A DNA stretch of 41,586 nucleotides from Streptacidiphilus anmyonensis (lineage in GTDB: Bacteria; Actinomycetota; Actinomycetes; Streptomycetales; Streptomycetaceae): the NCBI RefSeq assembly GCF_000787855.1, contig NZ_BBPQ01000074.1, positions 1 to 41,586 on the forward strand, given 5' to 3'. Each line of letters opens with the position of its first letter. Position 1 is the stretch's first letter. The position numbers and the translations under genes were made by a program. Shown piece by piece: positions 1-41,586 of this stretch. The notes under the pieces were generated by a model. That model was not told where the DNA came from. It was given only the letters and a program-made list of their open reading frames with translations, and made no database searches.

Positions 1-33
1 AAAAATCCTCGTCCGAGAAAATCCGCGTGGTGG

Positions 34-64
34 TTGAACCGGGTCGGCGGCGGGTGCGTAAAAC
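34..64 (+). promoter_or_regulatory. Possible promoter of the Rieske gene
   Basis: A TTGAAC box at 34-39 is followed after about 19 bases by TAAAAC at 59-64, in a locally A-rich patch before the start codon at 100. The spacing is slightly long, so this is a weak candidate. The first 30 bases hold no recognisable gene end. Confidence 0.3.
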
Positions 65-99
65 TCTCCCAACGGCCCCTCACACCACGGGAGTAACAC

Positions 100-639
100 A
101 TGACGACCACCCCCGAGCGTACGAACGAGGACGAACCGGGCACCACCCAGCCGACCTCCCACGCCACCACGCGCCGCACGGTCCTCGCGGGCGCGGGTGT
201 GGTCGGCGCGGCCGCGGTCCTCGCGGCGTGCTCCAGCGCGGGCGGCGGCAGCACCTCCGCCGCGCCGCCCTCCCAGGCGAGCGGGGACGGCGCGCAGAGC
301 AGCGCACCGGGCGGTGCGCCGAGCGGCGCACCGGCGCAGGGAGGCGGCGGGGGCACGGTCCTCGGCCCGACCTCGGACGTGCCGGTCGGTGGCGGCAAGG
401 TGTACGCCGCGGAGAAGGTCGTCGTCACGCAGCCTTCGGCCGGGACCTTCAAGTGCTTCACCGCGGTCTGCACGCACATGGGCTGCACGGTGAACAGCGT
501 CTCCGGCGGGACCATCAACTGCCCCTGCCACGGCAGCCAGTTCCACATCGCCGACGGCTCGGTCGCGGGCGGCCCGGCGCCGAGTCCGCTCGCGTCCGAG
601 AAGATCAGCGTCAACGGCGGCCAGATCTCGCTGACCTGA
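100..639 (+). CDS. Rieske [2Fe-2S] protein with Tat/lipoprotein-type signal
   Basis: A 179-residue exported iron-sulfur protein. A twin-arginine motif (R25-R26, TTRRTVL) precedes a hydrophobic stretch that ends in the lipobox LAAC with Cys44, so it is probably Tat-exported and lipid-anchored. A Gly/Ala/Ser-rich linker (about 45-85) leads to the Rieske fold. CTHMGC starts at C124 and CPCHGSQF at C141, supplying the two Cys and two His cluster ligands plus the two extra Cys of the usual disulfide. It is shorter than QcrA-type subunits and has no bc1 neighbours. It belongs to the stand-alone Rieske lipoproteins common in Streptomyces, whose redox partner is not known to me. The start is supported by GGGAG about 8 bases upstream. 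It appears to be monocistronic, with a strong hairpin after it. Confidence 0.93.
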   Translation: MTTTPERTNEDEPGTTQPTSHATTRRTVLAGAGVVGAAAVLAACSSAGGGSTSAAPPSQASGDGAQSSAPGGAPSGAPAQGGGGGTVLGPTSDVPVGGGKVYAAEKVVVTQPSAGTFKCFTAVCTHMGCTVNSVSGGTINCPCHGSQFHIADGSVAGGPAPSPLASEKISVNGGQISLT

Positions 640-666
640 CCTTCGGATGAGAACGTGGTTCTACTT

Positions 667-692
667 CCGGGGGACGCCCGCGCGTCCCCCGG
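667..692 (+). terminator. Hairpin terminator after the Rieske gene
   Basis: A perfect 11-bp stem (667-677 with 682-692) closes on the loop CCGC, 28 bases after the stop codon. There is no T tract, which is usual for terminators in high-GC actinomycetes. Confidence 0.65.
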
Positions 693-783
693 ACCCCCGC
701 GCGGCGTGCCTCGGCCGGGTTGTCGGCCTCCGCGCCGGAGAACCGGCTGACGAGGCGTCATACACGTGCAACGGGGTTCCCGG

Positions 784-796
784 TACGATGGCGGCG
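784..796 (+). promoter_or_regulatory. -10 box of a probable leaderless promoter
   Basis: TACGAT at 784-789 ends six bases before the GTG at 796. The expected transcription start therefore falls on or next to the start codon. No ribosome-binding site precedes that GTG. No convincing -35 is visible. Confidence 0.45.
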
Positions 797-1425
797 TGTC
801 CAAGGTAGACCTGTCACCGAGGCCCGTCGAGACCATGTCTCCCCGCCAGCTGGAACGCCGGAAGCACCTGATCGACGCAGCCCTGACGCTGGTCTCCGAG
901 ACCGGAGTGGAGCGGCTGCAGATGAAGCAGGTCAGTGAACGCTCCGGGGTTGCCCTCGGGACCACGTACCGCTACTTCTCCTCGAAGGACCATCTCCTGG
1001 CCGCGGCGGCGTCCGACTGGCGCGCCAAGCTGATGGACGATCTCACCGCGGAGCTGCGCGGCTCCGTCCCGCCCGCCCGCGGCAGCGACCGCGTCGTCCG
1101 CTTCGTCCGCCGCGGCATGCGCGCGTTCCAGCGGCAGCCGAACCTCGCCCGGCTCCTGGTCACCGTCACGGTGTCCACGGATCCCTTCGCCAGCGAGGTC
1201 GTCGACGCGATGGCGGCGACGGGCCGCGCCTCCCTGCTCGCCCTCATGCCGGACGTCCCGCCCGCGGCGCGGGAGGTGGTCCCCCACCTCATCGACGCGG
1301 CGTGGCAGGGCGAGCTCGTCGCCTGGGTGACCGGCCGCAGCACGCTGTCGGACGCCTTCGCCCGCCTCGAGGAGGTCATCCGCCTCGTCCTCGCGCCCTA
1401 CAGCGCGGGCTCGATGGCCGTCTGA
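796..1425 (+). CDS. TetR-family transcriptional regulator
   Basis: A 209-residue repressor-type protein. The N-terminal helix-turn-helix (about residues 12-60) includes GVALGTTYRYFSSKDHLL, the standard TetR recognition helix and following segment. It resembles the KstR-type subgroup. The C-terminal ligand domain (about 70-200) is helical and gives no ligand clue. The GTG at 796 is preferred to the upstream in-frame ATG at 766 because the HTH then sits at the usual distance from the N-terminus and a -10 box ends just before it. There is no obvious divergent target: the neighbours are the Rieske gene and an unrecognised gene downstream, so the regulon cannot be inferred. Confidence 0.9.
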   Translation: MSKVDLSPRPVETMSPRQLERRKHLIDAALTLVSETGVERLQMKQVSERSGVALGTTYRYFSSKDHLLAAAASDWRAKLMDDLTAELRGSVPPARGSDRVVRFVRRGMRAFQRQPNLARLLVTVTVSTDPFASEVVDAMAATGRASLLALMPDVPPAAREVVPHLIDAAWQGELVAWVTGRSTLSDAFARLEEVIRLVLAPYSAGSMAV

Positions 1426-1543
1426 ACAGCGACGATCCCAGCCCTGCGGCGACGAAAACACCCATGCCTCGCCGAGCTTCATCTGCGAGACTGCCGGTCC
1501 GGCGCGCGCTGCCACTGCCGACCACAGGACTCGGGGGATGCCT

Positions 1544-2206
1544 ATGGGCACGTTCCAACGCACCAACCTCTTCTACGGCGTCGACCATGAGCAGGTGTAC
1601 GCCGCATGGGAGGAGTTCTGGCGGCGGGAAGGGCACAGCCTGGAGGCCCTGCGCGACGACGACGCCCGCCGGCACTACTTCGGCGACTACTACACCCTCC
1701 ACGAGCAGAGCGACGGCTGGACCGTGCTGAACTGGACGAACGGCTGGGAGTGGGACCTGCGCAGGCGGGCCCAGCTGCACGTCTCACGGGTGCTCGACTG
1801 CCCCGGGCTGCTGGTCTTCATCTACGACGACGACTTCTGGGGCTGCGAGCTGTTCAACCACGGCTCCGTGGTCGACCAGTTCCAGCAGCAGACCGACAAC
1901 ATCGGCTCTTTCTTCGGCGATCTTCCCTGCAAGGGGCGCCCCGACCTGCTTCTCGCCCAGTTTCCGGCGCTGAACCTGGACATGGAGCACGCTCGGGGTT
2001 ATCTGACCCACTACAGCATCGACGACCCCGCCTACGAGGACGTCGACTGGGAGGACGAGCACGACCCTCGCAACAGCCCCGTCCGCCCGGGCGACGGCTG
2101 CGGCCGCCTTGACGGAGGCGCCTTCTGGGCCTTCAAGAACTTCCTCGGCGCCGGAGGCGGCCCGGCCTGGCGCAGGTTCACCACGGAACCCACGGCATCC
2201 GCCTGA
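1544..2206 (+). CDS. Hypothetical acidic, Trp-rich protein
   Basis: A 220-residue protein that I do not recognise. It is rich in aromatic and acidic residues (for example WTVLNWTNGWEWDL near residue 65 and DDDFWGCELFNHG near 95). It has no signal peptide or membrane segment, so it is probably a soluble cytoplasmic globular protein. The ATG at 1544 is chosen over the ATG at 1538 because the purine run GGGGGA (1533-1537) touches the earlier start but lies at proper spacing from the later one. Codon use matches the neighbours. It follows the TetR gene by 118 bases on the same strand and could share its transcript. No function is assigned. Confidence 0.75.
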   Translation: MGTFQRTNLFYGVDHEQVYAAWEEFWRREGHSLEALRDDDARRHYFGDYYTLHEQSDGWTVLNWTNGWEWDLRRRAQLHVSRVLDCPGLLVFIYDDDFWGCELFNHGSVVDQFQQQTDNIGSFFGDLPCKGRPDLLLAQFPALNLDMEHARGYLTHYSIDDPAYEDVDWEDEHDPRNSPVRPGDGCGRLDGGAFWAFKNFLGAGGGPAWRRFTTEPTASA

Positions 2207-2264
2207 AGGCCGGGCGGGGTCAGTCCCTGTCGCCCGAACGGGCTCGGCACCACTTCCGCACGGA

Positions 2265-2285
2265 CCGCCCGACCCTTGAGGGCGG
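2265..2285. terminator. Weak hairpin between convergent genes
   Basis: CCGCCC (2265-2270) pairs with GGGCGG (2280-2285) around a 9-base loop. A smaller GCCCG/CGGGC hairpin lies at 2232-2243. Both sit in the 166-base gap between convergent genes, where a bidirectional terminator would be expected. Confidence 0.3.
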
Positions 2286-2372
2286 GACCCCGACGCGCGT
2301 CGCGTTCTGGGGAGCGTCCGGTGACTGACGCTGCCCGCCCCCGGCCGCGTGGCGACCTGGAGGGGCGTCAGC

Positions 2373-2834
2373 TCAGGAGCGGGCCGCGACCTGGGCCGCG
2401 TAGACGCGTTCGGCGCGGCGCAGGGCGGTGCGCAGGAGGCCGGGGTCGGTCAGGAAGCCGCTGCCGTCGGGCGGGATGAGCCAGTGGTACGGGCCGTGGG
2501 AGACGTGGGGCACGGGGACCCGGAGGGGGTGGCCGCGGCCGGCGGTGGTGACGCCGCGGATGGGCGGGGACCAGCCGGCGGCCGTGCCCACCGGAACGAG
2601 CACGGAGACGAGGCGCTCCGCGACCGCGCAGAGCGCGGGGCCGGCGTCGCCGGCGAGGCGCAGGCGGTCGAGGGCCTCGAGGCCGAGTTCGAGTTCCGCG
2701 CGGACGACGTCCCAGACGACGCCCACGGCGAGTTCCGCGCTGCCGTCGGGGCGGCCGTTCCACTCCGCCAGGGTCGAGCCGGGAACGGGCGCCGCGCGCA
2801 GCAGCCAGCCGATCGCCCGCGAGCTGTCCGCCAT
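2373..2834 (-). CDS. Conserved hypothetical, possibly a minimal prim/pol-like protein
   Basis: A 153-residue protein in the same direction as, and 48 bases after, the XRE regulator gene. The central part carries SVLVPVGTAAGW and the C-terminal part GPYHWLIPPDGSGFLTDP. These patterns recall short Streptomyces proteins annotated as bifunctional primase/polymerase-like, but I see no catalytic acidic triad and do not assign that activity. The start at 2834 (MADSSRAIGWLL) is preferred. The 12-residue upstream extension is basic and proline-rich and looks like untranslated leader. It has no signal peptide or membrane segment. Confidence 0.6.
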   Translation of the reverse strand: MADSSRAIGWLLRAAPVPGSTLAEWNGRPDGSAELAVGVVWDVVRAELELGLEALDRLRLAGDAGPALCAVAERLVSVLVPVGTAAGWSPPIRGVTTAGRGHPLRVPVPHVSHGPYHWLIPPDGSGFLTDPGLLRTALRRAERVYAAQVAARS

Positions 2835-2882
2835 GGCAGGAGGGTAGGGCTTGGCCCTTCGGCGGCGCACTCCGATTGCGCG

Positions 2883-3791
2883 TTATTGCGAATCTCGTCC
2901 CGGTTGAGGCGGTACTGACGCATCAATCATCTCGTCGTCCTGTCGGCTCTCTGCCGCGCGGACGTACTCCGACAGGACGGAGGAGACGATCGCGCGCGCC
3001 GCCGAGCCGTAGCGGGCCACCGCGACGTAGTGGTCGAACACCCGCCGGTACAGGGCGATCTCGCTCGCCTCGGAGACGTTCACCTCGGCCGTCCACGTCT
3101 CCACCTGGACCAGCCGGTCGTCGAAGATCCAGAACGAGTGCAGCGGCGCCAGCGGCAGCGCCGCCGTGTCCGGGATGACCCCGAGCCGCACGCCCGGCAG
3201 GGACGCCACCGCCAGCAGCCGGTCCAGCTGGCCGCGGTGCGCCTCCGGCGGGCAGAGCCGGGCGCGCAGCGCGGCCTCGGTCAGCACGAAGTGGAACTCG
3301 TGGCCCGCGTGGTAGAGGACGCGCTGACGCTCCATCCGGGCCTCCACCGCCTGCGGGACGTCGTCGGGCGTGCCCTGGAGGGCGACCAGCGCGGTGAACA
3401 GCGAGCGCGCGTAGGCGGCGGTCTGGAGCAGCCCGGGGACCATGCCGGGCTCGAAGACGCGCAGCACGGTCGTGGCCCGGTCCAGGTCCATGCCGACCCG
3501 TTGGCGCGGGGCGTGGCCGGCGCGCAGCGAGCGGCGCCAGGTGACGTAGTGGCTGTCCAGGGCCTGGAGACGGGCGGTGACTTCGGCGGCGGCGTCCGGT
3601 TGGCCGCAGGCGCGGCACCACGCGTCTAGGTCGGCGGCGGCCGGAGTCTGGCGGCCGTGCTCGATCCGGGAGACCTTGGACGGCGCCCAGCCGAGCCGTT
3701 CGGCCAGCTCCTTGCCGTTGAGACCGGCGTCCCGGCGCAGGCGGTGCAGCCAGGCGCCCAGCGCCTCGCGTTCGCGCTGAAAATCCGTCAT
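2883..3791 (-). CDS. XRE-family regulator with DUF5753-like C-terminus
   Basis: A 302-residue DNA-binding protein. The lambda-type helix-turn-helix lies at about residues 12-65 and includes KELAERLGWAPSKVSRIEHG. The rest (about 95-280) is the DUF5753-type domain of actinomycete XRE proteins, recognisable by PGLLQTAAYARSL and by LRARLCPPE. Such genes usually sit beside a small conserved partner, as here (3910-4101), and some are implicated in differentiation or antibiotic control. The start at 3791 is supported by GGGAGGGG seven bases upstream. The longer frame to 3953 is Arg/Gly-rich and not protein-like. Its target is probably its own locus, by family precedent. Confidence 0.9.
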   Translation of the reverse strand: MTDFQREREALGAWLHRLRRDAGLNGKELAERLGWAPSKVSRIEHGRQTPAAADLDAWCRACGQPDAAAEVTARLQALDSHYVTWRRSLRAGHAPRQRVGMDLDRATTVLRVFEPGMVPGLLQTAAYARSLFTALVALQGTPDDVPQAVEARMERQRVLYHAGHEFHFVLTEAALRARLCPPEAHRGQLDRLLAVASLPGVRLGVIPDTAALPLAPLHSFWIFDDRLVQVETWTAEVNVSEASEIALYRRVFDHYVAVARYGSAARAIVSSVLSEYVRAAESRQDDEMIDASVPPQPGRDSQ

Positions 3792-3909
3792 GGCACCGCC
3801 CCTCCCGAACGCCCGCCCCCGAGCTCCTCCCGAACGCCGCCCGCTGCCGGACCCGGCCGACCGTCTCCCCCGGCCCGTCTCCACCCGACCCGCCTCAGCC
3901 CGGGCCGGC

Positions 3910-4101
3910 TCAGCCCAGGAAGGACAGCAACTCCCTCGGGATCTCGACGGCATCCTCCCCCGGCAGCAGATCCCGCAGCTGTTCGCGCGCGCACGGATCG
4001 GTGACCGCGTACCCCTGGACCACCAGGGTGCCCCGGTCGGTCGCGTAGAGGGTGGGGCAGTTGCCGTTGTTCGAGGTGGTCCCGAGGAAGGTGAGCCGCA
4101 T
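3910..4101 (-). CDS. Small conserved actinomycete protein paired with XRE regulator
   Basis: A 63-residue protein beginning MRLTFLGTTSNNGNCPTLYA and ending in a leucine-rich segment (EIPRELLSFLG). This family is typically encoded next to XRE/DUF5753 regulators in Streptomyces. It is not the DUF397 type (no WRKSSYS-like motif). It lies 118 bases upstream of the XRE gene on the same strand, so the two may be cotranscribed. The start at 4101 removes an upstream extension that contains the promoter-like DNA. Its molecular role is unknown, though it is plausibly an accessory or sensor partner of the regulator. Confidence 0.75.
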   Translation of the reverse strand: MRLTFLGTTSNNGNCPTLYATDRGTLVVQGYAVTDPCAREQLRDLLPGEDAVEIPRELLSFLG

Positions 4102-4234
4102 GGTCAGGGGGATCCCTTGGCAGGTGCGTTCAGTGACAATTGCTAGCACTCCCATGACAGAGTGCGCAAGCAGAGTGACACACCGTAAGGTGTGCACCGC
4201 GCATACCCGGCGCGCGCCACCCGGAAAGCGCCCC
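4102..4234 (-). promoter_or_regulatory. Promoter/operator region of the small-protein/XRE unit
   Basis: On the reverse strand TTGCGC and TAGCAA stand about 18 bases apart, upstream of the start at 4101. An inverted repeat, CACACC (4179-4184), GTAA, GGTGTG (4189-4194), lies just upstream and could be an operator for the XRE protein. The GH15 gene ends at 4235, so the same short gap may also hold its terminator; the inverted repeat could serve that purpose instead. Confidence 0.4.
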
Positions 4235-6043
4235 TCACCCTCCGTTCAGCGGAGCGTCCAGCGCGAAGGCCGCGTTGACGAGCGCGACGTGTGTGAACGC
4301 CTGGGGCGCGTTGCCGAGCTGGCGACGCGCGAGCGGGTCCCACTGCTCGCTGAGCAGCCCCAGCTCGCCGCCCACGGCGACGGTGCGGCCGAACACCTCG
4401 GCGGCCTCCTCGAAGCGCCCGCCCAGGGCCAGCGCCTCGGCCAGCCAGAAGCTGCACGCGAGGAACGCGCCCTCGCCGCCGGGCAGGCCGTCGCCGGTCG
4501 TGGCGGGATCGTAGCGGCGGACGAAGCCGTCGAGGTCGAGCTCGTCGCGGATCGCGTCCACGGTCCGCGTCACGCGCGGGTCGTCGGCGGGGAGGAACCC
4601 GCACTGGGCGAGCAGCAGGGTGGCGGCGTCGAGGCCGTCGCCGCCGTACGCCTGGACGAAGACGCCGCGCCGCGCGTCGTAGCCGTGGGCGCAGACGTCG
4701 GCGTGGACGACGTCGCGCAGCGCCCGCCACTGCGCCAGCGGCGCGGGCAGCCCGGTGGCTTCGGCCATGCGGACGGCCCGGTCGGCCGCCACCCAGCACA
4801 TGACCTTGGAGTGGGTGAAGTGCCGCTTGCCGCCGCGCATCTCCCACAGACCCTCGTCGGGCTCCCGCCAGCGCGCGGCGACGGTGGCCATCAGGGAGCG
4901 GAACAGGCTCCAGACCTGGCGCTCCATGGGAATCCCGGCGTCCAGCGCCCGGTGCAGCATGTCGGCGACCTCGCCCTGGATGTCGAGCTGCATCTGCCCG
5001 ACCGCCGCATTGCCGAGCCGGACCGGCCGCGAGTCGTCGTAGCCGGGCAGCCAGTCGGCCACGGTCTCGGGCATCGCCCGCTCCCCGGCGACGCCGTACA
5101 GGGCCTGGAGTCCGGAGCGCTCCCCGGCGATGGCCCGCAGCAGCCAGCGCCGCCAGGACGCGGCCTCCTCACGGTAGCCGCCGCGCAGCAGCGCGGCGAG
5201 GGTCAGGCTGGCGTCGCGGAGCCAGCAGTAGCGGTAGTCCCAGTTGCGCACGCCGCCGACCCACTCCGGCAGGGAGGTGGTGGGAGCGGCGACGATACCG
5301 CCGGTCGGGGCGTAGCTGAGCGCCTTCAGCGTCAGCAGCGAGCGCAGCACGGGCGCGCGCCAGGGCCCCTGGTAGCGGCAGCGGCCCGACCAGCCCTCCC
5401 AGGCGTCGAGGGTCTGCCGCAGGCTGCGCTCGGGGTCGAAGCGGCGGGCGGCGGCCAGGTGCGAGGGCTGCCAGGTCAGCGTGAAGGCGACGCGTTCGCC
5501 GGCCGCGACCGTGAAGTCGGAGCGGGTGCAGCCCTCGGCGCCCTCGCCCGCGCCGTAGGTGTGGACGCCGGGCGGGACGGAGAGCCAGGCGGCGTCGGGC
5601 CCGGCGACGGCGACTCGGTGGTGGCCGGTGCGCCGCACCCACGGGACGACGCGACCGTAGTGGAACCGGACCCGCAGGCTGCCGCGCATGGCGACGGTGC
5701 CGTCCAGGCCCTCCACGAGGCGGACCAGGCGCGGCGGCTCGCCGTCGCGGTTCGGGGGCCGCTGCGGCATGAAGTCGAGCACCCGCGCCTCGCCCGTGGC
5801 CGTGCGCCAGCGGGTCTCCAGCACGAGGGTGTCGCCGAGGTAGCGGCGGCCGACCGGGCGGGCGCCGTCGCCGACGGGGGCGAGGGTCCAGTGGCCGTGG
5901 CGCTCCTCGCCGAGGAGCGCGGCGAAGCAGGAGGGCGAATCGAAACGGGGCAGGCAGAGCCAGTCGACGGAGCCGTCCGCGCCGACGAGGGCGGCCGTGC
6001 CCATGTCGCCGAGGAGGGCGTAGTCCTCGATCCGTCCCGCCAT
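4235..6043 (-). CDS. Glycoside hydrolase family 15 (trehalase/glucoamylase-like)
   Basis: A 602-residue cytoplasmic enzyme. The N-terminal beta-rich domain (about 1-215) starts RIEDYALLGDMGTAALVG, the hallmark of actinomycete GH15 proteins. The (alpha/alpha)6 catalytic domain contains VRNWDYRYCWLRDAS (near 270), the general-acid region EPDEGLWEMRG (near 393) and the general-base region GLLSEQWDP (near 566), all intact. Relatives include mycobacterial and Streptomyces alpha,alpha-trehalases as well as glucoamylases, so the substrate is probably trehalose or maltodextrin. No signal peptide is seen. The ATG at 6043 is preferred to the frame beginning at 6136, whose extra residues come from the divergent promoter region. 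Confidence 0.92.
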   Translation of the reverse strand: MAGRIEDYALLGDMGTAALVGADGSVDWLCLPRFDSPSCFAALLGEERHGHWTLAPVGDGARPVGRRYLGDTLVLETRWRTATGEARVLDFMPQRPPNRDGEPPRLVRLVEGLDGTVAMRGSLRVRFHYGRVVPWVRRTGHHRVAVAGPDAAWLSVPPGVHTYGAGEGAEGCTRSDFTVAAGERVAFTLTWQPSHLAAARRFDPERSLRQTLDAWEGWSGRCRYQGPWRAPVLRSLLTLKALSYAPTGGIVAAPTTSLPEWVGGVRNWDYRYCWLRDASLTLAALLRGGYREEAASWRRWLLRAIAGERSGLQALYGVAGERAMPETVADWLPGYDDSRPVRLGNAAVGQMQLDIQGEVADMLHRALDAGIPMERQVWSLFRSLMATVAARWREPDEGLWEMRGGKRHFTHSKVMCWVAADRAVRMAEATGLPAPLAQWRALRDVVHADVCAHGYDARRGVFVQAYGGDGLDAATLLLAQCGFLPADDPRVTRTVDAIRDELDLDGFVRRYDPATTGDGLPGGEGAFLACSFWLAEALALGGRFEEAAEVFGRTVAVGGELGLLSEQWDPLARRQLGNAPQAFTHVALVNAAFALDAPLNGG

Positions 6044-6187
6044 GACGATCCGTCCCGCCCTGAGTCGCCCGCCGGGGGTCGTTACCGGCCGAATTACCGC
6101 CGTTTTCGCGGCATTTGTCTTAATATGGTGCCTCACAGCCCCGGAACGTCGCTACCGTTGCCGCTCCCTACCGGGAAGGAGCGCACC
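6044..6187 (+). promoter_or_regulatory. Divergent promoter region, GH15 / methyltransferase
   Basis: This 144-base gap is unusually A/T-rich for the window. TAATAT at 6121-6126 is a good -10 for the forward unit, about 60 bases before the GTG at 6188. No clear -35 is seen. GAATTACCG at 6091-6099 could belong to the reverse promoter. Confidence 0.4.
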
Positions 6188-7003
6188 GTGGCCGGTCACA
6201 CCTGGCAGACCTGGTCGCCCAGCTGGGTCGATCTGGAGACTCCGAACGCCGCCCGCGTCTACGACTACTACCTCGGCGGCAGCCACAACTTCGAGGCCGA
6301 CCGCCGGATGGCGCGCCAGGCCGTGGAGCAGTGGCCGGACCTTCCCAAGATCATGCGGGCCAACCGGGCGTTCCTGCGCCGTTCGGTGCAGTACCTGGCG
6401 GCCGAGGGGTTCACCCGCTTCCTGGACATCGGCTCCGGCATCCCGACCCTCGGCCCCGTGCACGAGGTGGCCCGGGAGCTCCAGCCGGACGCGCGGGTCG
6501 TCTACGTGGACCGCGATCCGGTCGCGGTGGCCCACAGCCAGCTGATGCTGGCCGAGGACCCGCTCAGCCGGGTGGTCCAGGCGGACGTGACCGAGCCGGA
6601 GGAGCTGCTGGCCCGTCCGGACGTCGCGGACCTGCTGGCGGCCGGGGAGCGGGTGGGCCTGCTGCTGATCGCGGTGCTGCACTTCGTCCCGGACACGTAC
6701 CGGCCGCACGCGCTGGTGGCCCGGCTGCGCGACGCGCTGCCCCCCGGCAGCGCGCTGGTGCTCTGCCACGCCTGCCGCGAGGGCCGCCCGGACCAGGTCG
6801 GCCCGCACCAGGACATCTACGCCCGCACCCGCACGCCGCTGACCATGCGCGGCCACCAGGAGATCGGGCGCTTCTTCGACGGCTTCACGCTCGTCGATCC
6901 GGGCCTGGTCTACCTGACGCAGTGGCGTCCGGACACCCCGGAGGCGGTCGGGCCGCACCCGGAGCGGCTCCCGGGCCTGGTCGGGGTGGGGCTGCTGCCG
7001 TGA
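6188..7003 (+). CDS. SAM-dependent methyltransferase (DUF574 type)
   Basis: A 271-residue class I methyltransferase of the actinomycete DUF574 family (Methyltransf_19). Family signatures are NAARVYDYYLGGSHNFEADR near residue 20, the SAM-binding glycine loop FLDIGSGIPT with D80, the acidic residue in VVYVDRDPVAVAHS near 113, and LLLIAVLHFVPD near 157. Members are very numerous in Streptomyces and their substrates are mostly unknown. The GTG start at 6188 is fixed by AAGGAG with correct spacing and by the conserved N-terminus. The stop codon overlaps the start of the cyclic-di-GMP gene (GTGA at 7000-7003), so the two are very probably translationally coupled. Confidence 0.92.
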   Translation: MAGHTWQTWSPSWVDLETPNAARVYDYYLGGSHNFEADRRMARQAVEQWPDLPKIMRANRAFLRRSVQYLAAEGFTRFLDIGSGIPTLGPVHEVARELQPDARVVYVDRDPVAVAHSQLMLAEDPLSRVVQADVTEPEELLARPDVADLLAAGERVGLLLIAVLHFVPDTYRPHALVARLRDALPPGSALVLCHACREGRPDQVGPHQDIYARTRTPLTMRGHQEIGRFFDGFTLVDPGLVYLTQWRPDTPEAVGPHPERLPGLVGVGLLP

Positions 7004-9165
7004 GCGCCGACCGGCCCCGCCCCGGGCCCGCACCGCCGCCCTCGGACGCCTCCGAAGCAAGGAGGGCCGCGGAGGCCGCGGAGGCGGTCTCCCCGCAGGC
7101 GTTCCAGGACCGCTGGACCGCGATGCTGCGCCGCCACGGAACCTCACTGCATCCGACCAAGGTGGCGGCGCTGGGCGCCCGGACCGCCGTGATGATCTGC
7201 GAGGGACGGCTCGGCGCGGCCGCGGCCGCCCTGGTCGGCGCGCACTTCACCGACCCGGACCTGCTGGTCGAGGCGGTCGAGCTGCTGCGCGGCGCCCCCT
7301 CCGGGGAGGCCGGCCGAGCGGACGGCTCCCCGGAGGGCGACCCGGCCGGCGCCTTCGCCGCCGCCTGGGCGATCGCGCTGCGCGAGCGGACCCTGCGCCA
7401 GCAGGAGACCATCCGCACCGCGGCCGACGTCGCCCGCCGCGAGGCCGAGCAGGCGCTGCACGCCTCCGAGGCGCGGTTCCGGGCCCTGTTCGAGCACGCG
7501 GCCGTCGGCATCGGCGTCGGGAGCGTCGAAGGCGAGATCCTCGCGGCCAACCGCTCGCTGCTGGAGATGTTCGGCGCCCGACTTGAGGACCTGCGCGGCC
7601 GCGCGGTCACCGACCTGGTGCACCCCGAGGACACCCCCGAGATCTGGCAGGCCTACGAGGACCTGATCGGCGGGAAACGGGAGAGCTTCCAGTGCGACAA
7701 GCCGTACTACCGCCAGGACGGCGAGGTGGTCTGGACGCACCTGACCGTCTCGCTGATCCGCGACGAGGACGGCACGCCGCGCTACCAGGTGGCCATGCTG
7801 GAGGACATCACCGACCGTTACCGTCTCCAGGAGCGGCTGGCCCACCAGGCCACGCACGATCCGCTGACCGGCCTGCCCAACCGTGCGGCGTTCTTCGAGC
7901 GCCTGGAGGAGCTGTTCGCGACGGCCTCGCCGGGCTCGCACTTCGGGCTGTGCTACATCGACCTCGACCGGTTCAAGATCGTCAACGACTCGCTGGGCCA
8001 CGCCACGGGCGACCAACTGCTCGTCGAGGTCGCCGGACGCCTGGCCACGGCGCTCGGCCCGCTCGGCCACACGGTGGCCCGGCTCGGCGGCGACGAGTTC
8101 GTGGTGCTGCTGGAGCACTGCGACGGCGAGCACGACGCCGTCGCCGCGGCGCGCGCGGTGCTGGGCGCCCTGCGCGAACCGATCCTCATCGACGGCCACA
8201 AGCTGGCCGTCGGCGCGAGCGTCGGCGTGCTGGAGCGGCCCGTCGGCACGATCACCCCGGGCGCGGCGGTGCGCGCCGCCGACCTCACGCTCTACCGTGC
8301 CAAGGAGGCGGGCGGCGCCCGCTGGACCCTCTACGACGCCCGGACCAACGCGGAGGCCGTGAGCCGCTACACCGTCTCGGTGCGGTTGCCGATGGCCCTG
8401 GACCGCGGCGAGTTCTTCCTGGAGTACCAGCCGCTGTGCTCGCTCGCCGACGGCTCGCTGGCCGCCGTCGAGGCGCTGGTGCGCTGGCGGCATCCGCTGC
8501 TGGGCGTCCTGCGGCCGGACGAGTTCGTGCCGGCGGCCGAGGAGACCGGTCTGATCCTTCCGCTCGGCCGCTGGATCCTCAACCAGGCGTGCGCCCAGGC
8601 GGCGGACTGGCAGCGCCGCTACGGCGCGAAGGCGCCGCAGGTCAACGTCAACATCACGGCGCGTCAGGCGCGCAGCAAGGGCCTGGTCGCCGACATCGGC
8701 CGGATCCTCGCCGACACCGGCCTGGAGCCCGGCCTGCTCCAGCTGGAGATCACCGAGGGCACCGCGCTGGGGCCCCACGACGAGTCGCTGCGCAACCTCA
8801 ACATCCTGGTGGACAAGGGCATCACACTGGCCGTGGACGACTTCGGCACGGGCTGGTCCAATCTGGCCTACCTGCGCGACCTCCCGTTGTCCGGGATCAA
8901 GCTGTCGAGTTCGTTCATCGGCGATCCGGCCACCGGGTCGGCGCCGGAATCGGATGTCGCCTGGCGCATCGTCGGCGGCCTCGCCGACCTGGCTCGCAGT
9001 CTGGGACTGACGTTGACGGCGGAGGGCGTGGAGACGCTGGAGACCGCCGAGCGGCTGCGCGCCCTGGGCTGCGCCTGGGGTCAGGGCTGGTACTTCGGCC
9101 GGCCGGTCATGCCGGAGCAGCTGGAGGAGCTGTTCCTGGCAAATCCTTACAAAAGCGACGAATAG
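7000..9165 (+). CDS. PAS-GGDEF-EAL cyclic-di-GMP protein
   Basis: A 721-residue protein that could make and/or break cyclic-di-GMP. In order: an Ala-rich helical region (about 1-145), a PAS domain (about 155-280), a GGDEF domain with an intact GGDEF motif (363-367), and an EAL domain (about 460-705). The position of the inhibitory RxxD site, five residues before GGDEF, reads PLGH, so product feedback inhibition is probably absent. In the EAL domain E491-A-L, the DDFGTG pair D613/D614, K634 and EGVE are present. The usual Asp two residues after the lysine (KxD) is Ser636 (KLSSSF). The domain order matches Streptomyces RmdA-type proteins. No membrane segment is seen. It overlaps the methyltransferase gene by 4 bases. 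Confidence 0.95.
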   Translation: MSADRPRPGPAPPPSDASEARRAAEAAEAVSPQAFQDRWTAMLRRHGTSLHPTKVAALGARTAVMICEGRLGAAAAALVGAHFTDPDLLVEAVELLRGAPSGEAGRADGSPEGDPAGAFAAAWAIALRERTLRQQETIRTAADVARREAEQALHASEARFRALFEHAAVGIGVGSVEGEILAANRSLLEMFGARLEDLRGRAVTDLVHPEDTPEIWQAYEDLIGGKRESFQCDKPYYRQDGEVVWTHLTVSLIRDEDGTPRYQVAMLEDITDRYRLQERLAHQATHDPLTGLPNRAAFFERLEELFATASPGSHFGLCYIDLDRFKIVNDSLGHATGDQLLVEVAGRLATALGPLGHTVARLGGDEFVVLLEHCDGEHDAVAAARAVLGALREPILIDGHKLAVGASVGVLERPVGTITPGAAVRAADLTLYRAKEAGGARWTLYDARTNAEAVSRYTVSVRLPMALDRGEFFLEYQPLCSLADGSLAAVEALVRWRHPLLGVLRPDEFVPAAEETGLILPLGRWILNQACAQAADWQRRYGAKAPQVNVNITARQARSKGLVADIGRILADTGLEPGLLQLEITEGTALGPHDESLRNLNILVDKGITLAVDDFGTGWSNLAYLRDLPLSGIKLSSSFIGDPATGSAPESDVAWRIVGGLADLARSLGLTLTAEGVETLETAERLRALGCAWGQGWYFGRPVMPEQLEELFLANPYKSDE

Positions 9166-9464
9166 CATAAAACCCAGTTAAATTGCCTTGACTTCCGGGC
9201 GTCGCTTTGACCATGATGTTCCCCTGGTGGTCGATGGCCCTGGTTCTCGAACCGGCTTCAACGACCGCCGACGTGGTGGTCGACGCTTCACGCGTCAGGA
9301 TCGCCGGCGGCACGGGGGCGAGGCTCGGGGGCGGGCTTCGGAGTCAGGGCTGGGGCACTCCGCCGATGCGATCGTTTCCCGTCTGAGCGCGGGCCTGACG
9401 GCTCGCGCAGCGGTGGCGCACGCCCCGATGGCGCATGCCCTGCCGCCCTCCGGAGGAATCTCCG
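9166..9464 (+). promoter_or_regulatory. Intergenic region with promoter for the GT2/deacetylase operon
   Basis: This is 299 bases without a gene. The first 30 bases are A/T-rich. TTGACT (9188-9193) and CATGAT (9212-9217), 18 bases apart, form a plausible promoter for the forward glycosyltransferase operon and imply a leader of about 240 bases. The near-repeat GGTGGTCGA occurs twice (around 9227 and 9272). GGAGGA at 9452-9457 is the ribosome site of the first gene. No terminator for the upstream gene is obvious. Confidence 0.45.
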
Positions 9465-10313
9465 ATGAGCACCGGCAAGCCCCTGACCCTGCCCCCCATC
9501 CCCCGCACCGTCGCCGACGGCGTCCCCGCACGCCGGGTCACCGACCGACCGCGGACCAGATCCACCGTCAGCCTGGTCATCCCCGCGTACAACGAGGCGC
9601 GCAACATCCCCTGGGTCTTCCAGGAGATCCCACGGTGCGTGGACGAGGTGCTGCTGGTGGACGGCGACTCCCACGACGCGACGGAGCGGATGGCGCGGCT
9701 GTGCCGTCCTGCCACCCGCATCCTGCGGCAGGACGCGCCGGGCAAGGGCAGCGCGCTGCGCACCGGCTTCCTCGCGGCCCGCTGCGACTACGTCGTGATG
9801 CTGGACGCGGACGGCAGCATGTGGCCCGGGGAGATCCCGCACTACATCCACTTCCTGGACAACGGCTACGACTTCGTCAAGGGCTCGCGCTACATCGCGG
9901 GCGGCGGCTCCCAGGACCTCACGCCGATCCGCTCGTTCGGCAACAAGGTGCTGGTCGCCGCCACCAACCTGCTCTACGACGCGGGGCTGACCGACCTCTG
10001 CTACGGATTCTGCGCGTTCCGGCGCAACTTCCTGGACGAACTCGACCTGCACGCGCCCGGGTTCGAGATCGAGACGGAGATGGTGGCGCACGCGCTGCGC
10101 TCGGGCCTGCGGGTCGCCGAGGTCCCGAGCCTGGAACTCCCCCGCCGCGCCGGCCGGTCGCACCTGCACGCGATCTCGGACGGCCGACGCGTGCTGCGTA
10201 CCCTGCTCGCCGAACGTCCCCGCTCCACCGGGGGCGACCGAGGGCCGGTCGGCGCGGCGGCGGGAACGGGGTCGGCTCCCACGGGGGCGACTCCCACGGG
10301 GGCGGCCCGATGA
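9465..10313 (+). CDS. GT2 family glycosyltransferase (dolichol-P-mannose synthase-like)
   Basis: A 282-residue GT-A fold transferase, first gene of a four-gene operon. It has the usual nucleotide-sugar features: SLVIPAYNEARNIPWVF near residue 30, VDEVLLVDGDSHDAT near 60, and the metal-binding D114-A-D116 in VVMLDADGSMWP. Single-domain GT2 proteins of this size usually transfer a sugar to a polyprenyl phosphate or to a growing glycan. The tail after about 255 is a Gly/Ala/Thr/Pro-rich low-complexity stretch. No transmembrane segments are obvious, so it is a cytosolic or peripheral enzyme. The start at 9465 has GGAGGA 7 bases upstream. The stop overlaps the next start as ATGA. Confidence 0.92.
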   Translation: MSTGKPLTLPPIPRTVADGVPARRVTDRPRTRSTVSLVIPAYNEARNIPWVFQEIPRCVDEVLLVDGDSHDATERMARLCRPATRILRQDAPGKGSALRTGFLAARCDYVVMLDADGSMWPGEIPHYIHFLDNGYDFVKGSRYIAGGGSQDLTPIRSFGNKVLVAATNLLYDAGLTDLCYGFCAFRRNFLDELDLHAPGFEIETEMVAHALRSGLRVAEVPSLELPRRAGRSHLHAISDGRRVLRTLLAERPRSTGGDRGPVGAAAGTGSAPTGATPTGAAR

Positions 10314-11719
10314 GAGGCCACGGCCGGCGCTCCGCAGCAGCCTGTCCCTGCCTTGCCGCACGCGATCTGCGCTACACCCCCGTCAGGGTCGTGGAACTGG
10401 AGCTGGACCGGCCGCAGGAGCTGCGCGCGCCGGGCGGCCTCGGTCCGGTCGTCCCGAGCGGACGCGTGTCGGCGCTGGTGCGACTGCACGGACACCCGCT
10501 CGGGCTGGTCCAGGCCGACGGCGCACCCGGCGATCCGGCCGGGCTCCGCCGGGCGCTGGTCGCCGCCGCCCATCGTGAACTGCCCCTGCCCGAACAGCGA
10601 CACCACCTCGACCTCGCGGCGCCGCTGCCCTGGCCCGATCCGACCGTCAGCGTCGTCGTGGCCACCCACAACCGGCCGCAGTCGCTGCGCCGCTGCCTGG
10701 ACTCGCTGCTGCGCACCCGCTACCCGGGCCTGGAGGTGCTGGTCGTCGACAACGCGCCCGCCACCGACGAGGCCCGGCGCCTGGTGCTGACGGGCTATCC
10801 GCCCCAGGTGCGCTACCTGCGCGAGCCCGTGCCGGGCCTGGCCCGCGCGCACAACCGCGGTCTGGTGGCCGCCCACGGCGCCGTCGTGGCCTTCACCGAC
10901 GACGACACCATGGTCGACCCGCGCTGGCCGAGCGCACTGGCCGAGGCCTTCGCAACGGACCGTTCGGTCGGCTGCGTCACCGGCCTGATCCTTCCGGCCG
11001 AGCTGGAGACACCCGCCCAGGCCGCGCTGGAGGCGCACGGCGGCTACGCCAAGGGCTTCGCCCTGCGCCGCTGGTCGATGCGCGAGCGGCCGCCCGGCGA
11101 GCCCCTCTTCCCGTTCGCCGGCGGCCGGTTCGGCTCCGGCGCGAACATGGCCTTCCGAGCCTCCCTGCTGCGCCGGCTCGGCGGCTTCGACCCGGCGACG
11201 GGCACCGGAACCCCGGCGCGCGGCGGCGACGACCTGCTCGCCTTCTTCCGGGTGCTGACCTCCGGCGCGTCCCTGGTCTACCAGCCCGACGCGATCGTCT
11301 GGCACCACCACCACCGCACCCCCGACGCCGTCCCCGCGCAGGCGTTCGGCTACGGCGTCGGCTTCGGCGCGTATCTGACGGCCGCGGTCCGACACCAACC
11401 CGGCGCACTGCCCGCCCTGTTGAAAGTCCTGCCGCGTGGCGTGGGCATGGCCCTGCGGGGCGCCGGCCGAGACGCCGCGCAGGGACCGCCGCTCGCCGGG
11501 GCCAGCCCCGCCGAGCTGGCCCGGCTCCAGCTGCGCGGGCTCGCCTACGGTCCGATCGGCTACCTGCGCAGCGCGCTCCAGGACAGGTACGGCGCGGGCC
11601 GCGCCCACGGCGGCAGCAGGAGCGAGGCCAGGGACAGGAGCGGAGCAGCGGCCCGATGTCGGGGCCACCTGACGAGGACGAAGGCGGTGAGACCCGGTGG
11701 ACGCAGCCCATGGCACTGA
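10310..11719 (+). CDS. GT2 family glycosyltransferase
   Basis: A 469-residue protein. The first about 100 residues are a non-catalytic N-terminal region. The GT2 domain begins near 112 (VSVVVATHNRPQSLRRCL) and has the triple Asp D197-D199 (AFTDDDTMVDP) for metal and nucleotide-sugar binding. It also has the acceptor-side motif GANMAFRASLLRRLGGFDP near 280 and a conserved GGDDLLAF near 305. The C-terminal 150 residues are Ala/Arg-rich and may be membrane-associated. The start overlaps the stop of the previous gene (ATGA), which indicates coupled translation. It is probably one of several sugar-adding steps in the locus. The sugar and linkage cannot be read from sequence. Confidence 0.9.
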   Translation: MRGHGRRSAAACPCLAARDLRYTPVRVVELELDRPQELRAPGGLGPVVPSGRVSALVRLHGHPLGLVQADGAPGDPAGLRRALVAAAHRELPLPEQRHHLDLAAPLPWPDPTVSVVVATHNRPQSLRRCLDSLLRTRYPGLEVLVVDNAPATDEARRLVLTGYPPQVRYLREPVPGLARAHNRGLVAAHGAVVAFTDDDTMVDPRWPSALAEAFATDRSVGCVTGLILPAELETPAQAALEAHGGYAKGFALRRWSMRERPPGEPLFPFAGGRFGSGANMAFRASLLRRLGGFDPATGTGTPARGGDDLLAFFRVLTSGASLVYQPDAIVWHHHHRTPDAVPAQAFGYGVGFGAYLTAAVRHQPGALPALLKVLPRGVGMALRGAGRDAAQGPPLAGASPAELARLQLRGLAYGPIGYLRSALQDRYGAGRAHGGSRSEARDRSGAAARCRGHLTRTKAVRPGGRSPWH

Positions 11720-12785
11720 CCCCGGATCCGGGTCCCGCCTCTCGGTGGTCGTCTGCTGCTACACCACCGACCGCTGGGACGACATCCGCGCCGCGATCGC
11801 CTCCGTGGCGGCCCAACAGCCGCCCGTACGGGAGACCGTGATCGTGGTGGACCACTGCCCCGGCCTGGAGCGGCTGGCCCGGGAGCACCTGGCCGACGAC
11901 GCGGACGGGTCGTGCGTACGGGTCGTGGCGAACGCGGAACGCCGCGGCCTGTCCGGCGCACGCAACACCGGGGCGGCCGAGGCCCGCGGGGACGTGGTGG
12001 CGTTCCTGGACGACGACGCCACCGCGGAGCCGGGCTGGGCGGCCGCGATCCTGGCCGGATACGCGGACGCGGCCGACGTGCTGGGCGTCGGCGGCGCCGT
12101 GCTGGCCCGCTGGGAGCGCGGCCGACCCGGCTGGTTCCCGCCCGAGTTCGACTGGGTGGTCGGCTGCTCCTACCGGGGCGGACCGGAAACCGCCGCGCCC
12201 GTGCGGAACTTCATCGGCGCGAACATGTCCTTCCGCCGCACGGCCCTGCGGTCGGCGGGAGGCTTCCGCATCGACCTGGGCCGGGTCGGCACCCGGCCGC
12301 TGGGCTGCGAGGAGACCGAGCTGTGCCTGCGGCTCACCACCTCCCGGCCCGACGCGACGCTACTGCACCAGCCGGACGCGGTCGTGCGCCACCACGTGCC
12401 GCCGCAACGCGGCACCTGGCGCTACTTCCTGACCCGCTGCTACGGCGAGGGCCTGTCGAAGGCCGCGGTCACCGCCCGCGCGGGCGCCACCCGCGCGCTC
12501 GCCAGCGAGCGCGCCTACCTGCGCCGGACCGTCCCGCGCGCCGTCACCTCGGCGTTGCGTCCCGGCCCGCAGTGGTCTCCGCGCCGTGCCCTGGCCCTGG
12601 TCGCGGGCGTCTCCGCGACGGTCCTCGGCTACGGCGCCGGGACGCTGCACCGGCAGACACTGCACCGGCTGACACCGCCCCAGACGCCGAAGTCCGCCGC
12701 CGAGAGCGCCCCGGCCCGGGCGCCGCGTGCCGCCGCGACCCCGGCGCTGCTGTCCCCGGGGCGGGAGCAGGGCGGTGGCGCATGA
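11697..12785 (+). CDS. GT2 family glycosyltransferase
   Basis: A 362-residue transferase with the same architecture as the preceding gene's catalytic part: LSVVVCCYTTDRWDDIRAAI near residue 15, D105-D107 (AFLDDDATAEPGW), then GANMSFRRTALRSAGGF near 180 and the acidic pair CEETELCLRL near 205. The C-terminal region is Ala/Pro-rich. The GTG at 11697 is chosen because it is the first in-frame start before the GT2 core, and it overlaps the previous gene by 23 bases. A GTG at 11686 is in another frame. The stop overlaps the deacetylase start (ATGA at 12782-12785). Confidence 0.88.
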   Translation: MDAAHGTDPGSGSRLSVVVCCYTTDRWDDIRAAIASVAAQQPPVRETVIVVDHCPGLERLAREHLADDADGSCVRVVANAERRGLSGARNTGAAEARGDVVAFLDDDATAEPGWAAAILAGYADAADVLGVGGAVLARWERGRPGWFPPEFDWVVGCSYRGGPETAAPVRNFIGANMSFRRTALRSAGGFRIDLGRVGTRPLGCEETELCLRLTTSRPDATLLHQPDAVVRHHVPPQRGTWRYFLTRCYGEGLSKAAVTARAGATRALASERAYLRRTVPRAVTSALRPGPQWSPRRALALVAGVSATVLGYGAGTLHRQTLHRLTPPQTPKSAAESAPARAPRAAATPALLSPGREQGGGA

Positions 12786-13582
12786 CCGTGGTGCCGGTGC
12801 TGCTCTACCACTCCGTCAGCGACTCACCGCCGGAGTGGATCGCACCGTTCACCGTTCCCCCCGCCACGTTCGCCGAGCAGCTGGACCGGATCATCGACGC
12901 GGGCCTGACCGTCGTCTCGCTGCGCCGTCTGGTCTCGGCGATCCGCGGCGGCCGGGCGCTGCCGCCCCGGCCCGCCGTGCTGACCTTCGACGACGGCTTC
13001 GCCGACTTCTACTGGAGCGTCGCCCCGCAGCTCCAGTCCCGCGAGCTGCCCGCCACCCTGTTCGTCACCACGGGCGCGATCCACCCGCCCGGCGGCTCCC
13101 CGACCGGCAGCCTGCTGGGCCCCGCCGACATGCTGAACTGGCGGCAGGTCGCGGGCCTGGACGCGGTCGGGATCGAGATCGGCGGCCACTCGCGCACCCA
13201 CCCCCAGATGGACACCCTCACCAGCCGCGCGCTGTGCGAGGAGGTGGACCTGTGCAAGCAGGAGCTGGAGGAGGCCCTCGGCCACTCCGTCAGCAGCTTC
13301 GCCTACCCGCACGGCTACTCCAGCCCGGCGGTGCGCCGCAAGGTGCTCCGCGCGGGCTGGGACAGCGCCTGCGGCGTCGCCAACGCCTTCAGCTCCACCT
13401 CCGACGACACGCTGCGCCTGGCCCGCCTCACCGTCCGCGCGGACACCTCCGCCGCGACCTTCCAAGCCTGGCTCGACGGCCGCGGCGCCCTCACCGCCCC
13501 CTTCCCCGACCGCTGGTCCACCGTCGGCTGGCGCGCCTACCGCCGCCTCCGCGCCCGCCTCGGCCTCTCCCTGCCGCGCTGA
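12782..13582 (+). CDS. Polysaccharide deacetylase, NodB/CE4 family
   Basis: A 266-residue deacetylase, expected to remove N- or O-acetyl groups from a glycan or sugar intermediate. NodB motif 1 is TFDDGF with the D70/D71 pair. Motif 2 is GGHSRTHP with the metal ligands H136 and H140. Motif 3 is SFAYPHG near 177. All metal ligands are present, so it should be active. It has no signal peptide or membrane anchor, unlike secreted peptidoglycan or chitin deacetylases. This fits action on a cytosolic lipid-linked intermediate made by the three upstream GT2 enzymes, or export by another route. It is the last gene of the operon, and a convergent gene begins 22 bases later. Confidence 0.93.
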   Translation: MTVVPVLLYHSVSDSPPEWIAPFTVPPATFAEQLDRIIDAGLTVVSLRRLVSAIRGGRALPPRPAVLTFDDGFADFYWSVAPQLQSRELPATLFVTTGAIHPPGGSPTGSLLGPADMLNWRQVAGLDAVGIEIGGHSRTHPQMDTLTSRALCEEVDLCKQELEEALGHSVSSFAYPHGYSSPAVRRKVLRAGWDSACGVANAFSSTSDDTLRLARLTVRADTSAATFQAWLDGRGALTAPFPDRWSTVGWRAYRRLRARLGLSLPR

Positions 13583-13604
13583 GCCGCACCCCGCCGTGCC
13601 GGCA

Positions 13605-14057
13605 TCAGCCCAGCTTCTTCAGCCCTTGGTCCTTGCTGCTGTCGAACATGGCGCCCCCCGTCGTTCCCGCGTTGGTTCCGTCGAAGCCCGGGTTGCTCCA
13701 GCCGGTCTCAGGCGCGTCCTCCTCCGGCTGCCCGGCAGCGCCACGCGCGGCCCGGCCCTCCCGCTCCAGCACCACGGGCAGGAACCAGTCGAGGAACATC
13801 CCCGGCTCCGCGCCCGGGCCGGTCAGCTCAACGAACCGGCGCTCACTGCCGCTGTCGTCAGCGAGCCAGTCATCCAGGCTCTGCGCGTAGGCATCGGCCT
13901 GGTCGGCACGGCCGGGCCACTCCCGCTCGCCCGAAAAGACCATCGAGGCCAGCTTGTCCACCAGCGACTCGGCGGACGCATGGGCGGACCTCACCTCGCT
14001 CCCCTCCGCGAGCCACTCCATGAGCCTCTCGACGTTCTCGCGGTCCACCGCCGCCAT
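13605..14057 (-). CDS. Hypothetical acidic protein
   Basis: A 150-residue protein that I do not recognise. The N-terminal 100 residues are helical and acidic (VERLMEWLAEGSEVRSAHAS, DDWLADDSGSERRF). The C-terminal 50 are Gly/Asn/Thr-rich and disordered-looking (GWSNPGFDGTNAGTTGGAMF). There is no signal peptide or membrane segment. A GGGGGG run 7 bases before the ATG at 14057 acts as a ribosome site. It is last on the reverse strand, 139 bases after the GH16 gene, and may have its own promoter (TAGTGT on the reverse strand near 14095). Confidence 0.65.
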   Translation of the reverse strand: MAAVDRENVERLMEWLAEGSEVRSAHASAESLVDKLASMVFSGEREWPGRADQADAYAQSLDDWLADDSGSERRFVELTGPGAEPGMFLDWFLPVVLEREGRAARGAAGQPEEDAPETGWSNPGFDGTNAGTTGGAMFDSSKDQGLKKLG

Positions 14058-14196
14058 GCGCAGCCCCCCTGTGCCGTCCCATGTTCTGACAGGACACTAG
14101 AATCCGGGCCCCGGCGCGCGCTCTCCGAAAGAAGCAGAACTTCGCGCACACCGGCGACCGGCCTCCCGCGGACCGGTGCCGCCTGCGCCGACCGCG

Positions 14197-15093
14197 CTAG
14201 TGCTGCCACACCCGGACCCACTGCACCTGCATCTGGGCCTGGTTCACGTCGGCCGGCGGGGCGAAGGGGTAGCCCACGGCCAGGTTGAGGATCATCTCCA
14301 TGGGCAGTTGGGGGATGTCCGCCGGAGTGTCGATGTGCCAGCGGGCCACGCCGTCGACGTACCAGGTCACGGAGTTCTGCTCCCAGTCGACCGCGAACAC
14401 GTGGAACCCGGCGGGGAAGTTCACCGGCCCGTACCAGTGCTGGCGCTGCGTGGGCGTGCCGTCGGCGGCCTGCCAGTGGAGGGTGTTCTGCACCAGCTGG
14501 GTGGTGCCGCTGAACTCGGCGATGTCGATCTCCTGCGGCACGTCGTGCTCGGCCGGGAGCAGCCAGAAGGCCGGGAACATGCCTCCCTGCGGCGGGATCT
14601 TGATCGCGGCGGCGAAGTAGCCGTGCAGGAAGGTCTCCCGGGGCTGCGCGTCCCAGTTGTCGCGCCCGGTGGTGACCATGCCGGAGGCCCACGGGTAGGT
14701 CTTGCCGTCGCTGCCCTTGGTGGGCGTGCGGGTGGCTTCCAGGTTCAGCGTGCCGTCGGACACGGAGACCTGGCCGGGCAGGTACCACTCCAGTTCGTGG
14801 TTGCCCGCGTTGGTGCAGCCGGAGACGTTCCAGTCGTAGCAGGTGGCCCACTGTGCGGTGTCGAGCGAGCCGCTGCTGAAGTCGTCGGAGAAGGTGAGGT
14901 GCCACGGGCCCGGCGCCCCCTTGGCCGGGGCGGGCGAGCTCACGGAGGCGCTGGGATCGCCGGCGCTCGGCACGCCGACGGCGTTGCCGGCTCCCGGGGA
15001 CGTGCCGCCGCAGGCGGCCGTCACTCCGAGGAGCAGCGCACCTGCCGCCAGCCGAAGCAGGTGCGTCGAACCTGACCGCCGTATCGCACGCAT
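14197..15093 (-). CDS. GH16 beta-glucanase-like lipoprotein
   Basis: A 298-residue secreted glycoside hydrolase. The signal peptide has a basic start (MRAIRRSG), a leucine-rich core and a lipobox VTAAC near residue 23, so it is probably a lipoprotein. A Ser/Pro/Ala linker precedes the beta-jelly-roll catalytic domain (about 60-298). The nucleophile and acid/base motif EIDIAEF (E187, D189, E192 approximately) is intact, with the conserved GYFAAAIKIPPQGGMFPAFW region just before it. GH16 enzymes cut beta-1,3/1,4-glucans or galactans. In a polysaccharide locus such an enzyme commonly trims or releases the locus's own polymer. GAGGAGG precedes the ATG at 15093. It follows the membrane-protein gene by 13 bases. 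Confidence 0.93.
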   Translation of the reverse strand: MRAIRRSGSTHLLRLAAGALLLGVTAACGGTSPGAGNAVGVPSAGDPSASVSSPAPAKGAPGPWHLTFSDDFSSGSLDTAQWATCYDWNVSGCTNAGNHELEWYLPGQVSVSDGTLNLEATRTPTKGSDGKTYPWASGMVTTGRDNWDAQPRETFLHGYFAAAIKIPPQGGMFPAFWLLPAEHDVPQEIDIAEFSGTTQLVQNTLHWQAADGTPTQRQHWYGPVNFPAGFHVFAVDWEQNSVTWYVDGVARWHIDTPADIPQLPMEMILNLAVGYPFAPPADVNQAQMQVQWVRVWQH

Positions 15094-15106
15094 CCGGGCC
15101 ACCTCC

Positions 15107-16900
15107 TCAGCCGACCACGAAGTGGTACACGGACGCGTCGGCGTTCTGGTACACCAGTGTGAATCCGGGGGTGGCGGAGGCGGCATCCGCCAGTCGGGCG
15201 ACGGTGTCGCCCGGCAGTTCGCCGGTCAGCCGCAGCTCCCACGTCTGTGCGCGGCTGAGGATCAGGTAGCCGGGCGTCCCGGGCTTCAGGAAGCCGACGC
15301 TGTCGCGCAGTCCGGCGATCGGGTCGGCGACCAGCAACTCCTCGGTGCTGCCGGGCTCGGCGACGAGGCGCACCTCGGGATGGTCCTCGTAGCGTTCGTC
15401 GATGCCCGGCACCGCCCCGGTGACGCCCACGATGACCGAGCCCGGTGGCGCGTTGTCGATCGTCCACTGCGCGGCGGCGACCTCGCCGGAGGTGTAGTAG
15501 TTCATGGCCTCCTTGCTGTCGTAGCCGAAGAAGAGTCCGGCCAGCAGGGCGAGCAGCAGCGCCGGCACGGCGACCTTCCGCAGCCTCGACCACCGCGCCG
15601 GAGCCGCCTCGTCGGACTCCGGCCGCCGGGGCCGCAGCAGCGCCGCGATCAGGAACGCCGCGAAGGGAAGCGAGAACAGGTAGGCCCGGAACAGCATCTC
15701 GCCGCCGTAGGCGTTCGCGGCCAGAAGCGGCAGGGGCGAGAAGAACAGCCAGACCACCGGCGTGCGGCGGGTCCAGGGCCGCAGCACCAGAGCGGCGAGG
15801 GCGAGCAGGAACACCGCGGCGGACAGGCCCCGGTCGATCCAGCCGACGAGCATCTGCTCGGGCGCGGCCGTGCCGAGGCTGCGGAAGCCCGAGGCCACGT
15901 TGCCGTCCGGGCTGGCCAGCGACGACACGAAGGAGCCGAGGTTCTTCGAGAGGTAGGGCCGGGCCACGGTGGCGCCCCAGACGGCCGTCAGGACGACCGA
16001 GCCGATGAGCGGCGGCAGCACCACCCGCCTGTTGCGGCGCGGCACAGCGAGCAGCGCCAGACTGCTGATCACCATGAGCGGGGTGAGCTGGTGCGAGCAG
16101 ACGATGGCCGCGTCGAGCAGCAGCACGACCACCAGCGACCAGCCCCAGCGCACGCCGCGCTCGGGACGGTCCGGCGGGTATCCGGGGGGCGGCTCCCCGG
16201 GTGCTCTCGCCCTGGCCGGAAGCCGTCGCAGCACCAGGGCCATCAGCCAGGCGTAGAGGATGAAGGCGAACGCCTGCGGAGAGAAGTAGTCCTGGCCGAC
16301 CCAGGAGGTGGAGTAGAAGATCCACACGCCCGCCCAGACGACCCGCCGGTCGGTGGTGACAGAACGGAACATCCACAGCAGCGGCACCAGCAGCAGCGCG
16401 TTGACGAACGGCGGCGCCCAGGACGCGTAGCCCACCGGTGAGGACAGGCCGAGGACCTTGAGCACGCCGACGTTCGCCAGGAAGAATCCGGGCCACTGGT
16501 TGTAGATGTCCAGGTCCCCGGCGTGCGGGACCACCCCGTCGTGCCGCAGCATGGCGTCGACGATCGCGACGTGCTTCCAGGCCCACGCATAGCGCAGAGT
16601 CGGGTAGAGCAGCGTCGGCGTCGCGTGGATGACAGCGATGAGCCCGAGCACGTAGCCGGCGAGCCAGCCCTGGCCGAGGCGCGGTTCCCGGAGGGTGAGC
16701 ACGAAGCCGATCGTCAGCAGGACGACGGCGACCCAGTAGAGCGGTGTCAGGACCTGGAGCAGCCCGAGGGCGCCCATGCCGGACAGGTCGACCTGACGCA
16801 GCGACACCAGCCACAGCGCCATCGCCGTGGGCAGCGGTGCGCAGGGCGCGTACCGCCGCAGCCCCACGCCCACCGCGCTCACGCTCACAGCCCCGGCCAT
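15107..16900 (-). CDS. Polytopic membrane protein, GT-C glycosyltransferase-like
   Basis: A 597-residue protein with about 11-12 hydrophobic spans (residues about 20 to 470) and a C-terminal extracytoplasmic domain of about 115 residues, starting after FFGYDSKEAMNYYTSG. The acidic pair in GDLDIYNQWPGFF lies in an early outer loop, as in GT-C enzymes that take sugars from polyprenyl phosphates. I therefore suggest a lipid-linked sugar transferase or polymerase-like role, without family proof. A Wzy-like polymerase is the main alternative. The ATG at 16900 has GGAGG seven bases upstream and overlaps the upstream phosphotransferase gene by 16 bases, so the two are coupled. Frames extending upstream to 17941 are antisense-shadow sequence. 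Confidence 0.8.
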   Translation of the reverse strand: MAGAVSVSAVGVGLRRYAPCAPLPTAMALWLVSLRQVDLSGMGALGLLQVLTPLYWVAVVLLTIGFVLTLREPRLGQGWLAGYVLGLIAVIHATPTLLYPTLRYAWAWKHVAIVDAMLRHDGVVPHAGDLDIYNQWPGFFLANVGVLKVLGLSSPVGYASWAPPFVNALLLVPLLWMFRSVTTDRRVVWAGVWIFYSTSWVGQDYFSPQAFAFILYAWLMALVLRRLPARARAPGEPPPGYPPDRPERGVRWGWSLVVVLLLDAAIVCSHQLTPLMVISSLALLAVPRRNRRVVLPPLIGSVVLTAVWGATVARPYLSKNLGSFVSSLASPDGNVASGFRSLGTAAPEQMLVGWIDRGLSAAVFLLALAALVLRPWTRRTPVVWLFFSPLPLLAANAYGGEMLFRAYLFSLPFAAFLIAALLRPRRPESDEAAPARWSRLRKVAVPALLLALLAGLFFGYDSKEAMNYYTSGEVAAAQWTIDNAPPGSVIVGVTGAVPGIDERYEDHPEVRLVAEPGSTEELLVADPIAGLRDSVGFLKPGTPGYLILSRAQTWELRLTGELPGDTVARLADAASATPGFTLVYQNADASVYHFVVG

Positions 16901-17988
16901 CGCACCGCCTCCGCGAGCACCGGTGCGACCGCGCGGCGGTACCAGATCCGGCTGCGCCCGTAGCGCGGCGACTTGGAGACGTTCGCGGCGACGTGCCAGA
17001 GCCAGGCCAGCAACACCACGGTCGGGTCGGCGGCGTCGCCCTCGCGTGCCGCGCCGGACGCCGAGGCGAGCAGGGCCGCGTCGCCGGGGGCGAGTGCGCC
17101 CGTGCGCAGGACGTCCGCGACGACCGGGCCGAGGTCGGCCCCGGTCCGCAGGCAGCGCAGCATCAGCACGAAGGTACAGGCGTCGACGGCCACCGGTCCG
17201 TCCTCGCGGCCCTCCCCCCAGTCGATGACGCCGGTGACCCGGCTCGCCCGCTCGTCCAGCAGCACGTTCCCGGGGTGGTAGTCGCCGTGGGTCCAGCCGA
17301 CGGCGAGCACGCGCCCGTCCAGGCCGCGGCCGATCCGCTCGCCCACGGCGGCCAGCCCGGCCGCGCCCGCTCCCGTGCGGCACCAGGGGATCCGGTCGCG
17401 CACGGCGGCGAGCGGCTCGGTCACCCACGCCTTGACGCGACGGTCGGTGCAGGGCTCGGACCGCGCGGTGGCGCGTCCCAGCGCGGCGAGGGCGTCCAAG
17501 GCCAAGTGCGCGACGTGGTCGGCGGCGACGCGGCCGTCGGTGTCGCGGCGGGCTCCGGCCGGTGCCGAGACCAGCACCGTGCCGGCGTCGCGGCCGGGCA
17601 GCAGGCTCTGGGTGATCAGCGGTCGCGGGGCGTCCAGTCGCCGGTCGAGCGGCGTCGGTACCAGCCGCCGCCACGCGCCGAGGCGCTCCTCGTCCTGGAG
17701 GCGCGTCAGCACGTCCCATTCCCGCGCGAGCGCGGCGGCGGCCGACGCGCTGTAAGCGTGCTTCAGCACGACGCCGCCTTGGCCCGGCAGGTCGAGCCGC
17801 ACGACGAGCACGTCGGCGAGACCCTCTCCGCAGGGGTGTGCGAGCGGAGGATCGTCGGGCCGGTACTCCCGTGCCAGCCGGCGGGCGAGCCGCTGTTCGA
17901 GCGGCCCCCGCAGCACCGCCGACCGTCGCACGGGCAGCCACCCGCGCAGCTGTTCCCCGAGCGTCACCGCCTGTCCCTCAGCGCTCAT
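16885..17988 (-). CDS. APH/choline-kinase-type phosphotransferase
   Basis: A 367-residue protein of the aminoglycoside-phosphotransferase superfamily. An N-lobe (about 40-125) has a lysine in VVLKHAYS that could be the ATP lysine. The C-lobe has the catalytic loop HGDYHPGNVLLDE near 233 (Asp and Asn present) and the Mg-binding Asp in VTGVIDWGEG near 252. The kinase core is complete, so it is probably active on a small hydroxyl or sugar substrate. The start at 17988 overlaps the 3' end of the 997-residue gene by 11 bases, and its own 3' end overlaps the membrane-protein gene. This places it firmly inside the glycan operon. It could phosphorylate a precursor whose phosphate is removed or exchanged by its HAD/PRTase neighbour. 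Confidence 0.85.
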   Translation of the reverse strand: MSAEGQAVTLGEQLRGWLPVRRSAVLRGPLEQRLARRLAREYRPDDPPLAHPCGEGLADVLVVRLDLPGQGGVVLKHAYSASAAAALAREWDVLTRLQDEERLGAWRRLVPTPLDRRLDAPRPLITQSLLPGRDAGTVLVSAPAGARRDTDGRVAADHVAHLALDALAALGRATARSEPCTDRRVKAWVTEPLAAVRDRIPWCRTGAGAAGLAAVGERIGRGLDGRVLAVGWTHGDYHPGNVLLDERASRVTGVIDWGEGREDGPVAVDACTFVLMLRCLRTGADLGPVVADVLRTGALAPGDAALLASASGAAREGDAADPTVVLLAWLWHVAANVSKSPRYGRSRIWYRRAVAPVLAEAVRWPGL

Positions 17989-20971
17989 CGGGCCGCACCC
18001 CCGCCCGTCCGCCTGCCGCCACGCCGTGCACCGCCCCGCCATGCACCGCCATGCCATGCGTGCGAACGCCGTGCCCGGCCCTGCCATGCACCGAGATGCC
18101 ATGCCCCGACATGCCATGCACCGCCACCCCGTGCACCGCCATGCTGTGCGCGGCCGTCAGGTCCGCGTTCGCCAGGGCCAGGCGGGCGAGTCGGATCACG
18201 GCGCCGCGGCGGCCCGCCTCCGGGAGCGCGAGGACAGCGAGCACCGCTCGCGTCTCGTGCGTCAGCGCGGGCGGGCGGCAGATCGGGCAGTGCCCCGGGC
18301 GGTGGCCGAGGAGCGCGGCGACCGCGTCGGCCAGGCCGGCCTGGTAGGCGCCGGGGGCGACGTGGATGTGGCCCTCCGCCAACTCACGTGCGTGCGAGGG
18401 CACCACGCCATTGCGGGACCAGCGCAGCAGCGGCAGGTCGGCCGGACCGTCGCCGACGGCGAGCACGGGCGGCTCCACCGGTTCGCCCATCAACGCGAGC
18501 AGGGCTCGCACGCCCTCCGCCTTGTCCGCTCCGTGCGGGACGAAGTCGGTCTGCGCGTCGCCCGGCACGGCGTCGAAGAGCCGACCGAACCGGCCGTCAC
18601 GCAGCAGGTCGGCCGTCTCCCGCTCGGGCAGGCCGGTGCGCCGCCCGTCCGCGTGTCGGAGGGAGGCGCGCACGCACCAGTGCGACAGCGGGTCGGTCTC
18701 GTGGCCGGGCAGGGAGGCGAGCAGGAGGGCCAGTCCGCCGTCGCCCTCGCCGCGCCGCGCGTCGTCGAGGACCACGCGGACGCGGCCGCTGCCCGCGTCG
18801 ACGCAGGCAGCGCCGTACTCCCCCACGCCGCCCGCCAGCCCGTAGGCGGCGCAGCGGTCGCGCACCTCCGCGAGGGAGCGGCCGGTGGCCAGCAACGGCC
18901 GGTAGCCGTGGGCGCGCAGGGCGCGCAGCGCGGTGACCCCGAGCGGCGAGGCGGCGGGGAAGCCGAGCACGTCGGTCTCCAGCACGCCGTCGACGTCGAG
19001 CACGCACCAGCCGCGCGGCTCGGCAGCGGGCTCCCGCTCGTCGAGGTCGGCCAGCAACGCACCGGCGAGGAACCGCTGCGCGGCCCTGGCCTGCGCTCTT
19101 CGCGCGCGGGCGCGCAGATCCGGTCCGTCACCTGCGCCGTCGCCCGTGCCCGAGCGGGCGCCCGCGCCGCCCGCGAGCCGCACCGCGTTGCGGGCCTGGA
19201 CCAGCTGGAACAGGAACCAGCGCGCCGGGTCGACACCACGTCCGGTCAGCTCGGTCCAGTGGCGCAGCAGTTCCTGCTCGGCCTCGTCGTCGGCAGGGCC
19301 GTGGGCGACGGCCCCGGCCAGGTCGTAGACGGCGTCGTAGCAGGCCAGGTCGAGGCTGGCGAAGCCGCCCTCGGCCCAGTCCAGCTTGCGGTGGCCCCGG
19401 TCGCCGTCCCCGGCCCAGTGCTCGGGCGCGGTGCGCCCGTCGACGAGGCAGGGACGGGAGGCCGACGCGAGCAGGTGTCGCGTCAGCGGCTGGACGAGCG
19501 CGGGCCGCAGCAGCACGGCGGCCCGGCCGAGCACGGGGGCGAGGGTCCGGGCGGCGGACTCCCAGACGGGGTCCCGCCCGCCCAACCGGCCGCTGCGGTC
19601 CTCGTGCAGCGGCAGCCGGCGCTCGCGCTCGGCGAGGTAGACGGCGACCTCGCGCGGCGGGACGGGCTGCGGGTCACAACGCGGCGGCCCGTCGGGCGGG
19701 CGGCCCCGGTCGCGGAGCAGCACGCCGTCGGCGAACCCGCGCACGCGCGGGACGAGCCCGTCGAGCGCCGCCGCCGATTGCGGCGCGAGCCGTCCGAAGC
19801 GGCCGACGCCGGTCCACTCGGCGTACAGGGCGAGTTCCTCGCGGGTGCCGTCCTCGGGGTGTTCGACGACCGCGGTGACCGGCACGCCCAGGTGTCCGGT
19901 GCGGGCGACCGGCCCGGGCTCGGCGGCCCGCACGTCGAGCACCCGGACGCCGTCGAGCAGGCGCGGCAGCAGCTCCGCGAGCGCGCGCGGCGCGAGCAGG
20001 GAGGGCACGTGCCAGGCGGTCCCGAGCAGGGTCACGCAGTCGTGGCGGGCCAGCCGTTCCGGGACGACGGGCGGGTCCTCGAAGCAGGCGAAGACGGGGA
20101 CGATCGCGGCCGCCGGGACCCCCCGGCGCTCCAGCGCCGCCGCCACCTCGGCGAGCGCGCCGCCGGTGACGGGCGGGTCGTCGGTCAGCAGCACGCGTGC
20201 GGCGGACGCCGCGCCCGGGGGCGGCGGGACGCCGGGCCGGGTGGTCGCCACGGCCACGCGGCGGTAGCCCAGGCCGCGCAGGGCGGCGGCCAGGAGCGGC
20301 GCGAGGTAGCTGCCGGAGGTCCGGACGCCGAGCACCAGCAGCGGCGGTTCGCGGGCCGGGTACCGCGCGGCGTAGCGGCGGGCCAGCTCGGCCGCGTCGG
20401 CCGGGTGCTGGTCGAAGCTGCGGAAGCAGGCGGGCGGGCGGAGCAGGTCCCGTCCCACGAGCCGGGTGGCGAAACCGGGACCGGCCAGGACCCGTCCGGC
20501 GGCCACGGCTCCGAGGTCGGCGCCCATGACCAGGCCGGCGAGCGCCAGCGTCAGGCGCGTGGCCTCGCTCGCCCAGGCGCGCAGCGCGCGGGTCGGCGGG
20601 GCCGCGCGGTATCCCGCACCGGCCGCGTCGAGCGCACGGGAGGCGAGCCGGAGCGCGGGGCCGCGTGCGGCGCGCAGCGCCGGAGGCATCGCGGGGCCGT
20701 CGCCGCCGTGGCGGGCCAGGTGGACGAGCAGGCGTCGCGGCGGCCAGGCGACGGCGTCGATCCGGTCCTCGACGATCTGCGAGGCCCCCGCCGCCCACAG
20801 GAACGCGTCCAGCCACTCGTCCGAGGCGAGGGCGGAGCACAGGCCCGCCAGGGCCTCGTCCAGCGTCGCGAAGGGGTCGGCGACCGCCGCGCCCGCACCC
20901 GCGTCCCCGAGGGCGACCCCGGGCGCGGCCTCGCCCGTCGGGCTGGCCTCGCTTCTGGTCGGGCTCATCAT
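17978..20971 (-). CDS. Multidomain PRTase / kinase-like / HAD protein with His-Gly repeat tail
   Basis: A 997-residue protein. Residues 1-190 are an Ala-rich helical region that I do not recognise. Residues about 205-300 are a type I phosphoribosyltransferase-like fold: LLVLGVRTSGSYLAPLL near 210 and the PRPP-loop signature VLLTDDPPVTGG near 260. Residues about 440-620 recall a kinase C-lobe (KLDWAEGGFASLDLACYD), but the HGD catalytic loop is replaced by VDGRTAPEHW, so ATP transfer is doubtful. Residues about 653-880 are a HAD phosphatase (VLDVDGVLETD near 656, LLATGRSLAEV, GDGPADLPLL near 839). CPIC near 893 could bind zinc with nearby His. Residues 945-984 are eight XXHGX repeats. Two adjacent ATGs (20971, 20968) follow CGGGAG. 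It sits between the flippase and the phosphotransferase genes. It probably makes or edits a ribosylated or phosphorylated metabolite, which is inference. Confidence 0.82.
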   Translation of the reverse strand: MMSPTRSEASPTGEAAPGVALGDAGAGAAVADPFATLDEALAGLCSALASDEWLDAFLWAAGASQIVEDRIDAVAWPPRRLLVHLARHGGDGPAMPPALRAARGPALRLASRALDAAGAGYRAAPPTRALRAWASEATRLTLALAGLVMGADLGAVAAGRVLAGPGFATRLVGRDLLRPPACFRSFDQHPADAAELARRYAARYPAREPPLLVLGVRTSGSYLAPLLAAALRGLGYRRVAVATTRPGVPPPPGAASAARVLLTDDPPVTGGALAEVAAALERRGVPAAAIVPVFACFEDPPVVPERLARHDCVTLLGTAWHVPSLLAPRALAELLPRLLDGVRVLDVRAAEPGPVARTGHLGVPVTAVVEHPEDGTREELALYAEWTGVGRFGRLAPQSAAALDGLVPRVRGFADGVLLRDRGRPPDGPPRCDPQPVPPREVAVYLAERERRLPLHEDRSGRLGGRDPVWESAARTLAPVLGRAAVLLRPALVQPLTRHLLASASRPCLVDGRTAPEHWAGDGDRGHRKLDWAEGGFASLDLACYDAVYDLAGAVAHGPADDEAEQELLRHWTELTGRGVDPARWFLFQLVQARNAVRLAGGAGARSGTGDGAGDGPDLRARARRAQARAAQRFLAGALLADLDEREPAAEPRGWCVLDVDGVLETDVLGFPAASPLGVTALRALRAHGYRPLLATGRSLAEVRDRCAAYGLAGGVGEYGAACVDAGSGRVRVVLDDARRGEGDGGLALLLASLPGHETDPLSHWCVRASLRHADGRRTGLPERETADLLRDGRFGRLFDAVPGDAQTDFVPHGADKAEGVRALLALMGEPVEPPVLAVGDGPADLPLLRWSRNGVVPSHARELAEGHIHVAPGAYQAGLADAVAALLGHRPGHCPICRPPALTHETRAVLAVLALPEAGRRGAVIRLARLALANADLTAAHSMAVHGVAVHGMSGHGISVHGRAGHGVRTHGMAVHGGAVHGVAAGGRAGVRPDER
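18020..18139 (-). repeat. In-frame 15-bp tandem repeat (8 copies) encoding XXHGX pentapeptides
   Basis: Eight contiguous 15-base units encode AVHGV, AVHGM, SGHGI, SVHGR, AGHGV, RTHGM, AVHGG and AVHGV. The array starts right after AAHSM, which looks like a ninth degenerate unit (18140-18154). Copies have diverged in DNA while keeping His-Gly at positions 3-4, so the peptide pattern rather than the DNA has been preserved. Confidence 0.9.
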
Positions 20972-21071
20972 CGGGCTCCCGGAAAGCCGTTCGGAGCGGG
21001 GGCGTCCTCCTCCGTGGGCACTCTTCGTTCAAGGGTGCTCCCCGTGAGAACGCCGGGCGACTCGAACCGGT

Positions 21072-22403
21072 TCACGTCGGCGGCGGGGGTGTCGGGGCCG
21101 GCAGCCACCAGTCGCGCCGCCACAGCAGCACCGCCGCGACGATGCTTTGCCCGATCAGCCACGCCGCGCCGGCCCCGTTGATGCCGAGGACCGGGAGCAG
21201 CAGCTCCGTCAGGCCGAGGACGAGCACAGCCAGCGCCGCGAGCACGCCCACCACGACGCGCATCCGGCGCCTGGCCCGCGACAGCGCGACGACGGTCGTA
21301 TTGAGCAGGTTCGGCAGCGCGGAGAGAGTGAGCAGCCAGAGCACGACCAGGCCGTGGCTGGCGTACTCGGGGCCGAACAGCCGCAGCGCCCAGGGCGAGA
21401 CGGCCAGGACGACCACGACCGCGAGCGTCAGCACCCGCCCCGCGTGGCGCAGCACGCGGCGGTAGTCGGCCAGCCGCGTGACGTCCCGTGCGGACTCCAC
21501 GACCAGCGAGTAGCCCATGTTGACGCTGAAGGCGTAGAGGGCCAGGGGCACCAGCCAGGCGAGCGAGAAGTACGCGCTGTCCGCGGCTCCGAGCCGGTTG
21601 AGCACGATGACGGGCGGCAGGTTGACGGCGGCGAGCCAGCACATCGCGCCCAGGTAGTCGGCCGACACGTAGCCGAGCGTGAGGCGGGAGCTGTCCGCGG
21701 CCGCCTGGGGGGCGGCGCGTTCGTGCCGCGGCAGCGCGCGGGCGAAGACGAAGACGTTGGTGAGCGCGAGCGAGAGCGCGAGTCCGACCATCCAGGAGAC
21801 GAGGATGCCGCTCGTCGCGCCGATGGCGGCGAAGACGGCCAGCAGCCCGATCTTCTCGACCGAGAACAGCCCGTTCTCCAGCGCCACCCAGTCGGCCCGG
21901 CGCAGGCCGGTGAGCACGCCGTCCTGGAGGTTGAAGATGGCGTAGCCGCCCGTCGCGAGGACGAAGAAGGCGCCCAGGCTCCAGGTGTGCAGGAAGTCCA
22001 GCCCCGGCGAGAGATGCGGGATCAGCAGCACGAACCCGGCGGTGAGCAGCAGCGTGACCGTGCCGGCCACCAGATAGGCCCGGCCGACCAGCCGCCCGGT
22101 GCGCGGACCGGCCGAGGGCACGAAGCGCACCATCGCGTTGGCCAGGTTCAGCTGGCCGACCCCGCCGAGGAACATCATCGCGGAGACGGCGGCCGTGTTC
22201 CGGCCGACCTCGTCGGGGGTGTACCAGTGCGCGCCGAGAGCCCAGTAGAGCGCGCCGAACAGCGATGTCAGCGCGGAACTGAGGGTGAGCAGGTGCCCGT
22301 TGCGCAGCAGCGGGTCGTACCGGCCGGCCGCGCTCAGGAGCGCCCTGCTGCGCGACCGCAGCGATCGGGCTGCGGCCGACGTGTTGGCTCCGGTGCTCAC
22401 CAC
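21072..22403 (-). CDS. Wzx-like polysaccharide flippase (MVF/MOP superfamily)
   Basis: A 443-residue membrane protein with about 12 hydrophobic spans and the pattern of oligosaccharide flippases: an early GRNTAAVSAMMFLGGVGQLN segment and a later LVPLALYAFSVNMGYSLVVE segment. It would move lipid-linked glycan units from the inner to the outer face of the membrane. The start is GTG at 22403 or the adjacent GTG at 22400, with GAGGAGGGAG about 10 bases upstream. It lies between the acyltransferase gene (86 bases upstream) and the 997-residue gene (100 bases downstream), all on the reverse strand. Confidence 0.88.
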   Translation of the reverse strand: MVSTGANTSAAARSLRSRSRALLSAAGRYDPLLRNGHLLTLSSALTSLFGALYWALGAHWYTPDEVGRNTAAVSAMMFLGGVGQLNLANAMVRFVPSAGPRTGRLVGRAYLVAGTVTLLLTAGFVLLIPHLSPGLDFLHTWSLGAFFVLATGGYAIFNLQDGVLTGLRRADWVALENGLFSVEKIGLLAVFAAIGATSGILVSWMVGLALSLALTNVFVFARALPRHERAAPQAAADSSRLTLGYVSADYLGAMCWLAAVNLPPVIVLNRLGAADSAYFSLAWLVPLALYAFSVNMGYSLVVESARDVTRLADYRRVLRHAGRVLTLAVVVVLAVSPWALRLFGPEYASHGLVVLWLLTLSALPNLLNTTVVALSRARRRMRVVVGVLAALAVLVLGLTELLLPVLGINGAGAAWLIGQSIVAAVLLWRRDWWLPAPTPPPPT

Positions 22404-22489
22404 CGGCGGGCTCCCTCCTCGGCCTCTCCCTCGGCCCGGATCAGCAGAGTGCCCAGTTTATGCCCTTATGTCCAACCTTTGGTGGCGAA

Positions 22490-23557
22490 CTACGAACTGC
22501 GGGCACCGCGCAGACCGGTCACGACGCGCGCCGCGCCCGCCTCCAGCCTGCGCCTGAGCTCCTCGATGCGGGTCAGCGGCAGGCGCTCGACACGGCAGTC
22601 GAGCACGGTCCGAGGCACGGCCCCCATGGCCTCCTTGTACGATTCGAGCCCGGCGACGCCCCCCGACATACCCATGCTGTAGGAACGGCAGCCCTGCTCG
22701 CAGGCGTCCTCGATGGCCACCCGCTGGAGCAGCAGGCTCGCCCGCAGGGAGGCGAACCGCTTCACGGCATAGCTGCGGAACGAGACGGCGTGGTTCCGGT
22801 AGACGAACGTGACCAGCCCCGCCACCGGCTCGCCCTCGTAGCGCGCCAGCCAGATGCGGCAGGCGCCGTCCAAGGAACCCGCCAGTGCCTGGAACATCGG
22901 CAGGGGTTCCCGACGACGGGCCAGAGCCGCCGCGAGGGACCAGGGAAGGCCCGACTTCTCCGCCCGCTCGGCCGACCACTGCAGGTACAGGTCGTAGAAC
23001 GCGGCGACCGACCGCTCGGACGCGTCGTGTTCGACGGTGAGGCCCGCACGCTCGGCCTTGTGCACGTTCTTCCTGGTGGAGGCGTGGAACCGGTGACTCC
23101 AGACCTCGGAGAAGCCGCCGTCCAGGTCCAGCACGTGCACGCGGGAGCGGATCGCCTCGACGCCGCGCACCAGGCCCTGCTCCCAGCAGTCGGTCACGTC
23201 GTGCATGGCCGAGACCCGGATTCCGGCCGATCGCTCACCGAGCAGGTCGGAGAGGACGAGCGCCACATCGGACGGTCTGAGTCCGCCGGTCGCCAACAGC
23301 CCTCCGGGACCCATGCGGTGCGGGTACGCGGCCTCGAAGGCAAGCCCCGGCACGAGGCTGCGGCGGACCAGGGGCAGCAGCAGGTTCCGCCCTTCCCGGG
23401 TCACGTAGAGCCGGCTGGCGTCCCGGGCGCCCGTCAGCCGGACCACCGCGTCGAACCAGGCCGGGGTCTGGAAGACCGACGCGCCCGGATCGCTCGCCAG
23501 CAGGGCGTCCCAGGCGGACCGCGGCGCTGGGCTGACAACCTGTGGTGTGGTGGGCAC
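22490..23557 (-). CDS. FemAB/CelD-like GNAT acyltransferase
   Basis: A 355-residue protein with two tandem GNAT-like halves, as in FemAB/CelD proteins of exopolysaccharide loci. Landmarks are SVFQTPAWFDAVVRL near 28, HASTRKNVHKAERAGL near 160, the acyl-CoA or tRNA-binding-fold segment EGEPVAGLVTFVYRNHAVSF near 255, and LLQRVAIEDACEQGCRSYSMG near 290. It probably adds an acyl or aminoacyl group to a sugar. The GTG at 23557 is supported by GGAGG six bases upstream. It heads the reverse-strand glycan operon and is divergent from a paralogue of almost the same length (23683-24747). Confidence 0.82.
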   Translation of the reverse strand: MPTTPQVVSPAPRSAWDALLASDPGASVFQTPAWFDAVVRLTGARDASRLYVTREGRNLLLPLVRRSLVPGLAFEAAYPHRMGPGGLLATGGLRPSDVALVLSDLLGERSAGIRVSAMHDVTDCWEQGLVRGVEAIRSRVHVLDLDGGFSEVWSHRFHASTRKNVHKAERAGLTVEHDASERSVAAFYDLYLQWSAERAEKSGLPWSLAAALARRREPLPMFQALAGSLDGACRIWLARYEGEPVAGLVTFVYRNHAVSFRSYAVKRFASLRASLLLQRVAIEDACEQGCRSYSMGMSGGVAGLESYKEAMGAVPRTVLDCRVERLPLTRIEELRRRLEAGAARVVTGLRGARSS

Positions 23558-23682
23558 GCGGCCTCCGGCGGAAGACGTTCGGGTGGATTGACCCTATGCC
23601 ATAAACGGATATTCCGGGCTTATCAGGCATGATCGTAGGGGAGCCGCCCGGCTCCCGCCCGACGTCCGACGGGAGCGGAACG
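23558..23682. promoter_or_regulatory. Divergent promoter region of the two acyltransferase genes
   Basis: This 125-base gap has an A/T-rich core at about 23587-23640, including TTGACC (23588-23593), ATAAACGGATATT and CATGAT (23629-23634). Both divergent genes must start transcription here, but I cannot pair the boxes at standard spacing. GCATAAAC-like sequence recurs in reverse orientation near 22455-22465, before the flippase gene, and could be a shared element. Confidence 0.35.
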
Positions 23683-24747
23683 ATGCGGCCCTGCGGCGTC
23701 GAGGTGACCAGTCCCGCGCCCCGCGACCTGTGGTGGGAGTTCCTCGGCCGGGACGACCTCGCCCTGGCCACCCAGACCCCGACGTGGCTCGACTGCCTCT
23801 GCGACGCCTATCCGCTGGAGGACGCGAGCCGGCTCTACCGCTTCTCCAGCGGGCGGCGGCTGCTGGTGCCGATGGTGCGCCGCCGAGGCGGGCTGGGCCG
23901 CCTGGTGCGGGAGGAGTCCTGGCCCGGCTGGGGCGTCGGCGGAGCCGTCGTCCCGGACGGCGCGCCCGACCCGCAGCAGGCGCGTCTCGTCCTCGCCGAC
24001 CTCGCGGCGCGGCCCGCGCTGCGCGTCGCGGTCCGGTTCAACCCGCGCACACCCCCGGCCGAGTCCGTCTGGGAGGCGACCGCGCCGGACGGGTTCGCGA
24101 CCGTCGAGCGCACCACGTACCTGACGGACCTGTCCGCGGGCTTCGACGCCGTCTGGTCCCACGGCTTCCACCCGTCCGCGCGCCAGGGCGTGCGGCGCGC
24201 CGAGCGCGCGGCCGTGGAGGTGACGGTGGACCGCACCGGGGGTCTCGTACCGCAGTTCCAGCGGCTCCACCGGGAGTCGGTGGCGCGCTGGGCCGAGCAG
24301 CAGCACGAGCCGCTCGCGCTGGCGCGCTGGCGCCAGCGGCGCGACGAGCCGCCGCGCCTGCTGGAGGCCGTGGCGGAGCGCTTCGGCGACGGCTGCGCGG
24401 TCTGGCTGGCGAGCGTCGCGGGGCAGCCGGCCGCTGCCATCGTGGTGCTGCGCCACGGTACCCACGCCAAGTACTGGCGCGGGGCCATGGACCGCGACCT
24501 GGCCGGGCCGGTCCACGCCAACCAACTGCTGCACCGCCTCGCTCTCGAGGACGCGTGCACGGCCGGCTGCCTCGTCTACGACATGGGCGACGCCCGGCCC
24601 GGCTCCTCGCTCGCCCGCTTCAAGGAGAACCTCGGCGCGCGACCGGTCGCCTCCCCCGCGTACTACCGCGAGCGGCTGCCGCTCACGGCCGCCGACCGCC
24701 GCCTGCGGGCGGCGGTCAAGCGGGTCATCGGATTCAAGGACGCCTGA
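23683..24747 (+). CDS. FemAB/CelD-like GNAT acyltransferase (paralogue)
   Basis: A 354-residue paralogue of the divergent gene. Shared features in order: SPAPRDLWWEF at the N-terminus, TQTPTWLDCLCDAYPLEDAS, HGFHPSARQGVRRAERA near 165, VAGQPAAAIVVLRHGTHAKY near 260 and LHRLALEDACTAGCLVYDMG near 290. The ATG at 23683 is preferred over that at 23629 because it aligns with the paralogue's N-terminus and has GGGAG seven bases upstream. The role is probably acyl or aminoacyl transfer to the locus's glycan. The two copies could modify different positions. It is monocistronic: the next forward gene is 395 bases away. Confidence 0.8.
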   Translation: MRPCGVEVTSPAPRDLWWEFLGRDDLALATQTPTWLDCLCDAYPLEDASRLYRFSSGRRLLVPMVRRRGGLGRLVREESWPGWGVGGAVVPDGAPDPQQARLVLADLAARPALRVAVRFNPRTPPAESVWEATAPDGFATVERTTYLTDLSAGFDAVWSHGFHPSARQGVRRAERAAVEVTVDRTGGLVPQFQRLHRESVARWAEQQHEPLALARWRQRRDEPPRLLEAVAERFGDGCAVWLASVAGQPAAAIVVLRHGTHAKYWRGAMDRDLAGPVHANQLLHRLALEDACTAGCLVYDMGDARPGSSLARFKENLGARPVASPAYYRERLPLTAADRRLRAAVKRVIGFKDA

Positions 24748-24749
24748 CG

Positions 24750-24867
24750 GCCGGGATCACCCTCCGCCCGTAGGCGTCGATCACGTCGTCCTGCCCGTCG
24801 TCCTGCCCGGCGTGCTGCCCGGCGGTGCCTGAGGCAGAACCGGTCGACGATCTCGTCCGGCCCGATG
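24750..24867 (-). pseudogene. Decayed 3' fragment of an LLM oxidoreductase gene
   Basis: Read on the reverse strand, 24830-24867 encodes PDEIVDRFCL, matching the intact gene at 27612-27649 at about 32 of 38 bases. Bases 24750-24790 encode VIDAYGRRVIP, matching TIDAYGEHVIP at the end of the intact protein. The two matches are in different frames and are separated by about 40 bases where the intact gene has about 100. This is therefore a broken C-terminal relic with an internal deletion. It lies in the same orientation as the intact gene, on the other side of the hexosaminidase gene. Confidence 0.75.
24784..24829. repeat. 12-bp tandem repeat inside the LLM relic
   Basis: CGTCGTCCTGCC occurs at 24784-24795 and 24796-24807. 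It is followed by the variant CGGCGTGCTGCC at 24808-24819 and a shortened CGGCGGTGCC at 24820-24829. The repeats replace the section deleted from the oxidoreductase relic. Confidence 0.8.
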
Positions 24868-25142
24868 CTCAAGAATGCTCAACCCCCGCTCATAGCAAAC
24901 AAGATCAGTCGCAAATGGTTGCCACTCGCGCGCACTCTGCGTACGCTGACGCGCGCACCACCGGCGGCGAATGCCTTGTCCCACAAGGCGCCCCTTCTCA
25001 GTGGTCGCCGCGGCGGCCGTACTCGCTCGGCCCGACACCCCGTCGACGCACCAGCAGAACGACGACACCGGCTCTGCCCTTCGCTTGTTCGACGTACTCC
25101 CGTTCGACGTACTCCGCACCCTGCGACCCTTGAGGAAGGCAC
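24868..25142 (+). promoter_or_regulatory. Upstream region of the hexosaminidase gene
   Basis: Together with the relic this makes 395 bases without an intact gene. The first 60 bases are A-rich for this window. A perfect hairpin, GCCTTGT (24973-24979), CCC, ACAAGGC (24983-24989), could be an operator or RNA structure. GTTCGACGTACTCC is directly repeated at 25087-25100 and 25102-25115, just before GAGGAAGG, the ribosome site. No confident -35/-10 pair is seen. Confidence 0.4.
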
Positions 25143-27371
25143 ATGACAGGCATACGACTCATAGCCGCCGCAGCACTCGCCTTAGGCGGCACGCTCCCGT
25201 CGGCCGCGGTGACCGCCGGATCGGCGGCGGGAGCGGCGGCCCTGCCCGTGGTCGTCCCACAGCCGGTCTCCGAGGCGCCCGGGACCGGAGGGGCGTTCAC
25301 CCTGGATGCGGGCACCTCGATCACCGTCACGACTTCGGCGACCGACGTCGCCGGGGTGGCGTCCTATCTCGCCGGGCTCGCGCGCCCGTCGACGGGACTG
25401 GCCCTGCCGGTCGTCTCCGGCGCCGACACGGCGGCGGACTCGCTCGTCCTCGATGCGACCGGGCCGTCCTCGCTCGGCCCGGAGGGCTACACGCTCAGCA
25501 GCACGTCGAAGTCCGTTGTCATCACGGCGAACACCGCCGACGGCCTCTTCCACGGCGTGCAGACCCTTCGCCAGATCCTGCCGGCGCAGATCGAGTCCAC
25601 GACGGTGCAGTCGGGCTTGAGCTGGAGCGTCCCGTCGGTGACGATCTCGGACAATCCGCGCTACGCCTACCGCGGCATCATGATCGACACCGCGCGCCAC
25701 TTCTACCCGGTCCCGGCCGTCGAGCGGGTCATCGACCAGGCCGCGATGTACAAGCTGAACGTGCTCCACCTGCACATGACCGATGACCAGGGCTGGCGTA
25801 TCGCCGTCAACGCCTACCCGGACCTGACGACGGTCGGCAGCAACATCCCGGTGGCGTCCGGAAAGGTCGACGGCGGGCCCGGCTTCTACACCCAGGCCGA
25901 CTACAAGGCCATCGTCGCCTACGCGGCGGCGCGGTACATGACGATCGTGCCCGAGGTCGACGGCCCTGGGCACACCGGCGCCGCGGTGACCTCGATGGCC
26001 ACGGGCAAGGACCGTAACGACATCCCGATCGACCCGAACAACTCCGCCGACGACACCGATGTGCAGACCTTCCTCGACAAGGTCACGGCCGAGATCGCCC
26101 CCATGAGCAGCAGCGGCTACTTCCACATCGGCGGCGACGAGTTCTCCGGGACCTCCGCGCAGTACCAAGCGTGGGTGTCGAGCTCCGCCAGTGCCGTCGT
26201 GGCCTCCGGCAGGACGCCCATCGGATGGAACGAGATGGGCCAGGACACCACCATCCCGACCGACTCCGTGCTCGAGTACTGGGCGGGTGACGACACCGGT
26301 GTCGCCACCGGCCTGGAACGCGGGGAGAAGCTCATCGAGGCCCCCGCGCCGCATGCCTACTTCGACATGAAGTACGACGCGAACACGCCTCTGGGCCTGA
26401 CCTGGGCGGGGTACGTGCCGCTCTCCAAGGCGTACGGCTGGGATCCGTCGGCCGCCACAGCCTCGCTGGAGTCCGCCGCCGGCATCCCCGCAGGCACGGT
26501 TCCCGGCGACCCGACCATCGGCGTGGAGGGTGCGCTCTGGGCCGACTCCGTCCCCGCCTCCTACACGACCGGTCAGATCGAAGGCTACGCGGACTTCATG
26601 CTCCTGCCGCGCCTGCCCGCACTGGCCGAGGAGGGATGGTCTCCGGCGTCCGTGGTCACCGCGTCGAGCGCCTGGACCGACTTCGCCTCGCGGATCGCCG
26701 CCCAGGGACCGCGCTGGGACGTCCTCGGATACGGCTACTACCGCACCCCCGAAGTGGCGTGGCCGGCCCGGCCGATCCACCTGGTCGACCACTGGACGAT
26801 GGACGGCGCCTCCGGCACGACCGTCGCCGACTCGGGGACCGGCGGGTTCAACGGCACCGTCACCGGGACGACCAGGTTCGCCCCGGGCAAGGTGGGCGAC
26901 GCGGCGGTCTTCGACGGCAGCGCGTCGCCCGTCACCACCTCCGCGCCGGACCTCCCGGCCCCGTGGACGGTCAGCGCGTGGGTCGATCCGACCGCCGCCA
27001 ACGCAAGCGTGTCGCTGCTCTCCGGTCCCACGATGGCGCTGAAGGTCCAGCAGTGGAACGCCACCGGGGAGTTGGGCGCCACGAAGTACGGCGTAGCGGA
27101 CTACACGGTCAACGACAAGGCGCCACTGAACACGTGGACGTACGTGTCTTTCGTCGACGACGGCACCCGGATCACGGTCTACGCCAACGGCCAGAGCGTC
27201 GGCGCCATCGCCGCCAGCATGCCGCTGAACAGGGCCTCGATCGGCAGCACAGCCAAGGACCCGGGCAAGGAGAACCTCGACGAGGTCTCGGTGTTCGACA
27301 ACGCCCTGACCGCGAGCCAGGCGGCAGCGCTGTACGCCTCGGCCCAGACCGGCGGCACCTCGACCGGCTGA
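25143..27371 (+). CDS. Secreted GH20 beta-N-acetylhexosaminidase with LamG-like tail
   Basis: A 742-residue secreted enzyme that should release terminal GlcNAc/GalNAc from chitooligosaccharides or glycans. The signal peptide (about 1-32) is MTGIRLIAAAALALGG plus an Ala-rich stretch. A GH20b-type domain follows (about 35-170), then the catalytic barrel (about 172-520) with YRGIMIDTARHFYP, NVLHLHMTDDQGWRI and the catalytic pair D332-E333 in HIGGDEFSG. Residues about 545-735 form a LamG/concanavalin-like domain (HWTMDGASGTTVADSGTGG, WTYVSFVDDGTRITVYANGQ), probably for carbohydrate binding. GAGGAAGG precedes the ATG. It is flanked by a relic and an intact copy of the same oxidoreductase 3' end, suggesting that it arrived in, or was exposed by, a local rearrangement. 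Confidence 0.95.
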   Translation: MTGIRLIAAAALALGGTLPSAAVTAGSAAGAAALPVVVPQPVSEAPGTGGAFTLDAGTSITVTTSATDVAGVASYLAGLARPSTGLALPVVSGADTAADSLVLDATGPSSLGPEGYTLSSTSKSVVITANTADGLFHGVQTLRQILPAQIESTTVQSGLSWSVPSVTISDNPRYAYRGIMIDTARHFYPVPAVERVIDQAAMYKLNVLHLHMTDDQGWRIAVNAYPDLTTVGSNIPVASGKVDGGPGFYTQADYKAIVAYAAARYMTIVPEVDGPGHTGAAVTSMATGKDRNDIPIDPNNSADDTDVQTFLDKVTAEIAPMSSSGYFHIGGDEFSGTSAQYQAWVSSSASAVVASGRTPIGWNEMGQDTTIPTDSVLEYWAGDDTGVATGLERGEKLIEAPAPHAYFDMKYDANTPLGLTWAGYVPLSKAYGWDPSAATASLESAAGIPAGTVPGDPTIGVEGALWADSVPASYTTGQIEGYADFMLLPRLPALAEEGWSPASVVTASSAWTDFASRIAAQGPRWDVLGYGYYRTPEVAWPARPIHLVDHWTMDGASGTTVADSGTGGFNGTVTGTTRFAPGKVGDAAVFDGSASPVTTSAPDLPAPWTVSAWVDPTAANASVSLLSGPTMALKVQQWNATGELGATKYGVADYTVNDKAPLNTWTYVSFVDDGTRITVYANGQSVGAIAASMPLNRASIGSTAKDPGKENLDEVSVFDNALTASQAAALYASAQTGGTSTG

Positions 27372-27383
27372 ACACGGGTCGCA

Positions 27384-27409
27384 GCGGCGGCCGCACGCGC
27401 GGCCGCCGC
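27384..27409. terminator. Strong hairpin between convergent genes
   Basis: An 11-bp perfect stem (27384-27394 with 27399-27409) with loop ACGC lies 12 bases after the hexosaminidase stop and 56 bases beyond the oxidoreductase stop. It probably terminates transcription from both sides. Confidence 0.65.
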
Positions 27410-27465
27410 CGACCCTCAGGCAGCCCCCGGATTCCCGGCGCGTCTGCGCCCTGGCCTGTTGTGGA

Positions 27466-28482
27466 TCACCCGCTCAGGACGGGGATGACGTGCTCGCCGT
27501 AGGCGTCGATGGTCGGTTCGACGGCGTCGTGCATGGCGTAGATCGCGAACTGGTCCACGCCCAGCGAGCGCAGGTGCTCCAACTTCTCCAACTGCGCCTC
27601 GACCGGGCCGATGAGGCAGAAGCGGTCGACGATCTCGTCCGGGACGAAGGCGGTGTCCGGGTTCCCGGCGCGGCCGTGGTGGGAGTAGTCGTAGCCCTGG
27701 CGCTCCTTGATGTAGTCGGTCAGCGCGTCCGGCACGAGCCCGCTGTGCTCGCCGTAGCGGGAGACGAGGTCGGCGACGTGGTTGCCGACCATGCCGCCGA
27801 ACCACCGGCACTGCTCCCGGGCGTGGGCGAGCTGCTGCTCGCTGCCGTCGGTGACGTAGGCCGGAGCGGCGACGCAGACGGTGACGGACGCCGGGTCGCG
27901 GCCCGCCGCCACCGCGGCGTCGCGCACCGCCTTGACCATCCACTCGGTCAGGAACGGGTCGGCCAGCTGGAGGATGAAGCCGTCGGCCTGGCGGCCGGTC
28001 AGCTCCAGCGCCTTCGGGCCGTAGGCGCCCATCCAGATCGGCAGCTTCGGCTCACCCGTGATCCACGGGATGTGCATGACCGTGCCGTCGACCTCGGCCT
28101 CCCGGCCCTCCGCCAGCTCCTTGATGACGTGCATGGCGTGCGAGAGCCGGTCCAGCGTGGCGGGCTTGCGGCCCGCGACCCGCTGCGCGGAGTCCCCGCG
28201 GCCGATGCCGCAGACGGTGCGGTTGCCGAACATGTCGTTCAGGGTGGCGAAGAGGGAGGCGGTGACCTCCCAGGTGCGGGTGACGGGGTTGGTGACCATG
28301 GGGCCGACCGTCAGCCGCTCGGTGTTGGCCAGGATCTGGCTGTAGATCACGAACGGCTCCTGCCACAGCACGCAGGAGTCGAACGTCCAGCCGTGGGTGA
28401 ACCCGGCCGCCTCCGCCCGCTTCATCCGCTCGACGAGCAGACGGGCCGGAGGGTCGGTCTGGAGCACGAGGCCGATGTCCAT
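27466..28482 (-). CDS. LLM-class (luciferase-like) flavin/F420 oxidoreductase
   Basis: A 338-residue TIM-barrel oxidoreductase of the bacterial-luciferase-like superfamily. Landmarks are MDIGLVLQTDPPARLLVERM at the start, GIGRGDSAQR near 90, LPIWMGAYGPKALELTGRQA near 150 and PDEIVDRFCLIGPVE near 280. It resembles a subgroup found beside hydantoinase and pyrimidine-degradation genes (the CPS_4043-like subgroup, from memory). It is the last gene of the catabolic operon, 94 bases after the dihydropyrimidinase gene. It may provide a redox step on a pyrimidine or hydantoin-type ring. The cofactor (FMN or F420) cannot be decided from sequence. A C-terminal relic of a second copy lies at 24750-24867. 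Confidence 0.9.
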   Translation of the reverse strand: MDIGLVLQTDPPARLLVERMKRAEAAGFTHGWTFDSCVLWQEPFVIYSQILANTERLTVGPMVTNPVTRTWEVTASLFATLNDMFGNRTVCGIGRGDSAQRVAGRKPATLDRLSHAMHVIKELAEGREAEVDGTVMHIPWITGEPKLPIWMGAYGPKALELTGRQADGFILQLADPFLTEWMVKAVRDAAVAAGRDPASVTVCVAAPAYVTDGSEQQLAHAREQCRWFGGMVGNHVADLVSRYGEHSGLVPDALTDYIKERQGYDYSHHGRAGNPDTAFVPDEIVDRFCLIGPVEAQLEKLEHLRSLGVDQFAIYAMHDAVEPTIDAYGEHVIPVLSG

Positions 28483-28534
28483 GCGGGGCCTTTCAGAGGT
28501 GCGGTGTCTGAGGTGCGGTGCGGGGATGCTGCCC

Positions 28535-28590
28535 GGGTCTCGGTCAGGTACCGGGTCTCAGTTCAGGTACTGGGTCTCAGTTCAGGTACT
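28535..28590. repeat. 19-bp tandem repeat spanning the dihydropyrimidinase stop codon
   Basis: GGGTCTCAGTTCAGGTACT occurs at 28553-28571 and 28572-28590. A first copy one base shorter and slightly different lies at 28535-28552. The copy at 28572-28590 contains the gene's last codons and its stop (28577-28579). The other two lie downstream of the stop. Confidence 0.9.
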
Positions 28591-29983
28591 GGCAGGTGGC
28601 ACGCGGCACGAAGGTGCCGTGGCCGGCGTGGCCGAGGTACTCGCCCCGGTCGACGACGACCGCGCCGCGCGACAGGACCGTCCGGGCGCGCCCGGTGACC
28701 TGGCGACCCTCGTAGGCGGAGTAGTCGACGTTCATGTGGTGGGTGGCGGCAGACATGGTGTAGCGGTCGTGCGGGTCGAAGACCACGATGTCGGCGTCCG
28801 CGCCGGGCGCGATGGTGCCCTTGCGCGGGTAGAGGCCGAACATCCGGGCGGGCGTGGCGCAGGCCAGCTCGATCCAGCGGCGGCGCGAGATGTGGCCGTC
28901 CAGGTGGGCCTGGTGCAGCAGGTCCATCCGGTTCTCCACGCCCGGCAGGCCGTTGGGGATCTTCGAGAAGTCCCCGCGCCCCAGGTCCTTCTGCCCGACG
29001 AAGCAGAACGGGCAGTGGTCGGTGGAGACCACCGACAGGTCGTTGGTGCGCAGGCCCCGCCAGAGGGCCGCCTGGTGCTCCTTGGGCCGCAGCGGCGTGG
29101 AGCAGACGTACTTGGCGCCCTCGAAGTCCGGCTCGGCCAGGTTGTCCGTCGACAGGAACAGGTACTGCGGGCAGGTCTCGCCGAAGACGTTCAGCCCCAG
29201 GTCCCGGGCCTGCGCGAGCTCCGCGACGGCCTGCTCGGCCGAGACGTGCACGACGTAGAGCGGCGCGCCGGCCACCCGGGCGAGCTGGATGGCGCGGTGG
29301 GTCGCCTCGGCCTCCAGCAGCTCGCGCCGCACCTCGCCGTGGTAGCGCGGGTCGGTGTGCCCGGCGGCGAGTGCCTGCTCGACCAGGACGTCGATGGCGA
29401 TGCCGTTCTCCGCGTGCATCATGATCAGCCCGCCGTTGCCGGCGGAGCGCTGCATCGCGCGCAGGATGCGGCCGTCGTCGCTGTAGAAGACGCCGGGGTA
29501 GGCCATGAACAGCTTGAAGCTGGTCACGCCCTCCTCGACGAGGAGGTCCATCTCCTTCAGCGACTGCTCGGTGACGTCCGACATGATCATGTGGAAGCCG
29601 TAGTCGATCGCGCAGTTGCCCTGCGCCTTCGCGTGCCAGGCGTCCAGGCCCTCGCGCAGGCTGTGGCCGACGCTCTGCACGGCGAAGTCCACGATCGTGG
29701 TCGTGCCGCCGAAGGCGGCCGCCCGGGTGCCGGTCTCGAAGGTGTCGGACGCGAAGGTGCCGCCGAAGGGCAGCTCCATGTGCGTGTGCGCGTCCACGCC
29801 GCCCGGGATCACGTAGCAGTCGGCGGCGTCGATCGTCCGGTCCGCCTGCCAGGCCTGGGCCTCGGGGCTCCCCGTCGCCGCGAGGGCGACCACCCGCTCC
29901 CCGTCGATCAGGACGTCGGCGTGGAGCTCGTCGGCGGCGGTGATCACCAATCCGTTCCGGATGACGGTCCGTCCGTGCGTCAC
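28577..29983 (-). CDS. hydA: Dihydropyrimidinase / D-hydantoinase
   Basis: A 468-residue amidohydrolase that opens dihydrouracil/dihydrothymine or hydantoin rings to N-carbamyl amino acids. The binuclear metal site is complete: H66 and H68 in DAHTHM, the lysine to be carbamylated K157 in SFKLFMAY, His in MMHAENG near 193, His in VVHVSAEQA near 249 and Asp in STDHCPF near 325. The length fits the family. The start is GTG at 29983, with GGAAGGGG about 6 bases upstream. It lies between the aminotransferase gene (64 bases upstream, largely tandem repeat) and the LLM oxidoreductase gene. The gene symbol follows common naming and does not settle whether hydantoin or dihydropyrimidine is the true substrate. 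Confidence 0.95.
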   Translation of the reverse strand: MTHGRTVIRNGLVITAADELHADVLIDGERVVALAATGSPEAQAWQADRTIDAADCYVIPGGVDAHTHMELPFGGTFASDTFETGTRAAAFGGTTTIVDFAVQSVGHSLREGLDAWHAKAQGNCAIDYGFHMIMSDVTEQSLKEMDLLVEEGVTSFKLFMAYPGVFYSDDGRILRAMQRSAGNGGLIMMHAENGIAIDVLVEQALAAGHTDPRYHGEVRRELLEAEATHRAIQLARVAGAPLYVVHVSAEQAVAELAQARDLGLNVFGETCPQYLFLSTDNLAEPDFEGAKYVCSTPLRPKEHQAALWRGLRTNDLSVVSTDHCPFCFVGQKDLGRGDFSKIPNGLPGVENRMDLLHQAHLDGHISRRRWIELACATPARMFGLYPRKGTIAPGADADIVVFDPHDRYTMSAATHHMNVDYSAYEGRQVTGRARTVLSRGAVVVDRGEYLGHAGHGTFVPRATCQYLN

Positions 29984-29996
29984 AGCGTCCCCTTCC

Positions 29997-30064
29997 TCAC
30001 AGTGCCTCCTCGATCACAGTGCCTCCTCGATCGCGGGGCCTTCTCGATCACAGGGCCTCGTCCA
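29997..30064. repeat. 17-bp tandem repeat (4 copies) spanning the aminotransferase stop codon
   Basis: TCACAGTGCCTCCTCGA occurs at 29997-30013 and 30014-30030, with variants at 30031-30047 and 30048-30064. The last variant contains the final five codons (DEAL region) and stop of the aminotransferase gene. The other three fill the gap to the dihydropyrimidinase gene. Confidence 0.9.
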
Positions 30065-31400
30065 TCGCCCACAGCTCCTTCTGCGCCCGGTCGAGCGCCT
30101 GCACCAGCAGCTCCGCACCCTGCTCGGCCTCGTCGACGGTCAGCGACATCGGCGGGGCGATGCGCAGCGCGTTGCCGAGCGGTCCTCCCTTGCCGATGAG
30201 CAGGCCCAGGTCGCGGGCGTGTTCCAGGGCCAGCGCGGCGGCGACCGCGCTCGGCTCGCCCGCCCGGTCCACCAGCTCGACGCCGAGCATCAGCCCGCGC
30301 CCGCGCACCTCGCGGACGACGGGCAGGTGCCGTGCCCCGGCCTCCAGCCGCTCGCGCAGCACCGCGCCGGTGCGCCGGGCGTTGCCCTGAAGGTCGTGCT
30401 CCAGCAGGTGCCGCAGGTTCGCCAGCGCCCCGGCCGTGGTGACGGGGCTGCCGCCGAAGGTGGAGATGGAGTTGGCGCCGAGGGAGTCCATCAGCTCGGC
30501 GCGGGCCACGACGCCGCCGATGGACAGGCCGTTGCCGAGGCCCTTGGCGAAGGTCAGCGCGTCGGGCGGGCCGGCCTCCGCGTGCGCCTGCCAGCCCCAG
30601 AAGTGGTCCCCGGTGCGGCCCCAGCCGGTCTGCACCTCGTCGCTGATCCACAGGATCCCGTAGCGGTCCAGCACCCGCTTGAACGCGGCGAACAGCCCGT
30701 CCGGCCCGTGGGTGAAGCCGCCCACGCCCTGGATCGGCTCGGCGATCAGCGCGGCGACGGGGCCGCCGACCTGCCCGAGCATGTCCTCCAGGTCGGCGGT
30801 GCAGGCCTCGATGAACGCGGCGTCGTCCAGATGCGCGAACGGGCCGCGCGTGCGGATCGAGCCGTGCACGTAGAGGGTCTGCAACGGCGAGAGGCTGGTC
30901 GGCGACCAGGAGCTGTTGCCGGTGATGCCGATCGTGGAGAAGGACCGCCCGTGGTAGCTGTTGCGCATCGCCAGCACCTGGTTGGAGCGCCGGTAGCCGG
31001 TGGCGAGCAGCAGCGCCGCGTCGTTGGCCTCGGTCCCGGAGGTGGTGAAGAAGACCTTGGCGTCCGGGATCCCGGAGAGCTCGGCGATCTGCTCGGCGAG
31101 CTCGACCATCGGCGAGGAGAGGTACAGCGTCGAGGTGTGCAGGATCCGCGCGGCCTGGTCGGCGACGGCCCTGGTCACCTCGGGCAGCGCGTGGGCGGTC
31201 ATGGTGGTGAGGATGCCGCCGAAGAAGTCCAGGTAGCGGCGGCCGTCGGAGCCGTACACGTGCCGGCCCTCGCCGTGGGTGAGCTCCAGCGGCTCGCGGT
31301 AGTACAACGCCAGCCAGGACGGGGTGACCGCCCGGTGCCGGTCCAGCAGGCTCTTGGCTTCGTGGGCGCCGCGCGCCTCGTGTGCCCTGTCGTCCGTCAT
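30048..31400 (-). CDS. Class III (omega) aminotransferase, beta-alanine type
   Basis: A 450-residue PLP enzyme. It has the class III features FFTTSGTEANDAALLLA near 115, NSYHGRSFSTIG near 145, the Asp of ISDEVQTGWGRTG near 255 and the PLP lysine K286 in LTFAKGLGNG. Similarity in pattern is to alanine-glyoxylate aminotransferase 2 and beta-alanine aminotransferases. In this operon it should convert beta-alanine (or 3-aminoisobutyrate) to malonate semialdehyde (or its methyl form). It starts 6 bases after the stop of the beta-ureidopropionase gene, so the two are coupled. Its stop region is tandemly repeated downstream. No truncation is seen. Confidence 0.92.
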   Translation of the reverse strand: MTDDRAHEARGAHEAKSLLDRHRAVTPSWLALYYREPLELTHGEGRHVYGSDGRRYLDFFGGILTTMTAHALPEVTRAVADQAARILHTSTLYLSSPMVELAEQIAELSGIPDAKVFFTTSGTEANDAALLLATGYRRSNQVLAMRNSYHGRSFSTIGITGNSSWSPTSLSPLQTLYVHGSIRTRGPFAHLDDAAFIEACTADLEDMLGQVGGPVAALIAEPIQGVGGFTHGPDGLFAAFKRVLDRYGILWISDEVQTGWGRTGDHFWGWQAHAEAGPPDALTFAKGLGNGLSIGGVVARAELMDSLGANSISTFGGSPVTTAGALANLRHLLEHDLQGNARRTGAVLRERLEAGARHLPVVREVRGRGLMLGVELVDRAGEPSAVAAALALEHARDLGLLIGKGGPLGNALRIAPPMSLTVDEAEQGAELLVQALDRAQKELWAMDEAL

Positions 31401-31406
31401 CGCCGT

Positions 31407-32294
31407 TCAGGCCCCCGTCAGCGGGCCGTAGGCGTCGGGGCGCCGGTCGCGGTAGAAGGCCCACTGGTTGCGGACCTCCTCGATCAGCCCGAAGTCGAGG
31501 TCGCGTACGACGAGCTCCTCCTCCTTGTCGGAGGCGACCTCGCCGACGAACTGCCCGCGCGGGTCCACGAAGTAGCTGGTGCCGTAGAAGTCGTCGTCGC
31601 CGTACTCCTCCACCCCGACGCGGTTGATCGCGGCGATGAAGTACTCGTTGGCGACGGCGGCGGCCGGCTGCTCCAGCTGCCACAGGTAGGCGGACAGCCC
31701 GCGGCTGGTGGCGGACGGGTTGTAGACGATCTCGGCCCCGGCGAGGCCGAGCGCACGCCATCCCTCGGGGAAGTGGCGGTCGTAGCAGATGTACACCCCG
31801 ACCCGGCCGACGGCCGTGTCGAACACCGGCCACCCGAGGTTCCCGGGGCGGAAGTAGTACTTCTCCCAGAACCCCTTGACCTGCGGGATGTGGTGCTTGC
31901 GGTACTTGCCGAGGTAACTGCCGTCGGCGTCGATGACGGCGGCGGTGTTGTAGTAGAAGCCCGACTGCTCGACCTCGTACACGGGCACGACCATCACCAT
32001 GTTCAGCTCGCGCGCGAGCTCGCGCATCCGCGTCACGGTGGGCCCGTCCGGCACCGGCTCGGCCCACCGGTAGTGCTCGGGTTCCTGCACCTGGCAGAAG
32101 TAGGGGGCGTTGAACACCTCCTGAAACCCGATCACCTGCGCACCCTGCGCGGCCGCGTCCCGCGCGTACCGCTCGTGCACCTCGATCATGGACTCGGTGT
32201 CCCCGGTCCACTTCGCCTGCACGAGTGCCGCGCGCACCACGCGCGGCACTCCCTGCATCGACCCTTGCATCGACCTGTTGACGGATTCCGACAT
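31407..32294 (-). CDS. Beta-ureidopropionase / N-carbamoyl amidase (nitrilase superfamily)
   Basis: A 295-residue carbon-nitrogen hydrolase that would cleave N-carbamyl-beta-alanine to beta-alanine, CO2 and ammonia. The Glu-Lys-Cys triad is present: Glu in VIGFQEVFNAPYF near 59, Lys in YRKHHIPQVKGFWEKYYF near 135, and C170 in VYICYDRHFPEGWR. This segment resembles eukaryotic-type beta-ureidopropionases more than aliphatic nitrilases. The N-terminus carries a small duplication (SMQGSMQG) mirrored in the DNA. It is the first gene of the operon. The start at 32294 is preceded by the weak GAAGGCGAGG. Confidence 0.93.
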   Translation of the reverse strand: MSESVNRSMQGSMQGVPRVVRAALVQAKWTGDTESMIEVHERYARDAAAQGAQVIGFQEVFNAPYFCQVQEPEHYRWAEPVPDGPTVTRMRELARELNMVMVVPVYEVEQSGFYYNTAAVIDADGSYLGKYRKHHIPQVKGFWEKYYFRPGNLGWPVFDTAVGRVGVYICYDRHFPEGWRALGLAGAEIVYNPSATSRGLSAYLWQLEQPAAAVANEYFIAAINRVGVEEYGDDDFYGTSYFVDPRGQFVGEVASDKEEELVVRDLDFGLIEEVRNQWAFYRDRRPDAYGPLTGA

Positions 32295-32320
32295 GTGCGG
32301 CGCCTCGCCTTCAGCGTGGA

Positions 32321-32334
32321 TCTACGTGCGTAGA
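32321..32334. promoter_or_regulatory. Candidate operator upstream of the pyrimidine operon
   Basis: TCTACG, TG, CGTAGA form a perfect 6+6 inverted repeat, followed at once by a directly repeated AGTAGA-like element (32333-32342). It lies about 27 bases before the first start codon of the operon, where a repressor could block transcription. No regulator gene adjoins it directly. Confidence 0.4.
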
Positions 32335-32790
32335 AGTAGAAGCATGGTCGTTCCCGACCTTGATGGCAATATGTCGGGCATACCACAACCCTGGCGGTTC
32401 TTCCCTGCTCAGGGGCGTGTCGCACGCTCCGTGGCCGGCAAAAAGTCCGCATGGGTCACGGAGGACTCCCCCAGCACGGCCGCAAAGTCCCTGGCCCACG
32501 GCATGGGGAAGCCCTTCGCGGACTGAGCCCACCGCCAGGAAGCCGAGCAGGGCCGAGCGCATCCGCACGTACGGCTCGATGCGCGTCAGGCGTACCCAAC
32601 GGAGTGGCGGGCCGGCGCCGGCGAGACCTGGCAACCAGCTCCGTACGAAGACTGGACCGGCGTCTCGACCGCGGCCCCGCGGAAGAGGGCGCAGTCGGAT
32701 GTCGCAGGAGAGGGTGCCAGGCGTCGACCCTTGCGGACCATGGCGCCAGGACCGGCAGCAGGGATGAACAGGGCACGACCGCCGTGTGCC
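32335..32790. other. Intergenic stretch without a supported gene
   Basis: About 455 bases. Open frames exist on both strands but have no ribosome sites, no recognisable motifs and poor codon bias. A possible reverse-strand promoter for the pyrimidine operon lies at about 32345-32375 (TTGCCA, then CATGCT 17 bases on). Nothing else is seen. Confidence 0.5.
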
Positions 32791-34176
32791 CTACAGGCGG
32801 TGGGACACGCGGACGCGCTGGCCGAGGGACGCCGCCCGCCTGGTCCCCCGGTGCTCGTCGAGATAGTGGGCCAGTTGGGCGAGTTGGACGTTCACCGCAG
32901 CGGATTGCACACCCTGCGCACGGTCCAGGGCGTCCTCGACCGCCTGGCAGGCTTCGCTGATCTCACCCGAACGGAAGTGGGCTGTGGCAAGCAGGCAGAG
33001 GGCGAGAACCTGGTCGGTCAGCCGATCCGGGCTTCGGGTGACGCTGGCCGCCTCGAACTCACCCCGGGCTCGCTGCAGTTCGCCGAGCTCGAGGAGGCAT
33101 CGCAGCGTGGTGTCCGCAAGTTCGGCTGCCCCGAAGTAGTCGAGCCAGGCGTCGTTGTCGGAGCCGGCCTCGACCAACCCCTTGGCCGATCGCTCCAGGC
33201 TCACCTTGGTGGCCCCGGCGTCCTGGCGGGCAGCGTGAAATCGGGCCTCGGCCGCGTGCAGGGCAGCCCTGGCCCGCCGACCGTGGCCGGCGGTGCCCAG
33301 CAGGGCCGCACGCACCAGGTCGAAGGTACCCGGATGGTCGCCTGCCAGCGGCGCGTGTTCGGCCAGGGCAGCCAGGACGTGCGCGCCCAGCACGCGGTCC
33401 TCGCCGTGGTGCGCCATGGACAGGGCCAGCAGCAGGTAGCGACGGGCCAGTCCGTGGAGACCTGCGTCGTGGGTGTAGCGGCCGACGGACAGGTGGGCGA
33501 GGGCGGCGGAGCGGAAGACGCTGCGCCCGACGGTGCCTGGATACCGGCCGGTCAGCAGCGGCGCCAGGCTGCTTTGCAGGAACTGGACCGCGGGCAGCCG
33601 GGCCGCGATTCCGCCGGTGCGGCGGGCGATCAGATCGAAGGCCTGGAAGGTGGTGCTGAAGCGGGCGAGATCGACGGGTGTCACGTCATGGCCGGGGCCG
33701 TGGCCGACCGGCGCGGCCGCAGTGTCGGCGACCAGCCAGTGCAGGGCCGGTCCGCTGAGCGCGGCTGCCGGGATCCCGTAGCGGGTCGAGCTGTGCCGGT
33801 CCAGGTCGCTGACCCACAGGGCACGGGCCGCGGCGACGAGTTCGACCGGATCGTCCAGGAACTCGGGCGTCCACGGGGAGCGTGTCGAGCCGACGGGCCG
33901 GGCCATGCCGATGTCAGCGGTGGTGACGATCCGGCCGAGCCTCAACGCGAGTGTTTCGGCGATGAGTTCGGGCGGCACCGCGCGGCTCATCCGGCCGTCG
34001 CGCCACCGCTGCACGCTGGTGTGCGTGCACTTGGCGTCCCGGCCGTGTCGAGCCGCCGTGTCCCGCACCGCGCGCGCGAACTGCTTGTTGGACATGGCGG
34101 CCTGCTCGATGAGTGAGATGAGCTGCGAGTTCGGCCGCAGTGCGGGCGCCGGTGCGGCGTACATGCCACTGCTCAT
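32791..34176 (-). CDS. NsdA-like HTH/TPR transcriptional regulator
   Basis: A 461-residue protein. The N-terminal DNA-binding part (about 10-95) contains SNKQFARAVRDTAARHG, THTSVQRWRDGRMSR and VPPELIAETLALRLGR followed by VTTADIGMA. This order is typical of the NsdA-type regulators of Streptomyces, which act on sporulation and antibiotic production. The remaining about 350 residues are Ala/Leu-rich helical repeats resembling TPRs. The ATG at 34176 lies 7 bases after a -10 box and lacks a ribosome site, which suggests a leaderless mRNA. It is divergent from the helical hypothetical and permease genes. Control of those genes or of the pyrimidine operon is possible but unproven. Confidence 0.85.
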   Translation of the reverse strand: MSSGMYAAPAPALRPNSQLISLIEQAAMSNKQFARAVRDTAARHGRDAKCTHTSVQRWRDGRMSRAVPPELIAETLALRLGRIVTTADIGMARPVGSTRSPWTPEFLDDPVELVAAARALWVSDLDRHSSTRYGIPAAALSGPALHWLVADTAAAPVGHGPGHDVTPVDLARFSTTFQAFDLIARRTGGIAARLPAVQFLQSSLAPLLTGRYPGTVGRSVFRSAALAHLSVGRYTHDAGLHGLARRYLLLALSMAHHGEDRVLGAHVLAALAEHAPLAGDHPGTFDLVRAALLGTAGHGRRARAALHAAEARFHAARQDAGATKVSLERSAKGLVEAGSDNDAWLDYFGAAELADTTLRCLLELGELQRARGEFEAASVTRSPDRLTDQVLALCLLATAHFRSGEISEACQAVEDALDRAQGVQSAAVNVQLAQLAHYLDEHRGTRRAASLGQRVRVSHRL

Positions 34177-34183
34177 GCAGGGC

Positions 34184-34205
34184 ACTTTAGGGCCCCGCGC
34201 GGGGC
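34184..34205 (-). promoter_or_regulatory. -10 box and palindromic operator of the NsdA-like gene
   Basis: On the reverse strand, TAAAGT (34184-34189) stands 7 bases before the ATG at 34176, the distance expected for a leaderless transcript. A perfect 14-bp palindrome, GCCCCGCGCGGGGC (34192-34205), fills the -10/-35 spacer, where a bound repressor would exclude polymerase. Autoregulation is an obvious possibility. Confidence 0.5.
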
Positions 34206-34416
34206 GTTCCATGTCGGTTGCGTTAATTCGTGCGCTCTGAGCCCTGCTGTGACGAGTGGACCCCCGGTGAGCCCTATTGCCGACAAGTGAAGATCTGATT
34301 TTCTACTTCCCTGCGCCCCCTTCACAGGAACCCCGCGTGGCGTGGCGCAATCACCCGGAGTAGTCCGTCCGCGCCTCTGCGCTCGGTCTCCATTCGACGA
34401 ACCGACAGGAGCACTC

Positions 34417-34461
34417 GTGACACTGTCCCGATCTCCGTTGACAGGCTCCTGCCATGGCTAG
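34417..34461 (+). CDS. Possible 14-codon leader ORF
   Basis: GTG at 34417 follows AGGAG (34407-34411) at good spacing and opens a 14-residue frame, VTLSRSPLTGSCHG. It ends at TAG 34459-34461 and overlaps the ATG of the next gene (34454) by 8 bases. The next gene's own ATG has no ribosome site, so reinitiation from this leader is plausible. Chance cannot be excluded. Confidence 0.35.
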   Translation: MTLSRSPLTGSCHG

Positions 34462-35416
34462 GGGACACGGCCGCGACTCCGAGTCACTTGAGACGCATCC
34501 CGCGCGCGACGACCTGGCACTGCGCACAGCGTGCGAGGACGCCGCCATGGGCCGCTGGGACGCACCGCGCGACGTGATCGCGGCCAGCGGACGCGACTGG
34601 GACCGGAGGGTCTTCCGGCTGCAGATTCTGGCTCGCCACGGGGTACGCCTGCGCTGGGCCGAAACCTGGGCGTCTGCCGAACCCGGCAACCCGGACGCCG
34701 TGGTGATGCTCGCGCACGTCCAGGCACTGCGCGCCATCCTGGCAGGTGAGACCAAGGACCGTGAACTCCTGGACTCGGCCTGGCAGACCTGTCTGCGGGC
34801 CGCCGACGCACTGCCGCCGGACCCCTCACCGTGGCTGGTACTGATGGCGCTGACCCGTACGCTGGCGCCGGACACCAAACTGATGCAGCAGTTGTGGGCC
34901 GAAGCCAGCCGCCGCGACCCCTACGGCCGCGAAGGCCACCACGAACTTCTGGCCTACCTGATGCCACGTCATCACGGCTCCGCTGCCATGATGTTCGACT
35001 GGGCGCACGAGCGGGCCCAACTGGCCCCCCGGGGTACGCCGATCGCGGTGCTGCTCCTGGTCGCGCAGGCCGAGCACTACCGTCACCGTACGCAGCAGGA
35101 TCCACAGAACCTGCGGTTGGTCATCCACTCGTGGACGGACCGCCCCGACGTCGACCTTGTGCTGGACCACTGGTGGAGTTTCCGTTCACCACGGCGCCAC
35201 GCCAACTTCATCGACGACGCGCACTATCTGGCGCACGCCCTCTCCTTTGCCGGCCGGCACGCCGAAGCGGTGGAGGTCTTCGAGGAGATCGGCCCCTACA
35301 TGAGCCAACTCCCCTGGGCCCTGTGCGGAGACGCGGAGCAACTGTTCCGCAGTCACCGGGAGCAGGCGATGAAGCCGGTCCGCGCCAACCCCGGCCGCTG
35401 GCGTCGATCGACCTGA
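34454..35416 (+). CDS. Hypothetical helical-repeat (TPR-like) protein
   Basis: A 320-residue soluble protein built of Ala/Leu/Trp-rich helices, with no signal peptide or membrane segment. Segments such as WAEASRRDPYGREGHHELLA near 155 and FAGRHAEAVEVFEEIGPYM near 275 look like TPR-type helix pairs. The overall pattern recalls DUF4034-type proteins, but I do not claim membership. It is divergent from the NsdA-like regulator and precedes the APC permease by 124 bases on the same strand. The ATG at 34454 lacks a ribosome site but overlaps a short leader frame that has one. Confidence 0.7.
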   Translation: MARGHGRDSESLETHPARDDLALRTACEDAAMGRWDAPRDVIAASGRDWDRRVFRLQILARHGVRLRWAETWASAEPGNPDAVVMLAHVQALRAILAGETKDRELLDSAWQTCLRAADALPPDPSPWLVLMALTRTLAPDTKLMQQLWAEASRRDPYGREGHHELLAYLMPRHHGSAAMMFDWAHERAQLAPRGTPIAVLLLVAQAEHYRHRTQQDPQNLRLVIHSWTDRPDVDLVLDHWWSFRSPRRHANFIDDAHYLAHALSFAGRHAEAVEVFEEIGPYMSQLPWALCGDAEQLFRSHREQAMKPVRANPGRWRRST

Positions 35417-35540
35417 ACAGCCCGACCGACCTGATCGACCCGGTCAGGCTCATCAACTGGTCGCGCGCCGACCTCCCTTGACGCCCCCTCATACTCTCCC
35501 GCCGGTCCGCAGCCCCCTCCCCCCGAGAGGAAGAGACACC

Positions 35541-37073
35541 ATGCCCCTGGAACCCGAGTACCTGTCCGACGAGGAGCGCCTCGCGCAGCTGGGTTACACC
35601 CAGGTGCTGGCCCGGCGCATGTCAGGCTTCTCGAATTTCGCCGTCTCCTTCACCATCATCTCCATTCTTTCCGGCTGCCTGACCCTCTACGGCTTCGGCC
35701 TCACCACCGGTGGTCCGGCCATGCTGACCTGGGGCTGGGTGCTGGTCGGCGCCATGACTCTGTTCGTGGGCCTGGCGATGGCCGAGGTCTGCTCCTCGTA
35801 CCCGACCTCGGCGGGACTGTACTTCTGGGCGAAGGAGATGGCACCGCCGGGTTCGGCGGCCGCATGGGCCTGGTTCACCGGATGGTTCAACGTGCTGGGC
35901 CAAGTCGCGGTGACCGCCGGTGTCGACTTCGGTGCCGCCACCTTCCTGAACGCCTACCTCGATCTCCAGTGGGGCTTCAGCACGACCGCCCAGCACACGA
36001 TGATGCTCTTCGCGGGCATCCTGCTGCTGCACGGTGCGCTGAACACCTTCGGCGTGCGGTTGGTGGCGCTCCTCAACAGCGTCAGCGTCTGGTGGCACGT
36101 CGGCGGCGTGCTGGTCATCGTCGGGGCGCTGATCGTCGTTCCCTCCCACCACCAGTCGGCCGGATTCGTCTTCGGGCACTTCGCCAACGGCACCGGTTTC
36201 CACTCCGGGCTCTACGTCGGCCTGCTGAGCCTGCTCGTCGCTCAGTACACCTTCACCGGCTACGACGCCTCGGCCCACATGACCGAGGAGACCAACGACG
36301 CCGCGGTGGCGGGCCCGCGCGGAATCGTCCGCTCGATCTGGCTCTCCTGGATCGCCGGATTCGTGCTGATCGTCGGCATCACCTTCGCCATCCAGAACTG
36401 GGACGGCACTCTCAACACCGCCACCGGGGTGCCGCCGGCCCAGATCTTCATCGACTCGCTCGGGCTGACCGGGGGCAAACTGCTGCTGCTGATCGTGATC
36501 GGCGCCCAGCTGTTCTGCGGGATGGCCTCGGTCACCGCCAACTCCCGCATGATCTACGCCTTCTCGCGAGACGGCGCGCTGCCCTTCAGTCGGGTCTGGC
36601 ACCAGATCAACCCCAGCACCCGCACACCCACCAAGGCAGTCTGGCTGGCCGTGGGAGCTGCGCTGTCACTCGGCCTGCCGGACCTGATCAACGCCACCGC
36701 GTACGCCGCGGTGACCTCGATCGCCACCATTGGCCTGTACATCGCCTACGTGATCCCGACCTTCCTGCGGCTCCGTCAAGGGGACCGATTCCAACGCGGC
36801 CCGTGGCACCTGGGCCGTTTCAGCCGCCCGATCGGCATCGTCGCGGTGGCCTGGGTGCTGCTGATCACCGTGTTGTTCATGCTGCCCCAGGTCAACCCGA
36901 TCACCGCCCAGAACTTCAACTACGCCCCCGTCGCCGTGGCGATCGTGCTCGGCTTCGCCACGCTCTGGTGGTTCGTCTCGGCCCGCACCTGGTTCCTCAA
37001 CCGGAACCACCCGCACAACCGCAAGCTGGCCGCACCCGACCAGGCTGCCGCGGAGTCGCTGTCGCGGCGCTAG
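35541..37073 (+). CDS. APC-superfamily amino acid / GABA-type permease
   Basis: A 510-residue integral membrane transporter with about 12 hydrophobic spans. The first span contains the APC signature SGFSNFAVSFTIISILSG, followed by AEVCSSYPTSAGLYFWAKEM near 80. TGYDASAHMTEETNDAA near 240 and ANSRMIYAFSRDGALPFS near 333 are also typical of the GABA/BAT1-like branch. Likely substrates are amino acids or amines, and beta-alanine or GABA would suit the neighbouring pyrimidine operon (inference). AGGAAGAG before the ATG at 35541 fixes the start. Its stop codon abuts the remnant of an IS5-type element. Confidence 0.93.
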   Translation: MPLEPEYLSDEERLAQLGYTQVLARRMSGFSNFAVSFTIISILSGCLTLYGFGLTTGGPAMLTWGWVLVGAMTLFVGLAMAEVCSSYPTSAGLYFWAKEMAPPGSAAAWAWFTGWFNVLGQVAVTAGVDFGAATFLNAYLDLQWGFSTTAQHTMMLFAGILLLHGALNTFGVRLVALLNSVSVWWHVGGVLVIVGALIVVPSHHQSAGFVFGHFANGTGFHSGLYVGLLSLLVAQYTFTGYDASAHMTEETNDAAVAGPRGIVRSIWLSWIAGFVLIVGITFAIQNWDGTLNTATGVPPAQIFIDSLGLTGGKLLLLIVIGAQLFCGMASVTANSRMIYAFSRDGALPFSRVWHQINPSTRTPTKAVWLAVGAALSLGLPDLINATAYAAVTSIATIGLYIAYVIPTFLRLRQGDRFQRGPWHLGRFSRPIGIVAVAWVLLITVLFMLPQVNPITAQNFNYAPVAVAIVLGFATLWWFVSARTWFLNRNHPHNRKLAAPDQAAAESLSRR

Positions 37074-37092
37074 GGCGCGTATCGAGTCGTGA

Positions 37093-37262
37093 TCAGCGAG
37101 TTGCTCCGGTGGGGTCTTTGATCCAGATCATCGAGGCTCGCAGATGGAGGCCGGCGAGGTAGCTCTCCGGGGTCTTGTCGTACCTGGTGGCGATGCCTCG
37201 CCAGGCCTTCAGCTTGTTGATCAGCCGCTCTACGGTGTTCCTCTCCTTGTACGCATTATCCA
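37093..37262 (-). pseudogene. IS5-family transposase C-terminal remnant
   Basis: The reverse strand encodes the last about 55 residues of an IS5-type transposase, including NTVERLINKLKAWRGIATRY followed by DKTPESYLAGLHLRAS. This is the conserved tail after the last catalytic acidic residue. Upstream the frame loses similarity, so the DDE core is absent and the element cannot transpose. Sequence from 37074 (AGGGCGCGTATCGAG region) to the stop may be the element's terminal repeat. Confidence 0.8.
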
Positions 37263-37535
37263 GCAGCGGTGAGCAGCGGCCCTCCAGCCGGACGAGGCCG
37301 CATGCGAGGACTCTACGAAGCGAACGTGCATGATCCAGGCCTGCGTCGGGGTGCGGCGCATTCCCGTGGCGACGCCGTCGGCAGGCGCGGGCTCCCCTGG
37401 TCTGGAGCTCCCGGTCGTGGGCCCCGCCTCCTGGGTCCACGACCGGGTCACGAGGGGATGCAGCGCAGGCTCTCGTCTCAGCCCCCGAACAGCTTCAGCA
37501 GGTGTATCCGCACGGCCTGCTGGTCGCCGAGGTCG

Positions 37536-37808
37536 ATGCCGTTCGCCGATTTCACCCGCCTGGTGCAGGAAACCCCGGCGCTCCGCGACTACGCCCACCG
37601 CATGTGGACTCGCCACGAAGCAGCCCTGCCGCGAGCCATTGCCGAGGAAGTCGGCGCCCCCGAGGACGACGTCACCTGCGCGGCTCTGGCTCATTTCGCC
37701 CTTGAGGCCCGCAACCTCATCCTGCGGCACACCGAGCCGCACCGCGCCGCCGACGAGGCTTTCGCATTGCTCGAACACGGCCGGGCGGCCTCCCACCCGC
37801 GCAGCTGA
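37536..37808 (+). pseudogene. TetR-family C-terminal fragment
   Basis: An open frame of 90 residues contains FTRLVQETPALRDYAHRMW, then ALARAIAEE-like and AALAHFALEARNLI segments, and ends in DEAFALLEHGR. This order is typical of the C-terminal ligand domain of MftR/TetR regulators. No DNA-binding domain precedes it: the frame upstream is Arg/Gly noise. It is therefore a 5'-truncated relic. The N-terminal half of a similar regulator lies about 290 bases downstream. Confidence 0.6.
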
Positions 37809-37867
37809 CCCGGCCTGCTCGGAGCCGTGGCGTGCGCGGGCGCATTGGGAGCGCCCACCGCAGCACC

Positions 37868-37951
37868 GCGCACGCCTACACCGACGCCTGGACCGTGAGC
37901 ACCGCCGTCGCCATCCTCGGTCTCGCGGCCCCGATCCTCCCGCGCGCCAAC
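37868..37951 (+). pseudogene. Possible MFS transporter C-terminal fragment
   Basis: The forward frame reads AHAYTDAWTVSTAVAILGLA followed by APILP. This resembles the last transmembrane helix of drug-efflux (DHA2-type) MFS proteins. Only about 28 residues are recognisable and no start or stop context supports a live gene. TetR and MFS genes are often adjacent, which fits the flanking TetR fragments. Confidence 0.3.
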
Positions 37952-38093
37952 CGCAGTCCCTCCCACCCGACATGTACGGGCGGGCACCACGTCACAGAGC
38001 CTGCCCACTCAACCCGCTCACGCCCGGAGGGCGGCAGCGTCGTGACCGATCCAGGGCTCATCCGTCGGAGTCTCGCCGACTAGGATGGCCCGC

Positions 38094-38276
38094 ATGGCAC
38101 GTTGGGAACCGGACGCACAGGGGCGGCTGCAGCAGGCGGCCATGGAGCTCTTCGCCGAGCGCGGATACTCCGAGGTGACCGACGCGTACGAGGTCCTCGT
38201 CGACGACCTCTCCCGGCAGGTCAAGGCCGGCTTGTCGGCGGACGTCTCCGTGCTCTACCCGCAGTTGGCCGGATAG
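38094..38276 (+). pseudogene. TetR-family N-terminal fragment with internal deletion
   Basis: A 60-residue frame starts MARWEPDAQGRLQQAAMELF followed by AERGYSEVT, a standard TetR first helix. It then jumps to DAYEVLVDDLSRQVKAGL, typical of a C-terminal domain. The recognition helix of the HTH is missing, so it should not bind DNA. TAGGAT (38081-38086) lies 7 bases before the ATG, so the original leaderless promoter may survive and the short product could still be made. Confidence 0.55.
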
Positions 38277-38424
38277 CCCCGCACCGGCGCTGACACGACC
38301 TGCCTCAGCGGGCCCGCAGCCGGGCCACCCCGACCGCACGACAGCGCGGCAGGTCGAAGGCCGCCGGCCCCCCGGGCTGCGGGCCTCCTCCCCACCGCGC
38401 TCTCGGTCGGCGATCGGTCGGCGA

Positions 38425-39195
38425 TCAGTCGGCGATCCTGGCGTGCATCTCCCAGACCAGGATCTCCGCGGGCTCGACCGCGGTGACCTTCCGCCCTCCC
38501 GTCGCCGTGAAGCGCACCGCGTCACCGGCGCCCAGCGGTCCGACGCCCTCCAGAGCGACGTCACCGCGGGGAACGAACAGGTGGAGGAAGGGCGCGTCGG
38601 GCAGTTCGATGCTCTGGCCGGGCTGCAGGCGGGCGGCATGCAGCGCGGCGTAGCGGTTCTTGATGCGGATGGCGGAGGCGCCGTCGTGCTTGTCCATGCC
38701 GGACGCGACGGGGACCAGACCCCCGGACATCAGCTCGTGGTCGATCTCGAGCTGTTCGTAGCCCGGCACGATGCCGGCCTCGTCGGGGACGACCCACATC
38801 TGGACGAAGTGCACCGGCTCGGTGTGGGCGTCGCCGCCGTCCAGGCGCCAGGAGTCGTTCTTCTCGGAGTGCAGGATGCCGGTGCCGGCACTCATCCGCT
38901 GCGCCAGTCCCGGATAGATCACGCCGGAGTGGCCGGTGGAGTCCTGGTGCACCAGCGATCCCTGCATCACCCAGGTGACGATCTCCATGTCGCGGTGAGG
39001 GTGGGTCTCGAAGCCGCTGCCCGGGCGGACGAGGTCGTCGTTGTTGACCAGCAGCAGCCCGTGGTGGGTGTTGGCGGGGTCGAACCGGTCACCGAAGGAG
39101 AAGGAGTGCTTGGAGTCCAGCCAGCTGATCTGCGTCCGAGAGCGGTCGCCGGCACGGCGGACGTCGATCTGAGGCCTCATGTTGGCGGTGCTCAC
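38425..39195 (-). CDS. Pirin-family bicupin protein
   Basis: A 256-residue two-cupin protein. The N-terminal cupin has the metal ligands in GFETHPHRDMEIVTWV (near 63), followed by SAGTGILHSEKND (near 105), giving the His/His/His/Glu set seen in YhhW-type pirins with quercetinase activity. The C-terminal cupin (about 140-250) lacks an evident metal site, as is usual. Bacterial pirins act in redox or stress metabolism, and the substrate here is unknown. The start is GTG at 39195, with AAGGGAT about 8 bases upstream. A MarR-type operator overlaps its promoter. Confidence 0.93.
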   Translation of the reverse strand: MSTANMRPQIDVRRAGDRSRTQISWLDSKHSFSFGDRFDPANTHHGLLLVNNDDLVRPGSGFETHPHRDMEIVTWVMQGSLVHQDSTGHSGVIYPGLAQRMSAGTGILHSEKNDSWRLDGGDAHTEPVHFVQMWVVPDEAGIVPGYEQLEIDHELMSGGLVPVASGMDKHDGASAIRIKNRYAALHAARLQPGQSIELPDAPFLHLFVPRGDVALEGVGPLGAGDAVRFTATGGRKVTAVEPAEILVWEMHARIAD

Positions 39196-39238
39196 TGTTT
39201 TGATCCCTTCAGATTCCCGACACGCTTCGTGCCTTGCT

Positions 39239-39262
39239 CAGCATAGTTGATCCTTCAACTAT
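39239..39262 (-). promoter_or_regulatory. MarR-type operator and -10 box of the pirin gene
   Basis: ATAGTTGA (39243-39250), TCCT, TCAACTAT (39255-39262) form a perfect 8+8 inverted repeat of the AGTTGA/TCAACT type bound by many MarR-family repressors. On the reverse strand TATGCT (39239-39244), partly inside the repeat, is a good -10. Transcription would begin about 35 bases before the pirin start codon. No MarR gene is in the window. Confidence 0.65.
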
Positions 39263-39360
39263 TCCGGAGGCCCGGATCGCCCGCGCGCCACCACAGACGG
39301 GAATACACGCAGGCGTGGCTCCGGTTGCTCGGAGACATCGGATGCACGGAGTTGGTTGCG

Positions 39361-39633
39361 ATGAGCCTCTTGGGACCTGGAGTCACGTTCAGTCGCATCG
39401 GCGCGCCCACGACAGCGCGTCGAGGACTTCGGGCCCGGCGGCGCCTGCTGGTCGCAGCCATCGCGGTGACGGCGGACGCGGCAGCTGCCCTGCTCCTCGC
39501 CGGCCACGGCATGGCCGTCACCTTCGTCGGCGTCGCCTCGGCGGTCCTGGCCTGGGTACTGGTCGGACGTCTGACACGTTGGCAGCCACTGTCCACCCGC
39601 AAGGCCTTGGAAGACTCGGAGGAGCGACGATGA
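39361..39633 (+). CDS. Small membrane protein, unknown
   Basis: A 90-residue protein with a basic N-terminus (TTARRGLRARRRLL) and two hydrophobic spans (about 29-45 and 49-65), ending in a charged tail (LEDSEERR). GGAGTT lies about 9 bases before the ATG at 39361. The frame is open further upstream to 39247, but that part overlaps the pirin operator and lacks a ribosome site. The stop overlaps the next gene's start (ATGA), so the two are coupled. The function is unknown. Confidence 0.5.
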   Translation: MSLLGPGVTFSRIGAPTTARRGLRARRRLLVAAIAVTADAAAALLLAGHGMAVTFVGVASAVLAWVLVGRLTRWQPLSTRKALEDSEERR

Positions 39634-40211
39634 GCGTGATCGCGCGACCGCCGTCCTCCGGCGCAGTCACCCGTCCGCGCAAGGAACGGGTGACTCGTTC
39701 GGGTGGGCGGTGCACGCGGCGGGAAGGACGTCATGCCGTCGAGCTTCTGGCCGTCTCGGCGCTCGGCCTGGTCCCGTGGACGGTCGTCCTGGGGCTGACG
39801 CTGCCCTCCGACTACCGCGTGCATGCGTGGAGCGCCGCCTGGGTGGGCTTCGACGTGATGCTGCTGGGCGGCATGGCGACGACCGCCGTGCTGGGCCTGC
39901 TCCGCCGCCGGGCTGTGGTCATTCCCGCACTGGTGACCGCTGTGCTGCTGGTGTGCGACGCCTGGTTCGACGTCTCCCTCGATCTCGGCACATCCGGCGT
40001 GTGGACGTCCTCCGCGCTGGCGGTGTTCGTCGAACTGCCGATGGCGGCGTTCCTCTTCCGCAAGGCCTACACCTTGCTGCGCCTCCAGTGGGTACCCCAG
40101 GAGCCGAGGCCGATCGTGGACGACGCCGCCGAACCGGACGGCCCCCGCGCGGCGGCCATCCGCACCGGCACCGGCACCGGCACCGGATCGGGCCACGTCA
40201 TCGCACGCTGA
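39630..40211 (+). CDS. Conserved four-helix membrane protein, unknown function
   Basis: A 193-residue protein with four hydrophobic spans: LLAVSALGLVPWTVVLGLTL (near 40), MLLGGMATTAVLGLL (near 75), VVIPALVTAVLLVCDAWFDV (near 95) and ALAVFVELPMAAFLF (near 130). The WTVVLGLTLP and CDAWFDV patterns occur in a conserved actinomycete membrane family of unknown function. The C-terminus ends in a TGTGTGTGSG stretch encoded by a short ACCGGC hexamer repeat (around 40162-40190). The start overlaps the previous stop and has GAGGAG upstream. Confidence 0.75.
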   Translation: MSVIARPPSSGAVTRPRKERVTRSGGRCTRREGRHAVELLAVSALGLVPWTVVLGLTLPSDYRVHAWSAAWVGFDVMLLGGMATTAVLGLLRRRAVVIPALVTAVLLVCDAWFDVSLDLGTSGVWTSSALAVFVELPMAAFLFRKAYTLLRLQWVPQEPRPIVDDAAEPDGPRAAAIRTGTGTGTGSGHVIAR

Positions 40212-40431
40212 CGGCACCCTTCCGTCGCCCCGGACTGCATCTGTTCGATCTGTTCGGCGACGGCCGGCACCCCGCTGCCGCCGCTCCGCACCACGACGTC
40301 CGTCTCTCCGAAGTGGCGGGCCCCCGGGATGACCGAGCAGGCTGGAAGTCCCGCCGGGGCCGCCCGGAACGGACCCCCGGCGCCGCTGATCAGTGGGATT
40401 CTGCGGAGGGAGCGGAGGGAATCGATCCGCC

Positions 40432-41295
40432 GTGGTCATCGTCGCCGTCGTCTTCGCCGTCCTCGGGGCCGCCAGCAACGCGGCAGGCACAGCCTTCCAG
40501 CGGAAGGCGGCAACCACCGTCCCGCGCGGCGGAGGGCTGCGACTCATCGTGGCCTTGTCGAAGCAGCCGGCCTGGCTTGCCGGCATCGCCGGAGTGGTGG
40601 GTGCGGCCCTGTTCCAGGCCCTGGCCCTGACCTTCGGCCCGCTGGCCCTGGTGCAGCCGCTGTTCATCCTCGAGCTTCCCTTCGCTCTGCTGATCGCGGC
40701 ACCGCTGCTGCACCGGCGACTCCCGGCCGCTGGCTGGTACGGCGTAGGCGCCGTCGTGCTCGGTCTCGCTCTCGCACTGGCCTGCGCCGCGCCCACCGGC
40801 AACACCAGCCAGGCGTCGATGGACCGCTGGATCCCCGCGCTGGCCGTCTGCGTGGGCCTGATCGGCGTCGCAGTCGTGATCGCGAGGCGCTCCGGATCCT
40901 CACTCGTTCGGGCTACAACTCTGGGTGCCGCCGCAGCCATCGGCAACGCACTGACGGCAGCCCTGCTCAAGTCGGCGACGGGGACCTTCTCCGACCACGG
41001 CCCGAAAACCTTCCTCACGTCATGGCAGACGTACGGCTTCGCCGTCACCGGCGTGGCCGCCGTCCTCCTCCTGGAGAACGCCCTTCAGGCCGGCTCCCTT
41101 GCCGCGTCCCAACCCGCCCTGACCATCGGCGACGCCACAGTCAGCCTGCTCCTGGGTATCACCTTGTTCGGCGAGACCATCCGGACCGGCTGGTTCGTGA
41201 TCCCGGAGCTCGCCGGCGTGGCCGTGATCACCGTTGGCGTCCTCGCCCTCTCTCGTGCCGTCCCCCACATCCGCGACGTCACCGACCGACGCTGA
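40432..41295 (+). CDS. DMT-superfamily (EamA/NIPA-like) membrane transporter
   Basis: A 287-residue protein with about 9-10 hydrophobic spans. The order and motifs (AVLGAASNAAGTAFQRKAA at the start, ALALTFGPLALVQPLFILEL near 65, LGAAAAIGNALTAALLKSA near 165, SQPALTIGDATVSLLLGITL near 225) fit DMT-type transporters, with some resemblance to NIPA-like proteins. The substrate is unknown. The GTG at 40432 is preferred over the GTG at 40393 because it places the first hydrophobic segment at the N-terminus. A GGAGGGA run lies about 11 bases upstream, which is a rather long spacing. The 220-base gap before it (40212-40431) shows nothing but a CTGTTCG direct repeat. Confidence 0.82.
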   Translation: MVIVAVVFAVLGAASNAAGTAFQRKAATTVPRGGGLRLIVALSKQPAWLAGIAGVVGAALFQALALTFGPLALVQPLFILELPFALLIAAPLLHRRLPAAGWYGVGAVVLGLALALACAAPTGNTSQASMDRWIPALAVCVGLIGVAVVIARRSGSSLVRATTLGAAAAIGNALTAALLKSATGTFSDHGPKTFLTSWQTYGFAVTGVAAVLLLENALQAGSLAASQPALTIGDATVSLLLGITLFGETIRTGWFVIPELAGVAVITVGVLALSRAVPHIRDVTDRR

Positions 41296-41448
41296 GAGCC
41301 ACCCGCCGGTCGCGGGATCCGGGGGTGATCGTTCCGGGTACAGGTCGGAGCCGACCCTCCATACCGACGTCGCCGGTCAGAGCCATGGGAATCCTGTCCG
41401 TCTCCCGTCGGGCCTGTGCCCGGACGGATACCGAATGTTGCAGAACGC

Positions 41449-41477
41449 TTACAGGCGACTACGGAGTGTGCCAAGCT
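41449..41477 (+). promoter_or_regulatory. Candidate promoter of the zinc-ribbon gene
   Basis: TTACAG (41449-41454) and CAAGCT (41472-41477) are exactly 17 bases apart, about 55 bases before the ATG at 41533. The remainder of the 237-base gap from 41296 shows no gene. Confidence 0.35.
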
Positions 41478-41532
41478 GACGCCACGGCAGCTCTCGACCT
41501 TGGAGTCCCCACGAACTCGTCAGGAGGGCTGG

Positions 41533-41586
41533 ATGAGCTACTGCCCGACCTGCATGCGTTATGTCAACGGCGCCGTCAGCTGGGCT
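41533..41586 (+). CDS. Start of a zinc-ribbon protein (partial, runs off the window)
   Basis: AGGAGG (41522-41527) precedes ATG at 41533. The 18 residues visible (MSYCPTCMRYVNGAVSWA) begin with a CPTC pair, the first half of a zinc ribbon. Streptomyces has proteins with just this N-terminus followed by a membrane or low-complexity region. The rest lies outside the window, so no function is assigned. Confidence 0.6.
   Translation, partial: MSYCPTCMRYVNGAVSWA

What the first reader, a model, noticed from the sequence alone, without database searches (positions are those of the whole stretch)
17978..20971. PRTase + kinase-like + HAD fusion protein inside a glycan export operon
One 997-residue protein joins a PRPP-loop phosphoribosyltransferase (VLLTDDPPVTGG), a kinase-like C-lobe that has lost the HGD loop, a HAD phosphatase and a CPIC motif. 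It is translationally coupled to an intact APH-type kinase and flanked by a flippase and a membrane GT. PRTase plus HAD plus kinase combinations are known in nucleoside-like metabolite pathways linked to Ter stress systems. Finding one embedded in a polysaccharide locus suggests a phosphoribosyl-derived precursor or decoration. This is my best candidate for an undescribed system.
Basis: partly seen in the sequence, partly recalled or inferred. Interest (0 to 1): 0.75.

Follow-up and report, generated by a model that had tools for sequence, protein, structure and literature searches.

The report
Ribose-adding fusion enzyme in glycan operon
An actinomycete carries one large protein that joins a ribose-phosphate transferase, an odd kinase-shaped domain and a phosphatase inside a sugar-polymer gene cluster, probably to add ribose to the polymer by an unusual route; the chemistry has known parallels, but the build of this protein differs from them.

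Summary
Minus-strand ORF 17978-20971 encodes 997 residues: helical N-domain, type I PRTase fold with an intact DD PRPP motif, kinase-fold domain, intact HAD-IIB phosphatase, and an invariant HxxxxCxxC tail motif. The kinase fold is two-lobed, not only a C-lobe, and matches no Pfam family in this protein. 218 homologues were found; the motifs hold across 119 aligned rows. Of 35 loci with over 5 kb on each side, 28 hold homologues of this window's flippase, GT2 or membrane-GT genes, against 1 of 20 control stretches. Fusions to GT2 and to the flippase exist. A sister cluster keeps a truncated paralogue: 12 of 12 lack the DD pair, kinase C-lobe and HAD. Best reading: a PRPP-dependent ribofuranosyltransferase that moves ribose-5-phosphate to a lipid-linked glycan precursor and then removes the phosphate. 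It works like published gPRT+PRP enzymes, but its phosphatase is of another HAD class and it has an extra kinase-fold domain: a new variant of a known kind. The Ter link is not supported. Acceptor and product are unknown.

The parts
17978..20971 (-). 997-aa fusion protein Q: helical N-domain, PRTase, kinase fold, HAD-IIB, HxxxxCxxC tail
20456..20863 (-). helical N-terminal domain, residues 37-172; one hydrophobic segment at 140-158
   Evidence: AF2 secondary structure; hydropathy
19988..20440 (-). type I PRTase domain, residues about 178-328, PRPP motif D264-D265
19709..19945 (-). beta-rich N-lobe of the kinase fold, residues 343-421; G388, G390, G393 in 119 of 119
19052..19657 (-). helical C-lobe, residues 439-640; D511, D546, D550 in 119 of 119
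18302..19021 (-). HAD-IIB (Cof-type) phosphatase, residues 651-890, catalytic motifs intact
18278..18307 (-). GHRPGHCPIC tail motif; H890, C895, C898 in 119 of 119; possible metal site (inference)
18016..18144 (-). 15-bp tandem repeat, 8.6 copies, in the C-terminal tail, largely low-confidence in the model
16885..17988 (-). APH-type kinase, HGDYHPGN intact; likely start overlaps the Q stop by 11 nt
15107..16900 (-). 597-aa membrane protein, 8 hydrophobic segments, GT-C-like by inspection only; no Pfam match
14197..15186 (-). GH16 family protein with one hydrophobic segment at 43-61
21072..22403 (-). Wzx-like flippase, named by inspection: no significant Pfam match itself; homologous to the flippase part of fusions, two of which a source calls O-antigen/teichoic acid export membrane protein
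22490..23557 (-). FemAB/GNAT-like transferase
23629..24747 (+). second GNAT-like transferase
9435..10313 (+). GT2, polyprenyl-P-sugar-synthase-like by inspection
10400..11719 (+). GT2 (start approximate)
11697..12785 (+). GT2; homologues of it are fused to Q in five listed proteins, one of them from Actinospica
12701..13582 (+). polysaccharide deacetylase (start approximate)

Best explanation
Q is a cytoplasmic, PRPP-dependent glycan ribofuranosyltransferase. [quoted passage not shown] The fused HAD-IIB phosphatase then removes the 5-phosphate, making the step irreversible. The Wzx-like protein exports the product. The kinase-fold domain, which lacks the canonical HGD and a conserved DFG Asp, most likely binds or positions the acceptor; the separate APH protein, sometimes fused to the flippase, does a true but unknown phosphorylation. 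Shown here: folds (by prediction), intact catalytic motifs, linkage and fusions. Inferred: donor, acceptor, order of steps and product.
For: PRTase fold with D264 in 118 and D265 in 116 of 119 rows; HAD residues D659 118, D661 119, K817 117, D841 118, D845 119 of 119. Loci: homologues (E 1e-5) of the flippase, GT2 or membrane GT in 28 of 35 loci with over 5 kb on both sides, against 1 of 20 control stretches; at E 1e-20, 27 of 35. 6 of the 7 exceptions carry other genes that I read as glycan genes, named by Pfam. All 8 listed homologues over 1,100 aa are fusions: GT2-Q in five, Q-flippase in three; locus L034 adds a GT2-Q. In the sister flippase/GT2 cluster 12 of 12 paralogues lack the DD pair and the HAD together, as expected if phosphoribosyl transfer and dephosphorylation are one pathway. 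Precedent: gPRT+PRP enzymes do these two steps from PRPP (PMC11127046, abstract section and passages; PMC12096443 and PMC10299916, passages).
Against: No acceptor, product or ribose-containing polymer is known to me for any carrier. The PRTase resembles nucleotide-metabolism PRTases; no glycan PRTase appeared among the 50 rows shown (not decisive). The HAD is not of the known PRP cap type. The sister cluster retains a PRTase-like domain without its acids, so this domain can have a non-catalytic role there. The kinase fold is unexplained. In 21 of 63 loci none of the tested families lies within 1.5 kb on the same strand, some because contigs end. The control stretches come from only five related genomes.
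Confidence: 0.55

Rival explanations
1. Three-component variant: Q makes polyprenyl-phosphate-ribose (PRTase on the lipid phosphate, then HAD), the flippase turns it outward, and the GT-C-like membrane protein uses it to decorate the finished polymer.
For: Q, flippase and GT-C-like membrane gene lie in one gene row; Q-flippase fusions exist. The published Citrobacter system has HAD+PPPRS, a MATE flippase and a GT-C. Q has one hydrophobic segment, 140-158, that could touch the membrane.
Against: The known synthase is a membrane UbiA-family protein; Q has a type I PRTase fold and no array of membrane segments. Q is fused to a GT2 in five listed proteins, which suits repeat-unit assembly better.
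Confidence: 0.15
2. PRPP-sensing or scaffolding protein: the PRTase and kinase folds bind ligands and regulate or organise polymer assembly, like PyrR or PurR, with the HAD as the only enzyme.
For: Closest folds include PyrR; the sister cluster keeps a DD-less PRTase domain; the kinase fold lacks canonical catalytic residues.
Against: The DD pair is nearly invariant in Q, which a mere scaffold would not need, and it is lost together with the HAD in the sister paralogues.
Confidence: 0.15
3. Nucleoside-like metabolite pathway of the Ter type.
For: PRTase + HAD + kinase is reminiscent (recalled).
Against: PRTase_2 matches 1 of 57 members weakly and nothing in this genome at E 0.001; TerD is on other contigs; neighbours are mostly glycan genes. 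Ter genes were not searched for at the other loci.
Confidence: 0.05
4. The kinase fold is a real kinase (loop PxxxDG, loosely like the inositol polyphosphate kinase loop), so Q transfers, dephosphorylates and rephosphorylates to leave a phosphosugar or phosphodiester decoration.
For: D511 119 of 119 and K529 113 of 119 rows; the only PDB profile match, E 1.1, is an inositol polyphosphate multikinase over that loop. The parallel with the inositol-kinase PxxxDxKxG loop is recalled.
Against: E 1.1 is not significant; the residue at the DFG-Asp place (531) is D in only 82 of 119 rows; no conserved beta-3 Lys was seen.
Confidence: 0.1

Closest known systems
gPRT + PRP bipartite ribofuranosyltransferases (O antigens; Hib Bcs3 CriT+CrpP; C. 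jejuni Cj1432)
   Same: PRTase-type and HAD-type domains on one polypeptide in a surface-glycan locus; PRPP as presumed donor; fusion to other glycan enzymes
   Different: Q's HAD is class IIB, whereas CrpP has a mostly helical cap right after motif I and only the first motif-I Asp; Q has a kinase-fold domain and an HxxxxCxxC tail; order is PRTase-kinase fold-HAD
Three-component pentofuranose systems (UbiA-type PPPRS + HAD, MATE flippase, GT-C GT136)
   Same: HAD, flippase and GT-C-like gene together, PRPP as source
   Different: synthase fold: type I PRTase here, membrane UbiA family there
Type I PRTases PyrR, OPRT, APRT
   Different: glycan gene context, fused domains, helical N-domain
APH/choline-kinase fold
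   Same: overall two-lobed fold of residues 343-640 by model and Foldseek
   Different: no Pfam family in the window's domain; hhalign of residues 425-645 to the neighbouring APH family gave probability 0.1; HGD absent

Membership tests
Type I phosphoribosyltransferase superfamily | PRTase fold | tested here: met
Type I phosphoribosyltransferase superfamily | acidic pair in the PRPP loop | tested here: met
   D264 118 of 119, D265 116 of 119
gPRT+PRP ribofuranosyltransferases | PRP-type HAD with helical cap directly after motif I | tested here: not met
   motif I D659 and motif II TGR at 696-698 are 37 residues apart, no room for a cap of about 100 residues (CrpP cap 393-490); best matches are Cof/IIB-type HADs
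gPRT+PRP ribofuranosyltransferases | homology to gPRT/CriT | tested here: inconclusive
   not among the 50 rows shown; no gPRT sequence was compared directly
gPRT+PRP ribofuranosyltransferases | transfer of Rib-5-P from PRPP to a glycan, then dephosphorylation | not testable with these tools
   needs biochemistry
HAD-IIB (Cof-type) phosphatases | HAD catalytic motifs and IIB-type fold | tested here: met
   (below NCBIfam's own cut-offs for the named subfamilies)
APH-type kinases | HGD catalytic loop | tested here: not met
   replaced by a PxxxDG-like loop with invariant D511
APH-type kinases | two-lobed kinase fold | tested here: met
   AF2 secondary structure and Foldseek hits 3csv, 8bi6, 9fsg; aligned range not printed, assigned to 343-640 by elimination
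Ter-linked PRTases (PRTase_2; link recalled) | PF15609 match and Ter gene context | tested here: not met
   1 of 57 members at 0.014; no match in the genome; TerD on other contigs

The most novel reading that the evidence does not exclude
Q is a three-active-site machine with a new glycan chemistry: the PRTase adds ribose-5-phosphate, the HAD clears it, and the kinase-fold domain, seen here only inside this architecture or its pieces, is a new enzyme with its own residues (G388/G390/G393, D511, K529, D546) that phosphorylates or activates the ribosylated intermediate, giving an unreported ribose-phosphate polymer in Actinobacteria and Chloroflexi.
Probability: 0.12. Interest if true: 0.8.

Novelty: new variant of a known kind. 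Interest (0 to 1): 0.55.

Why it matters
In the papers I saw, PRPP-dependent ribosylation of glycans was worked out in Gram-negative O antigens and capsules. This family would extend it, with a different phosphatase and a new kinase-fold domain, to Actinobacteria and Chloroflexi, and it makes a testable prediction: ribofuranose in their polymers. It also offers a natural experiment, since a sister cluster lacks the PRTase acids and the phosphatase together.

Tried and rejected
Kinase domain by sequence: hhalign of residues 425-645 (the C-lobe part; the N-lobe was not in that profile) to the neighbouring APH family gave probability 0.1. Pfam at E 1 matched 0 families in the window's domain and 8 families in one member each among 55. 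A PDB profile search gave one chance-level match, E 1.1. The domain-only protein search found 4 proteins among 8000 scored; two of them (P0008, P0123) also carry the HAD, the other two were not examined; that search is word-limited. The same for the PRTase part gave 1 protein, not examined.

Glycan PRTases (Bcs3) did not appear among the rows shown; that excludes nothing. Methylmalonyl-CoA mutase tops the Foldseek list of the domain model (TM to target 0.13-0.15, rmsd about 18 in the first four rows); rejected as a probable artefact. Ter link tested and rejected for this genome. Defence: PADLOC gave no match at E 0.01 for Q, APH or flippase. Literature: 8 searches; in the listings I saw no paper on this architecture. 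Most subscription papers are not held, and the original ribofuranose paper was not found in full.

Cautions on counts. The 63 loci include some that look near-identical (L050, L051, L084) and many short contigs. The 20 control stretches come from five related genomes, not matched by phylum, at round coordinates rather than randomised; besides the one GT2 hit, one control stretch held a GH20 hit, a family not counted. Genes in loci were called by a simple GC-frame script or as stop-to-stop ORFs, so fusion ends are approximate. L057, one of the 7 exceptions, had its neighbours read by eye and one scanned, an APH. Residue counts use 119 of the 122 proteins on file: the wrong-strand P0001, the duplicate P0003 and the 573-aa P0008 were dropped.

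Full report
Setting. The window is contig C80 of a 9.4 Mb genome in 153 contigs. The closest named relatives of Q are from Streptacidiphilus neutrinimicus and S. melanogenes, 81% identical. Q is the ORF 17978-20971 on the minus strand.

Conservation. Over 119 rows the PRPP acids are D264 118 and D265 116; the HAD residues are D659 118, D661 119, K817 117, D841 118, D845 119; the kinase-fold residues are G388, G390, G393, D511, D546, D550 119 each, K529 113, and D531 only 82; H890, C895, C898 are 119 each. So PRTase and phosphatase look active. The kinase fold has no HGD and the DFG Asp is not fixed, yet it has its own invariant set. No Pfam family matches the window's domain, and hhalign of residues 425-645 against the neighbouring APH family gave probability 0.1.

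Distribution. 218 homologues passed E 1e-3 among 8000 scored, 120 listed. A scan of one genome per species gave 63 loci, mostly from Actinobacteria and Chloroflexi (by record titles). In 296 evenly drawn genomes of the phylum, 2 matched at E 1e-30: the window's own, and one other that matched only profile positions 583-901 with an internal stop; the tool scored only 3 candidates in each genome listed, so this rarity is rough. Among 14 genomes of the genus, its own included, 5 have a match over nearly the whole of Q (G000, G002, G004, G006, G008) and 11 have the short paralogue.

Context. In the window the minus-strand order is GNAT, flippase, Q, APH, membrane protein, GH16; three GT2 genes and a deacetylase lie on the plus strand. 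Over all 63 loci, within the DNA held and at E 1e-5, homologues were found of GT2 (36, 34 and 21 for the three queries), flippase 29, APH 29, membrane GT 22, GH16 19, each GNAT 13, deacetylase 7, and GH20 0. With over 5 kb on both sides, 28 of 35 loci have a flippase, GT2 or membrane-GT homologue, against 1 of 20 control stretches. Six of the seven exceptions have UDP-sugar dehydrogenase, Polysacc_synt, Wzz, GT4, TupA or DegT matches by Pfam, which I read as glycan genes; for L057 nothing of the kind was shown. On the same strand and within 1.5 kb, 42 of 63 loci have at least one of the tested families.

Fusions. The 8 listed homologues over 1,100 aa are GT2-Q (5) and Q-flippase (3); L034 is a further GT2-Q; flippase-APH, with the HGD loop in each, in 12 ORFs; GT2-membrane GT in L050, L051, L056 and L065; APH-GT2-membrane GT in L055. 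These link GT2, Q, flippase and APH into one process.

Natural experiment. Eleven genomes of the genus and one of another genus of the family hold a Q paralogue in a stretch that also has a flippase homologue in 12 of 12 and GT2 homologues; in the two that I read gene by gene, cobalamin-type genes lie beside it (by inspection). The paralogue ends after the PRTase or after a remnant of the N-lobe, has no HAD, and in 12 of 12 cases lacks the DD pair; one of them keeps a single D. In one (L099) it lies in the same 20 kb as a full Q. Joint absence of the PRPP acids and the phosphatase fits a coupled transfer-then-dephosphorylation pathway. It also shows that the remaining domain has some non-catalytic use.

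Comparison with the known. PMC11127046 (abstract section read whole, other passages) describes Ribf transferases made of a gPRT domain and a HAD phosphatase, and the UbiA-based three-component system. PMC10299916 and PMC12096443 (passages) report the same two steps for the Hib capsule and for Cj1432; PMC11231755 (passages) gives Klebsiella O4 and O7 examples. Q shares the logic. It does not share the phosphatase class: CrpP's cap follows motif I directly, while in Q 37 residues separate D659 from the motif II region, with no room for that cap. Whether its PRTase is homologous to gPRT was not settled. I therefore file Q as working like these enzymes, not as a member.

Verdict. Most likely Q is a ribofuranose-adding enzyme of a lipid-linked polymer pathway, with an unexplained kinase-fold domain; confidence 0.55.

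Noticed in passing
L040, L041, L042, L047, L050, L051, L054, L061, L065, L070, L075, L081: Flippase fused to an APH-type kinase with an HGD loop, in 12 stop-to-stop ORFs. A flippase-kinase fusion looks unusual to me and its role is unknown.
   Followed up: partly
G000:C152:180368-181297 (L088:9311-10633): A sister flippase/GT2 cluster beside cobalamin-type genes (by inspection) holds a truncated PRTase paralogue without the PRPP acids.
   Followed up: yes
window 18016-18144: 15-bp tandem repeat, 8.6 copies, coding a VHG-rich tail; two near relatives shown have diverged versions.
   Followed up: partly
L027: Streptacidiphilus melanogenes keeps Q, GH16, deacetylase and GT2 genes, but no flippase, APH, GNAT or membrane-GT homologue was found around Q; deletion or assembly gap.
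   Followed up: no
L086:9599-12309: An Ignavibacteria MAG has Q-like sequence in two adjacent ORFs, the break apparently in the kinase-fold region; real split or frameshift not decided.
   Followed up: no
window 27469-32294: Luciferase-like, amidohydrolase, class III aminotransferase and carbon-nitrogen hydrolase genes on the minus strand; looks like reductive pyrimidine catabolism (pathway recalled).
   Followed up: no
window 6331-9165 and 25143-27371: A PAS-GGDEF-EAL protein and a GH20 hexosaminidase with a lectin-like domain flank the glycan locus.
   Followed up: no
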